This document shows, one piece after another, positions 1-64,000 of a DNA stretch of 64,000 bases. The DNA comes from a virus. Within the stretch, counting starts at the first letter, position 1. Every line of letters begins with the position of its first letter. The notes beneath the pieces are model-generated. The model was not told the DNA's origin, did no database searches, and worked only from the letters and a program-made list of their open reading frames with translations. The stretch lies in IMG/VR virus record IMGVR_UViG_3300013111_000141, positions 1-64,000 of that record; one strand, written 5' to 3'. Both the position numbers and the translations under genes were made by a program.

Positions 1-2
1 CA

Positions 3-245
3 TTATTTTAACTCGTAATCATACCCAAAATCACCAGAGTCATTCTCTACAACATATATTCTAACTGCACCATATAAATCAAATATACCAGGTTTTAAAC
101 CATTTCTTGTCTGACTGGCATCAGGATCATAATATACAACATCACGCTTAGTTAAACTCCATTCCTTCTTTATACAAGCCGTTATGATAGACGCCAATAC
201 TCTATCATCTCCACGTGCCTCATTAAATCTCTTAAATGTTTTCAT
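3..245 (-). CDS. Small protein with T4-like capsid-targeting N-terminus
   Basis: An 80-residue protein of unknown function. It opens MKTFKRFNEA, which resembles the capsid-targeting peptide of T4 internal proteins (MKTYQEFIAE), where the prohead protease cuts after the Glu. The remainder is a small soluble domain with no motif I recognise. It is the last complete gene on the left: its stop overlaps an ATG at 3-1 that opens a further gene running off the window. It belongs to a run of genes sharing this N-terminus (255-476, 473-1414, 1424-1687, 2722-3123, 3120-3617). Packaging in the head is an inference from the N-terminus. Confidence 0.75.
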   Translation of the reverse strand: MKTFKRFNEARGDDRVLASIITACIKKEWSLTKRDVVYYDPDASQTRNGLKPGIFDLYGAVRIYVVENDSGDFGYDYELK

Positions 246-254
246 ATCATACCC

Positions 255-476
255 CTAATATGCCGGTGCAATGGAAAGTAGTCCTTTCTTAGAGTTAGGT
301 ACTTTAAGTTCTTTCATTGCAAACTTCTTAGCACCATACAAAGAATCAGCATCTTTGTCTAACTTGATTTCAAGTTTTTTGCCTTTATAAATCGCAATCC
401 AACCTTTAAGTTCATCACCTTCTCTAACTACTTCTACTTGTTTAATATCTTTTAATAATTCTTCATATGTTTTCAT
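255..476 (-). CDS. Small capsid-targeted-type protein
   Basis: A 73-residue protein starting MKTYEELLKDIKQVEVVREG. Residues 1-19 look like a longer version of the T4 capsid-targeting peptide, with a possible protease site after VRE. The rest forms a short beta-rich domain (ELKGWIAIYKGKKLEIKL) of unknown function. Its ATG overlaps the stop of the upstream gene at 473 (ATGA), so the two are translationally coupled. Similar in opening, but not in body, to the neighbouring cargo genes. Confidence 0.75.
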   Translation of the reverse strand: MKTYEELLKDIKQVEVVREGDELKGWIAIYKGKKLEIKLDKDADSLYGAKKFAMKELKVPNSKKGLLSIAPAY

Positions 477-1414
477 GACTTTCTTCCCTTGATGATTGAA
501 GCAGCATCCACTCTAAGAAACTTAATCTCTGCATCAACAATCTGTTGAAGTACCACAGTTGGCAATGAAGTAAGTTTATTTTTCATTCTCTTATATGCCG
601 GTGTAGTTGGGTCAATCTTATCTACTTTAGCATACTCTTTCTTTAGAGTGGCAAGTTGTGATTTAGATAACTTCTTAGCATCCTCTTGTGACTTTACCTG
701 TTTATCAAAATAATCCTTTAATGTCTCATCTAGTAGTTCAACAGATTCCTTTACAGTACCTATAACTTCTACTTTGAGTTTGATTTTAGATGATATCTCT
801 TTAGCAACCTTTGCCATATCACCCTTATGCTTTGTATTAGCATCACGTATAATCTTTCTTACTGAAGCATCAGAACCCTCTGGTTTCATATTGAAACCTA
901 TATTACCAAGGTTATTAGGAACACCACTAGAAGTAACCAACCGAACCTCGTTGCCATTTATTTTAAGTCTAAGTCCATCTATTAAATAAGAATCCCATGA
1001 TCCTGACTCTGTTTTTACATGAAATTTCTTGCTGCCTTTCTTACTATATTGACCCTCAACTAACGGCATACCAGCATATTGTTTTTTTCTGGTCTTAACT
1101 ATTTTCAAAGTAGACTTATCTTTAATATTCATTGGTGGTCTTTCCGCACTACGAATTGAATCTTTTGCATCTGATTCATCTGATGCCATAGCAACCACTT
1201 TATTATCCTCAGCAGTATCTACTACAACCCATGGAAATTTCACTTCATTTAATAATTCTTCCGACATCAACTTTTCAATAGTCTTTACATCAAGTTTCAT
1301 GATTTTAGCAATCTCTTTGGCAGATAAGCCGTCTTCAATGTAACCATGAAGTTCTTTCATTTTACCTTCTTCAATAACACCAATATCTGATAATAATTCT
1401 TTATATGTTTTCAT
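473..1414 (-). CDS. 313-aa protein with capsid-targeting N-terminus and HTH-like segment
   Basis: Starts MKTYKELLSDIGVIEEGK, with a candidate prohead-protease site at IEE/G near residue 16. Residues about 20-50 (LHGYIEDGLSAKEIAKIM..) resemble a small helix-turn-helix. A lysine-rich C-terminal half follows (KDYFDKQVKSQEDAKKLSKS), ending in a basic GRKS tail. The basic character and targeting peptide would fit a DNA-associated head protein that enters the cell with the genome. That is inference; I recognise no catalytic motif. Confidence 0.75.
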   Translation of the reverse strand: MKTYKELLSDIGVIEEGKMKELHGYIEDGLSAKEIAKIMKLDVKTIEKLMSEELLNEVKFPWVVVDTAEDNKVVAMASDESDAKDSIRSAERPPMNIKDKSTLKIVKTRKKQYAGMPLVEGQYSKKGSKKFHVKTESGSWDSYLIDGLRLKINGNEVRLVTSSGVPNNLGNIGFNMKPEGSDASVRKIIRDANTKHKGDMAKVAKEISSKIKLKVEVIGTVKESVELLDETLKDYFDKQVKSQEDAKKLSKSQLATLKKEYAKVDKIDPTTPAYKRMKNKLTSLPTVVLQQIVDAEIKFLRVDAASIIKGRKS

Positions 1415-1423
1415 TTCATATCC

Positions 1424-1687
1424 CTATTTTATTTTTCTTTTAGAACCCTTTAATCTACTTTTCTCAGACCGCCCACGGTTTTTCTTTTCATCTTCAAACC
1501 CAACAATCTTACCTTTTTTATGAGATGCATCCTTACCATCACCATTACCATATGTGCCTTTATCTCTATTATACTTTACTAATTCGGCTCTATACTTTCT
1601 ACGTTTCGCAGATGATTGAAACTTCTTATATTCATCTTTGTAATCACGTTTGGCTAATTCTAATATGTAATCTATAAATGACTTCAA
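1424..1687 (-). CDS. Highly basic putative capsid internal protein
   Basis: An 87-residue protein very rich in Lys and Arg. It starts MKSFIDYILE/LAK, where ILE fits the (L/I)xE rule of T4 gp21 protease. The body (KKFQSSAKRRKYRAEL, GTYGNGDGKDASHKKGK, RGRSEKSRLKGSKRK) resembles small basic proteins that I remember from T4-like marine phages. The composition suggests DNA binding or packaging with DNA. It lies directly downstream of the malyl-CoA lyase gene (3-nt gap). A TATAAATA late-promoter-like box lies about 80 nt upstream, inside that gene. Confidence 0.75.
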   Translation of the reverse strand: MKSFIDYILELAKRDYKDEYKKFQSSAKRRKYRAELVKYNRDKGTYGNGDGKDASHKKGKIVGFEDEKKNRGRSEKSRLKGSKRKIK

Positions 1688-1690
1688 GTT

Positions 1691-2701
1691 CTAATCCTCA
1701 GTTGCTGGATTAAGTAGTACAACTTCTTTTGTGATATATTTACAATCATATGTATCCTTTCTACTATTTATAGTAGTAATTGTTTCTAATATATTTTTAG
1801 CCATTTTCTCAGAAGCAACATCTATCATTTTACCATCAAGTGATGCGGCACCATGTCCTTCTTTAGATGCTCTATATAATGCATCAAGTATTCTGTCAGC
1901 CATGTGTATTTCTTCAGATGATGGTGTGAATACTTCATTTGCAAGTGGAATTTGTGACGGATGAATCGCCCACTTACCAGTACATCCAAGAGCAGCAGCA
2001 CGCTTAGCAGCAAGTACATATCCCTCTGTATCCTTAATATCCCCATAAGGACCGTCTATTGGACGTAATCCATATGCCCTACACGCAACTACCATCCTAC
2101 TTAATGCAGAATGCCACTGATCTCCTGGATAATTCTCATTCAATCCACCAATATTAGTAGTTCTTGCTCTTGTAGATGCAGCGTAATCAGCAACTCCAAA
2201 ATGCATGGATTCTAACCTAGAATTAACACTCTTTCTTGCAATTTCATCAACATTAGACATACCTAGAGCGGTTTCTATTAGACACTCTAACTGAATATGT
2301 TGGTACAAATCATGTTTTATCTCTAGTGTATTAATAATACATTCAACCATATATATATCATCATATACACCTACTTTTGGTATTAATATAGTATCTAAGT
2401 TCTCACCACAATGTTCTACTAATTGTATAACATCATCTAACCAATAACCAGTTTCAAGTCCATTAATACGAACACATATAGTTTTGTTCGCACCTTTCCA
2501 ATCAAGACTATTAACAGCCTCAATGACATTTAAACGAGCCTGTATTTTATCTGATGTTGCAACTGAATCTTCTAAATCTAAAAATACAAAATCGGCATCA
2601 GAATTTAATGCCTTCTCAAACATTTTAGGACTAGATCCAGGTACTGTTAAATCACAACGTTGTAATCTAGATACTGATGGTTCATAAACTGTATAACTCA
2701 T
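1691..2701 (-). CDS. mcl: L-malyl-CoA lyase (CitE/Mcl family)
   Basis: A 336-residue TIM-barrel aldol lyase that cleaves or forms malyl-CoA from acetyl-CoA and glyoxylate. Visible family signatures are the CoA/substrate loop PGSSPKMFEKAL (22-33), the LDLEDSV acidic motif (41-47), a conserved Arg in VRINGLETGYW, HFGVADYAAS (about 168-177), the TTNIGG loop and GKWAIHPSQ near 240. The pattern fits bacterial Mcl1 rather than citrate-lyase CitE. In bacteria that use it, Mcl with a thioesterase replaces malate synthase. Together with the isocitrate lyase at 59393-60670 it would give a route from acetyl-CoA plus glyoxylate to malate. It sits among capsid-cargo genes but lacks the targeting N-terminus. 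Length is normal for the family. Confidence 0.92.
   Translation of the reverse strand: MSYTVYEPSVSRLQRCDLTVPGSSPKMFEKALNSDADFVFLDLEDSVATSDKIQARLNVIEAVNSLDWKGANKTICVRINGLETGYWLDDVIQLVEHCGENLDTILIPKVGVYDDIYMVECIINTLEIKHDLYQHIQLECLIETALGMSNVDEIARKSVNSRLESMHFGVADYAASTRARTTNIGGLNENYPGDQWHSALSRMVVACRAYGLRPIDGPYGDIKDTEGYVLAAKRAAALGCTGKWAIHPSQIPLANEVFTPSSEEIHMADRILDALYRASKEGHGAASLDGKMIDVASEKMAKNILETITTINSRKDTYDCKYITKEVVLLNPATED
1765..1772 (-). promoter_or_regulatory. Possible T4-type late promoter (TATAAATA)
   Basis: A perfect TATAAATA octamer on the minus strand inside the 3' end of the malyl-CoA lyase gene, embedded in a short palindrome (CTACTATAAATAGTAG). A transcript from it would have a leader of about 70 nt before the basic capsid-type protein starting at 1687. 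The octamer is frequent in AT-rich DNA, so this is tentative. Confidence 0.35.
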
Positions 2702-2721
2702 AAACTTCTCCCATTCATTTA

Positions 2722-3123
2722 TTAAACATCCAATTTAGGATTACTTGTCTTAAAATTAGCCTTTCGCATTACTGTCTTTGAAATCATATCAAACTCTTGA
2801 TTCTTTTCATCCCATTTCAATACAAATGGTATATTAACATGTGAATTAATATCATGTAATACTCGTTGGGCATCATCTCCCAATTTAGGTATCTTTTTAC
2901 CATATTTCTTATAAGTTAACTTGAATATCCGTACAAGTTCACCCGATGAAATAGGTTTCTTATTACGATCATCATTTACTCTATCTAGAAAATGCCTTGT
3001 AAATTCAACATCAATACCAACTTTAGCAAACAGCTTATCTGCCATTCTCTCTACTGCATCTAAGTCTGCTTTACTTAAATCCTCTGAAAATAATTCTTTA
3101 GTAAATTCACCATATGATTTCAT
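2722..3123 (-). CDS. 133-aa protein with capsid-targeting N-terminus, T4-like-phage family
   Basis: Begins MKSYGEFTKELFSED, with possible prohead-protease cuts after TKE or FSE. The central section FTRHFLDRVNDDRNKKPISSGELVRIFKLTYKKYG is a compact alpha/beta domain that I remember from hypothetical proteins of T4-like marine phages. No active site is evident. The start overlaps the stop of the upstream gene at 3120 (ATGA). Confidence 0.75.
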   Translation of the reverse strand: MKSYGEFTKELFSEDLSKADLDAVERMADKLFAKVGIDVEFTRHFLDRVNDDRNKKPISSGELVRIFKLTYKKYGKKIPKLGDDAQRVLHDINSHVNIPFVLKWDEKNQEFDMISKTVMRKANFKTSNPKLDV

Positions 3124-3617
3124 TTAATAATACCTATTGTCTTTATACCACTTTCATCGGTATAAATGTATTTGTATCCCAATGATTTTAACCATTTGAT
3201 AAGTTTCTCTGACCCCACTTTATAGAAAAACTTATCCAATGTCAATTGTTTATTAGAAAAATGATATAAAACCTCATCTTTCAATTTGTTTGATAACTCG
3301 GTTTCTTTCTTCGGGGGTTTGTCATTAGAGGAATGTCCGTAATTCTTACCTATACCATCAATTATATCTTTAACCTCACCCACCCTGTTTATGTTGACAA
3401 CTGCAAAGGTATATTTCTCATTAGACTTTGCATTAAATTCAACCTCAGACACTTCACCTTGATTTGCACCAAATTGATCCGCATATCCTTTAGCGTGTGA
3501 CTTAGACTGTGATATCCACATAATAGCAGACCTTGATTGTGATACACTTTCACCTTTCTTATGACCCCTATACCACGTATTCCTTCCTTCATTTATAAAC
3601 CGGTTAAAACTTTTCAT
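3120..3617 (-). CDS. Putative ADP-ribosyltransferase-like capsid cargo protein
   Basis: A 165-residue protein opening MKSFNRFINE/G, which fits the (I/L)xE prohead-protease rule. After the cut the chain shows WYRGHKK, then WISQSKSHAKGYAD and GEVSEVEF. This order (an Arg strand, a Ser-rich turn followed by xxAxxYA, then a beta strand) resembles the R-S-E class ADP-ribosyltransferase fold found in phage and polyvalent proteins. T4 packages and injects the ART enzyme Alt, so an injected host modifier is plausible. The final catalytic Glu is not clearly placed (candidates are VSEVE and the C-terminal TDES), so the assignment is tentative. Overlaps both neighbours by 4 nt. Confidence 0.55.
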   Translation of the reverse strand: MKSFNRFINEGRNTWYRGHKKGESVSQSRSAIMWISQSKSHAKGYADQFGANQGEVSEVEFNAKSNEKYTFAVVNINRVGEVKDIIDGIGKNYGHSSNDKPPKKETELSNKLKDEVLYHFSNKQLTLDKFFYKVGSEKLIKWLKSLGYKYIYTDESGIKTIGIIK

Positions 3618-4036
3618 GGGTGTTCATATCTCCCCTCAATATGAGATTTAAGATTTTCTTTATTATTATTAATTAATCCAGCATTTTCATCAATGCTTTT
3701 CCTATTATTTATAGACTCAGCATCATATATCACCTTTTCTAACTTTAAAAGATGTATCATTTCATTTGGTACATATCTCCAAACATAATCACCATCATCC
3801 TTAATAATAGAAAATACGGTTTGTGTCAATCCTATCTTCACAATAATAGCATCTGAATCATCAATCTTTACTTTATCACCCTCACCAAATGACCTATTCA
3901 AGAAAAAGGCAATCCCTTTAGCCGCAGATGATAAAAAATCCTTTACCCACATTGCTATAATACCAGCCATTAGAACTTTAACAATTGGTATCATATCATT
4001 TGTTAAAGACCCAATCAACCGTGACTCATCTATCAT
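3614..4036 (-). CDS. MscS-like channel fragment, single-span membrane protein
   Basis: A 140-residue membrane protein. Residues about 13-45 form a hydrophobic helix (PIVKVLMAGIIAMWVKDFLSS). They are followed by AFFLNRSFGEGDKVKI and IVKIGLTQTVFSI, which match the TM3-to-beta-domain junction of the mechanosensitive channel MscS (the GDxVxI beta fold), and then YVPNEMI (the family NxxI). It lacks the other two membrane helices and the C-terminal cage of bacterial MscS. The role is unknown; a lysis or osmotic function is possible. Confidence 0.7.
   Translation of the reverse strand: MIDESRLIGSLTNDMIPIVKVLMAGIIAMWVKDFLSSAAKGIAFFLNRSFGEGDKVKIDDSDAIIVKIGLTQTVFSIIKDDGDYVWRYVPNEMIHLLKLEKVIYDAESINNRKSIDENAGLINNNKENLKSHIEGRYEHP
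3706..3713 (-). promoter_or_regulatory. Possible T4-type late promoter (TATAAATA)
   Basis: TATAAATA on the minus strand inside the MscS-like gene, about 90 nt ahead of the ART-like cargo gene. Its position before another capsid-targeted gene is suggestive, but the box is intragenic and simple in composition. Confidence 0.3.
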
Positions 4037-4053
4037 ATATTATTTCCCTATAA

Positions 4054-4224
4054 TTACCATTTATTAACTGGACATTCACTATGTTTCATTTTAGTTTTCA
4101 TTTTAATAACACAACCACATTTAGCACATAATTTCACATTGGCAAGAGATGTCATTATATGTTCACATTTTGAACATATTTTAAGTCTTTTTGCAACAAC
4201 CTCATCAGAAGCAATTACATCCAT
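4054..4224 (-). CDS. Zinc-ribbon protein, 56 aa
   Basis: I start it at the ATG giving MDVIASDEVVAKRL, which overlaps the stop of the small membrane gene upstream, rather than at a farther ATG. Two Cys pairs (CSKC at about 18-21, CAKCGC at about 37-42) and a late Cys/His pair (HSEC) form a zinc ribbon with an intervening loop. The family occurs in T4-like marine phages; function unknown. Confidence 0.7.
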   Translation of the reverse strand: MDVIASDEVVAKRLKICSKCEHIMTSLANVKLCAKCGCVIKMKTKMKHSECPVNKW

Positions 4225-4328
4225 ATAAATTTCCCAAGCATAGAACCAACCAATGCCCATAATATACAACAAAATATAACACCTAATATAATACCAATGC
4301 CTTTAATTTTTTCCATATTATTCTTCAT
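4215..4328 (-). CDS. Small membrane protein, 37 aa
   Basis: Reads MKNNMEKIKGIGIILGVIFC and continues with a single hydrophobic helix ending GKFIWM. Its ATG overlaps the upstream stop (TAATG) and its stop overlaps the zinc-ribbon start, so it sits in a coupled chain of tiny genes. Function unknown. Confidence 0.6.
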   Translation of the reverse strand: MKNNMEKIKGIGIILGVIFCCILWALVGSMLGKFIWM

Positions 4329-4444
4329 TATAATATACCCCACTCCATTAATGTTGGAACTAAAAATATCATAGTTGTCTGTACTGCAAAAGCAAACAAA
4401 ACTATTAATACCAACTCACAAAAAATTATCAATTTCTTCTTCAT
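4328..4444 (-). CDS. Small membrane protein, 38 aa
   Basis: Starts MKKKLIIFCELVLIVLFAFA, a basic N-terminus followed by one membrane helix, then ends PTLMEWGIL. It is directly coupled to the next small membrane gene. Its position a few genes from the M15 endolysin makes a lysis accessory role possible but unproven. Confidence 0.6.
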   Translation of the reverse strand: MKKKLIIFCELVLIVLFAFAVQTTMIFLVPTLMEWGIL

Positions 4445-4464
4445 ATATCCACCTCAAATAATCA

Positions 4465-4905
4465 TCAACGACTTAATATCATTGGCAATAAACCAAATAG
4501 TGCTCCACCAATAATACAAAATCCAATACCCCATGCTAAAACTGTTATAATAAATTCGGTCCTTTTAGCTTTTCGTCTTTCCTCTAAAATTCGTTCTCGT
4601 TCGCGTGACTTCTGTTGTTCACCTTCGAACCGCAAAAAATCGTCCCACATCATATGACGAGTTCGAATCATCAATTCCTTCAATTGTTCTCTTTTATTTT
4701 TCATAGCCTCTTGTGCCATAAATAACTCAAGATCCGATTCTTGTTGTGTTCCCTTCCTTGCCAACTTGGCCTTCTTATCTAGTTCACGTCCTGCATCTGA
4801 AAACTTTGATAAGTGATCACCTAATTCAAAAATATCCTTACCATGTGATATACTTTCGGCAATCACACTAAATGCAGCATTAGCTATAGCCAACTCAGCT
4901 ATCAT
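4465..4905 (-). CDS. Coiled-coil protein with C-terminal membrane anchor
   Basis: 146 residues. The N-terminal part (MIAELAIANAAFSVIAESIS) is small-residue rich. A long charged helix spans about 40-110 (KKAKLARKG ... RERERILEERRKAKR), and a hydrophobic segment at 115-143 (FIITVLAWGIGFCIIGGALFG) ends the chain. It resembles a protein often seen near the lysis region of T4-like marine phages. Function unknown. Confidence 0.7.
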   Translation of the reverse strand: MIAELAIANAAFSVIAESISHGKDIFELGDHLSKFSDAGRELDKKAKLARKGTQQESDLELFMAQEAMKNKREQLKELMIRTRHMMWDDFLRFEGEQQKSRERERILEERRKAKRTEFIITVLAWGIGFCIIGGALFGLLPMILSR

Positions 4906-4955
4906 ATTATCTCTCCTTTTATTATTATTATTATCTATCCATGATAAAATATTAA

Positions 4956-5168
4956 CTATACATTCACATCAATATATTTCCCCTTTGATATATCCATATA
5001 TGTCTGTATTTGTGCATCTCTAATCTTATTTCTAAGAGAATTATCTACCGTTTTAGTATCTGGTATATGCTTAATATCTGGTATAGTTCTTGAAACGACA
5101 CCATTAACTACCTTATACTCATTAGGCATACTTTGAAAATATACTTTAGAATCACCTTGTATATACAT
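4956..5168 (-). CDS. Hypothetical protein, 70 aa
   Basis: A short soluble protein (MYIQGDSKVYFQSMPNEYKV...) overlapping the 3' end of the endolysin gene by 17 nt in another frame. No recognisable motif. The overlap suggests translational coupling to the endolysin. Confidence 0.55.
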   Translation of the reverse strand: MYIQGDSKVYFQSMPNEYKVVNGVVSRTIPDIKHIPDTKTVDNSLRNKIRDAQIQTYMDISKGKYIDVNV

Positions 5169-5619
5169 CGTACTTCACCCTACCTAAAGAATCGTGATAT
5201 GATACTAACGATTCACTACGATTAGAATCTAAATTCCCCTTACATGATACGTGTATCCACCCAGAGTCATCATCACCTTCAGTGTGAAACTCTAGAATCA
5301 ATTGGTCAAACTTACAATTGTCAATAATCCAATCTGCAACAAGTTTATTACTAATACCCCTAACTTCTAAATCAACAGCCTCGCCCAAACAGTGTTGTGA
5401 TCTAGCAGAACCACCTACAACCTTATTTAATTGTTCTGACCTATACCCAGAATTAATTCTGGTTGGTCCAAATTCATCTCTAACCAATTGCACCACATTC
5501 TCAAAGAGATTAGTAATAATGGGTAATAATGCCTCTGGTGGCTGATTATCTATATTATTACGTCTAGCAGTATATGACCGTGTATATTCGGACATACTAA
5601 AATTCTTAGTTATTTTCAT
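5152..5619 (-). CDS. Peptidase M15-type endolysin
   Basis: 155 residues, the usual size of phage M15A L,D/D,D-peptidases that cut peptidoglycan cross-links. Visible signatures are INSGYRSEQLNKVVGG (about 57-72), SQHCLGEAVDL (zinc His and Asp, about 75-85) and a late zinc His in SGWIHVS (about 120-126). No signal peptide is seen, so release would need a holin; small membrane genes flank it on both sides. A strong candidate for the phage lysin. Confidence 0.88.
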   Translation of the reverse strand: MKITKNFSMSEYTRSYTARRNNIDNQPPEALLPIITNLFENVVQLVRDEFGPTRINSGYRSEQLNKVVGGSARSQHCLGEAVDLEVRGISNKLVADWIIDNCKFDQLILEFHTEGDDDSGWIHVSCKGNLDSNRSESLVSYHDSLGRVKYDVYTR

Positions 5620-5629
5620 ACAACCCCCA

Positions 5630-5791
5630 TCAATAAAACATTACTTGCTTATCGCCACATATAACTATGCGATAAGAAACATCAGATAATGATACAAAAC
5701 AAAATTCAGAAATCATTATCATAAAAATAAACAATATCAACATAACTATTATGGTGATAATATATTGTATCTTATACATTCCCCATCGCAT
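5630..5791 (-). CDS. Small membrane protein next to the endolysin
   Basis: 53 residues: MRWGMYKIQYIITIIVMLIL, a long membrane helix to about residue 35, then a short polar tail with one Cys. It lies directly upstream of the endolysin. Topology (N-in, one helix, short periplasmic tail) would suit a holin or a small spanin, but no lipobox is present and the assignment rests on position only. Confidence 0.55.
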   Translation of the reverse strand: MRWGMYKIQYIITIIVMLILFIFMIMISEFCFVSLSDVSYRIVICGDKQVMFY

Positions 5792-5807
5792 ATCATATTA
5801 CTCCCTA

Positions 5808-6236
5808 CTAATTAATATCAATAGTACGTCTTTTTTTACTTTCAGGAACAATACGTTCCAAATTAATAATTAACATCCCATTTTCCATTAAAACATCAAC
5901 TATCTCAATATCAACCGACAATGTAAACTCTTTATTAAACAATCGTCTTGATATACCATGATGTAAATAATCAGTCATATCTGTTTTATGTTGTTGATCA
6001 TTAGATTTTATTGTTAGTAATGAATCATAATATTCAACTATAATATCATCTTTTGCAAAACCAGCTAGTGCCAATTCAATCTTATACTTATCCACATTCA
6101 CCCTAACAATATTGTAAGGTGGATATTTAGAAAGAGCTTGTGAAGTAGACAACTCTTCTAACTGTTTCATTGCACGATCCATACCAATTGATATTTGTGA
6201 GTATGGAAATATAGATGGAAATTTTGTATTTGTCAT
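5808..6236 (-). CDS. Small heat-shock protein (Hsp20 / alpha-crystallin)
   Basis: About 142 residues from the chosen start MTNTKFPSIF, which has AAGGAGT six bases upstream; an upstream in-frame start lacks this. Residues about 30-130 form an alpha-crystallin domain: YNIVRVNVDKYKIELALAGF, IVEYYDSLLTIKS, LFNKEFTLSVDIEIVDVLMENGMLIINLERI, which includes the family's GML.I.L motif. It is an ATP-independent holdase that keeps misfolded proteins soluble. T4-like marine phages often carry one. A TATAAATA box upstream suggests late expression during particle assembly. Confidence 0.9.
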   Translation of the reverse strand: MTNTKFPSIFPYSQISIGMDRAMKQLEELSTSQALSKYPPYNIVRVNVDKYKIELALAGFAKDDIIVEYYDSLLTIKSNDQQHKTDMTDYLHHGISRRLFNKEFTLSVDIEIVDVLMENGMLIINLERIVPESKKRRTIDIN

Positions 6237-6263
6237 AATAGACTCCTTATAAAAAAGCAAGTT

Positions 6264-6292
6264 AAAAAAATGTGATCCCTTATGGCAATCAC
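6264..6292 (-). terminator. Hairpin plus T-run ahead of hsp20
   Basis: On the minus strand GTGAT...ATCAC forms a short stem (6272-6292) followed by seven Ts. It could end the transcript of the 6308-6637 gene. Alternatively, since the late box at 6297-6304 would start transcription about here, the stem may form a protective 5' hairpin on the hsp20 mRNA. Confidence 0.5.
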
Positions 6293-6296
6293 GTTA

Positions 6297-6304
6297 TATT
6301 TATA
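6297..6304 (-). promoter_or_regulatory. T4-type late promoter (TATAAATA) for hsp20
   Basis: A perfect TATAAATA in the gap between two genes, about 60 nt ahead of the Hsp20 start. T4 late promoters consist of only this octamer, read by the phage sigma gp55. The intergenic position supports it. Confidence 0.6.
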
Positions 6305-6307
6305 ATA

Positions 6308-6637
6308 TTATAATAGTTCCCTCAATCCTTCCTGATTAGATTCACTCATCAACGGAATCCAATCCTTCATATCTTCAAGTAATTCTAAATTCTCAAAATG
6401 CCAAGTGGTATGTGAACCATCTTCAAAAAATAAAACACGAACCATAACATCATCTTCAGATGTAACCATACCAACTACACCGTATTTAGAATCAGATTCA
6501 TGAATAGGAGTTACTAAAGCACCAACATTACCATTACCAACAACTTCAAAATCTAATTCAGGAACTGTCAAAACAGGCACCTTTGTTTCTACCTTTTCTA
6601 TCTCTAATTTTAATCCAAACCAATCAAATAATTTCAT
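6308..6637 (-). CDS. Hypothetical acidic protein, 109 aa
   Basis: MKLFDWFGLKLEIEKVETKV, then a beta-rich acidic body (VGALVTPIHE, GVVGMVTSEDDVMVRVLFFEDG, TTWHFENLELL) with the feel of a small SH3-like barrel. No family recognised. It is the second gene after the terminator at 6747-6809, coupled to a 28-residue membrane peptide. Confidence 0.65.
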   Translation of the reverse strand: MKLFDWFGLKLEIEKVETKVPVLTVPELDFEVVGNGNVGALVTPIHESDSKYGVVGMVTSEDDVMVRVLFFEDGSHTTWHFENLELLEDMKDWIPLMSESNQEGLRELL

Positions 6638-6639
6638 TA

Positions 6640-6726
6640 TTATACACCAAATCTAATTGTAAACGTAATTATCATGTACAAAACAAAAACAAACATGAAC
6701 AACAAAGTCCAATATATTTTATACAT
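6640..6726 (-). CDS. Tiny membrane peptide, 28 aa
   Basis: MYKIYWTLLFMFVFVLYMII followed by TFTIRFGV: one membrane helix. Its stop lies 2 nt ahead of the next ATG (TAATAATG). No clear ribosome binding site, so less certain than its neighbours. Confidence 0.4.
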   Translation of the reverse strand: MYKIYWTLLFMFVFVLYMIITFTIRFGV

Positions 6727-6746
6727 GAGTATACAACACATATATT

Positions 6747-6809
6747 AAAAAAAATGGGAAAAGTGTAACAATTAATACATACAACTTGTCAATCATTACA
6801 TTTTCCCAT
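6747..6809 (-). terminator. Rho-independent terminator after the AAA+ ATPase gene
   Basis: On the minus strand TGGGAAAATGTAA and TTACACTTTTCCCA pair nearly perfectly (one extra base) around a loop of about 28 nt, and the stem is followed by eight Ts. It ends the transcript that carries the AAA+ gene. Confidence 0.75.
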
Positions 6810-6832
6810 AAACACACCCTCGGAGAAAACTA

Positions 6833-7972
6833 TTAAAACGGTAAATTCTCTTTAACTTCTTCTGCATCATCAGTAGTACTTGATGCATCAAACTTAGTAT
6901 ACAATTCCATGAAAGTATTTTTGGTATCTTCATCAAATCGTGAAATGGCTAAGTTAATAGACTTCATACGATCTTCAAAAATTGCATATGTCTGAACAAT
7001 ATGTCCTAAACGACGAGTTGAAATAACATCATCAACACCATCATCATAAAACGTCTTACGAATACCATCTGCCCATGACACCAACAGTTTAGCAAACTCT
7101 ACATCAACCTTACCAAACGCCTTCATGTGGTTCATTAAAATCTTTTCTTCAGTAACAACTGGTGCAAATGGTTGTTCTACTGTAATCGTGAATCGTTCAA
7201 GAAACGCCTCATCAATGATTGTAGCAGCAGAGAACTTACCAGATTCAGAACCTTGACCCTTTGTGTTTGCAGTAGCAATCACATTAAAACCACGTTTCGG
7301 TTCAATCAATTCACCAGTTTTCTTAATAACAATGGGTTTACCCTCAAGAACACCTTGAAGAGCCATAATCTTATTAGAACCACGGTCAATCTCATCAATC
7401 AAGAGAATGGCACCAAGTTCCATAGCCTTTACTACTGGACCTTTTTCAAAAACAGTATCACCATTAACCAAACGGAAACCACCAATCAAATCATCTTGAT
7501 CTGTTTCTGGTGAAATCTGAACACGAATGAATTCACGTTTAGCATTAGCAGCAGCCTGTTCTACCATCATAGTTTTACCATTACCAGACAAACCAGTAAC
7601 AAAGATAGGATAGAAAAACTTTGATTTAATAATCTTCAATATGTCTTTATAAGCACCCCACTTAACAAAGTTAGGATCTACTTGTGGAACATATGACGTT
7701 TTAAATACAGGTAATGGTGGTTGTTGAACACGTTCAACAACTGGTTCAGGACCAACAGTATTAACCGGCAATACTGGTTCACGTTTTAATGGAACCACTA
7801 CACCAGTAATATTATAAACACCATGACTAACCTTATCCAATCCTTTATTAACACCTTGACCGTTAGCATAACCAATTTTTAATGCAGCCTCGGACAATTC
7901 CTTTAATGTATATTCATTTTTCTCTGGGTTTTCTGATAAAAGATAATCTTTTACTTTTTCAACTTTATTCAT
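6833..7972 (-). CDS. MoxR/CobS-type AAA+ ATPase
   Basis: 379 residues. The N-terminal 70 residues form a small helical domain (VKDYLLSENPEKNEYTLKEL) linked by a Pro/Val-rich stretch. The AAA+ core follows, with Walker A GLSGNGKT (about 128-135), Walker B AILLIDEID (about 188-196), a sensor-1 Asn in FNVIATANT and an Arg-rich TRRLGH sensor-2 region. It matches the CobS/MoxR class annotated as cobS in marine T4-like phages. MoxR ATPases work with VWA-domain partners; the likely partner here is at 16991-19180. The real job in phages is unknown; nothing else of cobalamin synthesis is present, so cobaltochelatase function is doubtful. Confidence 0.85.
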   Translation of the reverse strand: MNKVEKVKDYLLSENPEKNEYTLKELSEAALKIGYANGQGVNKGLDKVSHGVYNITGVVVPLKREPVLPVNTVGPEPVVERVQQPPLPVFKTSYVPQVDPNFVKWGAYKDILKIIKSKFFYPIFVTGLSGNGKTMMVEQAAANAKREFIRVQISPETDQDDLIGGFRLVNGDTVFEKGPVVKAMELGAILLIDEIDRGSNKIMALQGVLEGKPIVIKKTGELIEPKRGFNVIATANTKGQGSESGKFSAATIIDEAFLERFTITVEQPFAPVVTEEKILMNHMKAFGKVDVEFAKLLVSWADGIRKTFYDDGVDDVISTRRLGHIVQTYAIFEDRMKSINLAISRFDEDTKNTFMELYTKFDASSTTDDAEEVKENLPF

Positions 7973-7984
7973 AATATACCTTTT

Positions 7985-8125
7985 TTATTTAATTTGTTTC
8001 TCAATTTCTGAATCTTCTAATGGAATTTCAGTAAAGGTAGGATCAGATGACGAATCATCCGCAAACCAACTGGTGTATTCTTCATTAATCTCTTCAGCAG
8101 TAATAAACTCATCAAAATCAAACAT
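7985..8125 (-). CDS. Small acidic protein, 46 aa
   Basis: MFDFDEFITAEEINEEYTSW and an acidic tail ending SEIEKQIK. A GAAAGGTGAAAG leader gives a ribosome binding site. It is the first gene after the promoter at 8174-8202 and lies just ahead of the AAA+ ATPase gene. Function unknown. Confidence 0.6.
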   Translation of the reverse strand: MFDFDEFITAEEINEEYTSWFADDSSSDPTFTEIPLEDSEIEKQIK

Positions 8126-8173
8126 TTCTTTCACCTTTCATAATTAAACACAATAACCCCAACCTTCATATGT

Positions 8174-8202
8174 ATTGTCTCATACTTTGATATAAAAGTC
8201 AA
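8174..8202 (-). promoter_or_regulatory. Early sigma70-type promoter (repeat copy 1)
   Basis: TTGACT (8197-8202), 17-nt spacer ending TATGA, GACAAT (8174-8179), giving an extended TGn -10. Drives the 46-aa gene and the AAA+ ATPase gene. Confidence 0.85.
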
Positions 8203-8220
8203 GCATTATTTTCATTTATT

Positions 8221-8448
8221 CTACTTTATTTCATCCATTTTTTCAATCTCTTGTTTAATCCAAATTAAAGCAAGATGTTCGGTATTTTCAATAAACGCCT
8301 CATCCGAAACAGGAGAAGGCAGCACAGACACCATCCATTTTATCTTATCATATGCTGACATAAGCATATCATCTGAGATGGTGAATTTAGCCTTCTGTTT
8401 TCGTTCAGTCTTAATAATTTTAAGTACAGTTTCCATTGGTATAATCAT
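8221..8448 (-). CDS. Hypothetical protein, 75 aa
   Basis: MIIPMETVLKIIKTERKQKA, then a helical body ending in a charged tail. The start has AGGATAT close upstream. Last gene of the transcript from the promoter at 9364-9392. No motif recognised. Confidence 0.6.
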   Translation of the reverse strand: MIIPMETVLKIIKTERKQKAKFTISDDMLMSAYDKIKWMVSVLPSPVSDEAFIENTEHLALIWIKQEIEKMDEIK

Positions 8449-8456
8449 AATATATC

Positions 8457-8570
8457 CTACAATGTTAAGTATAATTCATTAACGTAAGCCACCCTAAGTA
8501 ATACAATTACCGCAGTAACAGTTATCAATTTGGTAACCAACACCTCTATAATCACAAGTAATCTTTTCAT
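8457..8570 (-). CDS. Small membrane protein, 37 aa
   Basis: MKRLLVIIEVLVTKLITVTA and a continuing hydrophobic stretch to residue 30. Overlaps the stop of the upstream gene. A single helix with basic N-terminus; function unknown. Confidence 0.5.
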   Translation of the reverse strand: MKRLLVIIEVLVTKLITVTAVIVLLRVAYVNELYLTL

Positions 8571-8863
8571 CTCATCTCATCTCTATAATTATTTTTAGCA
8601 TATAACACATCAGGATAAACATCAGCAACATCATCTACCATAGTATCATCATATGGTTCATCATCAGTTAATCCCATCTCATATAGACTCTGTTCAAATG
8701 CATCCAGATCAATAACTTCCTTTGGATTATAAACCCTTAATCGTTCAATGAAATTTCTTTTAATCAAGTCAGTAGTAGATACTTGACGATAATGATTTGC
8801 CGCAGATCGGATAGCAGCATCTTTCATTAACACTTTAAAATATTCTAATTCGTAATTATTCAT
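8567..8863 (-). CDS. Hypothetical acidic protein, 98 aa
   Basis: Start chosen at the ATG giving MNNYELEYFKVLMKD; an upstream TTG has less support. Helical N-terminal half and a strongly acidic C-terminal half (DDEPYDDTMVDDVADVYPD). Acidic early proteins of this type often bind or mimic host factors, but no specific family is recognised. Confidence 0.55.
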   Translation of the reverse strand: MNNYELEYFKVLMKDAAIRSAANHYRQVSTTDLIKRNFIERLRVYNPKEVIDLDAFEQSLYEMGLTDDEPYDDTMVDDVADVYPDVLYAKNNYRDEMR

Positions 8864-8881
8864 AATATAGGTTTCTCTCAA

Positions 8882-9049
8882 TTAATGTAAAACTTTCTTT
8901 GTTTTAACATTGGTGGATAATAATGAACGATTTTGTTCATATTCATTAGCTAGTGCAGAATACAATCTATCCCATTCATTAGGGGTAACATCATTTAAAC
9001 GTCGTTTAGTATTTGATTCAAGTGTAACTAACTTTAATTGATTTTTCAT
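8882..9049 (-). CDS. Small basic protein, 55 aa
   Basis: MKNQLKLVTLESNTKRRLND followed by a Trp-containing helix (EWDRLYSALANEYEQN) and a basic tail. Lies in the short transcript from the promoter at 9364-9392. Unknown function. Confidence 0.55.
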   Translation of the reverse strand: MKNQLKLVTLESNTKRRLNDVTPNEWDRLYSALANEYEQNRSLLSTNVKTKKVLH

Positions 9050-9057
9050 TTTAATCC

Positions 9058-9318
9058 TTATTTAGTAGTATTTTTCCAAACTAATTGACTAAAAACAGTA
9101 ACATTGTCTTTTTTAACACGGAGGGTTAATGGTAAAAATGGGTCAGCAACCATGTAATATGTAATCTTTACCCATAACCATTTTAAATCTAATTTCTCAT
9201 TCTTATTCCACTCATTACGAATCGCAATAAGTTTCTCTTTAACAATTTGGGCTTCTGGTATAGAATTATAGGTCATTACAACCTTTCTTTCAGAAACAAA
9301 CTCAACAACAATACTCAT
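9058..9318 (-). CDS. Hypothetical early protein, 86 aa
   Basis: Start set at the ATG of the repeated leader GGAGTTTATTATG, giving MSIVVEFVSERKVVMTYNS. A mixed alpha/beta body with several Trp residues. First gene after early promoter copy 2. Function unknown. Confidence 0.6.
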   Translation of the reverse strand: MSIVVEFVSERKVVMTYNSIPEAQIVKEKLIAIRNEWNKNEKLDLKWLWVKITYYMVADPFLPLTLRVKKDNVTVFSQLVWKNTTK

Positions 9319-9363
9319 AATAAACTCCAAAAATTAAACTCAATAACCCCAACTCACAGTAAT

Positions 9364-9392
9364 ATTATCTCATACTTTTATATAAATGTCAA
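9364..9392 (-). promoter_or_regulatory. Early sigma70-type promoter (repeat copy 2)
   Basis: TTGACA (9387-9392), 17-nt spacer, GATAAT (9364-9369) with TGA ahead of the -10. Drives the small-gene run 9318 down to 8221. Confidence 0.88.
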
Positions 9393-9421
9393 GCTTTATT
9401 TTCATTTATTTTCATTTATTT

Positions 9422-9778
9422 TCAAACACCTGTCCATTGTATAACATCAGGCATATTAGTAAGAACATTACCACGTGGAAAGTTACGTGCCGGAGATGTC
9501 CATGATGCAGCTTTAAGGAGATCTCCATAAGCAAACTTCTTATCTTTTTTGGATATCACAATAAATCCCTTTACGGAACCGTTGTGTATCAATTTAACAT
9601 AGTTTCTTCCTATCTTAAATTCGGTGTCAACCTTGTATTCATCATACCAATGCACCCACACCTTGTCTTTATTATGGTCATATTGGACTATTTCTTGTGA
9701 TCTTTGTGCCCAAGTGGCATAATCAGATGCCATCTTATTAAGAACATTCTCAATTACTTCTCTATTCACTTCACTCAT
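9422..9778 (-). CDS. Hypothetical early protein, 118 aa
   Basis: Starts MSEVNREVIENVLNKMASDY at the ATG of a GGAGTATATTATG leader. Body includes VQYDHNKDKVWVHWYDEYK and a basic beta segment KLIHNGSVKGFIVISKKDKK. No family recognised. Second gene after promoter copy 3. Confidence 0.6.
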   Translation of the reverse strand: MSEVNREVIENVLNKMASDYATWAQRSQEIVQYDHNKDKVWVHWYDEYKVDTEFKIGRNYVKLIHNGSVKGFIVISKKDKKFAYGDLLKAASWTSPARNFPRGNVLTNMPDVIQWTGV

Positions 9779-9793
9779 AATATACTCCATAAT

Positions 9794-9988
9794 TTAGTAG
9801 TCAAGGGAAGAGTAATAAGCATCTAAAGCATATTCATATAAATTATCATCAAAAATCTCAATTTCCTCTTCCTTCATCTCCCTAACAATATCCTTAGAAA
9901 CCTCTAAATCTAGGTAAATATTATCTTCCTTTTCCAATCTCTCAATAACCCTTTTGATAACAATCAGATCACCTTTATCTATAATCAT
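9794..9988 (-). CDS. Hypothetical acidic early protein, 64 aa
   Basis: Starts MIIDKGDLIVIKRVIERLEK in the repeated GGAGTTTATTATG context. Helical and very acidic C-terminal half (EEEIEIFDDNLYEYALDAY). First gene after promoter copy 3. Unknown. Confidence 0.6.
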   Translation of the reverse strand: MIIDKGDLIVIKRVIERLEKEDNIYLDLEVSKDIVREMKEEEIEIFDDNLYEYALDAYYSSLDY

Positions 9989-10032
9989 AATAAACTCCAA
10001 TAATTAAACTCAATAACCCCAACCACAGTACT

Positions 10033-10061
10033 ATTGTCTCATACTATGGTTATAAAGTCAA
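10033..10061 (-). promoter_or_regulatory. Early sigma70-type promoter (repeat copy 3)
   Basis: TTGACT (10056-10061), 17-nt spacer ending TATGA, GACAAT (10033-10038). Confidence 0.85.
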
Positions 10062-10079
10062 GGATTATTTTCATTTATT

Positions 10080-10463
10080 TTAAATTAATTCGTATGGTTT
10101 TTCCCAAGTTCCTATCTGCAAATCAATATAAAATGCAGTATGAAAATAGTCAGTCATAATGTCAGAATCATCAAACCAAGCTTCTCCATTATCTGCATTG
10201 GCAGGTGCAGTCTTAATGATTTCAAGAATTTTATTCAGAACCTTTGCAGGTTTCTTTGACCAATGTTTATCAATAAAGTATTGATTAACTCCTTCATATT
10301 TATCAGTAGGATCACGGAATTCAGAACGAAAGTCAATATCAGACTTCAATATATTAACCGATACGGAATGTTGACGTTTACGAACAGAAAATTTATACTT
10401 TGGGAATTCTTTCTTTAACTCTTTACGAATCTCTCTAACTTCTTCAGCACTTATATATGCCAT
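10080..10463 (-). CDS. LPD29-like domain protein, 127 aa
   Basis: MAYISAEEVREIRKELKKEF, then PKYKFSVRKRQHSVSVNILKSDIDF, which resembles the LPD29 domain of phage and plasmid polyvalent proteins (function unknown). The later part holds FRDPTDKYEGVNQYF. GGAG lies 7 nt before the ATG. A related gene follows upstream at 10557-10883, which shares IRxEL and the FRDP..Y..V..Y segment, so the pair looks like a duplication along with the promoter. Confidence 0.65.
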   Translation of the reverse strand: MAYISAEEVREIRKELKKEFPKYKFSVRKRQHSVSVNILKSDIDFRSEFRDPTDKYEGVNQYFIDKHWSKKPAKVLNKILEIIKTAPANADNGEAWFDDSDIMTDYFHTAFYIDLQIGTWEKPYELI

Positions 10464-10509
10464 CTAACTTCTCCAATAATAAAAATAAATAACCCCAACT
10501 CACAGTAAT

Positions 10510-10538
10510 ATTATCTCATACTTTTATATAAATGTCAA
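10510..10538 (-). promoter_or_regulatory. Early sigma70-type promoter (repeat copy 4)
   Basis: TTGACA (10533-10538), 17-nt spacer, GATAAT (10510-10515) with extended TGA. Nearly identical over 65 bp to copy 2. Confidence 0.88.
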
Positions 10539-10556
10539 GCTTTATTTTCATTTATT

Positions 10557-10883
10557 TTAATACCGTGATGGTTTTTCTGGCCAAAAAACAGTTTCAGTCG
10601 GTTGTCCAGTTGCCAACTCTTCTTCATAAATTTCATTGGGTAAATCTCTCAATTCTTGTCTATACTCCATCCATTCATTTAAATATTCATGAACAGATGA
10701 ATATCTCGCATCAGGATCACGAAATTTAGCATCATCCTTATCTCTAATATGAATCTCATTATCTGTATATGTCTTACCAAGCACCGTATATGGACGTGGT
10801 AATTTAACACTTACATCTACACCAATCCAATCACTTTCTTCCAATAATTCATCACGTATTTTTCTCAATTCAACCATATCCAT
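10557..10883 (-). CDS. LPD29-related early protein, 108 aa
   Basis: Start placed at ATG (MDMVELRKIRDELLEESDWI), five bases after AGGTGG; an in-frame GTG upstream is less well placed. Shares IRxEL and FRDPDARYSSVHEYLNEW with the gene at 10080-10463, suggesting a diverged paralogue. Unknown function. Confidence 0.6.
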   Translation of the reverse strand: MDMVELRKIRDELLEESDWIGVDVSVKLPRPYTVLGKTYTDNEIHIRDKDDAKFRDPDARYSSVHEYLNEWMEYRQELRDLPNEIYEEELATGQPTETVFWPEKPSRY

Positions 10884-10895
10884 AGCAACCACCTA

Positions 10896-11006
10896 TTAAC
10901 TTAAAATATTAACTACTAATGCAACTGAAGCACCAATAGACCATAGTGTTAACAATTCATAATCAACAACAACCTCAACTCTACCATCAATCAATCGTAC
11001 CAACAT
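10896..11006 (-). CDS. Small membrane peptide, 36 aa
   Basis: MLVRLIDGRVEVVVDYELLT and a hydrophobic tail (LWSIGASVALVVNILS). The GGAGTATATTATG leader of the repeat gives a strong start. First gene after promoter copy 5. Confidence 0.55.
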   Translation of the reverse strand: MLVRLIDGRVEVVVDYELLTLWSIGASVALVVNILS

Positions 11007-11051
11007 AATATACTCCAAAATTAAACTCAATAACCCCCAACTCACAGTAAT

Positions 11052-11080
11052 ATTGTCTCATACTTTTATATAAATGTCAA
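11052..11080 (-). promoter_or_regulatory. Early sigma70-type promoter (repeat copy 5)
   Basis: TTGACA (11075-11080), 17-nt spacer ending TATGA, GACAAT (11052-11057). Its -35 overlaps the stop region of the membrane protein at 11077. Confidence 0.85.
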
Positions 11081-11232
11081 GGTTTATTTGTATATATTTT
11101 ATAAAATATATACAATGCAAAAACAACCATAATAGGAAATAACAATATATAACTAACAGCTTCTAAAAATGTCATTTCTGATACAAATAAAACCAAAATC
11201 TCCCAATTAGTCTTATCAGGCATTATTCTCAT
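11077..11232 (-). CDS. Small membrane protein, 51 aa
   Basis: Start chosen at the ATG that overlaps the previous stop (TAATG), giving MRIMPDKTNWEILVLFVSEM, followed by a second hydrophobic stretch (AVSYILLFPIMVVFALYIFY). Two membrane helices; function unknown. Confidence 0.55.
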   Translation of the reverse strand: MRIMPDKTNWEILVLFVSEMTFLEAVSYILLFPIMVVFALYIFYKIYTNKP

Positions 11233-11357
11233 TAGGAATTCTGAATATAATACCCCAAAACCCACCATACTATGAAAGGTAATGTGATTATAAAATGGGA
11301 TAAAAATGTAGTCTTATTACACCTTAAAATATATAACATAGGTTTCTTCTTATTCAT
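11232..11357 (-). CDS. Small membrane protein, 41 aa
   Basis: MNKKKPMLYILRCNKTTFLS followed by one membrane helix ending YYIQNS. Starts inside the last codons of the methylase gene and ends in a TAATG overlap with the next, so it sits in a coupled chain. Confidence 0.55.
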   Translation of the reverse strand: MNKKKPMLYILRCNKTTFLSHFIITLPFIVWWVLGYYIQNS

Positions 11358-12495
11358 CAACTTTCCTCATAATATAACAAATTTCGTACTTCTCCATTTC
11401 AGTAAGTCCACGTGTGATTTCTAATGGTGGTAGTATCTTTATTTCATCTAATAACTCAAATCGTTCCTTTGCAATACTCATCATATCATCACCCATCATA
11501 TAACCACGTATAAACCTACCCATAACAAAACAAAATAAACCACCAGATTTTAATACTTTATTACACTCATCTACAGTTTTTCGCCAATAACCATCCAACC
11601 AGTTAGAATATGTAGAGTATAAATTAGTAGATTGTTCATCTGAACCACCATACAATTCTAAATCATAATATGGAGGACAAAAGAAAATCTTATCATAATC
11701 ATCATCAACAACCACCGACATATTCTCTGACGATATACAAAATGTCTTTAAATCATGAGGTGGACCAAAAATATCTAATGATGTAACTTCTTCAAAGACA
11801 CCATCAATCGTATCTAATACATCTTTTTGCACATCTACTATATGAATATCTCTATAATTTGTACTATTTGTAGTTGCTAATATAGGCGAACACCAAGAGG
11901 CAGACGGTATTAACATTTTCTGATCTACTGTATCAGAGTATTCATCACATTTAATTAATAAAGACCTATATACAGTTGGACTAAATACTGACATTTGTCC
12001 AGTGACTGTTTTCATCGTTACAACAAAAGTTTCATAATTTCCAATATAACTATCTTTAAAAACAGAAGGTATCGTTATACATGGATCAATTTTTCCTACT
12101 TCCAACGCATTCTTATACACAACCTTTATACTCATCCCATCATATCCCATAGAATCTAGCATACTTGGAAGATTCACATTACGTATAAATCTAACATTAT
12201 TTGAAACTAACTTTATTTCATTTCCCATAATAGGTATAGTATTTACTGGCATTGGTTCAACATAAGACAATCTACGTTGAAAATATAATTTCAAAGGTTC
12301 ATCTGAATGAATGAAATCATAACACCAATCATACCATGATTTTTTTGTTTTTAAAGCAACAACTCGTATATCAGAATCATCAAATTTATCCCATAGTTTT
12401 CCAAGTTGTTCTGTTTTATAAAACTCTTCACGTGATAATGGGTTTATTTCACTTCTGATAATATCAATAAAATCAGATTCATTATATATTTTCAT
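11350..12495 (-). CDS. Putative DNA methyltransferase (CPPYYDLE type)
   Basis: 381 residues. The catalytic-type motif DKIFFCPPYYDLELYGG (about 273-288) corresponds to motif IV of amino-methyltransferases, and a glycine-poor SAM-site-like segment PSASWCSPILATTNS..IHIVDV lies before it. The C-terminal part (KSGGLFCFVMGRF) follows the usual beta-strand order. The large N-terminal region is not recognised. Phage proteins with a PPYxDLE motif are usually annotated as modification methylases. It lies downstream of alanine dehydrogenase with a 4-nt overlap. Confidence 0.65.
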   Translation of the reverse strand: MKIYNESDFIDIIRSEINPLSREEFYKTEQLGKLWDKFDDSDIRVVALKTKKSWYDWCYDFIHSDEPLKLYFQRRLSYVEPMPVNTIPIMGNEIKLVSNNVRFIRNVNLPSMLDSMGYDGMSIKVVYKNALEVGKIDPCITIPSVFKDSYIGNYETFVVTMKTVTGQMSVFSPTVYRSLLIKCDEYSDTVDQKMLIPSASWCSPILATTNSTNYRDIHIVDVQKDVLDTIDGVFEEVTSLDIFGPPHDLKTFCISSENMSVVVDDDYDKIFFCPPYYDLELYGGSDEQSTNLYSTYSNWLDGYWRKTVDECNKVLKSGGLFCFVMGRFIRGYMMGDDMMSIAKERFELLDEIKILPPLEITRGLTEMEKYEICYIMRKVDE

Positions 12496-13601
12496 TCCTC
12501 GTAATACTCCATAAGTTCTAATGATTCAGCAACCATTAAATTAGTGATTCTACCATTATGTGTATATATACCATTTGTGAAATTAGTATCCACGTTATCA
12601 AGTCCCATATCAGCCAAAACTGTTATATATGGTAATGTCGCCTTAGTAAGTATGTCAGTCGCACTTTTAGGATATGCACCAGGCATATTAGACACACAAT
12701 AATGAACAACCCCGTGATGCATAAATACAGGGTTTTGATGACTCCTAATCTGTGACGTTTCAATACAACCACCTTGGTCAATAGACACATCAACCACCAC
12801 CGAACCTTTCCTCATACTTTTTACCATATCTTCAGTAACAACAATAGGAGCTTTCTTTCCTGGTATTGAAACTGCACCAATAACCAAATCAGCATCTTTA
12901 ACAGCGGGTTCTAAATTCCATGAAGTAGAACACTTATATACAATAGAAGTATTCATATGACCCCTACCCAAATACTCCCAACGATAATCGGTTTCCAACC
13001 CTAAAATAGTAACATTAGCACCCATCCCATTTGCCATCTCTGCCGCATGTCTACCAACAACACCATCACCAACAACTACCACATTACCAGAATTAACACC
13101 ATTAATTTTTCCTAGTTGGACACCAGACCCATCAAAAAACATTGACTTATCTGTATATTGAAGATAATAACTACCAATAGTAACTGCCATATTACCAGCA
13201 ATAGCAGACATAGGTTCCAGCAACGGTAAATTACCAAAATTATCTGTTATTGATTCATATGCTATGGCAGTAGTATTGGTGGATAACAATTTAAGTGTCA
13301 GTTCTTTATCTACACCCGCAAGATGAAGATAAGTAAATAATATTTGCCCATTAAAATATTTGTATTCTTCCACTTGAGGTTCTTTAACTTTAACCACAAT
13401 ATCCGAATCCCATGCATAAAAGTCATGACATATAACAGCACCAGCTGCTGTGTAATCATCATCCGAATAACCAGAACCAATCCCAGCTTCAAATGTTACA
13501 CATACAGAGTGCCCTCTAGCAACCAATTCACGCACACCATTTGGGGTAATTGCTACCCGATATTCATTATCCTTTATTTCTTTGATTAATCCAATTCTCA
13601 T
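12492..13601 (-). CDS. ald: Alanine dehydrogenase
   Basis: 369 residues, the normal length. Catalyses L-alanine + NAD+ to pyruvate + NH3 + NADH. Seen: N-terminal IGLIKEIKDNEYRVAITP, substrate-binding Lys in VKVKEPQ (about 73-79), catalytic His in FTYLHLAG (about 93-96), the Rossmann loop VVVGDGVVGRHAAEMA (about 170-185) and the C-terminal NMPGAYPKSAT. The start is fixed by homology although it lies 35 nt inside the upstream PurN-like gene. In an infected cell it would link amino-acid nitrogen with pyruvate and NADH. Confidence 0.93.
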   Translation of the reverse strand: MRIGLIKEIKDNEYRVAITPNGVRELVARGHSVCVTFEAGIGSGYSDDDYTAAGAVICHDFYAWDSDIVVKVKEPQVEEYKYFNGQILFTYLHLAGVDKELTLKLLSTNTTAIAYESITDNFGNLPLLEPMSAIAGNMAVTIGSYYLQYTDKSMFFDGSGVQLGKINGVNSGNVVVVGDGVVGRHAAEMANGMGANVTILGLETDYRWEYLGRGHMNTSIVYKCSTSWNLEPAVKDADLVIGAVSIPGKKAPIVVTEDMVKSMRKGSVVVDVSIDQGGCIETSQIRSHQNPVFMHHGVVHYCVSNMPGAYPKSATDILTKATLPYITVLADMGLDNVDTNFTNGIYTHNGRITNLMVAESLELMEYYEE

Positions 13602-14205
13602 ATTTAATCCTCACCGACTCGACCTCCATCAATTTCGGAAGAAGGTCATTAATAACACCTATATACAATTCAGATTCAGTAGCACGACAAGCATCACCTA
13701 ACGATTGTACATCGTCATTATCTCTAACTAAAACTAAATTTTGTGACAATATAGGTCCAGAATCATATTCATCAGTAACTATATGTACAGTAACACCTGT
13801 AACCTTATCCTTAGATTCTAATACAGATTTATATATATCGTCACCATACATATTACCATGTTTAGGTAATAATGATGGATGAATATTTAATATTCTATTT
13901 TCATATCCTCTCAATACTATATCACTAACATGTTTCCTATATCCAGATAACACAACCAAATCTGTTTTAAATGAAGATAATTTATTGTATATAGTTTTAT
14001 CTTCATTTAATGGATTCGTTTTACTAGATATTATAGAAATATTAATATCATTATCATGACACCATTGAACTATAGGAGCATTTTTATTATTACATATAAC
14101 AACACCAACTTCAGCTACAATTCTCCATGAATTAATTGCTCCTATAACATCCCTAGCCGCAGTACCACCATCTGACGCCAAAAAACTAATAATTGGAGTC
14201 TTCAT
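13567..14205 (-). CDS. purN: PurN-like formyltransferase
   Basis: 212 residues, the size of glycinamide ribonucleotide transformylase, which adds formyl from 10-formyl-THF to GAR in purine synthesis. N-terminal FLASDGGTAARDVI replaces the usual SGxGSN loop. The catalytic block is present: NIHPSLLPKHG (Asn-His, about 104-114), VTGVTVHIVTDEYDSGPIL with the catalytic Asp (about 130-148). The altered phosphate loop and the conserved folate site leave open a related formyltransferase acting on another amine, such as a sugar nucleotide. Confidence 0.82.
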   Translation of the reverse strand: MKTPIISFLASDGGTAARDVIGAINSWRIVAEVGVVICNNKNAPIVQWCHDNDINISIISSKTNPLNEDKTIYNKLSSFKTDLVVLSGYRKHVSDIVLRGYENRILNIHPSLLPKHGNMYGDDIYKSVLESKDKVTGVTVHIVTDEYDSGPILSQNLVLVRDNDDVQSLGDACRATESELYIGVINDLLPKLMEVESVRIKYENWINQRNKG

Positions 14206-14209
14206 AATA

Positions 14210-16363
14210 TCACCTCAAATCTTTATCAAAATCATCTACCATGATTGCTTCATGTTCTAAAAGTCCATCTAATTCCCCTTTCAAATTAGATTCATATGCC
14301 TTTTCTAAAATGTTTAACGCATCCTTTGTATTAGATGATGTAAAAGTTTTATCTGTCAATCTATACCTTGCATCATGATGCAAGGTCAATCTAGACCTTG
14401 CATCAAATCCCAATGAAGATTTAAAACAATCAGGAACATTAACCACAGACTTCACCATTTTACTATTTAACTCATCTGAAACACCCCTATATCTTCTACC
14501 AAATGGGAATATCAAACGTCTTAATATAAACCCAATGAACTTTGAAGGATAATTATCTAAAATGTCCTCAAACGACTTTTGAATATTATATAATCCAGAT
14601 TCAGCACCCCACGTGGCATATAATATATCATTCTTCTTATCCATATCATCAGTATCTTCGTATCGTTTTAATACAGCAGATGTTATATACAATTCAGAAA
14701 ATGCATCTGCAAACCTACCAGATATCCTTTGTCGTTTCTTAAGATTAGAACCCAACACAGCTATACTTATATCAGATAACAATGCAAAGTTCTTCGATTC
14801 CAATTCAATACGTTTATAATATTTACCAATTTCACATGAAACGTCTTTCGGTTTGGATATAAACATACCACCAGTAATGTTATGATATAATGAACCAAAT
14901 ATATTACCAATAGTATATTTAATATGTCCTATTAACGCCTTATTAAATGCAATTGCATCATTACATTCGGCAGAAGTTACTTCATCTTTTATAAATGGAT
15001 GACACCTTAAAGATCCTTGAGAAAACACAATCAACGATCTCGTTAATATATTCGCACCCTCAACAGTATTAGCAATAGGTTGTGTTATATAATAATTCAA
15101 TAATAAATTATTAGGACCATCAGATATACCCTTACCGGCTAAAATATCCATACCATCAATAACACATTGACGCATCCTTTCAGTACATTGATATTTCAAC
15201 ATAGCAGAAATAACAGAAGGTTTCTCACCATTTACTATTGCCGTAGTGGTTAGATTACACGCAGCCTCTACAACATAACATTGTCCAATTATCCTAGACA
15301 ATGGTTCTTCAATACCTTCCATCTTGGAAATTGGAATTTTAAATTGTTTTCTTATCCTAGAATATGCAGTAGTAACTTTTAATGTATGTTTAATACCAGC
15401 CATAGATAATGATGGTAATGATATTGCCCTACCAGCCGCAAGACATGCCATTAACATTCGCCAACCCTTTCCTACACCATCAATTCCACCTATAACATGA
15501 TTCAATGGTAAAAATACATCTTTACCATAATTTGGTCCATTCATAAATGCTTGTCTAGCGGGATAATGTCTGCGTCCTATACAAACACCCTTAGTATCAG
15601 TTGGAACTAATACTAAACTTATACCACCAATAGGAGGTGAATCATCCGTCTCTTTCAATAACTCATCAGGATCTACAATATGACACGCAACACCAAGTAA
15701 TGTAGATACTGGTCCAAGTGTGATATATCGTTTTTCCCAATTTAATCTAATACCTAATACCCTTTCACCCTCATATTCCCCATATTCAACAACACCATAA
15801 TCTTCCATTGCCGCAGCATCTGAACCAGAATATGGTCCTGTTAATGCAAATGCTGGTATATCCTCACCTGATGCCAATGTAGGTAACCATTTATCTTTTT
15901 GTTCTTGTGTACCGAACTCATAAAGCAATTCACCAGGACCCAAAGAATTTGGAACCATAGTAGTAATTGCTAATGATATACTTCTTGATGCTAAAATTGA
16001 TATGATACACGATTGTGCATATGCTGAAAATTCCAAACCACCATATTCTTTCTTGATATTAAGCGCAAAAAAACCATTATCTTTTAAATAATTCCACACT
16101 TCAACTGGTAAATCTTTATGAGTGATATTAACATCCCAATCCGATACCATTTCACAAACAGTATCAACTTCAGAATTAATAAAATCGTGTTCTTCTTGTG
16201 TTAATTCAGTTTGTTCTGTATTTAATAATATATCCCAATTAGGTCTACCACTAAATAACTCTGATTCCCACCATACTGTGCCAGATTCTAATGCCTCTCT
16301 TTCTGTATCTGATATTTTTGGTAAAATCTTTTGAAATAATTTCATACCATATTCATTCATCAT
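14210..16363 (-). CDS. fadE: Acyl-CoA dehydrogenase, FadE type
   Basis: 717 residues. First step of beta-oxidation: FAD-dependent desaturation of acyl-CoA, passing electrons to ETF. SGTVWWESELFSGRPNW near residue 28 is typical of gammaproteobacterial FadE, as is the long C-terminal region beyond the ordinary 380-residue acyl-CoA dehydrogenase core. Visible are IKKEYGGL, ALTGPYSGSDAA (FAD/substrate loop, about 173-184), AGRAISLPS, and TVEGANILTRSLIVFSQGS, which holds the likely catalytic Glu. Escherichia coli FadE is about 814 residues with N-terminal membrane helices; this one starts after that region, so it is probably soluble. Expressed from the promoter at 19212-19240 with the VWA protein. 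No ETF gene is seen, so host ETF would be needed. Confidence 0.93.
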   Translation of the reverse strand: MMNEYGMKLFQKILPKISDTEREALESGTVWWESELFSGRPNWDILLNTEQTELTQEEHDFINSEVDTVCEMVSDWDVNITHKDLPVEVWNYLKDNGFFALNIKKEYGGLEFSAYAQSCIISILASRSISLAITTMVPNSLGPGELLYEFGTQEQKDKWLPTLASGEDIPAFALTGPYSGSDAAAMEDYGVVEYGEYEGERVLGIRLNWEKRYITLGPVSTLLGVACHIVDPDELLKETDDSPPIGGISLVLVPTDTKGVCIGRRHYPARQAFMNGPNYGKDVFLPLNHVIGGIDGVGKGWRMLMACLAAGRAISLPSLSMAGIKHTLKVTTAYSRIRKQFKIPISKMEGIEEPLSRIIGQCYVVEAACNLTTTAIVNGEKPSVISAMLKYQCTERMRQCVIDGMDILAGKGISDGPNNLLLNYYITQPIANTVEGANILTRSLIVFSQGSLRCHPFIKDEVTSAECNDAIAFNKALIGHIKYTIGNIFGSLYHNITGGMFISKPKDVSCEIGKYYKRIELESKNFALLSDISIAVLGSNLKKRQRISGRFADAFSELYITSAVLKRYEDTDDMDKKNDILYATWGAESGLYNIQKSFEDILDNYPSKFIGFILRRLIFPFGRRYRGVSDELNSKMVKSVVNVPDCFKSSLGFDARSRLTLHHDARYRLTDKTFTSSNTKDALNILEKAYESNLKGELDGLLEHEAIMVDDFDKDLR

Positions 16364-16374
16364 AAATCATACCT

Positions 16375-16545
16375 CTAAAATAAAATAAAATCTACCACCC
16401 ATACTATTATATATAACATTAATGGTATACCAAATGTCAATACAGACATCCAAACCGACTTAGTAACAGATTTACACAACCCATTACATTGATAATTAAT
16501 CTTTTCCCATATTCTCTCCATCCTTGACTGTACTATTTCGTTCAC
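16375..16545 (-). CDS. Small membrane protein, 56 aa (GTG start)
   Basis: Reads (M)NEIVQSRMERIWEKINYQCN, then one or two hydrophobic stretches (VWMSVLTFGIPLMLYIIVWV) to the C-terminus. Starts at GTG behind GGAGAAGAAAGAAA, inside the 3' end of the previous small gene. Directly ahead of fadE. Unknown. Confidence 0.55.
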   Translation of the reverse strand: MNEIVQSRMERIWEKINYQCNGLCKSVTKSVWMSVLTFGIPLMLYIIVWVVDFILF

Positions 16546-16663
16546 TTTCTTTCTTCTCCGTTTTTTGTTTATTGTTAAATATGATATCCCAATTATCTCT
16601 ATATTTTTTGTTATTTATTTTAGATTTTATAGAATCTCCTGTTATATCATTCTTCGTTGTCAT
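16496..16663 (-). CDS. Small charged phage protein, 55 aa
   Basis: MTTKNDITGDSIKSKINNKK with YRDNWDIIFNNK following. The GDSIxS and YRDNWDxIF words recur in small proteins of many phages. Charged and probably soluble. Overlaps both neighbours. Confidence 0.65.
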   Translation of the reverse strand: MTTKNDITGDSIKSKINNKKYRDNWDIIFNNKQKTEKKESERNSTVKDGENMGKD

Positions 16664-16898
16664 TTTCTATTTTTCTTTTTAATTTGTCGCGCTTCCGTTT
16701 AAGAGATTTAATCTCTCGTTTTAATTCTTTCACTTCATCCAAATACCCGTTTGCATCATTTATATCACCACATTTAGCCTCCATACGATTACCAATGCTC
16801 TGTAATTCCTCTAGTAATCCCATAACAATTGAAAAGTTTCGTGTTTTATAACAAGATCGCAATTCATCTATCACGGTACAGAAATATCTATTTGTCAT
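16647..16898 (-). CDS. Coiled-coil protein, 83 aa
   Basis: MTNRYFCTVIDELRSCYKTR, then a long heptad-like Lys/Glu/Leu helix (VKELKREIKSLKRKRDKLKRK). GGGGGGAAATT precedes the ATG. Structural or DNA-binding helix protein of unknown role. Confidence 0.6.
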   Translation of the reverse strand: MTNRYFCTVIDELRSCYKTRNFSIVMGLLEELQSIGNRMEAKCGDINDANGYLDEVKELKREIKSLKRKRDKLKRKIENDNEE

Positions 16899-16989
16899 AA
16901 TTTCCCCCCCTTTCTTTCAATTTTTTATACTCAATATATCCCCAAAACAGATAGAATACATCCTCATCCATCCAAATTTCTTTTTTCAT
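16888..16989 (-). CDS. Tiny protein, 33 aa
   Basis: MKKEIWMDEDVFYLFWGYIE followed by YKKLKERGGNYDK. Its 3' end provides the purine-rich ribosome binding site of the next gene, so translation may serve coupling. Low certainty as a functional protein. Confidence 0.45.
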   Translation of the reverse strand: MKKEIWMDEDVFYLFWGYIEYKKLKERGGNYDK

Positions 16990-16990
16990 A

Positions 16991-19180
16991 TTAAGCAACC
17001 ATCCTTGCAAATTCTTGTGCAATTAACTTGTTAGATTTCTTGTTCTTTTGGAACTTTTTAAAATCACGTTTGATTGTATTCATTCTCTTACGATCTGTTG
17101 TAAACAAAGGATCATCATCAGCAACTGTTACAAATTCATCATCTTCTGCCTGTAACCGTTTATCATGAACCACAATGTAACGGTCATAAAACTCATTATC
17201 CGAATCAATTTTATCATGAACAATATATCCTAATTTTGGATTAACCATTTTACGATATGATGTTAAGAAAAAACCAATCACATTATATCGTTTTCGTAAT
17301 GCATCAAACATCGCCTTTTGATATAGTTTAGTTCTTGAATTATATGAATAAATACCACCTACATTCGCCTCAAGTCTACCATAACCTTCAACATCGAAAA
17401 CTACAACCTTTTGATCACCATAACCTAGACTTTTAGTTCTGATATCTTGTGCCTGACCATCAGTTAGGAAAACAACATTCATTTTTTCAGTATTATGTTT
17501 CTTAACAAAATCATCAGCAAGAATTAATGAGTATGCAGCAGTTTCAATTAATGGTGTTCCACCCATTGAAAACAGTTTCTCTTTCATCCAAGCATTACCA
17601 CCTGTCAATGTTTCAGAAGAAAACATAACTCGTTGAGTCATATTGTTCTGTTTACTCGTTGTCCAACTAGAATCAGCAATCTTAATCATTCCTAATGCAT
17701 AATTAGCAATATCATATTTACCATATTCTCCATTTTTACCAAACATATTTCTTTTGCCATTATCTTTCCATTTTTTACCATTAGTAGTAAATGTATATAA
17801 TTCATATGGAATACCAACTCGTTTGGCAAACATAATCAAAATAACAGACTGTTTTACGGTTTCATATAAACGACCCCACATAGAACTAGAGAAATCAACA
17901 TACATCAATAATCCGTGATTCTTAGCATCAGGAAATGACATGATTGACTTGAAAATATGATCATCTAACTTATATTGCCACAATTTATCCACATCAATTG
18001 AACCACTTGTAGACTGTCTTGCCTTTCTTGATTCCATTGCAGATTTACGAAGTTCAAATTGTTGAACCATAGCATTTACTGCGGGTTTAACATCACGAAT
18101 AAACTCTTTATATCTTACATTAATGAACTCATCATGATAAATTTGCATAGCGGGTTGATTATTCTTCATTTCTAAGAATTCAGTATAACTTCTCTCCACC
18201 TCTTCATCAGTATATAAAAACTCATTAACCAATTGTTCCTTTGTGAATTTAAGATATGAAGTACCACTACCCTCATTAATCATCTTATTTTCATTCTTTC
18301 TAAATGCATCGTCAGTAACAGAATGATATGGGTCTTCACCAGTAGTATCACCAGTATCAGAAAGTCCACCACCAGAAGAGGAAGAAATATTATCTTCTTC
18401 AACACTATTATCATAAGAATCATTAGCATTAGCATCAGTATCAGAATAACCAGATTCTAATGAGTCATCACCATCTTCTGAAGCTTCAGTATCACCAACT
18501 TCAGAATTTAAACTTTCAGATAATCCAGAAGAATCTTCTGTCTCATCGGAATCTTCTGAATCACCAGAACCATCACTTGATTGTTGCTGCTGTTGTGGTT
18601 GCTGCTGTTGTGGTTGCTGCTGTTCATCAAGAAACTCCATCAATTCACGTGAAACTCTAACTGTATCATCCCAAGTATCAATTTCAAATACTTTAGCCAT
18701 CATGACAGATTCTTTAAATGAAAACTTAATATCAATAGTTTTTGATAACTTAGCCTTCAAATTCAATCTATCAAGAAATCCCAAAGTATCAACATCAACA
18801 TCTTTAATACCAAAGAAATTATCTGCAACTAAATGACGATATCCTTTTAGGAAATCATTAATTAATCCAGGATAAAATTCACGAACAAGACGTTCAATAC
18901 GAACATCTTCAACAATATTTAAAATAGAATGTGGTATATCTTCAATATCAGGTAATAACTTATTTATACTCTCATCATGACTGAAAATACTAGGTGTATA
19001 TAATGCATGTCCAACCTCATGTCCAATGAACAGAGTGGCAGCATCTTTATATTCTTCTTTCAATAATGGCAATCTAAGAATACGATTAGTAGGGTCAAAT
19101 GAAGCAGTTCTAAAATTACCCTCAATAACTTCTAAATCTTCTCTTGCCATTAATTTGGAAAGTAGTGAAGTGTTTAACAT
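16991..19180 (-). CDS. CobT-like protein: HExxH metallopeptidase region plus VWA domain
   Basis: 729 residues. An N-terminal zinc-peptidase signature FIGHEVGHALYTP (HEVGH, about 52-56) is followed by helices. A Gln-rich run and a long Ser/Asp/Glu-rich linker span about 193-290. The C-terminal VWA domain has the MIDAS motif YVDFSSSMW (about 424-432), the MIDAS Thr in SMGGTPLIET and a late FLTDGQ. This is the domain order of CobT-like partners of MoxR/CobS AAA+ ATPases (6833-7972). Known pairs remodel or load metal cofactors onto a target enzyme. The HExxH at the start is an unusual extra that suggests the substrate may also be cut. GAGGT precedes the ATG; the gene follows its own promoter. Confidence 0.8.
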   Translation of the reverse strand: MLNTSLLSKLMAREDLEVIEGNFRTASFDPTNRILRLPLLKEEYKDAATLFIGHEVGHALYTPSIFSHDESINKLLPDIEDIPHSILNIVEDVRIERLVREFYPGLINDFLKGYRHLVADNFFGIKDVDVDTLGFLDRLNLKAKLSKTIDIKFSFKESVMMAKVFEIDTWDDTVRVSRELMEFLDEQQQPQQQQPQQQQQSSDGSGDSEDSDETEDSSGLSESLNSEVGDTEASEDGDDSLESGYSDTDANANDSYDNSVEEDNISSSSGGGLSDTGDTTGEDPYHSVTDDAFRKNENKMINEGSGTSYLKFTKEQLVNEFLYTDEEVERSYTEFLEMKNNQPAMQIYHDEFINVRYKEFIRDVKPAVNAMVQQFELRKSAMESRKARQSTSGSIDVDKLWQYKLDDHIFKSIMSFPDAKNHGLLMYVDFSSSMWGRLYETVKQSVILIMFAKRVGIPYELYTFTTNGKKWKDNGKRNMFGKNGEYGKYDIANYALGMIKIADSSWTTSKQNNMTQRVMFSSETLTGGNAWMKEKLFSMGGTPLIETAAYSLILADDFVKKHNTEKMNVVFLTDGQAQDIRTKSLGYGDQKVVVFDVEGYGRLEANVGGIYSYNSRTKLYQKAMFDALRKRYNVIGFFLTSYRKMVNPKLGYIVHDKIDSDNEFYDRYIVVHDKRLQAEDDEFVTVADDDPLFTTDRKRMNTIKRDFKKFQKNKKSNKLIAQEFARMVA

Positions 19181-19211
19181 TTAATTTACCTCTTTATTAA
19201 CTTATATAGAG

Positions 19212-19240
19212 AGTATATCATACTTTAACCGATATGTCAA
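19212..19240 (-). promoter_or_regulatory. Early sigma70-type promoter
   Basis: TTGACA (19235-19240), 17-nt spacer ending AAAGTATGA, TATACT (19212-19217). Shares the AAAGTATGA word with the repeat promoters. It drives the VWA protein, fadE, purN, ald and methylase run. Confidence 0.88.
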
Positions 19241-19253
19241 GAACTATTTTCAT

Positions 19254-19700
19254 TTATTTCATAAAATCGGTAAGTTTTGGTTGACCAAACCATTTCATCA
19301 TCAATTGATGTTCCTCATCTGTCTGTTCTTCTAATTTAATACATGGGTGCAACATATCACCCATAATAATATTACCACCACCAATCCTTCTTTTACATAA
19401 ATCAACATTATCACGCATAATATCAACACCATAAAGAGTAGACAAAGCAACAGTCAATTCAATTCCATTCTCTAATTTCTTTATTAAAACTTCCCCTAAA
19501 AATTGTCCATCACCACACGCAGGATCAATGAAGGTTTTCGTGGAATCAACAAACAATTCTTCTGGTAAAGAATCTAACATTTTCTGTACTAATTCAGTTG
19601 GTGTAAAATACTCGGCAGTTGATTGTATTCTTTGTTCATCCCTTTCTATTTGACTCATGTAAGAATGATTACGGACTCTATTTTTAATTTGATCTAACAT
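19254..19700 (-). CDS. DNA adenine methylase, SAM-binding half (motifs X and I-III)
   Basis: 148 residues. Contains TAEYFTP (motif X region, about 29-35), DPACGDGQFLGEVL (motif I SAM site, about 62-75), LYGVDIMRDNV (motif II) and a GDML motif III. It stops just before where the catalytic NPPF would follow. That motif opens the partner gene at 19684-20619. The two products together contain a complete gamma-type N6-adenine methylase, split between motifs III and IV with the gene order reversed. Confidence 0.85.
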   Translation of the reverse strand: MLDQIKNRVRNHSYMSQIERDEQRIQSTAEYFTPTELVQKMLDSLPEELFVDSTKTFIDPACGDGQFLGEVLIKKLENGIELTVALSTLYGVDIMRDNVDLCKRRIGGGNIIMGDMLHPCIKLEEQTDEEHQLMMKWFGQPKLTDFMK

Positions 19701-20619
19701 AATTCCTTTCTTCGACTTTTAATCCAAAGTGATCATACATCTCTTCATCTGACATTTTTTTATCTAAAGGGATGTCTGGCAAAGAACCAAATACTTTTTC
19801 ATTACCAAAACCACACCATTTAGCAGTTTTAAAAATATACTTAAATAGTTTAAGATTAAGATTATGCGCTAAATTTTTCCCTTTATCCTCAGTGTCTACT
19901 TCTATATAATATCCCATATCGGTTATACCCAATTCCCCATCATCATAAAATGGTTTCGTGTAACCGCTCCTAGACCACATAACTTTTTTACTGTCAGCAA
20001 AAGTCTGTCTTTTAGAAGAATACCAAATTTGTTTATTAGTATGTAATACTGGATAAATGTGTTTACACGTTTTAATCTTACTCAAACTAGAGTTAAGATT
20101 CTTTTCGCGGCGTGTCTTTTTGTTCTTTAATTTTATTACATTCCATAACAAAATATTATGACAGGTTACATAATCTTTTTCCACCTTTAATTTATTTTTG
20201 GTGTTAAAAATTACTTTCTGATGAATAGAATAAGATTTCTCACAAAAATCATTTGGTAAATAAAAAACAGTATCATCTAACTTTATATTAAAATCTCCAT
20301 CATCGGTGTAGATTTTTGACATATCACCATCATCGGTAGTATTCCAAATATTATAATTCGCAAAGGAAGATCCTACTGTCGGAAAATATTTTCCCGTGTC
20401 CAAATGTAATTCTGTGAGTTTCTTATCCTTAAATAATTGTAATATTTTACTACTAGGACTCTGAAAGCTAGAAGGAGAAACCTGACACAATACACCATCT
20501 TCTTTGAGTAAAGAATCAAAGCTCAATCGTGTAAAGTCAATCCATAATTTATGTTGAGTTTTACCCCGATCTGTAGTATCTTGGAATGGTGGATTTGCAA
20601 CAACAACATCAAATTTCAT
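19684..20619 (-). CDS. DNA adenine methylase, catalytic/target-recognition half (motif IV)
   Basis: 311 residues. It opens MKFDVVVANPPFQDT: catalytic motif IV (NPPF) lies within the first 12 residues, where an intact gamma-type enzyme would have it 150-200 residues in. The rest looks like motifs V-VIII (LLKEDGVLCQVSPSSF, NYNIW) and a target-recognition domain. It lacks any SAM motif I, which is supplied by 19254-19700, whose start overlaps this gene's end by 17 nt. Probably an obligate heterodimer protecting host-type sites from the nuclease upstream. Confidence 0.85.
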   Translation of the reverse strand: MKFDVVVANPPFQDTTDRGKTQHKLWIDFTRLSFDSLLKEDGVLCQVSPSSFQSPSSKILQLFKDKKLTELHLDTGKYFPTVGSSFANYNIWNTTDDGDMSKIYTDDGDFNIKLDDTVFYLPNDFCEKSYSIHQKVIFNTKNKLKVEKDYVTCHNILLWNVIKLKNKKTRREKNLNSSLSKIKTCKHIYPVLHTNKQIWYSSKRQTFADSKKVMWSRSGYTKPFYDDGELGITDMGYYIEVDTEDKGKNLAHNLNLKLFKYIFKTAKWCGFGNEKVFGSLPDIPLDKKMSDEEMYDHFGLKVEERNYVRSN

Positions 20620-21761
20620 TCAAATAAACCAGATTTTCCAAAATCTACATATGTATTTACAGAAGTAGAAATCTCTTTGGATTTTTTAGGTCTAAGTTCT
20701 CCCCACTCCAACTCAAGTCCTTCTTTTTCGTGATACCGTTTTCCATCATAAACATCTTTTGTATTATCTCCTTTATACCAACAACCATTACTGTTAAGAG
20801 TAAATGGAATATCAATTTCTAAAATAATTTCATCACCAGATTTAAACTCAAATCTGATATTTTTTGCATGACGAAAATAATTTAACTCACAAATAGGAAT
20901 TGTTGACAACATTGTTTTAAATCGTTTATTAACTAGAGTGTTGAGATATTGATTTCCATTATTTCCACCAAAAGCAAGAAGTTCTTCTACACCATCAATA
21001 CCAGACATTTTCACAACACGATTGTAGATTAAATTATCGGGAACATGATTTTTTAAGAAGTTATAAGCTATATCTGCACCTTTGTTACCTATTTCATAAC
21101 AAGAAGATTCCCACCTAGTTTTATCAAAAAACTTATGAGTAGTGGAATTAACAAATTCTTCTTTCATAGTATCTTGTAGTTTCTTTAAATCTCGAAGAGC
21201 CTCAACCGCGGACATTCCATTTTTTTTCTCAACAATCTTATCTCTTTTATTGCCAGAACCACGAAATCTAGTACCATCATCAGGATTTATAAACATTCCA
21301 ACTCCATCAGACTTAAAAAGAAAATTCATGATAAATGAATTATAAGTTCCACTACACACTTGAGGTCTTTTCATACTACCTTCATAGTTTTTCAGAGAAA
21401 AGGAAATTACTTTCTCTTTATTATCAGTAGTAACAACAATAATAAAATCTCCCTTCATATTTAAATCACGATATTCTTTCTCAACATCAAAGACATTAAA
21501 GGTAGAATTTGGAAAAGTATCAATCAATTCAGATACAAATGTCGGTGCCCACTTTACACAATTTTTATAATAATTAGTTTTAGATAACCCCCTAATACCT
21601 TTAAGTTTTGGGTGATTATCTAAATGATCTAATAAATCTTTTTTTATAGACTCTGATGTGTTTTCAGTAGCAACCCCATTTTTCTCAATTTCATCTTCAA
21701 TAATCCAAACCATCACTTTTTCACACGCATCTGATCTTAAATGTGCAACTGTGTTTGTCAT
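20616..21761 (-). CDS. Putative type II restriction endonuclease
   Basis: About 381 residues from the ATG giving MTNTVAHLRSDACEKVM (GGTG upstream; an earlier ATG lacks a site). KGDFIIVVTTDN..VISFSLKNYEG near residues 103-124 fits a PD-(D/E)xK core (D, then SxK). FGGNNGNQYLNTLV follows later. It leads the three-gene cassette with the split methylase and starts from the promoter at 21795-21823, so a restriction-modification system is the natural reading. The nuclease family is otherwise unrecognised, so substrate is unknown. Confidence 0.7.
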   Translation of the reverse strand: MTNTVAHLRSDACEKVMVWIIEDEIEKNGVATENTSESIKKDLLDHLDNHPKLKGIRGLSKTNYYKNCVKWAPTFVSELIDTFPNSTFNVFDVEKEYRDLNMKGDFIIVVTTDNKEKVISFSLKNYEGSMKRPQVCSGTYNSFIMNFLFKSDGVGMFINPDDGTRFRGSGNKRDKIVEKKNGMSAVEALRDLKKLQDTMKEEFVNSTTHKFFDKTRWESSCYEIGNKGADIAYNFLKNHVPDNLIYNRVVKMSGIDGVEELLAFGGNNGNQYLNTLVNKRFKTMLSTIPICELNYFRHAKNIRFEFKSGDEIILEIDIPFTLNSNGCWYKGDNTKDVYDGKRYHEKEGLELEWGELRPKKSKEISTSVNTYVDFGKSGLFE

Positions 21762-21794
21762 AATATTCACCATTCATAATTAACTTATACCCCA

Positions 21795-21823
21795 ATTATC
21801 TCATACTTTCATCTAATTGTCAA
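21795..21823 (-). promoter_or_regulatory. Early sigma70-type promoter for the restriction-modification cassette
   Basis: TTGACA (21818-21823), 17-nt spacer ending AAAGTATGA, GATAAT (21795-21800). Confidence 0.88.
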
Positions 21824-21831
21824 TCTTTATT

Positions 21832-22704
21832 TTATAAAAATTCATCCAGTGTTGATACGTTACTCTTATAATTCGTCAATAATAATTCTTTCCTTTCCTT
21901 TTGATCCTCCCCATATTTCTTAGTACTTACCATAGTGTATGTAAGATCCCATTCCGTCTGATTCCATGTACTAAACCATTCACGGAGAGTTGGGTTAGAA
22001 TTATATGTAATCATACATTTATTGCCAGACTTTGATACCTTTTCATAGAATTCTCTGTGATCAAATCCTTTGTGCATATCTCCATCCTTTCCATATAAAG
22101 CATCCTTGATATCATATGGTGGATCTAGAAATAGAAATACATTTGGATCATCATCAATCAATTCAGAATAATCTAGGTTCGTGATTTTCCAGTTCTTGAT
22201 AATCTTTCCATAAGTCATCAGAGATTCTATTACCCTAAAGTTGAAACAATCTCTCATTGCCCATGTGGACATAGTACCCCTTTCAGTTAAACCAGAGAAA
22301 GACATTCTATTCATTGCATACCACCTCCACCCAACCTCAAATGGGTCTGTCTGATCTCCTATCTCTGCTCTGATTTCCTGGAAAAATCCACGACTCTTAT
22401 CCACATCATCGCCTACTGATTCCTTCTTTTTCTTTAAAATATTGACTAATTGTTCGGTATCGCTCTGCAATGTAATCCAGAAATAATATAGATTCTGGTA
22501 CTTATCATTTATATGAATGGGAATATTTGGGAATAAACGTGCAAATGCCAAGGCAGGAGAACCCCCACCACCGAAAGCATCTCGATACTGGGTAATTTCC
22601 TGTATGTTAGATGGAAGTTTGGTATCATGAAACAGATACTTCATTGCCTTTGATTTACCACCTGGATACCTGAGTGGTGTTTTATAGTTGTTTAATGATC
22701 TCAC
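21832..22704 (-). CDS. dam: Dam-type N6-adenine DNA methylase (D12 class)
   Basis: 290 residues. SAM site LRYPGGKSKAMKYL (about 11-24), FGGGGSPALAFAR, and catalytic FLDPPYDIKD (about 191-200) are the D12-class signatures of T4 Dam, which methylates A in GATC. The start is a GTG that overlaps the upstream stop (TAGTG). Likely protects phage DNA. Length fits. Confidence 0.92.
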   Translation of the reverse strand: MRSLNNYKTPLRYPGGKSKAMKYLFHDTKLPSNIQEITQYRDAFGGGGSPALAFARLFPNIPIHINDKYQNLYYFWITLQSDTEQLVNILKKKKESVGDDVDKSRGFFQEIRAEIGDQTDPFEVGWRWYAMNRMSFSGLTERGTMSTWAMRDCFNFRVIESLMTYGKIIKNWKITNLDYSELIDDDPNVFLFLDPPYDIKDALYGKDGDMHKGFDHREFYEKVSKSGNKCMITYNSNPTLREWFSTWNQTEWDLTYTMVSTKKYGEDQKERKELLLTNYKSNVSTLDEFL

Positions 22705-22883
22705 TATTTCAACACCGTCACATTTCCCTCAATAACCTTTACTGTGTTTTCTTGTCTCCACGTATATCTGTCATCAAATTTATGTCCACATTTTTTATAA
22801 TCATCCCACTTCATACATAAAATATCCTCTGTCAATTTCCCACCACCTTCACCTTCAATTATCGGTTGTATCATCATTCCCAT
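22704..22883 (-). CDS. Hypothetical protein with possible Cys/His site, 59 aa
   Basis: MGMMIQPIIEGEGGGKLTED, then CMKWDDYKKCGHKFDDRYTW, where two Cys and a His are close together. Small soluble protein, coupled to dam. Function unknown. Confidence 0.55.
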   Translation of the reverse strand: MGMMIQPIIEGEGGGKLTEDILCMKWDDYKKCGHKFDDRYTWRQENTVKVIEGNVTVLK

Positions 22884-22893
22884 ATTTCACCCG

Positions 22894-23100
22894 TCATACT
22901 TCGATACTATTCTTCGTAACCAAAGGAAGAATAATATCCTTATTATCAAAAATATGAATCTTCTCCAATAATCTAGAAGTCCATACTACCAAAATTATTA
23001 ATGATAAAAATAAAGATATAATAATAACTAATTTATAATCAGCCCAACCAATATCAGAATCAATATAGTGTATTCGATTATTTTTCGTCCGTGTAATCAT
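22894..23100 (-). CDS. Single-span membrane protein, 68 aa
   Basis: Polar N-terminus (MITRTKNNRIHYIDSDIGWA), one long hydrophobic helix (LVIIISLFLSLIILVVW) at about 24-40, and a polar tail. AAAGGAG lies ahead of the ATG. First gene after the promoter at 23141-23169. Confidence 0.6.
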   Translation of the reverse strand: MITRTKNNRIHYIDSDIGWADYKLVIIISLFLSLIILVVWTSRLLEKIHIFDNKDIILPLVTKNSIEV

Positions 23101-23140
23101 AAATACTCCTTTTTTATAAAGTTGTATTACTATTTATACT

Positions 23141-23169
23141 ATAATAACACATTGTCACGGAATTGTCAA
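23141..23169 (-). promoter_or_regulatory. Early sigma70-type promoter with overlapping TATAAATA
   Basis: TTGACA (23164-23169), 17-nt spacer ending GTGT, TATTAT (23141-23146), extended TGT. A TATAAATA late-type octamer lies just downstream at 23131-23138, so the dam run might be transcribed both early and late. Confidence 0.82.
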
Positions 23170-23173
23170 GCCT

Positions 23174-30803: not shown

Positions 30804-32530
30804 AATCGTTCTTTACATAATGTTTCAATTATATTTTTCATTGCCATAGATTGTTCATCAGGGTCAATCTCTATATTCAATACATAAGATTGTAACTCAT
30901 CATCTAATGCAGTTTCTAATGCATTCCTGAATTGAAAAGAATCTGATATATACATCCCAACACCACCATCCATTAAATCTGTTATTTTATCATATCTCCA
31001 ATTATGAATATCATTGAACTCACCTTCCATAATTGCCTTTTCAGTAGAATATCCCCTATTGTTAAGTATAAGAATAACAGTATTCAACTCATTACGAATA
31101 TGTGATGAAAATTCAGAACCCGTCATTTGAAAAGCACCATCACCGACAACAACTATTGGTCTTTTATGTGGTTTGGCATATTTAACACCAACTGCGGCTG
31201 GAACTGAAAATGACATAGATGTATAATAAGCCATACATAAAAATTGTCCTTTCCTCATAGGAACATCAATAATACCAAATAAAGATTCACCTATATCAGA
31301 TATTACTATATGATCCTCTGTTATCAATTCACCTAGAGTATCAAATACATATTCTAATTTAGTAGGACTAGTCATATCATGTGACTTAAAAGTTAATCTA
31401 CTAGTGTCTATAATATTATTCCATCTACTTATACAATTATCAGATTGAATATCAGAATCATCTAAATATACCAAAAATGAACGAACCAACTCATAAAAAC
31501 TAGAAGTTGTAGATTTTAATGTTTTAACATGTTTATTTTCAAACATGATACCATCATCCATATTAATAGAAATATCAGAAACAAAATCAAATGATTCAAT
31601 ATCCGTATTAACTATACCAATAGTGACAATACAATCTGATTTTTTTATCTCATCAACAACTGACGAATCAGAAAATAAACTTGAAACACACCCAATAGAA
31701 TTTCTACTAAACTCAGAAATTGTTGATTTACCCAACAACGTAGTGAATATTGGAATATTTAACTTCTTTGCAAAATTAAGAATATGATTTTCTAATGAAT
31801 TACGAAATACCTCATGACCAATAATTAGAACCCTATTAGTTGCAGATTTAAATTTATTCAAATCATCATATGGTAAATTTATAGATTTACATTCTTTAGA
31901 AAATGGAGTATCCTTAACAATAACATTATTAGAATCCTTCACATATGTTGGAAAGATTTTTGATGGTACATCATCCCCATATACTGTTTGAAATTTCTTC
32001 AAGTATTCATCAACTGAACGTACTATATCTTTATTTGAAAATTCAATATAAACTGGTCTAGAATGTTTTCGCATTTTATTCAATGCCAAATGAATCATAG
32101 ACATATTAAAAAACATATCTTCAGAATCTAACGAATAAGTATTAGTGGTTATATTCTTAAATATATCCCTTTGTGTATTTGCATTATTGATTGTATGGTG
32201 TCTATTTGGATTTACCAATAAATCATCAGATGATGGTTTGCCAACAAGAATAACTACTGGTGATCTTTCCGCATATGCACCCGCAACTGAATTCATAATA
32301 TTCATAGCACCAACAGAATAAGTAACACATACAACACCACACCCACGTAATCTACCATATGCATCAGCGGCATATCCAGCTGAATCTTCCCTACTTACTC
32401 CTACGTATTCTATATCAGAATGTTCTTCAATTTCACGCATAAAATTTAACGTGTAATCACCCGGTATACCAAATATATGACCTGCACCATATAACTTTAA
32501 CTGTTCTATTAAAAAATGTCCTAAATTCAT
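30800..32530 (-). CDS. Pyruvate/indolepyruvate decarboxylase (ThDP enzyme)
   Basis: 576 residues, three-domain ThDP fold. Non-oxidative decarboxylation of a 2-oxo acid. Seen: GIPGDYTLNF, SREDSAGYAADAYGR with the ThDP-activating Glu, the His pair RHHTINN (about 111-117) of PDC/IPDC enzymes, and the ThDP motif VGDGAFQMTGSEF (about 444-456) closing at ILNNRGYSTEK. The His pair separates it from acetolactate synthase. Whether it takes pyruvate, indolepyruvate or another oxo acid cannot be read here. Tryptophanase and alanine dehydrogenase both make pyruvate. Confidence 0.85.
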   Translation of the reverse strand: MNLGHFLIEQLKLYGAGHIFGIPGDYTLNFMREIEEHSDIEYVGVSREDSAGYAADAYGRLRGCGVVCVTYSVGAMNIMNSVAGAYAERSPVVILVGKPSSDDLLVNPNRHHTINNANTQRDIFKNITTNTYSLDSEDMFFNMSMIHLALNKMRKHSRPVYIEFSNKDIVRSVDEYLKKFQTVYGDDVPSKIFPTYVKDSNNVIVKDTPFSKECKSINLPYDDLNKFKSATNRVLIIGHEVFRNSLENHILNFAKKLNIPIFTTLLGKSTISEFSRNSIGCVSSLFSDSSVVDEIKKSDCIVTIGIVNTDIESFDFVSDISINMDDGIMFENKHVKTLKSTTSSFYELVRSFLVYLDDSDIQSDNCISRWNNIIDTSRLTFKSHDMTSPTKLEYVFDTLGELITEDHIVISDIGESLFGIIDVPMRKGQFLCMAYYTSMSFSVPAAVGVKYAKPHKRPIVVVGDGAFQMTGSEFSSHIRNELNTVILILNNRGYSTEKAIMEGEFNDIHNWRYDKITDLMDGGVGMYISDSFQFRNALETALDDELQSYVLNIEIDPDEQSMAMKNIIETLCKERL

Positions 32531-32574
32531 ACAACCACCTTTCTTTTAAAAGTATTACATAATATCTAACATCT

Positions 32575-33357
32575 CTATAGTTCTTCTGGATTACCCCTTG
32601 TCGATTCTAAATGTTCAGCCCACACACAACACTCATGATACCCAACCGATGAATGATCATTAAATGAATCAATTTCAAATTGCAATAATCCACCAAACAT
32701 ACCCCATATATATTGTCCAATCAAATACATTCTAGAATATCCAGAAACAACCCTACCATTACAATCAAAATATTTTAATAATCCAATATGTCTGAATCCA
32801 ACAAGTTCTAATGGGTGTCGTGTAACTATATCACAATTATTTTTAAATCTATAAAATGTTGGAGTAAACGAATCAGCAAACTCAGAATCACCCACTCTAG
32901 GCGACCCAAATGTATATCCTATAGAATCTTTCCCACCAAACCGTGATGAAGCTAAAGTACATAAAGCAGCTCCCAAACTATGACCTGTAAAATATACATT
33001 CCTGTGTTTATCTCCGGCCATTGAATAATCTACATAATGTTGAAGCAAATCATCATATATCAAGTCTAATGCACCTTTAAATCCCCTATGAACACTACCA
33101 ATACTGTCTGATTCAACCTTTCTAAATTTTATATCTGCCTCAATATCTGACAATTGTGTTGGTTCCGTCCCACGAAATACATATATAATATCTTCATCAT
33201 CCCATAATCCATAACATTGAGTAGACCCATTATTAAAAAACTTAATATCATATTTCTCTGAATATATTTCTGAGAAATCTACAACATCCAAATAAGCATT
33301 CATAGACAATCCAGAAAAAAACATTGCATTTTTATAACTAAATTCCCTATTTAACAT
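32575..33357 (-). CDS. Class 3 lipase
   Basis: 260 residues, alpha/beta hydrolase. Nucleophile elbow YFTGHSLGAALCTLAS (Ser at about 129), catalytic Asp candidate in NNCDIVTRHP, catalytic His in NDHSSVGYHE near the C-terminus. YVFRGTEPTQ supplies the oxyanion region. No signal peptide, so it acts inside the cell, plausibly on host phospholipids or storage lipid, releasing fatty acids that the Fad enzymes could oxidise. Confidence 0.87.
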   Translation of the reverse strand: MLNREFSYKNAMFFSGLSMNAYLDVVDFSEIYSEKYDIKFFNNGSTQCYGLWDDEDIIYVFRGTEPTQLSDIEADIKFRKVESDSIGSVHRGFKGALDLIYDDLLQHYVDYSMAGDKHRNVYFTGHSLGAALCTLASSRFGGKDSIGYTFGSPRVGDSEFADSFTPTFYRFKNNCDIVTRHPLELVGFRHIGLLKYFDCNGRVVSGYSRMYLIGQYIWGMFGGLLQFEIDSFNDHSSVGYHECCVWAEHLESTRGNPEEL

Positions 33358-33358
33358 A

Positions 33359-33565
33359 TCAATCTCCAGAGCAATTAACAGAAATAGAATTTGGTGATAC
33401 TGCCTTAGCTACTTGTTTCCTAAGTGCAACCCTCCCCCCTTCAGGGATTGAACAATAACGTTCTACTGTATGGGATGCTGCCAATTTTACAGTATCCATC
33501 TTAGAACAACCTTGTATAAGTATAATACTTAATATCACTAAACACCACTTAAATAATTTCTTCAT
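33359..33565 (-). CDS. Small predicted lipoprotein, 68 aa
   Basis: Signal peptide and lipobox WCLVILSIILIQGCSKMD (Cys at about 20). The short mature part carries two further Cys (YCSIP, VNCSGD) that could pair in the periplasm. Directly upstream of the lipase gene (1-nt gap). Role unknown; membrane-surface proteins of this kind can block superinfection. Confidence 0.68.
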   Translation of the reverse strand: MKKLFKWCLVILSIILIQGCSKMDTVKLAASHTVERYCSIPEGGRVALRKQVAKAVSPNSISVNCSGD

Positions 33566-33732
33566 TTCCCACTCCTTAATAAGTTTTCAAATCGTTTTTC
33601 TTGTTTCACCTTTGACTCCTTCTCAACATTTAATGCCGACATTTCACGGACAATAACCCTATACCGTAAAGCACATATAAGAATATCCTTATCAATATTT
33701 TCAATTGATCGATCAAATTTATTACAATTCAT
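33562..33732 (-). CDS. Small charged protein, 56 aa
   Basis: MNCNKFDRSIENIDKDILIC, helical, Lys/Arg/Glu rich to the end (NLLRSGK). ATGA overlap with the lipoprotein gene. Unknown. Confidence 0.55.
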   Translation of the reverse strand: MNCNKFDRSIENIDKDILICALRYRVIVREMSALNVEKESKVKQEKRFENLLRSGK

Positions 33733-33756
33733 TATATATCTCTTCTTGTTAGAATA

Positions 33757-33778
33757 ATTCCGCCAAAATTGACGGAAT
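33757..33778 (-). terminator. Hairpin between two genes, possible terminator
   Basis: ATTCCGTC AATTTT GGCGGAAT on the minus strand gives an 8-bp stem with a 6-nt loop, including one G-T pair. The following bases are T-rich but not a clean T-run, so it could be a terminator or a processing stem after the 33795-34115 gene. Confidence 0.5.
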
Positions 33779-33794
33779 ATTCATAATAAATATA

Positions 33795-34115
33795 TTATTT
33801 AAAATTATATCGGTACTCTACCGCTACATTTTCTGCATGTTGATCAGTACCCTCAAATAAATCCCATGGTCCAGACATATTGAATCGATTATACATTAAA
33901 CCAACTTCATGAACCTTTCCAGTTCCAATATAAGCATTAGTAAAAAGTCGTAACGCGTTAGTATCTTGTGAACCAGACCAAAAATTACTCATTCCATCTG
34001 CATCTTGTGTCCAACGAAATCCAGCATCTTTCATCTGAATTGAAAATGCATCCTCGGCCATAGATGTTGTTGTAAACGCAAATAATACTGTAAATAACAT
34101 TAATATTTTTTTCAT
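33795..34115 (-). CDS. Exported protein, 106 aa
   Basis: I start it at the Met giving MKKILMLFTVLFAFTTTSMA, which has AGAGGAA upstream, rather than at a farther start that lies across a terminator hairpin. The signal peptide should be cut after SMA. The mature part has alternating beta strands (LRLFTNAYIGTG, VHEVGLMYNRFN, NVAVEYRYNF), suggesting a small periplasmic or outer-membrane beta protein. Unknown role. Confidence 0.68.
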   Translation of the reverse strand: MKKILMLFTVLFAFTTTSMAEDAFSIQMKDAGFRWTQDADGMSNFWSGSQDTNALRLFTNAYIGTGKVHEVGLMYNRFNMSGPWDLFEGTDQHAENVAVEYRYNFK

Positions 34116-34145
34116 ATTTTTTCCTCTTTGTTGTAAAAATGAAAC

Positions 34146-34177
34146 ATAATGTGGATATTTTCCAACACCCACATTAT
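34146..34177 (-). terminator. Terminator after the tmRNA
   Basis: ATAATGTGG pairs perfectly with CCACATTAT around a 14-nt loop on the minus strand, followed after two bases by TTTCATTTTT. Placed just after the tmRNA coding piece, it would set the 3' end of the precursor. Confidence 0.68.
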
Positions 34178-34341
34178 ATATATAAGAGGATTTCTGTTGC
34201 CAAGTATCCCCAAACTCCGCATACTTATATACTAAGCTGCAACCGCAAAATTATCATCTGCATTTATTTTTTTGATTTTTACATCTTTCTTGATGAATAG
34301 TCCATATACAATATAATACATTGTCGAATCTGTTCTCCCCC
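34178..34341 (-). ncRNA. ssrA: Permuted tmRNA, coding piece (5' acceptor strand and tag)
   Basis: The mature 5' end is GGGGGAG at 34341-34335, which pairs with CTCTTCC of the acceptor piece, including the G3-U70 pair needed for alanine charging. ACAGATTCGAC follows, the conserved tmRNA D-loop sequence. Next comes a strand ending GGACTATT that pairs with AATAGTTT in the acceptor piece (helix P2). The tag frame ends at TAG 34234-34232 and reads ADDNFAVAA, resembling E. coli ANDENYALAA; the resume codon is probably GCA at 34261, preceded by ATAAAT. A pseudoknot-like stretch follows. The exact 3' end is uncertain. Confidence 0.88.
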
Positions 34342-34622
34342 ACAAAAATTGTCTAGTCACAACCCAAAAGTCCTGCAGAACTTCATGAACGCCACTTGCG
34401 GCTAAGGATACCCGGGAGTTTGTTGTCCCGTGTTCACATACGTCCATATATACATTGTAGAACCCATCATCGCTGGTTTGGTGCTAAGTTAAATGAACCC
34501 GTTGGCTCTGGGGGAATTCCCCCTCACCATCTCTCGTACGCTCCATCTATTCTACTAAGTATACCGTGTGTCACACATTCCGTATACATTGAATAATATA
34601 CATCTACACTAAACAATTTATG
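34342..34622 (-). other. tmRNA intervening segment (predicted to be removed)
   Basis: About 280 nt between the two mature tmRNA pieces with no supported gene. It holds strong hairpins: a perfect palindrome of GGGGG-AATT-CCCCC at 34510-34523 and a GTATAC...GTATAC stem near 34560-34590, which may direct processing. It also contains a partial copy of the ACAATGTAT..ATATGGAC stretch of the coding piece. Confidence 0.65.
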
Positions 34623-34678
34623 TGGAAGAGGTGGGAATCGCACCCACGTCCAACATACATAAAATATACTTCAAACTA
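34623..34678 (-). ncRNA. ssrA: Permuted tmRNA, acceptor piece
   Basis: Encoded before the coding piece, the hallmark of a circularly permuted two-piece tmRNA. It contains GGACGTGGG, T-stem GTGGG/CCCAC around a TGCGATT loop, then acceptor strand CTCTTCC and discriminator A at 34623. CCA is not encoded (CAT follows), so a CCA-adding enzyme is needed. The T-loop has G where U55 is usual. The 5' part pairs with the coding piece to form helix P2. It begins directly after the stop codon of the 34679-34981 gene. Confidence 0.88.
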
Positions 34679-34981
34679 TTATGCTTTTAACTTTAAATCT
34701 TCCTCCGTTACAATATCTTCATACCCATCATACTCACGAACATAAAACTTTAACCCCTCTGTAACATATGACAATTTCATATTATCAAACTCATATAAAT
34801 TATGAGTTGGTTCTGACATCGCCATCACCTGTTTATGAAATGATTTCTCATCCCCATGCAAAAATTCATAAATTAATTCAGCATCCATTCTAAGTGATTG
34901 GGGTTTAATGGCAAATCCACTACCCCAACCAGCATGTATAAGAACCCCTACTTTACCATCTGCACTATAATATTTACCCAC
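34679..34981 (-). CDS. Hypothetical protein, 100 aa
   Basis: MGKYYSADGKVGVLIHAGWG, alpha/beta, with a His in the middle (FLHGDEKSFHKQVMAMSEP) and an acidic C-terminus. Overlaps the end of fadJ by 8 nt. No family recognised. The tmRNA acceptor piece begins immediately after its stop. Confidence 0.6.
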   Translation of the reverse strand: MGKYYSADGKVGVLIHAGWGSGFAIKPQSLRMDAELIYEFLHGDEKSFHKQVMAMSEPTHNLYEFDNMKLSYVTEGLKFYVREYDGYEDIVTEEDLKLKA

Positions 34982-36962
34982 CTACGTTCTCCACTAATTG
35001 CGAACCTTGTGAATGATATTGTTTAGTAATTTCTTTGTTTACTTCATCTGAATAATGTAATGGTCCACCCCTAAATGGAGCAAATCCAGTACCAAAAATA
35101 ATACCAGAATCTATAAGGTCAGAAGATTCTACAATACCCTCATCTAAACATAATTTACACTCTGAAATAATTTTCCCTATTAACCTTGACTTTATCTCTA
35201 TTTTAGGATCTGCATAAATCTTATCTACGGGTTTACCTTTATTATATATATAAAACCCCCTACCAGATTTAATACCCAATTTACCTTTGTCTACTAACTT
35301 CTTTAATCTCTTTGGAACAGTAATTCCAAGATCCTCACTTATTATATCCGTAACAAAATAACAAACATCAAGTCCTACAGTATCTGCCAATAATAAAGGT
35401 CCCATTGGCATACCAAAATCAGTAAAAGAATTGTCAATTTCTTCTTTACTATATCCTTCATCTAACATATTAATAGCCTCAATAAGTGTAGGCATTAACA
35501 CACGATTAACTAAAAATCCTGGACTTGATTTAACTTTTAATGGTAACTTATCAATATGTCTACAAAATGACATAGACTTCTCTATAACATCCTCTGAAGT
35601 AATATCTGAATATACCACTTCAACCAAAGGCATTTTTGCAACTGGATTAAAAAAGTGTATACCAACTAATCTCTCAGGATTTTTCATTTCACTTGATAAT
35701 ACTTCCAACTTGATAGAAGATGTATTAGTGCCCAATATAGCGGTACTTTTCATTTCAGATTCTAATTCACTATATAAGTGACGTTTAATATCCGCATTTT
35801 CAACAATAGCCTCAATGACTATATCTGCGGAAGATATACCATATCCATTTTTATCAGGAATCAACCTATCATACACTTCATTGATTAAATAATCCTTCCC
35901 AGAAAATCTTTTTGCATAAAATTTATACGATCTTTTCATTGCGGCAGCTATGGTGTTATCATCAATATCCTGTAAAGTCACCTTATATCCCCTTAGAGAC
36001 GCCCACATTGCAATATCTCCACCCATTGCACCAGCACCTATAACGTGGACATGTTTAAGATCTAACTTAGATTTATCACCAGAAGATTTAAGTAAATCCT
36101 GTAACTTAAACACTCGTAATAAATTCTTCGCAGTATCTGTCATTGCTAACTTAGAAACTGACTCCGCCTCTGCATTCATAAGATGATGCTCATTATATCC
36201 ATATTTTTCCCATATATCAACTAAAGCATATGGTGCTGGATAGTGTGATTTTTTTACCTCTTTCCTTAAAGTTCTACGCAATTGCATTGATAATAACCTT
36301 CTACCAATACCAGAATTCAATACATAATCTAATTTATCTGGTCTTCTAACTGGTGGACACTTTGCAAGTACATCTTCCGCAGATTTAACTAATAAACGTT
36401 CAGGAACCGCATAATCAACTAATCCCATCTTTTTTGCTTGATATACTGATAAAGTACGTCCACTTAACATCATACCCATAGCCTTAATAACACCAAGAAC
36501 TCTAATAGACCTAACAGAACCACCAAATCCAGGATGTATACCCAACTTAACTTCAGGAAATCCGACTCGGATATTAGGTGAATCTAATATAATTCTATAA
36601 TCACATGATAATGCAAGTTCCAATCCACCACCAAGACACAATCCATTAATTAATGCTAATGTAGGAAATTCCATGTCATCAATTAACCACATCACTTCTT
36701 GTCCTTTAGTAATGGCTTCATAAGCATCATCATACTCATGAAAATCCTTAAATTCTGTAACATCAGCACCAGCAATAAACCCAGTTGATTTATCAGAACA
36801 AATAACCATACCATCAGGATTATCAGATTTAACCTCTAATAATACATCTTTTAATTCCGTTAATACTTCACCAGATAATACATTCATACTACCATAAGAA
36901 TAATCAAAATGTACCCATGCTATATTGCTAAAATATTTTAATTTGAAATGTTTATAATTCAT
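34974..36962 (-). CDS. fadJ: Enoyl-CoA hydratase / 3-hydroxyacyl-CoA dehydrogenase (FadJ/FadB)
   Basis: 662 residues, bifunctional beta-oxidation enzyme. N-terminal hydratase domain: GFIAGADVTEF, NGLCLGGGLELALSCDYRI with catalytic Glu, GFPEVKLGIHPGFGG with the second Glu (about 60-150). C-terminal dehydrogenase: NAD loop VIGAGAMGGDIAMWAS (about 297-312), catalytic VGIHFFNPVAKMPLVEVV (His, about 423-440). E. coli FadJ is 714 and FadB 729 residues, so this is slightly compact but keeps every catalytic block. It lies 3 nt downstream of the thiolase gene, an order reversed from many bacterial operons. Confidence 0.94.
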   Translation of the reverse strand: MNYKHFKLKYFSNIAWVHFDYSYGSMNVLSGEVLTELKDVLLEVKSDNPDGMVICSDKSTGFIAGADVTEFKDFHEYDDAYEAITKGQEVMWLIDDMEFPTLALINGLCLGGGLELALSCDYRIILDSPNIRVGFPEVKLGIHPGFGGSVRSIRVLGVIKAMGMMLSGRTLSVYQAKKMGLVDYAVPERLLVKSAEDVLAKCPPVRRPDKLDYVLNSGIGRRLLSMQLRRTLRKEVKKSHYPAPYALVDIWEKYGYNEHHLMNAEAESVSKLAMTDTAKNLLRVFKLQDLLKSSGDKSKLDLKHVHVIGAGAMGGDIAMWASLRGYKVTLQDIDDNTIAAAMKRSYKFYAKRFSGKDYLINEVYDRLIPDKNGYGISSADIVIEAIVENADIKRHLYSELESEMKSTAILGTNTSSIKLEVLSSEMKNPERLVGIHFFNPVAKMPLVEVVYSDITSEDVIEKSMSFCRHIDKLPLKVKSSPGFLVNRVLMPTLIEAINMLDEGYSKEEIDNSFTDFGMPMGPLLLADTVGLDVCYFVTDIISEDLGITVPKRLKKLVDKGKLGIKSGRGFYIYNKGKPVDKIYADPKIEIKSRLIGKIISECKLCLDEGIVESSDLIDSGIIFGTGFAPFRGGPLHYSDEVNKEITKQYHSQGSQLVENVGG

Positions 36963-36965
36963 AAG

Positions 36966-38270
36966 TTATCTCTTTAAATTTTCAACTAATATTGCACCAC
37001 CTTGCCCATGCCCAATACATAAAGATGCAACCCCATAATGACCACCATTTGATTCTAACGTCTTAATTAAATGATATACTATCCGTGTTCCAGAAGCACC
37101 TACAGGATGACCCATACTAATAGAACCACCATGAACATTTAGTTTTTCATCAGGTATTAACCCAAATGGTTCATCCAATCCAAACTCAGATAAACAATAA
37201 TCCACATCATTCATTGCCCTTGTACAACCAATAACTTGTGATGCAAAAGCTTCATTTAATTCCCAACTATCAATATCATCACATCGTAACCCATTTCTCA
37301 TAACAAGAGGAACTATTGACTGAACTGGACCCAATCCCATCTCTGATGGATCTACTCCAGCCCACTTAGTATCAATAATTTTTGCAATAGCTTTATCACG
37401 TAACCCATACTTATCCAAGGCATCCTCACTTGCCAACAAAACAAATGAAGCACCATCCGTAATAGGTGAAGAATTACCCGCAGTCACATTACCAAATATT
37501 TTATCAAAAACTGGTCTTAATTTCCCTAATTTTTCAATAGTGTTCTTAGATCTAACAGATTCGTCTTTATTATAAAAATTCCCATCAGTATCATATATAG
37601 TAACAATCTCATCCTCTAATACATTAGTATTTTGTGATATCGACGCTTTCATATGACTGTTTAATGAATAATCATCCATATCATTTCTAGATATATTAAA
37701 CTTATATGCCAAATTCTCAGCAGTCTGACCCATTGATAAATTAATAGTTGGATCTTTTAATGCACGTAATAAACTAATCACTGGGACTAATAACTTAGGT
37801 CTAAACTTAAGTAACACAGACAACTTCTTAGATAATGTCTTAGCTAATGTAAATTCAGACAACCACATAGTCATATCATCATTAAATAATAATGGTGCCC
37901 TACTCATAGTTTCCGTACCACCAGCAATAATCAAATCGGACTGTCCACAAGATATACTCCTATATGCCGAATCAATTGACTGCAAACCAGAAGCACAATT
38001 TCGTTGTACCGTATATGCCGGTATATTAACATTAAGACCTAATCGTAATGCTAACAATTTTGCAATATTACACTCATCAGCGTTAGGATTCATACAACCA
38101 ACAACCAATTCATCCACATCATCATTACTAATATCATTACGAATTAACATAGGTCTAACCGCCTGAATCGCCAAATCCAATGCCTTAAACTTTCCAGGAC
38201 TTCCCTTCGCCTTTAAAAAAGGTGTCCTACTACCATCTACAATATATACATCATTTAACTTGTATTTCAT
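36966..38270 (-). CDS. fadI: 3-ketoacyl-CoA thiolase (FadI type)
   Basis: 434 residues, matching FadI (436) rather than FadA (387). Splits 3-ketoacyl-CoA to acetyl-CoA and a shortened acyl-CoA. Nucleophile Cys in QRNCASGLQS (about 88-97), NEAFASQ, HGGSISMGHPVGASGTR (catalytic His, about 382-398), and the second Cys in SLCIGHGQGG near the C-terminus (the usual CIGGGQG has His for one Gly). The long loop ending TINLSMGQTAE is typical of FadI. Pairs with FadJ in the same transcript. Confidence 0.94.
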   Translation of the reverse strand: MKYKLNDVYIVDGSRTPFLKAKGSPGKFKALDLAIQAVRPMLIRNDISNDDVDELVVGCMNPNADECNIAKLLALRLGLNVNIPAYTVQRNCASGLQSIDSAYRSISCGQSDLIIAGGTETMSRAPLLFNDDMTMWLSEFTLAKTLSKKLSVLLKFRPKLLVPVISLLRALKDPTINLSMGQTAENLAYKFNISRNDMDDYSLNSHMKASISQNTNVLEDEIVTIYDTDGNFYNKDESVRSKNTIEKLGKLRPVFDKIFGNVTAGNSSPITDGASFVLLASEDALDKYGLRDKAIAKIIDTKWAGVDPSEMGLGPVQSIVPLVMRNGLRCDDIDSWELNEAFASQVIGCTRAMNDVDYCLSEFGLDEPFGLIPDEKLNVHGGSISMGHPVGASGTRIVYHLIKTLESNGGHYGVASLCIGHGQGGAILVENLKR

Positions 38271-38287
38271 AACTACTATCTCCCTTC

Positions 38288-38458
38288 TTAAGGGTCATCC
38301 TTTAAATTCATAAATTTCTTACGTTCCAATAATAACATATAACACCTACCACAATGCCACGTGCTATCGTCTTTTAATAATTCTTCAATCAATGTCAAAT
38401 TCATCTCACTATAACTAATATCATTACATAAACATATTATATTCCTATGTCTATTCAT
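38288..38458 (-). CDS. Small Cys-rich protein, 56 aa
   Basis: MNRHRNIICLCNDISYSEMN ... WHCGRCYMLL: a CxC and a CxxC pair 28 residues apart could bind zinc. A basic tail follows. Unknown. Confidence 0.55.
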   Translation of the reverse strand: MNRHRNIICLCNDISYSEMNLTLIEELLKDDSTWHCGRCYMLLLERKKFMNLKDDP

Positions 38459-38471
38459 ATTTTGATATATC

Positions 38472-38660
38472 CTATATCGGTATGTTATCCTTAACTAAAA
38501 TAAGTCCTGTTGCAATAATTATCCATATCGGTATTAATACAAATAAAATACCTAACAATATTTTATTTGTAATATCTTCAGCTTTCACCGACATAGACAT
38601 AACGTTACATAAAATCACAAATGAAAGTACACATAACCAAACTATTTCAAACCACCCCAT
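38472..38660 (-). CDS. Two-span membrane protein, 62 aa
   Basis: Hydrophobic helices at about 4-24 (FEIVWLCVLSFVILCNVM) and 34-56 (ILLGILFVLIPIWIIIATG) around a short charged loop. Unknown. Confidence 0.6.
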   Translation of the reverse strand: MGWFEIVWLCVLSFVILCNVMSMSVKAEDITNKILLGILFVLIPIWIIIATGLILVKDNIPI

Positions 38661-38669
38661 ATTAAACTC

Positions 38670-39689
<1,020 letters not shown>

Positions 39690-39701
39690 TAAATCACCGC
39701 A

Positions 39702-41633
39702 TTATTTGGTTTCGGGTTTACCCTCTGGAACAGGATCCACTGGTTCTTCAACCACCTCTGCATTGACAACTTCGGCATCTACAGTCTCGGATGTTGTAGT
39801 GGAATCATCTCCAACATCTTCCCCTGTTGGTTCTGGTTTTTGTAATTTTGCAGACAACTCTACTAATGATTGTACTTTAGTATTAATATCATCTAAATCT
39901 TCACCAGACATAGACTCTTTTAATTCTGCAACACTATTTACAATATCAGTTCTTTCTTCATCAGTAATTACAATTTCCTCATCTGATAATTTACCCTCAA
40001 CATCATTAATAAATCCTTCAGCCATATTTCTAGCACCAACTAATGCAGTATACTTCTCATCTGCCTCTTTATGTTCTTCACCCTCTTTAATCATACGTTC
40101 TACATCCTCATCAGATAATCCAGATGAAGATTTAATTTCAATGGACTGTTCCTTACCAGTATTTTTATCTTTGGCAGAAACATGCATAATACCATTAGCA
40201 TCAATATTGAATTCAACTTCAATTTGTGGTGTTCCGCGTGGTCCTGGTTGAATTTCTGTCAAATCAAACCTACCTAAAGAATTGTTACCAGAAGCAACTG
40301 AACGTTCACCTTGCAGAACATGAATAGTAACTGCCGGTTGATTATCTTCGGCAGTTGAAAATACTTCACTTTTTTTCGTTGGAATAGTAGTATTCTTTTC
40401 AATTAATGTGGTCATTACACCACCCATAGTTTCAATACCTAATGATAATGGAGTTACATCAAGCAATAATACATTATCAATACCACCAGATAACACACCA
40501 CCCTGTGTAGCAGCACCAAGAGCAACTGACTCATCAGGATTTACATCCTTTCTCGGTTCAATACCAAAAATAGATTTTACCATTTCTTGAACTTTAGGCA
40601 TTCTAGTTTGTCCACCAACTAAAATAACATCATCAACCTTAGTAACATCTGCATCCTTTAAAGCAGTAACACATGGGGTTTTTGTACGTTCAATTAATTC
40701 AGATACCATCTTCTCCAATTTAGAACGTGAAATCTTAACATTTAAATGTTTAGGACCAGTTGCATCCGCAGTAATATATGGTAAATTTACTTCAGTTTCT
40801 TGAGTCGATGACAACTCAATTTTACACTTCTCTGCCGATTCTTTTAATCGTTGTAATGCAATAGGGTCATTATGAAGATCCACCCCGTTTTCTTTTTTAA
40901 ATTCATCACAAAGATAATCAATAAGTCGTAAATCAAAATCCTCACCACCTAAAAATGTATCACCATTAGTAGACAATACTTCAAAGGAATATTCTCCATC
41001 CACATTAGACATCTCAATAATAGAAACATCAAAAGTACCACCACCAAGATCATAAACAGCAACTACCTTATCATCTTTAACATCACCTTTATCTAAACCA
41101 TAAGATAAAGCTGCAGCTGTAGGTTCATTGATAATTCGCATAACATCTAGTCCAGCAATCTTACCAGCATCCTTTGTTGCTTGTCTTTGTGAATCATTAA
41201 AATAAGCAGGAACAGTAATAACTGCCTGTGTCACTTCAGAACCCAAATATGACTCCGCATCTTTTTTTAATTTCATTAAAATTTTTGATGAAATTTCTGG
41301 GGGAGATAATAACTCACCACCAGATTTTACCCACGCATCACCATTATCCGCCTCTACAATGTCATAAGGCACCATGGATATGTCCTTTTGAACTGCATCA
41401 TCTTTAAACTTTCTGCCAATTAATCTCTTAACCGCAAACAATGTATCTTTTGGATTAGTCACCGATTGTCTCTTAGCTGACTGTCCTACTAATATTTCCG
41501 AATCCGAATGTGAAACTATAGATGGTGTCGTCCTAGAACCTTCACCATTTTCAATTACTACTGCCTTACCATTCTCTAACACAGCTGCGCATGAATTAGT
41601 AGTACCCAAATCAATACCAATAATATTACCCAT
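39702..41633 (-). CDS. dnaK: DnaK (Hsp70) chaperone
   Basis: 643 residues, full length. N-terminal [15 protein letters not shown], phosphate loop [13 protein letters not shown] (about 196-208), [14 protein letters not shown], linker [16 protein letters not shown], substrate domain ([18 protein letters not shown]) and an acidic C-terminal tail with a host-like lid. Every ATPase motif is intact. No GrpE gene is seen in the window. Phage DnaK would assist folding of many phage enzymes. Confidence 0.95.
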
Positions 41634-41654
41634 TTTACTTCTCCTTTCTCAATT

Positions 41655-41960
41655 TTAAATTAAACCACTCTTCTTTCTTGCATTATCAATAATCTCTGTA
41701 TTCTTTACAGTTTTCGCATCCCTACCACCCATTTTTTCTGCAAATGGAGTATAAGGATTTTGATCTGCAACTTTACGCAATACATCATTAAATCCATCGG
41801 ACGGTTTCATACCACCCATCCTACCAGATATTATTTTAGGTGCCCCTATTATTTGTGTTATATGTGAATTTTCTGACAAAAATACATCCTTTTCAGATAT
41901 ACTAATAAACCTATCAAATACTTCTTCAGTATCATTATTTTTAAATGTATACGTTGGCAT
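41655..41960 (-). CDS. Phage FmdB-like protein lacking zinc Cys, 101 aa
   Basis: MPTYTFKNNDTEEVFDRFIS resembles the opening of FmdB-type zinc ribbons, but the Cys pairs are absent. GMKPSDGFNDVLRKVADQNP and a basic C-terminus follow. Similar proteins occur in T4-like marine phages beside replication genes; function unknown. Confidence 0.65.
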   Translation of the reverse strand: MPTYTFKNNDTEEVFDRFISISEKDVFLSENSHITQIIGAPKIISGRMGGMKPSDGFNDVLRKVADQNPYTPFAEKMGGRDAKTVKNTEIIDNARKKSGLI

Positions 41961-42452
41961 TTATTTATTCCTCTCCACTATCCTGAGATCCAATTCATTA
42001 GTTACATTATTAAACACATTATAATATTCATCTTCAAAAACATCCATATAATAACCGGGTATATGAATATTACTATCTATCTTCTTGTCTAAAATTTTTG
42101 CAATATAAAACTTATCAATAAGTTTCCAGTATGTCATATATATATAATACCCACCAACTACATGTATATCAACATGTGAATGAGAATGTAACCACGACAC
42201 AGCATCCGATATATTAACTTTAAACGAATTCTTATCATAATTTATTTCATTATTTGTTATAACATATTTAATTAACTCTGATGGTAATATATCAAATAAT
42301 TCCTTATATGCATTATGACCCATTACCAATATAGCATTTCTCGATATACTACGATTAAACCATCTGCGAGTTGTATTATTATAGAATATAAGACTATTAC
42401 CATTGTCATCAATACCATAATCATTACTTAATATCAAACTAGACGTAATCAC
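41961..42452 (-). CDS. Divergent dihydrofolate reductase-like protein
   Basis: 163 residues. Key blocks of DHFR are weak but ordered: ILVMGHNAYKELFDILPS (as in the VMGRKTYESI NADPH site, about 41-58), YVITNN, and HVVGGYYIYM (IGGxxxY NADP motif, about 95-104). ThyX lies at 47189-47953; ThyX makes THF directly, so DHFR need is lower but THF must still be replenished in many cells. A T4 frd-like role is likely but the early part is diverged. Confidence 0.65.
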   Translation of the reverse strand: MITSSLILSNDYGIDDNGNSLIFYNNTTRRWFNRSISRNAILVMGHNAYKELFDILPSELIKYVITNNEINYDKNSFKVNISDAVSWLHSHSHVDIHVVGGYYIYMTYWKLIDKFYIAKILDKKIDSNIHIPGYYMDVFEDEYYNVFNNVTNELDLRIVERNK

Positions 42453-42464
42453 CTAAAACAAACC

Positions 42465-42869
42465 TCAATCTAATAAATTAGGAAATACCTCGTCTACTAA
42501 TTTTCTAGTCAACCATTTTACTTTCATTTTTTTATTCAATATATTAAAAACAACATCAGATTCACCACGATGTAAACTCTCCATAAATTGAATAAATCTA
42601 CGTTCACTTCTACCAGTAATAACATAAGATTCCTCTAAAAAGACTTCCAATTCAGGCAAAGTTTTATTTAAATTAGTATAACTGTATCCTTCTGGTGAAT
42701 CATCAGGTATATAATTAGGCATTTTGTCAAATGCAAAATGAAAATCATCAAACATCAACTTTAATATTCGTAATAATAATGTACTATTATTCATTAATAG
42801 TACATTCTTCCTTTCTTGTGTATTTTTAGCATTATCAAATTCAAAAAACACTTCGTGTATAAGTTTCAT
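42465..42869 (-). CDS. T4-like phage conserved protein (DUF6433-like), 134 aa
   Basis: MKLIHEVFFEFDNAKNTQER, LRILKLMFDDFHFAF, RRFIQFMESLHRGESDVV, then NILNKKMKVKWLTRKLVDEVFP. This all-helical pattern, especially the closing KxLTxKLxxEVFP, matches a family of unknown function in T4-like marine phages. Its first 29 nt overlap the RNase H gene. Confidence 0.7.
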   Translation of the reverse strand: MKLIHEVFFEFDNAKNTQERKNVLLMNNSTLLLRILKLMFDDFHFAFDKMPNYIPDDSPEGYSYTNLNKTLPELEVFLEESYVITGRSERRFIQFMESLHRGESDVVFNILNKKMKVKWLTRKLVDEVFPNLLD

Positions 42870-43734
42870 TTATATCCTCTTTTAAATTATTCATTTCTGA
42901 ATATAACATAATCATTTTATTTTTAGTAAAATATTCCATCATGGTGTTATTATTTCCACCAGGCATTTTAACAAAATCATTCAATATAGATTCTGATATA
43001 ACCTCTGGTATAAAATTAAAATCAATTAATTTCTCATTTCGTTTATATGCATCCACTAAATCATCATCCAAAAGTTCATAAGGATTCTTACTCAAATCTA
43101 ACCATTCGATAAGTTTATTCTTTCTCAATGGGGTTTGTCTATAATCACTCAAAAACACATCATCTGGTGATAATACATTAGGAATACCATCTGATCTATC
43201 ACCACGTAATATATGTTCTCTTAAATATTTTTTAGGATCTGTAGTTTTAATAAATTTACCAGTATTATAACTATACTGAGAAACCCCTTTATATATTTGT
43301 AGTTGTTTAAAATCTTTATCTGATGATAATATTAATATATTTTCTCTATCATGATATTCCTTTGTCAAAATAGCAATAATATCATCAGCCTCAACGGTAT
43401 CTAACTCTAACAATCTATAAGGAAACCAATCAACCAAATCTTTTTTCACCGTTCTAATCGTATCAAATATAACTTTCCAATCTATATTAGAATTCTCTCT
43501 ATCCTTTTTACGAGAATGTTTATAATAAGGAAATACTTCCTTTCTCCAAAAATTCTTACTGTCACAGCATATAACAACATTACCATATTTATCAGAATAA
43601 CGTTTCTTTATCGATAATATATAAGTAATAAATGAATTCATCACCGACATATCTCTAATAGACTCATCAGTATTCTTCTTTTCTTCATTAATAGATAATG
43701 AAATTATAATCTGATTAAAATCCAACAATATCAT
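42841..43734 (-). CDS. rnh: T4-type RNase H (5'-3' FEN-like exonuclease)
   Basis: 297 residues (T4 Rnh is 305). Removes RNA primers from lagging-strand fragments. The acidic active-site blocks are visible: LLDFNQII (about 3-10), NVVICCDSKNFWRKEVFPYYK (about 51-71), DTVEADDIIAIL (about 115-126), ILILSSDKDFKQLQ (about 136-149) and the LRGDRSDGIPN helix-hairpin segment (about 178-188). Strong support for a T4-like replisome. Confidence 0.92.
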   Translation of the reverse strand: MILLDFNQIIISLSINEEKKNTDESIRDMSVMNSFITYILSIKKRYSDKYGNVVICCDSKNFWRKEVFPYYKHSRKKDRENSNIDWKVIFDTIRTVKKDLVDWFPYRLLELDTVEADDIIAILTKEYHDRENILILSSDKDFKQLQIYKGVSQYSYNTGKFIKTTDPKKYLREHILRGDRSDGIPNVLSPDDVFLSDYRQTPLRKNKLIEWLDLSKNPYELLDDDLVDAYKRNEKLIDFNFIPEVISESILNDFVKMPGGNNNTMMEYFTKNKMIMLYSEMNNLKEDINETYTRSVF

Positions 43735-43743
43735 AAAATTCCT

Positions 43744-43893
43744 TCAATCATTATTAAAATCCAAATTATTATAATCACACACCTCAACTACTGACCCACA
43801 CATAGAACAATACTTAATTTCTAATACATCATCAGTAACAGTCTGTATCACATACTCCACATTACAATTAGTACATACCACTTCCGTTTCCAT
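43744..43893 (-). CDS. Small zinc-ribbon protein, 49 aa
   Basis: METEVVCTNCNVEYVIQTVT, then YCSMCGSVVEVC: two CxxC pairs 22 residues apart, a minimal zinc ribbon. Lies just upstream of rnh. Unknown role. Confidence 0.65.
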   Translation of the reverse strand: METEVVCTNCNVEYVIQTVTDDVLEIKYCSMCGSVVEVCDYNNLDFNND

Positions 43894-43918
43894 TCAACAC
43901 ATCCATTTGTATCATATA

Positions 43919-44104
43919 TTAATATTCATCATCTTGTTGATGATGACCCCTTCGATTATTCTTTGGAACATATTCTTTAGAATATCTTTTATCTATCTGT
44001 TCCCATACTCTTTTACCATACATAGAAATAAAACTTTCTTTATCCATTTCTAACCAATCATTCTCAGACTCAAAATCGATATCATGTAAATTCATTTTAG
44101 ACAT
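43919..44104 (-). CDS. Hypothetical protein, 61 aa
   Basis: MSKMNLHDIDFESENDWLEM, helix KESFISMYGKRVWEQIDKRY, then a basic His/Gln tail. The DW..M.KE.F...YG..VWE word pattern also appears in the gene at 44262-44675 (EEWYDMTKEDFVNKYCIEDWD), suggesting a shared short motif. Confidence 0.6.
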   Translation of the reverse strand: MSKMNLHDIDFESENDWLEMDKESFISMYGKRVWEQIDKRYSKEYVPKNNRRGHHQQDDEY

Positions 44105-44127
44105 AATACTACACCTACTCTCCTAAC

Positions 44128-44265
44128 TCATTTTTTTAACAATTCTTCTATATGATCAACTACAGAAGTACTCCTTGCGGCCAACCATACATTAATATAC
44201 TTATATCCATATTTTTTACCAAATTCAATCATACTCATACTTTCAACATCATCACTCATACTCAT
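44128..44265 (-). CDS. Small protein, 45 aa
   Basis: MSMSDDVESMSMIEFGKKYG followed by YKYINVWLAA and an amphipathic end. Overlaps the stop of the upstream gene. Unknown. Confidence 0.5.
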   Translation of the reverse strand: MSMSDDVESMSMIEFGKKYGYKYINVWLAARSTSVVDHIEELLKK

Positions 44266-44675
44266 ACTCCAATAACCCTATTAGCCTCTTCTATCATATC
44301 ATCCGCCTCTTTTGAATATGTATAAAATTCATATTCATGTCTATCCCAATCTTCAATACAGTATTTATTGACAAAATCTTCTTTTGTCATATCATACCAC
44401 TCTTCCGACTGTCCTGCATAATTATATAAATACTTAAATTCGGTAACATTCTCTGGTCGAAATGATCGCCAACCTTGTGACTTTACATCCCACACAGAGA
44501 TAACTAATTCAGATACATTACCATTACCCTTTGGTAAAAACGATTCAGGAACAAAAATCATATCTAATGTACATGACATAACACGTAAATCACCATTAAC
44601 TTTATTAAAAGTTACTTCACACACACCCTCTTTTAAAGAGTTAACCATTCCACTCTTACTTCTAATATCATTCAT
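44262..44675 (-). CDS. SH3-like (DUF2693-type) phage protein, 137 aa
   Basis: Start at the ATG giving MNDIRSKSGMVNSLKEGVCE (GAGGGTG upstream); an earlier TTG is weaker. VCEVTFNKVNGDLRVMSCTL and the block WDVKSQGWRSFRPENV match the small phage SH3 beta-barrel family that carries a WRSFR signature. A C-terminal helical part ends with an acidic stretch. Function not established. Confidence 0.65.
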   Translation of the reverse strand: MNDIRSKSGMVNSLKEGVCEVTFNKVNGDLRVMSCTLDMIFVPESFLPKGNGNVSELVISVWDVKSQGWRSFRPENVTEFKYLYNYAGQSEEWYDMTKEDFVNKYCIEDWDRHEYEFYTYSKEADDMIEEANRVIGV

Positions 44676-44677
44676 AA

Positions 44678-44836
44678 TCAATCACCCTCATATAACGACA
44701 CACCAGCAATCATTGATAAAAACCCAACAAACGAATATGAAATCATAGAACCAATATCATACGTCACAGAATCAACAACACCTAGAATAACAAAAAAACC
44801 CAAAACACTCAATAAAACACATAAAAAATTATACAT
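44678..44836 (-). CDS. Small membrane protein, 52 aa
   Basis: MYNFLCVLLSVLGFFVILGV, a short loop, then a second helix (ISYSFVGFLSMIAGVS). Coupled to the SH3-like gene. Unknown. Confidence 0.55.
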   Translation of the reverse strand: MYNFLCVLLSVLGFFVILGVVDSVTYDIGSMISYSFVGFLSMIAGVSLYEGD

Positions 44837-44918
44837 ATATCCTCATGTTAAACTAATTAAAAAACAAAACCAAACTATATTAATACATATCAACTCTATT
44901 AATATATCTACTATAAAA

Positions 44919-45101
44919 TCACTTATTCTTTTTAGCAATATAATCATGACTATAGTCTATCTCACTATGCATATCCCTCTCATGATCGTGAACACTCGCA
45001 TAATCACCATTTATAATCGGTATAACAAATAATATCCATAAAAAACCAACTACTATACACCATATAGTAAGTATAATTTTCTGTATAGTTAACTTATCCA
45101 T
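44919..45101 (-). CDS. Single-span membrane protein with His-rich tail, 60 aa
   Basis: Helix IILTIWCIVVGFLWILFVIP at about 9-28, then a charged tail with several His (SVHDHERDMHSEIDYSHDY) that could bind metal. Unknown. Confidence 0.6.
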   Translation of the reverse strand: MDKLTIQKIILTIWCIVVGFLWILFVIPIINGDYASVHDHERDMHSEIDYSHDYIAKKNK

Positions 45102-45107
45102 GATAGA

Positions 45108-45254
45108 TTACCCCACTAATATACTCTTTTGTACTTCCTCTATCTCAACATCAGTAAATACCTTATTACCAACTAAAGCTGGAAACACTAATAACATTAT
45201 AACTAAACCAAACATCAATCCCAATAAAACCAATCTTCTTATTAAAATACTCAT
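45108..45254 (-). CDS. Small membrane protein, 48 aa
   Basis: MSILIRRLVLLGLMFGLVIM and a soluble acidic tail (DVEIEEVQKSILVG). One membrane helix. Unknown. Confidence 0.55.
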   Translation of the reverse strand: MSILIRRLVLLGLMFGLVIMLLVFPALVGNKVFTDVEIEEVQKSILVG

Positions 45255-45272
45255 TTTAATACCCCATTAAAT

Positions 45273-45494
45273 TTAAAAAAACCATCTATAAACCGCAAAA
45301 GAATCAATTATAAAATAAACAACGTTCATCCACATTAGAGAATATTCATGTATCCTATATGCATAAATACACCAAAGAACAGACGAAATACCAAACAATA
45401 TAAAAGAATATGGACTAATAGTTATATTCAATGCCAACAATATTGCAGCAACAATACCAAAAATAGTTCCCCAATCATCAATATTAAGTTTCAT
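45273..45494 (-). CDS. Membrane protein, 73 aa, possibly from a leaderless mRNA
   Basis: Three hydrophobic helices (IFGIVAAILLALNI, YSFILFGISSVLWCIYAY, WMNVVYFIIDSFAVY), a small multi-span protein. Its ATG starts only 6 nt beyond the -10 box of the promoter at 45500-45528, so the mRNA would begin at or within the start codon. Confidence 0.6.
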   Translation of the reverse strand: MKLNIDDWGTIFGIVAAILLALNITISPYSFILFGISSVLWCIYAYRIHEYSLMWMNVVYFIIDSFAVYRWFF

Positions 45495-45499
45495 AACAC

Positions 45500-45528
45500 A
45501 TTATACCATAACAACAACTAATTGTCAA
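45500..45528 (-). promoter_or_regulatory. Early sigma70-type promoter
   Basis: TTGACA (45523-45528), 17-nt spacer, consensus TATAAT (45500-45505) with extended TGG. It is the nearest promoter of this type upstream of the dnaK/dnaJ, fad, lipase and prs genes, although other starts between cannot be excluded. The -35 overlaps the stop of the upstream gene at 45525. Confidence 0.9.
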
Positions 45529-45809
45529 GTCTTTCTTTGTAATAATTCAAAAACAATATTCACTAATTTTTCATGTGAATTGCGTCTATCCAACTCTACA
45601 TTTAAAAACTCTCTAGCATAACACTCTAATTGTAATTTACTCATCAATAACAAATCATCACGAACTAATGAATTTGGATAATTATCCAAATCATTTAAAT
45701 CTAATTCAACATTAGATCGTTCTTCAATATTATCTACTGGTTTAGGTATAACACCTGCCGGTTCTTGTATTGAAGATACAAACATATCTTTAATCCATTC
45801 AAATATCAT
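45525..45809 (-). CDS. Putative SAP/HeH-type helix-extension-helix protein, 94 aa
   Basis: The C-terminal part SKLQLECYAREFLNVELDRRNSHEKLVNIVFELL (about 58-91) follows a helix-extension-helix pattern of the SAP type, used for nucleic-acid contact. The N-terminal half is acidic and loose. Lies just downstream of the PD-(D/E)xK exonuclease gene. Confidence 0.6.
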   Translation of the reverse strand: MIFEWIKDMFVSSIQEPAGVIPKPVDNIEERSNVELDLNDLDNYPNSLVRDDLLLMSKLQLECYAREFLNVELDRRNSHEKLVNIVFELLQRKT

Positions 45810-45818
45810 ATTAACACC

Positions 45819-46484
45819 TCATAAACTATTATTATATCTATATATAATATCCTTAAGATTTGTTGTCCAATTGTCACGATGTTCTTTAAATACTTGTGGT
45901 GTATTATCATCAACCGCAATAATAATTACCAATTGTACTATTGGTATATTAGTACGTTCTTCCCACATTATTGCATAAGCAGCACATTGCATAAAATATG
46001 AAGATATCCATTCTTTCTTTTTCAGTTTCTTCGATGTTTTAAAATCTATAATACTTAACTTTCCATCAAATTCAGCAACACAATCTACTCTACCAGCCAA
46101 CTTTAAATGATTAGAATATAACGCACATTCTTGTTCATATATACTACCAATACGGTCAAGCGTCGGTTTCACCGATGATAAGGATGATATTATATTAGGA
46201 AAATATCCTTTCGTATAATTAACATCATTATCAAGATACTTCTCTATTATTTCATGTACTTGTGTTCCACGATAAGACGCAGCATAAGAAATCTTATTAG
46301 CCTCTTCAATACCAACACGTCTTTTCCATTTATCAATAAATTCCTTTGATAATATAGATAGGACAGTTGTAACAGACGGATATTCAATACCATCTGGTGT
46401 CACATATTTCCTAGAACCATCAGATGACGTGACCGATTCCAAATCATCATAATCCTTAAAATTAATCGGGCAATGTTCAAACAC
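45819..46484 (-). CDS. PD-(D/E)xK exonuclease (Cas4/RecB-like)
   Basis: 221 residues. SVTTVLSIL..DKWKRRVG, RGTQVHEIIEKYL (active-site His/Glu helix, about 74-86), KLAGRVDCVAEFDGKLSIIDFKTSKK (Asp and DxK core, about 129-154), YFMQCAAYAIMWEE (Gln-Tyr helix). This order fits RecB-type nucleases found in T4-like marine phages, probably acting in DNA repair or recombination. Confidence 0.85.
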   Translation of the reverse strand: MFEHCPINFKDYDDLESVTSSDGSRKYVTPDGIEYPSVTTVLSILSKEFIDKWKRRVGIEEANKISYAASYRGTQVHEIIEKYLDNDVNYTKGYFPNIISSLSSVKPTLDRIGSIYEQECALYSNHLKLAGRVDCVAEFDGKLSIIDFKTSKKLKKKEWISSYFMQCAAYAIMWEERTNIPIVQLVIIIAVDDNTPQVFKEHRDNWTTNLKDIIYRYNNSL

Positions 46485-47005
46485 TAATTAACTCCAGTTG
46501 AACCAAATCCACCAGATCCCCTACTAGAAGAACCATCACCAGTACTTGGTAATTCATGCAAATCACTACATACAACTATATCAGGACTTTCATGTGGTAT
46601 AAACATAATCTGAGCAATCCTATCTCCATCATTTACTCTAAATTTCTCTGAACCATGATTCTGCAATACAACACCAACAACACCACGATAATCAGAATCT
46701 ATCACACCAGCTAATACATCAATCCCATGTCTTAATGCCAACCCCGACCTTGGTTTAATTATACCTACAAATCCTTGACGTATACCAAACACCACACCAG
46801 TAGATATCAATAAACGTTCTCCTGGATATACATATGACGTTCTATGTTTTATACCAGTAGGATTATATTCATATGTAATTGTTTCATCTACAGATGCATA
46901 TAAGTCGTACCCAGCAGAATAATTAGTACCTCTAGTTGGTTTTTTAGCGGTCTCATTCATTAATATAACTTTCACACCTAATAGAGAATTTTCATCATAT
47001 ATCAT
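46484..47005 (-). CDS. dut: dUTPase
   Basis: 173 residues, trimeric dUTP diphosphatase. Five motifs visible: AGYDLYAS (about 31-38), PRSGLALRHG (about 89-98), GVIDSDYRGVVGVV (about 104-117), GDRIAQIMFIP (about 129-139) and the C-terminal RGSGGFGSTG. Keeps dUTP low and supplies dUMP for ThyX. Shares 1 nt with the nuclease gene downstream. Confidence 0.94.
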   Translation of the reverse strand: MIYDENSLLGVKVILMNETAKKPTRGTNYSAGYDLYASVDETITYEYNPTGIKHRTSYVYPGERLLISTGVVFGIRQGFVGIIKPRSGLALRHGIDVLAGVIDSDYRGVVGVVLQNHGSEKFRVNDGDRIAQIMFIPHESPDIVVCSDLHELPSTGDGSSSRGSGGFGSTGVN

Positions 47006-47196
47006 TCCCCACCCCCTATTTGATATTCATATCTCAGAACATTCCAATTCAACTTATCATACGGTAACATACCTTCATCTGTTGGTTTCGGTAAATTAAC
47101 CCAAACCATATTAGTACCCCTATATCTAACTCTAATACGTTTATTAGATTTCCATTCATAATTCAAATGTAACGGATTTAACACATTTTTACTCAT
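47002..47196 (-). CDS. Hypothetical protein, 64 aa
   Basis: MSKNVLNPLHLNYEWKSNKR, a small beta-rich basic protein with Trp/Tyr residues (YRGTNMVWVNLPKPT). Overlaps both thyX and dut. Unknown. Confidence 0.6.
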   Translation of the reverse strand: MSKNVLNPLHLNYEWKSNKRIRVRYRGTNMVWVNLPKPTDEGMLPYDKLNWNVLRYEYQIGGGE

Positions 47197-47953
47197 AATC
47201 TCTTACCACCTTAGTCATAGTTAATGCTTCCCACGAAATAGGGTACAACGCCCCTAATATCCTATTCCACTCATCAGCAAGTTCACGTATCTCCAATTGA
47301 GCAGTAGAACTTTTTCTTAAATTATATGCCCGGGCCCAAGCATATAATGACCCTGTTACGAAATATTCAGTCATCATTGACTGTGGTAGAACCATTCTAG
47401 CTTGTTCTGGACACACCCCCGACGAAATCATCTCCGTATATAATCTATTTGATTTAATGATATGAGTCATATACTCTTCTTCTAATAAGGTAGAAGTTAA
47501 TCCATTCATGAATGGTTCTTTGAAATGAGTTACAAAATCAGTAGTAGAAGAACCCTGTTTAACTTTTTCTGGACGAGTTCTCCAACCATTAGTCTCTGGT
47601 ACATGAAAATCAGGAACATCTGATACATATCGTCTAGACACCTCATTATAACTAAATCCAACAACATGCTTAAATCGTTGTCTAGCAACAAAAATAGGCA
47701 CCTTCTCACGTAACGTAACCATTTCATGTGTAAATGGTGTAAAATGATTATGTTTGGCCAAATACCTAATCAACTTCTTATCACCATCTTTAAGATTTGG
47801 AATAAATGCGTGTAATGTACACTCTCCATCCTCATCCACATGTTCTACAATTTCATCAATACCAACACCTTCAGAAAACTTATCAAATGAAACACGAGCA
47901 GAATTAACTACCGTAATATCATCACCCATATGATTAACATATTCCACTTTCAT
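47189..47953 (-). CDS. thyX: Flavin-dependent thymidylate synthase (ThyX)
   Basis: 254 residues. Converts dUMP to dTMP using FAD and methylene-THF. ThyX block: FVARQRFKHVVGFSYNEVSRRYV (about 79-101), a RQR form of the usual RHRxxSxNxxSxR, preceded by HFTPFTHE (about 62-69); EQARMVLPQSM near 190. Works with Grx-NrdB/NrdA and dut nearby. Confidence 0.93.
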   Translation of the reverse strand: MKVEYVNHMGDDITVVNSARVSFDKFSEGVGIDEIVEHVDEDGECTLHAFIPNLKDGDKKLIRYLAKHNHFTPFTHEMVTLREKVPIFVARQRFKHVVGFSYNEVSRRYVSDVPDFHVPETNGWRTRPEKVKQGSSTTDFVTHFKEPFMNGLTSTLLEEEYMTHIIKSNRLYTEMISSGVCPEQARMVLPQSMMTEYFVTGSLYAWARAYNLRKSSTAQLEIRELADEWNRILGALYPISWEALTMTKVVRDYE

Positions 47954-47963
47954 ATATACCCCT

Positions 47964-48371
47964 TCATAACCTATTTAAATGTGACTTCCGAACCTTAACC
48001 ATTATCCATGAATTATAATATTCATCACTCTCTAATACCTTGTAATCAAATTGATACTTAGCCTCAAAATACGCACATTCAGACTTAGTTTTACACAACC
48101 TTAAAATCTTTCTATCAAATTGTTCAACACCAATTTTATTTAAATCTTCTAATAATAATTCAGAAGAACCATAATAATCTCGCCAATCAGATTCTACCTT
48201 CTTCTTCTTTCTCTTTTTATTCTTTTGATATGACTTAATAGACCAAAAGAATTTCTTACCTATATACTTCTTACCATTATCTTTATTAGTTATTTCATAT
48301 ACAAACCCATATAAAAGTTTTGGATCTAAATTCTTGGGTACATATACCTTATTCCTATACATCCATGTCAT
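47964..48371 (-). CDS. GIY-YIG-like endonuclease
   Basis: Starts at the ATG giving MTWMYRNKVY, seven bases after AAGGA, rather than at an upstream GTG. GFVYEITNKDNGKKYIGKKF (about 23-42) is the two-strand GIY-YIG core (GFVY/KYIG). DWRDYYGSS, ECAYFEAKYQF with a catalytic Glu, and a late YYNSW follow. Free-standing T4-type nucleases of this kind may be mobile or restrict rivals. The arrangement is compact and without intron. Confidence 0.8.
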   Translation of the reverse strand: MTWMYRNKVYVPKNLDPKLLYGFVYEITNKDNGKKYIGKKFFWSIKSYQKNKKRKKKKVESDWRDYYGSSELLLEDLNKIGVEQFDRKILRLCKTKSECAYFEAKYQFDYKVLESDEYYNSWIMVKVRKSHLNRL

Positions 48372-48386
48372 ACACACATCCTTATA

Positions 48387-48992
48387 TTACAAAATAATAT
48401 CCCTCCAATCCTTATCATCAATATGTTCAATACTTCTTAATGATATTGGACCAAAATCAGTCCTACTAATTAAATTATATGATTCAAATACAAATGCCCT
48501 ATTATTTACCCTAGAAAATCCACTTATTCCGGTTTTACCAAACTTAGGTTTACCCAACTTTTCTTTAACTCCAACCTTACCAAATCCTGGCCAACTGTTC
48601 TCACACATATTAGTAGATACTGCATAATAATCAGACTCCTTTTCTGCATACGTTATTGCATCCTGTTCAAAATCCTTTCCAAGTTCAATAAGATCTTTTA
48701 ATAACTTACCAGAATCCTTAAGATCAACAACATAATATGATGCCTCTGATACCTCTTTACCACCATTCTCAATCCAAGAACCCTTTATTTTAGTAATACC
48801 ATATCCACGTTTTAGTAACTTAGAACGTAAAATACTATTCTTACCCATATTCTGTTTCTTTGTATACCTAACCCCATCACCACATTCAGTCATATCTCTA
48901 AATGCCGTAATAGTACCAGTATCGTGTTCTGTCCACGCCGTCCGAATACGATTTAATGTCGATTCCGATAGAATCTTTGTTATACTGCTCAT
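48387..48992 (-). CDS. DUF3293-like protein, 201 aa
   Basis: LSESTLNRIRTAWTEHDTGTITAFRDM at the N-terminus; then SILRSKLLKRGYGITKIKGSWIE..EASYYVVD, which resembles the DUF3293 pattern (a long basic helix and a strand). Function unknown. 9 nt downstream of the Grx-NrdB gene. Confidence 0.6.
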   Translation of the reverse strand: MSSITKILSESTLNRIRTAWTEHDTGTITAFRDMTECGDGVRYTKKQNMGKNSILRSKLLKRGYGITKIKGSWIENGGKEVSEASYYVVDLKDSGKLLKDLIELGKDFEQDAITYAEKESDYYAVSTNMCENSWPGFGKVGVKEKLGKPKFGKTGISGFSRVNNRAFVFESYNLISRTDFGPISLRSIEHIDDKDWRDIIL

Positions 48993-49001
48993 AAATTTCC
49001 C

Positions 49002-50195
49002 CTAATAAACATCCGTCCAATCTCCCCTTAAACCACCAACTTCATATTCTGTAACACGATTCTCAAAAAAGTTAGTATGATCAGGTGCATTTAATACCCA
49101 ATCTAACCACGGTAACGGATTCTCTTTAACTCTATAATTAGGTTTGAATCCTAATTGTAATAACCTTCTATCAGCAATATATCGGATATATTGTTTTACA
49201 TCATCTTTATCTAAACCTTCTATACTACCGTCACCATATGACAGGTCTATAAATTTATCTTCCAATTTAACAACTTTACGTAACATACTATATATATCTT
49301 TCTTAAATTCATCAGTAACAATTCTTGGATGTTCTTCACAAAATTTCTTAAAAATTTGTGTCATACCATCAACATGCATTGTTTCATCACGGATTGACCA
49401 TTCTACAACTTTACACATTCCTTTCATTTTACCAAATCTTTGAAAATTTAATAACATTACAAATGAAGCAAATAATGAGATACCTTCAGAAAATACAGAT
49501 TTGGCAATAGCAAATGTCAAATTAGAATAATTAGAGTTATCATTATCTCGCATAAAGTCAACCTTATTAGACATTTCTTTATATTCTAAGAATGCATGAA
49601 ACTCTGATTCAGGAAGTCCTAATGTATCATTCAGTAGAGCATATGCTCTTTGATGTATACCTTCTCTAGCCGCAAACGAACCTAACATATTACGTATCTC
49701 GTTATTCTTTAACTTAGGAATAAAAAAATCATAATAATTTTGTCCTACTGCAACATCAGATTGTGTAAATAATCTTAACACTTGAGTAATATAATCCCTT
49801 TCAGACTCCGATAATTTACCATTCTTCCAATCAGCAACGTCATCAGATAAATCAATCTCATCTTCAATCCAATGTGACTGTTCATGTCTTTTTGTCAATT
49901 CAACAGCCCACGGATACCTAAATGGTTTATATGTTTCTGATGGTGTATTCATATTAACAGGAGTATTAAATAAAAATTTCTCTTTATTTTTCATCAATGT
50001 ATCATAATTACCAAAATACTCACCATCCACAACAATTTGCGGTACAGTTCTTTGATTTAACTTTGCAAACTCGTCCCAAACATCCCCACTTGACTGTATA
50101 TCTCTTACCGTATACGTAACATCATGTTTATCAAACCATTGCTTTACATTCAAACAAAATGAACAAGTCGGTTGTGAATATACTATTATCTCCAT
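49002..50195 (-). CDS. nrdB: Glutaredoxin-ribonucleotide reductase beta fusion (Grx-NrdB)
   Basis: 397 residues. Residues 1-75 are a glutaredoxin: IIVYSQPTCSFCLNVKQW (CSFC, about 11-14) and TVPQIVVDGEYFG. The rest is class I NrdB: DWKNGKLSESERDYI, metal-ligand helices DVAVGQNYYDFFIP, AAREGIHQRAYA (about 173-184), FSEGISLFASF and RDETMHVDGM (about 270-279). The fusion brings the reductant of NrdA onto the radical-bearing subunit. The partner NrdA at 60692-62455 has a C-terminal CSSC that Grx could reduce. Confidence 0.93.
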   Translation of the reverse strand: MEIIVYSQPTCSFCLNVKQWFDKHDVTYTVRDIQSSGDVWDEFAKLNQRTVPQIVVDGEYFGNYDTLMKNKEKFLFNTPVNMNTPSETYKPFRYPWAVELTKRHEQSHWIEDEIDLSDDVADWKNGKLSESERDYITQVLRLFTQSDVAVGQNYYDFFIPKLKNNEIRNMLGSFAAREGIHQRAYALLNDTLGLPESEFHAFLEYKEMSNKVDFMRDNDNSNYSNLTFAIAKSVFSEGISLFASFVMLLNFQRFGKMKGMCKVVEWSIRDETMHVDGMTQIFKKFCEEHPRIVTDEFKKDIYSMLRKVVKLEDKFIDLSYGDGSIEGLDKDDVKQYIRYIADRRLLQLGFKPNYRVKENPLPWLDWVLNAPDHTNFFENRVTEYEVGGLRGDWTDVY

Positions 50196-50207
50196 TTATT
50201 TCTCCCT

Positions 50208-51488
50208 TTATAAAAAACTATCCAAATCAGTCACAGGTTCAACCGAATCTATTCTTGATGTTGCAATCTCAAAATACTCTTGTTCTTTCTCGATACCGAT
50301 AAAATCAAAACCCTCATCTTTTGCAGCCATTCCAGTTGAACCACTTCCCATAAATGGGTCAAGAACAGTTCCACCTTTTGGTGTTACGAGTCTGCATAGG
50401 TATTTCATTAACTCTACAGGTTTAACCGTTGGATGTATATTCTTTCGTTCTGTTACAAATCTTCCAGTAACATCATTATCTATCTTTGATTTATCCATTT
50501 CATGTGGATCTCGTCTACCAGACATACTTGATGTCTTTTTGATAGGCATTTCATCACAACCCTGATTTCTTTCTTTCTTAGACACCTTTGGCGAATAGAA
50601 ATATCTTGCAGCTGAACCATCATCTCCATATTCTCTACCGGATGGGGATCCTGTTGATTTATCCCAAATACCACCAGATTTTGAACCTTCACCTTTGTAT
50701 TTACCAGCTTTAGTATATGGAAATACCTCTTTCACAACATCAGAACCATCATGCATTACATTTGATGGGAATCTACCAATTGAAGTGGATTCAATATCAG
50801 ACGGTTTCCAATTATCATCATGCATTACACCTAATGAAGACATTCCCCTATGTGTTCTTTCTTCATTTCGTACTCTACAACCATCAATATTAATACCACC
50901 AGTTCCATGTTTCAATACATTTGTGACAATAGTCTTTTCTGATAATGGTTTCCTAGCCATTACAATCGGTTCGTGTGCCGGTTTTAATGCAGTTCCCCAA
51001 CCTTCCCATTCTGAATTACCTCTATCTACAACAACCTCTGTAGTTGCATTTGTCTCGTTTGGTCTATAACCCTGTTCTTTTCTAGTTTTAGAAATACTTA
51101 CCTGATATCCACAACTTTTAGTTCCAACTACTTCTCTTTCATTGCCCTGTTTTGCATCTACCGATTTTCCGATGTTGTGCGACTTTGGAAACCCAGAACC
51201 ATAGAGCCACATAATCTGATCTCGTATCTCAAACCCTGCGTCCTCAATAGCAACTGCCATTCTATGATAGGTTCTAGAACCAGAAAATGCAAGTAAATGA
51301 CCACCGGGTTTCAATAACTTTAATGCAAGTTCCCACGTTTCTTTAGAAAATGCTATACCAGTATCATCCCATTGTTTCCCCATAAATCCTAACTCATATG
51401 GAGGATCCGTAACAATTGATTCAACTTGCACACCATCATCTATCATCTGTTTCATTCTATCAATACAATCATCACAATACAGTATCAT
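50208..51488 (-). CDS. DNA methyltransferase (DPPY class, beta type)
   Basis: About 426 residues from MILYCDDCIDRM (an earlier in-frame Met is possible at 51518). VTDPPYELGFMGKQWDD near residue 27 is motif IV; VLDPFMGSGSTGMAA near the C-terminus is the SAM motif I, giving beta-class order (IV before I). A large central region (HNIGKSVDAKQG, MARKPLSEKT, KPAHEP..) is typical of phage modification methylases of this type. Base target (A-N6 or C-N4) not readable. Confidence 0.87.
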   Translation of the reverse strand: MILYCDDCIDRMKQMIDDGVQVESIVTDPPYELGFMGKQWDDTGIAFSKETWELALKLLKPGGHLLAFSGSRTYHRMAVAIEDAGFEIRDQIMWLYGSGFPKSHNIGKSVDAKQGNEREVVGTKSCGYQVSISKTRKEQGYRPNETNATTEVVVDRGNSEWEGWGTALKPAHEPIVMARKPLSEKTIVTNVLKHGTGGINIDGCRVRNEERTHRGMSSLGVMHDDNWKPSDIESTSIGRFPSNVMHDGSDVVKEVFPYTKAGKYKGEGSKSGGIWDKSTGSPSGREYGDDGSAARYFYSPKVSKKERNQGCDEMPIKKTSSMSGRRDPHEMDKSKIDNDVTGRFVTERKNIHPTVKPVELMKYLCRLVTPKGGTVLDPFMGSGSTGMAAKDEGFDFIGIEKEQEYFEIATSRIDSVEPVTDLDSFL

Positions 51489-51750
51489 CACCACCATCCT
51501 TACTGGGGAAAAAATCATTTACTTGATGACCTTTAAATTTAATAGTATCAGGTTTTTCAAAACACGACACATACACACGCCCCAATTCTTCCATTCTCAA
51601 CTCAAATAATTTAGATACTGCAACTACATCTTCACGTTCTGAACTATCCTTCATTTTTTTAATGATTAATTCTAAATCATCAGAAAATCCCCACACCCTC
51701 ATTATTAATTGATCTAACTCATACAACTTATCTATTTTATCTTTCTTCAT
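51472..51750 (-). CDS. Hypothetical protein, 92 aa
   Basis: MKKDKIDKLYELDQLIMRVW, helical, with later FELRMEELGRVYVSCFEKP. Overlaps the methylase start. Unknown. Confidence 0.55.
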   Translation of the reverse strand: MKKDKIDKLYELDQLIMRVWGFSDDLELIIKKMKDSSEREDVVAVSKLFELRMEELGRVYVSCFEKPDTIKFKGHQVNDFFPSKDGGDDTVL

Positions 51751-51992
51751 AATATACCTCTATACTTGTTATACATCCCCATATAATAATTATAACACAT
51801 AGCAGAACAATACATATTTTCACACTTTTCTATCCATTCATCACTAGGATATCCATCACCATAATAAACCATCAATGGGTTATATATCGGTGCATTTATA
51901 TCAAAAAAGGCATACTTCCCATTTACTCGTTGTAATTCTGGTATATTAATAAGTCCAGCAGCCACTTTCTTTATCACATATAAATGTTTCAT
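51747..51992 (-). CDS. Hypothetical Tyr/Cys-rich protein, 81 aa
   Basis: MKHLYVIKKVAAGLINIPEL, then IYNPLMVYYGDGYPSDEWIE and CENMYCSAMCYNYYMGMYNKY. Three clustered Cys suggest metal or disulfide. ATGA overlap downstream. Unknown. Confidence 0.55.
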   Translation of the reverse strand: MKHLYVIKKVAAGLINIPELQRVNGKYAFFDINAPIYNPLMVYYGDGYPSDEWIEKCENMYCSAMCYNYYMGMYNKYRGIL

Positions 51993-51995
51993 ATA

Positions 51996-52211
51996 TCACC
52001 CACGTTCTGGAACTTCAGTACAAGTCACAAACCTTCTCATATAAAAAAAACAAAGTCTCCATTTATTATCCTCTAATATCCACCTAGAAGTCAACCCCCA
52101 CAATGCAAATTCTTCCATATTATCAGGTTTCACACCATCCATATATCTTGGTTCAGAATATACATTAATAGATAACATAAACAATAACATAAATGTAATT
52201 AAAATCTTCAT
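51996..52211 (-). CDS. Secreted small protein, 71 aa
   Basis: Signal peptide MKILITFMLLFMLSINVYSE, cut likely after YS. The mature 52 residues hold two Cys (RLCFFYMRRFVTC) that may pair in the periplasm. Unknown. Confidence 0.65.
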   Translation of the reverse strand: MKILITFMLLFMLSINVYSEPRYMDGVKPDNMEEFALWGLTSRWILEDNKWRLCFFYMRRFVTCTEVPERG

Positions 52212-52372
52212 AGACCACTTTTGACATTAGTCAACGAACACACCCATTTAACACCATATCTATCAAATGAAACCTTATAAATATTAAACACATTACATAT
52301 ATTAACATCTAATACAATACCATATCCATATCGTCCAGATATAACACCATCTCCACTACATATTTCTTTCAT
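52208..52372 (-). CDS. Small protein, 54 aa
   Basis: MKEICSGDGVISGRYGYGIV, beta-rich, ending VCSLTNVKSGL. ATGA overlap with the secreted-protein gene. Unknown. Confidence 0.5.
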   Translation of the reverse strand: MKEICSGDGVISGRYGYGIVLDVNICNVFNIYKVSFDRYGVKWVCSLTNVKSGL

Positions 52373-52391
52373 AACTATTCCTTACTAAAAC

Positions 52392-52467
52392 TGGTGGGTC
52401 TGGTAGGAGTCGAACCTACACTCGGCCGATTATGAGTCGGATGCATTAACCATTATGCTACAGACCC
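52392..52467 (-). tRNA. tRNA with CAT anticodon (Met, or Ile2 after lysidine modification)
   Basis: 76 nt. Acceptor GGGTCTG/CAGACCC pairs fully, discriminator A, CCA encoded. D stem GCAT/ATGC, anticodon loop CTCATAA, T stem GTAGG/CCTAC with TTCGACT. Pair 27-43 is mismatched. It lacks the GGG/CCC anticodon stem and the 1-72 mismatch of initiators, so it is an elongator. The GACTCATAATC anticodon arm resembles E. coli tRNA-Ile2, which reads AUA; that codon is common in this AT-rich genome. Confidence 0.93.
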
Positions 52468-52473
52468 TATTAT

Positions 52474-52575
52474 TTAAAACAAATGATAAGCAAAATATAT
52501 TCCAGTTGCAACCAAATGAAATAAAACTAAATTCGGTTCAAACGTTATTTTTCTATCTATTAAATTAATTAACAT
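52474..52575 (-). CDS. Tiny membrane peptide, 33 aa
   Basis: MLINLIDRKITFEPNLVLFH then a hydrophobic end (LVATGIYFAYHLF). Lies between the tRNA and the glycine-zipper gene. Weak start site; low certainty. Confidence 0.4.
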   Translation of the reverse strand: MLINLIDRKITFEPNLVLFHLVATGIYFAYHLF

Positions 52576-52580
52576 ATTTT

Positions 52581-53072
52581 TTATCTCAACAAACGATAAG
52601 AACGATTAATATTAACCCGAACACTTTCTCCTGGCTCATAACTTAAAACAGATGACATAAGATTACCATCAACTTTATACGACACACTATAACCACTAAC
52701 ATATTGCTCTGTATGCGTATTTTCTTCAATAACACAATCATTCACATACTGTTTTTTTGATTTATAACTATCTTCAATACTAGAACCAATCATAGCACCA
52801 GCCGCAGTACCAAGCATTCTATTAACAGTAGAACCTGTTAATTTTCTAGTAATAACGTGTCCAGCAAAAGCACCAACAACCCCACCAAGCAAATTAGAGG
52901 AATTAGAATCAACATATACCTCACGTTTAACACATGTTCTAGTTGGTGTATCATACACCACTCTGTTATTATATATAGGGGTTGACGATATAACTGGAAC
53001 CGTAACCACCTCAGCATATGCATTAGTCGTTAACATTAATGACGTTAATAACAATAATTTACCACCTTTCAT
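52581..53072 (-). CDS. Glycine-zipper (SlyB/2TM-like) exported protein
   Basis: 163 residues. Signal peptide MKGGKLLLLTSLMLTTNAYA. A glycine zipper spans about 58-97 (LLGGVVGAFAGHVITRKLTG, MLGTAAGAMIGSSIEDSY), as in the outer-membrane lipoprotein family SlyB/Rick_17kDa. No lipobox Cys at the cut site, so periplasmic or embedded rather than lipidated. Possible envelope or superinfection role. Confidence 0.75.
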   Translation of the reverse strand: MKGGKLLLLTSLMLTTNAYAEVVTVPVISSTPIYNNRVVYDTPTRTCVKREVYVDSNSSNLLGGVVGAFAGHVITRKLTGSTVNRMLGTAAGAMIGSSIEDSYKSKKQYVNDCVIEENTHTEQYVSGYSVSYKVDGNLMSSVLSYEPGESVRVNINRSYRLLR

Positions 53073-53105
53073 GACTTTACTCCAATATTTCTAACTAATA
53101 TATAT

Positions 53106-53134
53106 ATAATAACACAAAAACAACTATAAGTCAA
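53106..53134 (-). promoter_or_regulatory. Early sigma70-type promoter
   Basis: TTGACT (53129-53134), 17-nt spacer, TATTAT (53106-53111) with extended TGT. Drives the glycine-zipper gene and the tRNA. Confidence 0.85.
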
Positions 53135-55406
53135 GTCTTTTTTCAATAAAAATTGAAATTCTTTCCCATATTAAATCCGAATTATTATACAATATACCAT
53201 GACAATCTGAACCAATAATATGCATTTCCTTATCAGAGGAAACCACATTATTATATATATAATCAGCACCCCTAACTGAAACCAATGAATCATCTTTAGA
53301 ATATATAATCAACATAGGAACTGTTACATTAGATAATGTACTCTTAATACTTTTAACCAATCTTCCTACCTCATATATACTAAACGTTGGTATTATCCAA
53401 TAATTAATATGTTCATTCTCAGGGATATTCTTAAAAAATGTTTTAACTCCATTACATGATAATAATGTACTAACAACCTTATTAATACCGTTAATTATAG
53501 GTACAAACTTAATTCTAGTATCATCATAAAAAATAGGAGCAGATATAACAACTATAGATTTAACCCTAGAATCATTTATAAACTCTTTACGTAATGCAAT
53601 TGCACCACCAGTAGAAAACCCAACAATCACAATATTTTTAGACAACATAGAAGCCATGTCAAAATAACTATAAACCGATTTTATCCAATCATTATGGTTA
53701 TATTGCATCAACTCATATGGTGACGTACCATGACCAACGATTCTAGCACCAACAACAATATAACCAATTCCACACAAATAATCACCAAACCCCCTAACTT
53801 CTGCCGGTGATGACAATAATCCATGAATTAACAATATTACCACACCATTAGACTTTTTAGGAAATAAAATAAAAGGATTATCATCAGAAGTATTAATTTC
53901 AGAAAATTTAGAATTATATTTATCATTACTATATAATTTCTTATCATATGTTAACGATAGTTTCTGATCATCCAATAAATGTAATGCTATATCTTTATTA
54001 GTAACCTTATGCATATCACTAATAACACTCTTAACAACATTACCAACCAAAGAAACTGGTTGTATCTCATTATAATATACAACTAATAAATTCTCAACCC
54101 TAACTGTTAATGGATCAACATTAAAATTAAACTTACCAGATAAATATATAGTATTACTCCCTATGACCAATACACCTTGTTTCTCAAGAGACTCAATATA
54201 TTTTAATACATCTACATTATTACCACTTAATATATCACCATAAAGATGTGGAGTTAATAACCCACTATGTAATCTAATTCCAGACTTCTGTTGTAATGTC
54301 TTTAACACCAAATATAATTCTTTATGTAATTGATCCTTGGAAATAGATACTATATTTTGTTTAAATCTATACATCAATAAGCAAGATATTAAATGACTTA
54401 AATTAATAGTAACATAAGAATAAATACTCTTAGTGTAATAGTCACGTGTAAGATTAGAACACTTTATAAGATGCTTATGCAACATATCGACTTTCCAAGA
54501 CTTATCAACATCACCAATAGAAAACACATCATCTAAGGATTTTATAGAATCAGTAAATGTTTCAGTTAACGACGACTTCCATGAATGCCAAATACCGGAG
54601 GTAGATATCACTTTGCTCATAACAACATCCATATCAGTATCTTTAGTAATTAAATTACCCTCAACTAACAACTCTTCTGTTTGTCGTAATGTGAGTCCAT
54701 TAGAAATATATTCAACTGCCTTCAATAAAACATTATCAGTTACACGCAAAGGATAAAACGTTATATTAGATGCAACTATATTAGTAGGTTTTGATACTGC
54801 ATCCAATAACTCATCCAAACTATTAAAATCTAATTCCTTTTGCCACATTAATAATCTATCCATGTCCATATCTCTATGAGCATTACGAACTATAAACTTA
54901 AACACCTCCAACCCATGTGACAAAACAGCTGCCCCAGTATGTTGTTTCCGTACTTTCATAGTTGTTTGACATAACATATTATAATGTCCTTCATCATCAA
55001 CAACCCTATGATCCTTTACCATTCCACCTTCAGGAAAAATAACAACTTTATGTCCGTGTAATATTTGTTTCGCTAAAATAGGAAATAATCTGGGGTGATT
55101 ATGAGGGACAACTCCTAACTTACTTAAATAGGATGATAATATATTATCATTTTTAAAAAATTCACCAGACCCAACAGAATAACAATAACTACCATTTTCT
55201 TCATGTATCAAATATTGAGGGATAAATGTTTCTATACGAGAAAAATGATTAAATACAAATATACTACCATCGTCAATATTAATATCAGAATGAATATTAA
55301 TATTAATTCTTAATAATCGTTTCAGAATTCTAAATGAACGTATAGATAATCTATACATACGTTTATCTATATCAATCCAATCACGATTATACTTAAACCC
55401 ACTCAT
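53124..55406 (-). CDS. Acyltransferase (PlsC-like)-alpha/beta hydrolase fusion
   Basis: 760 residues. N-terminal acyltransferase: VFNHFSRIETFIP (about 50-62, HxxxxE in place of the usual HxxxxD) and VVIFPEGGMVKD (about 119-130), the FPEG block of PlsB/PlsC enzymes that acylate glycerol phosphate or lysophosphatidate. A helical middle part of about 300 residues is not recognised. C-terminal hydrolase: LIHGLLSSPAE (oxyanion), VGFSTGGAIA (GxSxG nucleophile, about 615-624), Asp in YSKDDSLVS, His in SDCHGIL. The combination suggests lipid remodelling or deacylation at the membrane. Not a usual phage protein. Overlaps the methylase gene upstream by 4 nt. Confidence 0.82.
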   Translation of the reverse strand: MSGFKYNRDWIDIDKRMYRLSIRSFRILKRLLRININIHSDINIDDGSIFVFNHFSRIETFIPQYLIHEENGSYCYSVGSGEFFKNDNILSSYLSKLGVVPHNHPRLFPILAKQILHGHKVVIFPEGGMVKDHRVVDDEGHYNMLCQTTMKVRKQHTGAAVLSHGLEVFKFIVRNAHRDMDMDRLLMWQKELDFNSLDELLDAVSKPTNIVASNITFYPLRVTDNVLLKAVEYISNGLTLRQTEELLVEGNLITKDTDMDVVMSKVISTSGIWHSWKSSLTETFTDSIKSLDDVFSIGDVDKSWKVDMLHKHLIKCSNLTRDYYTKSIYSYVTINLSHLISCLLMYRFKQNIVSISKDQLHKELYLVLKTLQQKSGIRLHSGLLTPHLYGDILSGNNVDVLKYIESLEKQGVLVIGSNTIYLSGKFNFNVDPLTVRVENLLVVYYNEIQPVSLVGNVVKSVISDMHKVTNKDIALHLLDDQKLSLTYDKKLYSNDKYNSKFSEINTSDDNPFILFPKKSNGVVILLIHGLLSSPAEVRGFGDYLCGIGYIVVGARIVGHGTSPYELMQYNHNDWIKSVYSYFDMASMLSKNIVIVGFSTGGAIALRKEFINDSRVKSIVVISAPIFYDDTRIKFVPIINGINKVVSTLLSCNGVKTFFKNIPENEHINYWIIPTFSIYEVGRLVKSIKSTLSNVTVPMLIIYSKDDSLVSVRGADYIYNNVVSSDKEMHIIGSDCHGILYNNSDLIWERISIFIEKRLDL

Positions 55407-56410
55407 GTTATTAAAAACTCATCAAGCGTGACAGCATTCTTACGTTCAGTCTCAGTATTAACATTCTCTTTAGTTATCTTAAAAAACTGTTCTGATGCTT
55501 CAAATCCAATATACTTTCTACCAAGTTGTGATGCTCTAACTAATGTAGTGCCTGTGCCAGAAAAGGGGTCAAGAACAACACCACCTACTGGACAACCCGC
55601 AATTATAGGTTTATCAATTAATTCTGAATTATATGAAGCAAGGTGTGAAGAACGATTACCCTTTATCGTGATATTCCAAAAATCAGCAACATCACCCGGG
55701 TTCTTTCCTTTTGGATTTAATGAAGTATTACCACTATTGTATTCATCAATATCACGTCCACCATTCTTTGGTCTAGAAAGACTTTGAGCAGAACTCACCC
55801 CAATACCAGTAGAATACTTATTTTCATTAGTACCACGTAAGGCTCTTTTAATAGAAGTAGTCATATTCTCATCACGAATAGAATCAAGGTCAAAATAATA
55901 ACCTTTAGGTTTCTTCGTCATTAAAAATATATATTCGTGTTTCTTTGAGAATCTATCACGAACTGATTCCGGCATACCATTTCTCTTTGCCCAGATTATA
56001 TCATTACGAATAGTCCAACCACGATCATAACAACCAATAGCAAATCTATGAGGAATCAATAATAAACTTTTAGATCTCAAATCAGATGGTTGTTTTATCA
56101 CCATACCACCCAAATATTCACCAGTTCTACTTCCGGTATATCCCATATTAAGTCCACCAGATTTAGTAGAATATGTGTCGCCAAGATTGATCCACACAGT
56201 ACCAGTATCTTTTAAAACTCTATATATCTCATCCATCATTTCCCATAAATGTTCAAGATATTCTTGAAATGTGGGTTCTAATCCCCACTGCCCATCAAAC
56301 CCATAGTCTCTTAATTGCCAATATGGCGGTGACGTAATGACACAATCAATAGATGCATCATCTAACTTTTTGAAACCTTCCATGATGTCACAATTATATA
56401 TTTTATCCAA
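55403..56410 (-). CDS. DNA methyltransferase (SPPY class) with TTG start
   Basis: About 335 residues. Motif IV CVITSPPYWQLRDYG near the N-terminus and SAM motif VLDPFSGTGTTLVRA near 296-310: beta-class order as in cytosine-N4 or adenine-N6 methylases. Start placed at TTG (giving (M)DKIYNCDIMEGF) because GGAGGG lies six bases before it and the -10 of the promoter at 56434 overlaps the farther in-frame ATG at 56443, making that ATG untranscribed. Product also has TVWINLGD and HRFAIGCYDRGW. Confidence 0.85.
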   Translation of the reverse strand: MDKIYNCDIMEGFKKLDDASIDCVITSPPYWQLRDYGFDGQWGLEPTFQEYLEHLWEMMDEIYRVLKDTGTVWINLGDTYSTKSGGLNMGYTGSRTGEYLGGMVIKQPSDLRSKSLLLIPHRFAIGCYDRGWTIRNDIIWAKRNGMPESVRDRFSKKHEYIFLMTKKPKGYYFDLDSIRDENMTTSIKRALRGTNENKYSTGIGVSSAQSLSRPKNGGRDIDEYNSGNTSLNPKGKNPGDVADFWNITIKGNRSSHLASYNSELIDKPIIAGCPVGGVVLDPFSGTGTTLVRASQLGRKYIGFEASEQFFKITKENVNTETERKNAVTLDEFLIT

Positions 56411-56433
56411 ATCAAACCCTCCACTATATTCAT

Positions 56434-56462
56434 AGTATACCACACCCCAACTTAATTGTCAA
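56434..56462 (-). promoter_or_regulatory. Early sigma70-type promoter
   Basis: TTGACA (56457-56462), 17-nt spacer, TATACT (56434-56439) with extended TGG. Transcription should start near 56427, leaving GGAGGG and the TTG start downstream. Confidence 0.88.
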
Positions 56463-56470
56463 GGTGTTTA

Positions 56471-57109
56471 TTAATTTTTTTCCAATGCTAATTGAAACGA
56501 AGGTCTGACTATACAACGGTCAACATACGATTTAAGATGTGGGAAGTCATGTAAAAGTTCTGGGAACCAATTCAATGTAGATGATACCATTATATCAACA
56601 ACAGAAAATTCATGTCCTATCATATATGGACGTTGAACCATCATTGGATTATTACCATTCATAGAATTGTCTATAACTACTAATATTTTTTTATATCGTT
56701 CTAAAGAATATTCAACAACCGACTGTCTACGTTTTTCTTTAGGCAACAACTTACTATGTAAAAATATATCCACCAACGGATACTCCATAGTAGAAGTAAC
56801 ATAAAACATCCACTTCAAATACTCAGTCCGATACAAACTAGACACGTCAGGAGACAACCCCGATTCAGGATTCATATCACACAAATACATACAAATAGCA
56901 CCAGCCTCCCATATAACATTATTATTATACTTTAATGTCGGTACGGATGCATTTGGATTCAATGTCAAATAATCTCTATCTGTTTTACCATCACCAAATA
57001 TATTGATTGGTGTTAACTGATACTCAATACCTAATTCTTCTAATAACCATAAAGGTCTAAATGACCTCGTATCAGTACAATGATACAACTCAATAATATC
57101 GTTACTCAT
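56471..57109 (-). CDS. Glutathione S-transferase
   Basis: About 212 residues from MSNDIIELYHC, which has TAGGAG five bases upstream. Thioredoxin-like N-domain: LYHCTDTRSFRPLWLLEELGI, NPNASVPTLKYNNNVIWEAGAICMYL (about 50-76, with the SVPTL cis-Pro and EAGA in place of the usual ESxA glutathione site). All-helical C-domain ends FPHLKSYVDRC. Role in infection unknown; stress protection or redox are possible. Rare in phages as far as I know. Confidence 0.87.
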   Translation of the reverse strand: MSNDIIELYHCTDTRSFRPLWLLEELGIEYQLTPINIFGDGKTDRDYLTLNPNASVPTLKYNNNVIWEAGAICMYLCDMNPESGLSPDVSSLYRTEYLKWMFYVTSTMEYPLVDIFLHSKLLPKEKRRQSVVEYSLERYKKILVVIDNSMNGNNPMMVQRPYMIGHEFSVVDIMVSSTLNWFPELLHDFPHLKSYVDRCIVRPSFQLALEKN

Positions 57110-57117
57110 ATTCACTC

Positions 57118-57435
57118 CTACAGATTAGTTGGGTTCACTGAGAAATATAATGCAAATGTCTTTACCGTATCTGGGTATACATGTTCATTATATTCTAATA
57201 CCTTTCCTTCCTCTAAAAATTCACGTTTTAATAAACACTTATCCACGTGATTTGGTAAATTGTCAAAATTGTCATATAAATGTTTCATCACCTCATAATG
57301 TCTTATCTCTGAATATATATTATTACTATCTGGATGATGAGTAAACATATATGAATACATTAAATAATATCCTATTTCCTTTTCTAATTTATATTTATCA
57401 GACTCCATATACTCATAATACTTATCAATCTTCAT
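57118..57435 (-). CDS. Hypothetical protein, 105 aa
   Basis: MKIDKYYEYMESDKYKLEKE, mainly helical and Tyr/His rich, ending YFSVNPTNL. No family recognised. 1-nt gap to the ParB-like cargo gene upstream. Confidence 0.6.
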   Translation of the reverse strand: MKIDKYYEYMESDKYKLEKEIGYYLMYSYMFTHHPDSNNIYSEIRHYEVMKHLYDNFDNLPNHVDKCLLKREFLEEGKVLEYNEHVYPDTVKTFALYFSVNPTNL

Positions 57436-57436
57436 A

Positions 57437-58141
57437 TTATTTATTTCGTCTATTACCTATAGAATCACCATAAGCTACTGCCAATGGTAACAACTTAGCT
57501 AAAGGTAAACTAATCTTTAAAACATTAAGTTTCATATCTCTATCTAACAATATAGCAGATAAAAACCTATGGTGTCCATCAATAATGCGATTATCCGATG
57601 ATACTATTAATACTTTGGAATTTAATAATTTTATAGTCCCATTAACACCATTCTTAGCTATAGTACCAAGTCCCTTATCAAAATATATTTGATCCTGAAT
57701 TGGAGTCAAATCTTTCGCTGAAATTTTATCACGTGTAACTTTTACCACATCATCCCGTTCATTACCATCATTCTTTTTTAACCCAGCCTTTAAAAACTTA
57801 TCAGCCTTATCACCTGATAATCCTTCTGGAAATGGATTTGACGGAACTGTATCTTTAGAAAATGGTTTTATTATATCCAATTTTCCCTTTGACAATCTCT
57901 TTTGAAATTTATCAATATCTTTAGATGTTATAACGGGCATATCCTTTCTCTTAGTATGACCTTTATATGATAGTTTCTGAGCCAAAACATAATTCTTATC
58001 AAAATCTGGAATATCTTTATCTAGTGTTGGTAGTTTAGATAACGCATATTCCCTTGCATCTTCTAAGGACGTAGTAACAACTTCAAGTTTACCAGCCGCA
58101 GCACCACCATTTTCCATTAAATAACTCTTAAATGTCTTCAT
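57437..58141 (-). CDS. ParB/Srx-like protein with capsid-targeting N-terminus
   Basis: About 234 residues from the ATG overlapping the upstream stop, MKTFKSYLME/NGG: (L)xE fits the prohead-protease rule. The middle shows helical linker and a Lys-rich part; the C-terminal half has VLIVSSDNRIIDGHHRFLSAILLDR, the DGHHR motif of ParB/sulfiredoxin-like domains, which bind or cut DNA or act as NTPases. Suggests an injected protein acting on DNA. Similar genes are in T4-like marine phages. Confidence 0.75.
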   Translation of the reverse strand: MKTFKSYLMENGGAAAGKLEVVTTSLEDAREYALSKLPTLDKDIPDFDKNYVLAQKLSYKGHTKRKDMPVITSKDIDKFQKRLSKGKLDIIKPFSKDTVPSNPFPEGLSGDKADKFLKAGLKKNDGNERDDVVKVTRDKISAKDLTPIQDQIYFDKGLGTIAKNGVNGTIKLLNSKVLIVSSDNRIIDGHHRFLSAILLDRDMKLNVLKISLPLAKLLPLAVAYGDSIGNRRNK

Positions 58142-59355
58142 TTCTCCCAACCTTTTATTATATCTTTTGAAAAATTATTTGCTGAAAATTCCATTCGGTT
58201 TACCAATTTAACAGCATTATCATCACGATCAATTGCAACAAATCCCTCTGAACCAGATACTTTAAATCCATTCTTAGTTCTTACAAAGGTGGATATATCA
58301 GACACACTCTCCATTTTATCTATTAAAATCTCTTTAGCATCAACTAAATGATTTTGTAATTCAAACATCAATCTTAAATTCTTTTTATTAGAATCCGAAA
58401 AAAAACTTAAAACATCTTCTCTTGATTTAGACTTTTTAGCTTTACCTTTATCCGACTTCAATTTGTCAATATCTTTTTGATACTTATCTGAAATATATTT
58501 AATAAGTTCATCTGTATGTTTTCTAGTATTTGTAATCTTCTCTTGTGACCTAACTTTAGTATTATTAAACGTATTAATCAACTGATTAATAACTGAATTG
58601 GTAGAAACATCATTTAATGTTGTTGCAGATATTTTTCTAAATATCTTACCAGCATCAGATAAATGTGATGTAACTATATCAGTCTCAGATTTAGTCATAG
58701 TAGCAGTACCAGACAAATCAGTAAGATCAGCAGTTCTCATCCATACACTTGAAGTCTTTTTAAAATCACGAATACTAATATTAAATGATGCAGACATATT
58801 CTCAAAAGAATCACCAGTATATTTTGTATGCCAAACAACTCCTATCTTTGATTGTAATATAGAACCAGCCTGTGATGTTGGTACAGCGTATACTATCGTA
58901 TTAGGATGAAAGGTAACATAAGACTCACCATCAATTGTTTCATTCTTAAGATCAGAATTAGTATACATAATATCACCTTGCACGACACCCTTAATACCAA
59001 GTTTCTTTAATTCAGTATATGCAATCTTTAACTTACTAGACAAATCACCAGAAGTATCATCATCTATATCACTATGTGACTTGTATACTTTTGGATTCTT
59101 ATTAAATATACCCTTCTTCGCAACAAAAAACTGTCCATCTGTCGGGTCAATACCAGCAAACACAGCAGGTGCGCCATCCCACTTAACAGTCACTGAATGT
59201 GAAGTATTAGAATTACCAGACAACATATCTCTCAATGACCTTAAAGCGTTAATGGCACCACGTGTACCATTAACGCCACCATCAAGGACAAGATCCTCAA
59301 TATGAGTCATATGAGTATTTTTAGCTTCTGTTACATATTCTTGAAATGTTAACAT
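58138..59355 (-). CDS. KxDG nucleotidyltransferase/ligase-like protein with capsid-targeting N-terminus
   Basis: 405 residues. Opens MLTFQEYVTE/AK, the targeting-peptide style. SVTVKWDGAPAVFAGIDP (about 58-75) contains KWDG, the Lys motif I (KxDG) of DNA/RNA ligases and capping enzymes, followed by FFVAKKGIF (motif Ia-like) and GVVQGDIMY (motif III-like) at about 124-132. Motifs IV and V are not clear. Family occurs in T4-like marine phages as a protein of unknown function. An RNA/DNA ligase carried in the virion is the guess. Likely late: TATAAATA lies 27 nt before its ATG. Confidence 0.75.
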   Translation of the reverse strand: MLTFQEYVTEAKNTHMTHIEDLVLDGGVNGTRGAINALRSLRDMLSGNSNTSHSVTVKWDGAPAVFAGIDPTDGQFFVAKKGIFNKNPKVYKSHSDIDDDTSGDLSSKLKIAYTELKKLGIKGVVQGDIMYTNSDLKNETIDGESYVTFHPNTIVYAVPTSQAGSILQSKIGVVWHTKYTGDSFENMSASFNISIRDFKKTSSVWMRTADLTDLSGTATMTKSETDIVTSHLSDAGKIFRKISATTLNDVSTNSVINQLINTFNNTKVRSQEKITNTRKHTDELIKYISDKYQKDIDKLKSDKGKAKKSKSREDVLSFFSDSNKKNLRLMFELQNHLVDAKEILIDKMESVSDISTFVRTKNGFKVSGSEGFVAIDRDDNAVKLVNRMEFSANNFSKDIIKGWEK

Positions 59356-59381
59356 ATATTACAACTCTAATTGTAAAATTA

Positions 59382-59389
59382 TATTTATA
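59382..59389 (-). promoter_or_regulatory. T4-type late promoter (TATAAATA)
   Basis: Perfect TATAAATA in the 37-nt gap after the isocitrate lyase gene, with the start of the capsid-cargo gene 27 nt beyond. Late expression is what a packaged protein needs. Confidence 0.6.
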
Positions 59390-59392
59390 ATA

Positions 59393-60670
59393 TTAAAACT
59401 GTTCCTCTTCAGTAGAACCGTCCATAGCAGTAACAGATGATTTACCACCTTGTATAACATTTGTAACAGAATCAAAATAACCAGCACCAACTTCCTCTTG
59501 ATGCCTTGCAAATGTATATCCATCTTTAACCGAAGCAAACTCAGGTTCTTGGACACCCTCCACATAAGCAGTCATACCACGTTCAACATAATCCTTTGAC
59601 AACTCAAACATAGAATGCCACATATCATGAATACCAGCCAACGTAATAAATTGCCATTTGAACCCCATCTCCCCCAATTTTTGTTGATAGTGTCTTATTT
59701 CTTCGTCACTTAAATTCTTCTTCCAGTTGAATGACGGAGAGCAATTATACGCCAACAATTTTCCAGGGTACTGTTGATGGATTGCCGTAGCGAACTTCTG
59801 TGCCTCTTCTAAGTTCGGGACCGCAGTTTCGCACCATAACATATCAGCATACGCCGCATAAGATAATCCCCTTGATATCGCCTGATCTATTCCGCAGTTA
59901 ACTCGGAAAAACCCTTCCTCAGTTCTCTCCCCTGTGACGAATTCCTTGTCACGGACATCAATATCAGATGTTAACAAAGTTGCTGCATTAGCGTCGGTTC
60001 TTGCGATAATAACGATAGGCACTCCCATAACATCAGATGCCAATCTGGCAGAAATTAATTTCTGAATCGCCTCTTGTGTTGGTACTAACACCTTACCACC
60101 CATATGTCCACATTTCTTAGCAGATGATAATTGATCTTCTAAATGAATACCCGATACACCACACTCTATCATAGATTTAGTCAACTCATAAGAATTCAAC
60201 ACCCCGCCAAACCCAGCCTCAGCATCAGCGATAATTGGAGCAAAGTAATCAATATCATTTCTTCCCTTATTCCATTGAATTTCATCTGCTCTACGGAATG
60301 TATTATTAATACGTCTTACCATCATTGGTACTGAATTATATGCATATAATGATTGATCTGGATACATTGTTTCTGACGAATTACCATCAGCAGCAACTTG
60401 CCAACCTGATAAATATATAACCTTAATACCAGCCTTAACTTGTTGCATAGCCTGTCCAGCAGTTATAGCCCCCATAGAATTAACATATCCATCTTCGTTA
60501 ATCAATTTCCAAAGTTTTTTAGAACCCACGGTAGACACTGTATATTCTTCATCAAACGAACCGCTTAACCTAATAACATCTTCTGCCGAATAATCACGTT
60601 TGACATTCAACCAACGTTCATTCTCACTCCAATCTTTCTCTAAAGTTCGTACTCTACCCAATTGTTCCAT
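59393..60670 (-). CDS. aceA: Isocitrate lyase
   Basis: 425 residues (E. coli AceA 434). Splits isocitrate to glyoxylate and succinate. Catalytic block [17 protein letters not shown] (about 188-204, nucleophilic Cys), DADAGFGG-type loop [26 protein letters not shown] and the SPSFNW substrate site (about 310-320), [10 protein letters not shown], all present. Glyoxylate plus acetyl-CoA from beta-oxidation would need malate synthase or malyl-CoA lyase (1691-2701). No malate synthase in the window. No nearby promoter of the early type; probably read with nrdA. Confidence 0.95.
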
Positions 60671-60691
60671 AAATAAATCATCCTATTTTAA

Positions 60692-62455
60692 TTAACCTTC
60701 ACAACTACTGCAACCATCCTGACTAACAAACTCACCCCTTACACCTGTTAACAAATCTTGTCCAGATGGGGTTTCTGTATAATCAGTCATAGTATTCTGT
60801 TCTATCTTCTCCGATAATATTTCTGTACGATTCGATGTTTCTGTTCTTAAATAATATAACGACTTATTACCCAATTTCCAAGCATTATAATGGACTTCAT
60901 GTAAATATTTCTTATCAACTCCGGCGGGGAAAAACACATTAAGTGATTGTGATTGACAAATATATTTTGCACGTTGTCCCCCCAATCTAACAATATCATT
61001 TTGATCTATTTCTATTGCAGTCTTAAATACTTCTTTTTCATGATCAGATAAAAATGATAAATGTTGAACAGAACCATTATTAGAAATGATAGAATTCCAT
61101 ACATATTCAGTATCATGTCCATACCCCTTAAGTACCTTTTCTATGTATTTATTTTTAATTAAATGACTACCAACTCTAGTCCTATGAACAAATGCATTAG
61201 CCTTAATAGGTTCAATTGATGGAGATGTTGCGGCAATACTTGAACTATTAGCATTTGGAGCGATTGCTAATAAATTGGCATTCCTACGGCCAGTACCTAT
61301 CATATCTGGACATTCACCACGTTCTTCCCCTAGTATCAATGATTGTTTAACAGCCTCAGATTTAATATATGAAAAAATTTCTTCATTATATTCTGCAGCA
61401 GTCTGACTACCAAACGGAACAGACTTACTCATTAAAAAATTATGCCAACCCATTGTACCAACACCAATAGATCGTTCCTGACTAGCAGAAAAACTAGCCT
61501 TTGATATTTCATTTGGGGCATGTTCTATAAAATAAGTTAATACGTTATCTAAAAATGTAATTAAATCCGCAACTAACTTACTACCTTTCCACTCATCATA
61601 AGTTTCAAGATTCAACGAACTTAAACAACAGACAGCTGTGCGTTCTTCATTAGTCGGCAATGTGATTTCACAACAAAGATTAGAACCTCTTGAAAACAAT
61701 CCTTTATCCTTTTGTGTTTGTGGATATGCATCATTTGCTTTATCAATAAAATATATGTATGGTTCACCTGTACGATATCGTGTTTCTAATAAAGTTTCCC
61801 ATAACTCCCTAGCCATAACAGTATCAGTTGATTCACCTGTTTTTGGATCAATCAATTCCCAGACTAAATCTTGTTCAACTGACTCCATAAAACTATCAGG
61901 TACATTAACACCATGATGTAGATTAAGACACTTCCTATTAACATCACCAGTAGGTATTCTAAGTGACATAAATTCCATAATATCAGGGTGAGATATATCT
62001 AAATAAGAAGCATAAGACCCCTTTCGTGTTATACCCTGTTTATATGCAGTCATATCGGCATCTACAGTATGTAAAAATGGAATAGGACCAGGTGCTATAT
62101 CTGAAACAGAACGAACATCTGACCAATGTCCACCAACACCACCCCCCTTAACTGACAACCACCGTAATTCAGATGTATGATCTATTAATCCATCCAATGT
62201 ATCTGGTACATATCCTAAAAAACATGATATTGGTAATCCTCTTACATGTTCTTCCTTTTCTGGAGCATTTGATAAAACAGGAGATGAAAACATAAACCAA
62301 TTCTTATCTATATATGAATATATTCTAGTTGCTAACTTTTCATCATTAAAACTAAATGCATTTGAAGTCCTCTTAAATGCTTCCTCTGGGGTATCTTCAT
62401 ACTCCCTCATATAATAATCACGTAATAATTTCAACCCCTGTTCACTTATATTCAT
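60692..62455 (-). CDS. nrdA: Ribonucleotide reductase alpha subunit (NrdA), class I
   Basis: 587 residues, short for class Ia because the N-terminal ATP-cone activity domain is absent. Catalytic residues: NLCCEITLPTN and CCLSSLNLE (active-site Cys, about 262-285), NVFFPAGVDKK, YNAWKLGNKSLYYLRT (radical-path Tyr pair), and C-terminal redox CSSCEG. ATP-cone loss frees it from dATP shut-off, useful in phage DNA synthesis. Partner is the Grx-NrdB fusion at 49002-50195. Confidence 0.95.
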   Translation of the reverse strand: MNISEQGLKLLRDYYMREYEDTPEEAFKRTSNAFSFNDEKLATRIYSYIDKNWFMFSSPVLSNAPEKEEHVRGLPISCFLGYVPDTLDGLIDHTSELRWLSVKGGGVGGHWSDVRSVSDIAPGPIPFLHTVDADMTAYKQGITRKGSYASYLDISHPDIMEFMSLRIPTGDVNRKCLNLHHGVNVPDSFMESVEQDLVWELIDPKTGESTDTVMARELWETLLETRYRTGEPYIYFIDKANDAYPQTQKDKGLFSRGSNLCCEITLPTNEERTAVCCLSSLNLETYDEWKGSKLVADLITFLDNVLTYFIEHAPNEISKASFSASQERSIGVGTMGWHNFLMSKSVPFGSQTAAEYNEEIFSYIKSEAVKQSLILGEERGECPDMIGTGRRNANLLAIAPNANSSSIAATSPSIEPIKANAFVHRTRVGSHLIKNKYIEKVLKGYGHDTEYVWNSIISNNGSVQHLSFLSDHEKEVFKTAIEIDQNDIVRLGGQRAKYICQSQSLNVFFPAGVDKKYLHEVHYNAWKLGNKSLYYLRTETSNRTEILSEKIEQNTMTDYTETPSGQDLLTGVRGEFVSQDGCSSCEG

Positions 62456-62464
62456 ATATCATTC

Positions 62465-62620
62465 CTATTTTCGTATTTCGTTATAATCATTATCCATGGC
62501 ATCCCACAAGACTTCATCTTTAACTTGATGTTCCGCATTATCATATTCCAAATCCTTTATCTTATGTTTTAATTCGTCATTCTCTTTTTTTAAAAAGTCA
62601 AGTTCATCTCTAATTTCCAT
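62465..62620 (-). CDS. Small coiled-coil protein, 51 aa
   Basis: MEIRDELDFLKKENDELKHK, a leucine/lysine/glutamate heptad helix through about residue 30, then an acidic end. Starts after GGAGAGATTT. Between nrdA and primase. Unknown. Confidence 0.6.
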   Translation of the reverse strand: MEIRDELDFLKKENDELKHKIKDLEYDNAEHQVKDEVLWDAMDNDYNEIRK

Positions 62621-62629
62621 AAATCTCTC

Positions 62630-63649
62630 CTAACATCGTTTCCATTGATTAAGACACGCCTTCGCCGATAATCCATATTTTATGTTATTACGTATTAATG
62701 TTTGTAATTTATCCTCCGTATATCCATTAACTACCATATCGTTAATATCTTTTTCTTTAACATCTTCAGGCCATATAAATATCCCATATGAGTTATCAAC
62801 GACATTCTGCATTTTTTTTACTATTTGACTATTTCTAGGTTCATTATCATATATAAAAACTACATCCTTAAATTTTTTAAAATACTCTAAATCACAATCA
62901 CTTCCAGCCATTGCAACCGAATTATCAATAAATAATGAATCTAATGGACCCTCTAATACATATACCGTATTATCCTTTTTAACATTGTCCAATCCATATA
63001 ACTTCAAAACATCATCTTTTATTTTTATAGTTATATACCTAATAGATGAATCATTAATTGTCCTACCTTGTATTGCAACTAAATTATATTTATCATCAAA
63101 AAATGGTATCACAATTCTAGGATCATTCTTAATTAAATTATAAGAATGATTTGGTAATATAGATTTAACCAAAAGTTCAAAATCATCAGAATAATATAAC
63201 AAATCTAATTTAGTAATCTTTCTATTCTTTATATACTGTAATGCTATATGTCCTTCTTCTAGTTCAGACAATTTAATAACATTATCATAATCAAAACGTC
63301 TTCTTTTCCTATTATAAGAAAAATTCATATTATATTCAGGGTCATCGGATTTCTTTACCTTATCCGATAAACTCTTACCATACTTCCACAATTCCATAAC
63401 ATATTCATCATACAAAGGTTTATCAATCATCTTAATAAAATTCTTAAAATTCATTGATGCACCACAATTATGACACATATAAAAATAATTATTCTTTTTT
63501 AAATATAAAAACCCTCTAGATTTTGTTTTATTTTTCTTAGAGTCACCACATAATGGACATCTAAAATTGTACAAATTATCCTTTTTCTTCACAAACATAT
63601 CAAACTTATAAGACATTCTCATAATATAAGAATTATCTATATAACTCAT
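62630..63649 (-). CDS. T4 gp61-like DNA primase
   Basis: 339 residues. Makes RNA primers for lagging-strand synthesis. Zinc-binding N-terminus FRCPLCGDSKKNK and MCHNCGASMNF (CxxC ... CxxC, about 29-63); toprim segment YVLEGPLDSLFI (about 230-241), VFIYDNEPRN (about 265-274), consistent with the T4 primase layout. Size fits T4 gp61 (342). Confidence 0.9.
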   Translation of the reverse strand: MSYIDNSYIMRMSYKFDMFVKKKDNLYNFRCPLCGDSKKNKTKSRGFLYLKKNNYFYMCHNCGASMNFKNFIKMIDKPLYDEYVMELWKYGKSLSDKVKKSDDPEYNMNFSYNRKRRRFDYDNVIKLSELEEGHIALQYIKNRKITKLDLLYYSDDFELLVKSILPNHSYNLIKNDPRIVIPFFDDKYNLVAIQGRTINDSSIRYITIKIKDDVLKLYGLDNVKKDNTVYVLEGPLDSLFIDNSVAMAGSDCDLEYFKKFKDVVFIYDNEPRNSQIVKKMQNVVDNSYGIFIWPEDVKEKDINDMVVNGYTEDKLQTLIRNNIKYGLSAKACLNQWKRC

Positions 63650-63677
63650 ATCACCACCTCACATCATATTAAATAAA

Positions 63678-64000
63678 TTACACCTCATTATGTCTATATA
63701 ATATCATCATATTACCATAAGTATCATCCTGAATCACAACATTCTTTTTTGGGTTATTTTTAATATACTTCCTAACATCCTTTGACTCTTCTGACGACAT
63801 ATAATTCTTCCATCTCGCATACTTCTTCTTACCTTTCATCAAATTGACATATGTATCAAATTTTACAGGATATACTGCAAACCCACCAAATTTAAATGGG
63901 GGAGTTTTCCCCAACCCTGCAAAATTACTAGTCTCTCCAGATGATCCAATAGGTCCAATAGCATTTGCAAAATTCTCATCAATACATTTCTTTTCACAAT
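63678..64000 (-). CDS. C-terminal part of a gene running off the right edge
   Basis: The frame stays open from its stop at 63678 to the window end, giving at least 107 residues. Before the internal TTG it reads CEKKCIDENFANAIGPIGSS and then GETSNFAGLGKTPP, with a basic C-terminal part (KGKKKYARWKNYMSSEES). The Gly/Ser-rich FANAIGPIG...NFAGLG stretch is like linkers after capsid-targeting peptides in related phages. True start is outside. Confidence 0.65.
   Translation of the reverse strand, partial: CEKKCIDENFANAIGPIGSSGETSNFAGLGKTPPFKFGGFAVYPVKFDTYVNLMKGKKKYARWKNYMSSEESKDVRKYIKNNPKKNVVIQDDTYGNMMILYRHNEV

What the first reader, a model, noticed from the sequence alone, without database searches (positions are those of the whole stretch)
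19254..21761. Restriction-modification cassette with a split, order-permuted methylase
An N6-adenine methylase of gamma type is broken exactly between motif III and motif IV. The NPPF-bearing half is encoded first and opens with MKFDVVVANPPF; the SAM-binding half follows with a 17-nt overlap. This equals a circular permutation of an X-I-III-IV-TRD protein and gives the motif order of beta-class enzymes from gamma-like parts. An endonuclease-like gene leads the cassette from its own promoter. It shows a possible path by which methylase classes interconvert.
Basis: partly seen in the sequence, partly recalled or inferred. Interest (0 to 1): 0.8.

Follow-up and report, generated by a model that had tools for sequence, protein, structure and literature searches.

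The report
Two-piece methylase with swapped gene order
A marine virus carries a DNA-cutting gene next to a DNA-methylating enzyme made as two separate pieces in swapped order, and its relatives preserve what look like the in-between steps by which one class of this enzyme could turn into another.

Summary
On the minus strand of a 96.8-kb virus record lie an endonuclease gene, a catalytic/recognition half (N, starts MKFDVVVANPPF) and a SAM-binding half (S', motifs X-I-II-III) overlapping by 17 nt. Both halves match complementary parts of one intact gamma-class methylase profile. The endonuclease models confidently; its only notable PDB matches are HinP1I. The cassette recurs in dozens of viral contigs and in several bacteria, so it is a real R-M system.

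The 'broken, permuted gene' reading needs correcting. S' is a separate lineage of free-standing SAM subunits. Relatives have gamma-order S-N proteins followed by an S' gene; their own S domain is often degenerate. Most have an internal ATG, with a strong Shine-Dalgarno signal, exactly where the window's N begins. The window form is best explained as an S-N + S' pair that lost its redundant S. N-S' fusions (beta order) occur in at least three places. Some phages carry 2-4 divergent N genes with one S', suggesting a shared cofactor subunit. Two-chain activity, internal initiation and sharing are inferred, not shown. No earlier description was found in the searchable literature.

The parts
20616..21773 (-). 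Endonuclease gene, 385 aa (381 aa if it starts at 21761). PD-(D/E)XK candidate residues in 385-aa numbering: E18, D109, S126-x-K128, Q138, S141-G-T.
   Evidence: ORF; invariant columns across 24 homologs; AF2 pLDDT 90, pTM 0.85; Foldseek top PDB hits HinP1I, probability 0.97 and 0.95.
19684..20619 (-). N subunit: catalytic (motif IV NPPF onward) and presumed target-recognition half, 311 aa
   Evidence: Pfam Eco57I 2.5e-8; phrog_3689 8e-22; PDLC03273 positions 130-398
20584..20595 (-). Motif IV, NPPF (residues 9-12)
   Evidence: sequence
19254..19700 (-). S' subunit: SAM-binding half, 148 aa, motifs X, I, II, III
   Evidence: Pfam N6_Mtase 5e-5; phrog_21201, phrog_4376; PDB best match M.BseCI 1.5e-8 with the family profile; PDLC03273 positions 27-112
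19599..19613 (-). Motif X (EYFTP)
   Evidence: sequence
19500..19526 (-). Motif I, SAM binding (DPACGDGQF)
   Evidence: sequence
19416..19433 (-). Motif II region (YGVDIM)
   Evidence: sequence
19350..19361 (-). Motif III region (GDML)
   Evidence: sequence
19684..19700 (-). 17-nt overlap between the N and S' genes
   Evidence: identical length in L011 and L012
21795..21823 (-). Promoter-like site TTGACA-17-TG-GATAAT before the endonuclease gene
   Evidence: consensus scan, 11 of 12 matches; not proof of function

Best explanation
A phage-borne Type II restriction-modification system. The endonuclease is a HinP1I-like PD-(D/E)XK enzyme. The protecting methylase is a two-chain N6-adenine MTase: N carries NPPF catalysis and DNA recognition, S' carries the SAM pocket. 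The S' family is a free-standing gamma-type SAM domain that works in trans with N proteins. The split arose by domain takeover: gamma-order S-N enzymes acquired an S' partner, their own S domain decayed, and an internal start before FD...NPPY/F gave an N-only product. In the window's lineage S is gone and N begins exactly at that start. N-S' fusions then give beta motif order. Shown: genes, motifs, recurrence, the S' lineage, decay of S, internal Shine-Dalgarno enrichment, fusions, the endonuclease model. Inferred: the N-S' complex and its activity, actual internal initiation, direction of evolution, cleavage and recognition site.
For: (1) Same three-gene cassette in 34 deduplicated loci plus 5 fused ones, including Curtobacterium, Geodermatophilus, Micrococcales and Limnochordia genomes. 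(2) Both halves map to complementary parts of one intact gamma MTase profile. (3) dN/dS 0.15-0.17 in both halves. (4) Fused N-S' proteins L014, L052, L082, L087, L088 and ZPAH1 orf67 and Aeh1p090. (5) Gamma-order S-N followed by an S' gene: 47 deduplicated loci, plus 21 with a long N protein. (6) All S' but one truncated fragment fall together, apart from the S domains of S-N proteins. (7) Scored with a profile of partnerless gamma MTases, S' median 85 bits, S of S-N 23, S of long proteins 1.9. (8) Met eight residues before NPP[YF]: 36 of 51 S-N proteins with S' versus 0 of 19 partnerless ones, p=3e-8; Shine-Dalgarno pairing -4.4 versus -1.0 kcal at other in-frame Mets, p=1e-16, and stronger than synonymous shuffles, p=1e-5. 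(9) Endonuclease fold.
Against: No biochemical data. Many S domains in S-N proteins remain recognisable (55% above 15 bits), so they may still bind SAM. The backbone of the N tree is weakly supported, so polarity is inferred. The S' tree rests on about 140 columns and the AU test did not finish. The 51 internal starts are related sequences, not independent events, and part of the Shine-Dalgarno signal is set by the amino acids encoded (synonymous shuffles already average -3.1 kcal). The endonuclease has about 9% identity to HinP1I, and cyanophages P-RSM6 and S-SZBM1 carry it without N or S'. The fused-protein model is of low confidence (pTM 0.56).
Confidence: 0.74

Rival explanations
1. Simple circular permutation: one gamma MTase gene was duplicated in tandem and trimmed, so N and S' come from the same ancestral gene copy.
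For: Both halves match one gamma profile; split exactly between III and IV; beta-order fusions exist. An ancient duplication of S could itself be the origin of S'.
Against: S' is one lineage shared by very different N families, GIY-YIG-N proteins and helicase-N proteins. S-N proteins keep their own S beside S'. S' and S do not pair off locus by locus in the tree.
Confidence: 0.15
2. S' is a regulatory or structural SAM-binding partner and not the cofactor half of the catalytic domain; N works with another subunit.
For: In S-N + S' systems the S-N protein still has an S domain that is often recognisable.
Against: In the window and the endonuclease cassettes N has no other SAM domain, and only one N and one S' match are found in the record. 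S' keeps motifs X and I in 98-100% of cases. N and S' are fused in several lineages.
Confidence: 0.07
3. The methylase pair is not a protecting partner of the nuclease; the nuclease serves another role such as host DNA degradation, and the neighbourhood is incidental.
For: Orphan homologs of the nuclease in P-RSM6 and S-SZBM1, in whose whole records no N or S' was found.
Against: The association holds across dozens of viral contigs and in bacterial genomes where the nuclease is encoded either upstream or convergently.
Confidence: 0.12

Closest known systems
Gamma-class N6-adenine MTases (M.TaqI, M.BseCI, CamA, Eco57I type)
   Same: Motif chemistry (FTP, DPACGxG, NPPF) and homology of both halves. 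Weak Foldseek matches of the fused relative to TaqI, CamA and PglX.
   Different: Two chains; the cofactor half is a separate later gene; motif order IV... then X-I-III at gene level.
Beta-class amino-MTases and natural permutations discussed for DNA MTases (Bujnicki 2002; the BcnI pair, Vilkaitis 2002; both known here only by citation and from memory)
   Same: The order IV...TRD-X-I-III appears in the fused relatives.
   Different: Sequence kinship is to gamma families; in the window the order is spread over two genes; the route here is domain takeover with the intermediates still present.
Split C5 MTases such as M.AquI and M.EcoHK31I (from memory)
   Same: One MTase made from two polypeptides.
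   Different: Those are cytosine-5 enzymes; here an N6-adenine type with a free-standing SAM subunit used by many partner proteins.
Type II endonuclease HinP1I
   Same: Only PDB entries standing out in the fold search.
   Different: About 9% sequence identity, larger protein (385 vs 247 aa), recognition site unknown.
T4-like phage methylase genes (Shigella phage PSD9 ORF103/102, Klebsiella KpV477 030-028, Aeromonas Aeh1p090, ZPAH1 orf67), mostly annotated as hypothetical
   Same: Same S' family; split N then S' with a 17-nt overlap (PSD9), or fused N-S' (Aeh1, ZPAH1).
   Different: N carries an N-terminal GIY-YIG domain in PSD9 and KpV477; no HinP1I-like gene seen beside it.

Membership tests
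Gamma-class N6-adenine MTase | Homology of both halves to gamma MTases, with NPPY/F | tested here: met
Gamma-class N6-adenine MTase | Motif order X-I-II-III-IV-TRD in one chain | tested here: not met
   Two genes, N first, then S'
Beta-class amino-MTase | Single chain with order IV-TRD-X-I-III | tested here: not met
   Two chains in the window; met only by fused relatives L014, L052, L082, L087, L088
Beta-class amino-MTase | Sequence membership of beta-class families | tested here: not met
   Pfam hits are N6_Mtase and Eco57I; no beta-class family among the hits
Type II restriction-modification system | Endonuclease with a nuclease fold encoded beside an MTase | tested here: met
Type II restriction-modification system | Endonuclease and MTase act on the same site | not testable with these tools
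   needs expression and digestion assays
PD-(D/E)XK endonuclease | Conserved D and (D/E/S)xK on the core sheet | tested here: met
   D109, S126-x-K128 and E18 conserved in 24 homologs; strands 110-116 and 119-129 in the model
HinP1I family | Fold similarity | tested here: met
   probability 0.97, E 0.016, TM 0.46 on the HinP1I chain
HinP1I family | Sequence similarity | tested here: not met
   No PDB sequence hit to HinP1I with the protein or the profile
Split (two-chain) MTase | Two chains assemble into one active enzyme | not testable with these tools
   supported only by gene order, fusions and purifying selection

The most novel reading that the evidence does not exclude
S' is a common, exchangeable SAM-binding subunit that serves several target-recognising catalytic subunits in trans. 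Phages would gain extra methylation specificities by adding only N genes (arrays of 2-4 divergent N or S-N genes with a single S'), and S-N genes would make the N chain from an internal start. Beta-order MTases could then arise from gamma enzymes through this state.
Probability: 0.45. Interest if true: 0.85.

Novelty: new variant of a known kind. Interest (0 to 1): 0.72.

Why it matters
How DNA methyltransferase classes with different motif orders arose has been argued from end states. This family appears to hold the intermediate states in living sequences: intact gamma order with an extra SAM subunit, decayed SAM domain, N plus S' in two genes, and fused beta order. It also suggests that one cofactor subunit may be shared by several specificity subunits, an economical way for phages to escape restriction. 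Both ideas can be tested directly with pairs of small genes.

Tried and rejected
Frame error joining the halves: rejected (recurrent overlaps, purifying selection). Halves from unrelated enzymes: rejected in that both fit one gamma profile, but S' is not simply the detached half of this N. Direct Pfam, NCBIfam or PDB sequence identification of the endonuclease: no significant hit; solved only by fold. Structure of the fused relative L014: low confidence (pTM 0.56); Foldseek gave gamma MTases with poor overlap, as expected if a sequential aligner meets a permutation, so it is weak support only. First mixed alignment A5 misaligned S' onto N and was not used. The scan with A2 used a peptide pattern containing the Met, so its loci (L050-L121) were left out of the Met count. 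Simple motif regexes for decay of S were inconclusive for motif X (p=0.25), so a profile score was used. Bujnicki 2002 and Vilkaitis 2002 are not held. AU test of S' monophyly did not finish.

Full report
Location and check. The window is bases 1-64000 of a 96,760-bp virus record. The endonuclease ORF begins at 21773 or, more likely, 21761. N (311 aa) opens MKFDVVVANPPF. S' (148 aa) carries EYFTP, DPACGDGQF, YGVDIM and GDML. N and S' overlap by 17 nt in different frames. A good promoter-like site precedes the endonuclease. Against L011 and L012, dN/dS is 0.15-0.17 for N and S' and 0.40-0.56 for the endonuclease, so there is no sign of decay in the methylase halves.

Do the halves fit one enzyme? 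N hits Pfam Eco57I and S' hits N6_Mtase. One PADLOC profile of an intact Type II MTase (PDLC03273, 432 aa) matches S' at 27-112 and N at 130-398, so the break lies between motifs III and IV as claimed. The S' profile's best solved relative is M.BseCI, a gamma-type enzyme.

The endonuclease. Sequence searches gave no significant hit. AF2 with 24 homologs gave pLDDT 90. Foldseek singled out HinP1I, probability 0.97 and 0.95, with nothing else credible. Invariant E18, G108-D109, K128, Q138 and SGT fit a PD-(D/E)XK core.

Recurrence. Scans of viral contigs and bacterial genomes were classified by script. Deduplicated, 34 loci have endonuclease + N + S', 5 have endonuclease + fused N-S', and 47 have a gamma-order S-N protein followed by S'. 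A further 21 have a long N protein followed by S', and 6 have N + S' without the endonuclease. Bacterial cassettes occur in Curtobacterium ammoniigenes (L289), Geodermatophilus (L294), two Micrococcales (L295, L300) and a Limnochordia bacterium (L291), with the endonuclease upstream or convergent. About a quarter of the cassettes have an extra ~375-aa ORF of unknown kind between endonuclease and N.

What the relatives show. In S-N + S' loci the S-N protein has gamma order, but its S domain is often degenerate; in L101, L105 and L187 motif I is unrecognisable. Scored with a profile made only from partnerless cellular gamma MTases, S' reaches a median of 85 bits, S of S-N proteins 23, and S of the long proteins 1.9. 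In the tree of SAM domains, S' of all kinds (viral, bacterial, T4-like, fused) fall together, apart from one truncated fragment, and away from the S of S-N proteins. So S' is an old free-standing lineage. The window's N has not simply been cut from its own SAM half; it uses a substitute that its relatives also carry.

Internal start. In S-N proteins with an S' partner, a Met lies exactly eight residues before NPPY/F in 36 of 51 non-redundant cases, against 0 of 19 partnerless gamma MTases (p=3e-8). This excludes loci whose search pattern contained the Met. That codon has a Shine-Dalgarno-like sequence averaging -4.4 kcal, against -1.0 at 419 other in-frame Mets (p=1e-16). It is also stronger than synonymous recodings (-3.1, p=1e-5) and than the same place in partnerless enzymes (-0.9, p=4e-6). 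The window's N starts at this position. Internal initiation is therefore likely, though not shown.

Fusions and classes. N-S' single proteins occur in three separate places in the endonuclease clade (L014/L052; L082/L087; L088), in Aeromonas phage ZPAH1 and in Aeh1. They have the motif order of beta enzymes from gamma parts. The N tree puts the endonuclease clade (support 100) among S-N and long-N forms that have S', but the deeper forks are weak.

Shared subunit? Several phages have 2-4 divergent N or S-N genes (27-48% identity) with one S' (L108, L114, L117, L120, L184, L204, L214, L257). In cyanophage ACG-2014f the only N and the only S' lie about 100 kb apart. S' also follows GIY-YIG-N proteins in T4-like phages and ResIII-helicase-N proteins. 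This suggests that S' serves different N proteins in trans; it is untested.

Literature. Text searches found no description of this family. Permutation of DNA MTases as such is known (Bujnicki 2002, Vilkaitis 2002, seen only as citations in PMC10305163 and PMC5974420). Subscription papers and REBASE could not be searched, so novelty is provisional.

Verdict. Observation confirmed. Interpretation right on the cassette and the III/IV break, and right that it bears on class interconversion; wrong on mechanism, which is more likely subunit takeover than a broken, permuted gene.

Noticed in passing
window 14210-16363, 34974-36962, 36966-38270, 59393-60670 (all -): The virus record encodes a FadE-type acyl-CoA dehydrogenase, a FadB-type hydratase/dehydrogenase, a thiolase and an isocitrate lyase: most of fatty-acid beta-oxidation plus a glyoxylate-shunt enzyme. 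No matching phage report stood out in one literature search.
   Followed up: partly
window 1691-2701, 12492-13601, 26192-27358, 30800-32530, 38670-39689, 39702-41633 (all -): Further host-like metabolic and chaperone genes: HpcH/HpaI-citrate lyase family, alanine dehydrogenase, dihydroorotate dehydrogenase, a TPP enzyme; DnaJ and DnaK by sequence.
   Followed up: partly
L022:3884-5011, L041:3790-4917, L047:716-1837: A ~375-aa ORF of unknown family sits between the endonuclease and N genes in 11 of about 40 deduplicated cassettes.
   Followed up: partly
L007:2506-4471; L010:2526-4459: In T4-like phages PSD9 and KpV477 an LEM-3-like GIY-YIG nuclease domain is fused to N and followed by S'; in KpV477 the N gene is itself in two ORFs.
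   Followed up: partly
L100:1340-4861; L301:532-4980; L293:1998-6545: 1,100-1,590-aa proteins with ResIII helicase and C-terminal N domain use the same S' family; L293 also has a T5orf172 (GIY-YIG) domain and two S-like stretches.
   Followed up: partly
L005:4962-6101; L006:4950-6119: The HinP1I-like endonuclease occurs without N or S' in cyanophages P-RSM6 and S-SZBM1.
   Followed up: yes
L305:4980-6538; L306:4986-6538: Two marine beta-proteobacterial genomes have the split in gamma order, S' gene first and N gene second.
   Followed up: no
window 21832-22704, 50208-51518, 55403-56443: Further DNA methyltransferase genes in the same record: a D12/Dam type next to the cassette and two with DPPY/SPPY motifs by sequence.
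   Followed up: no
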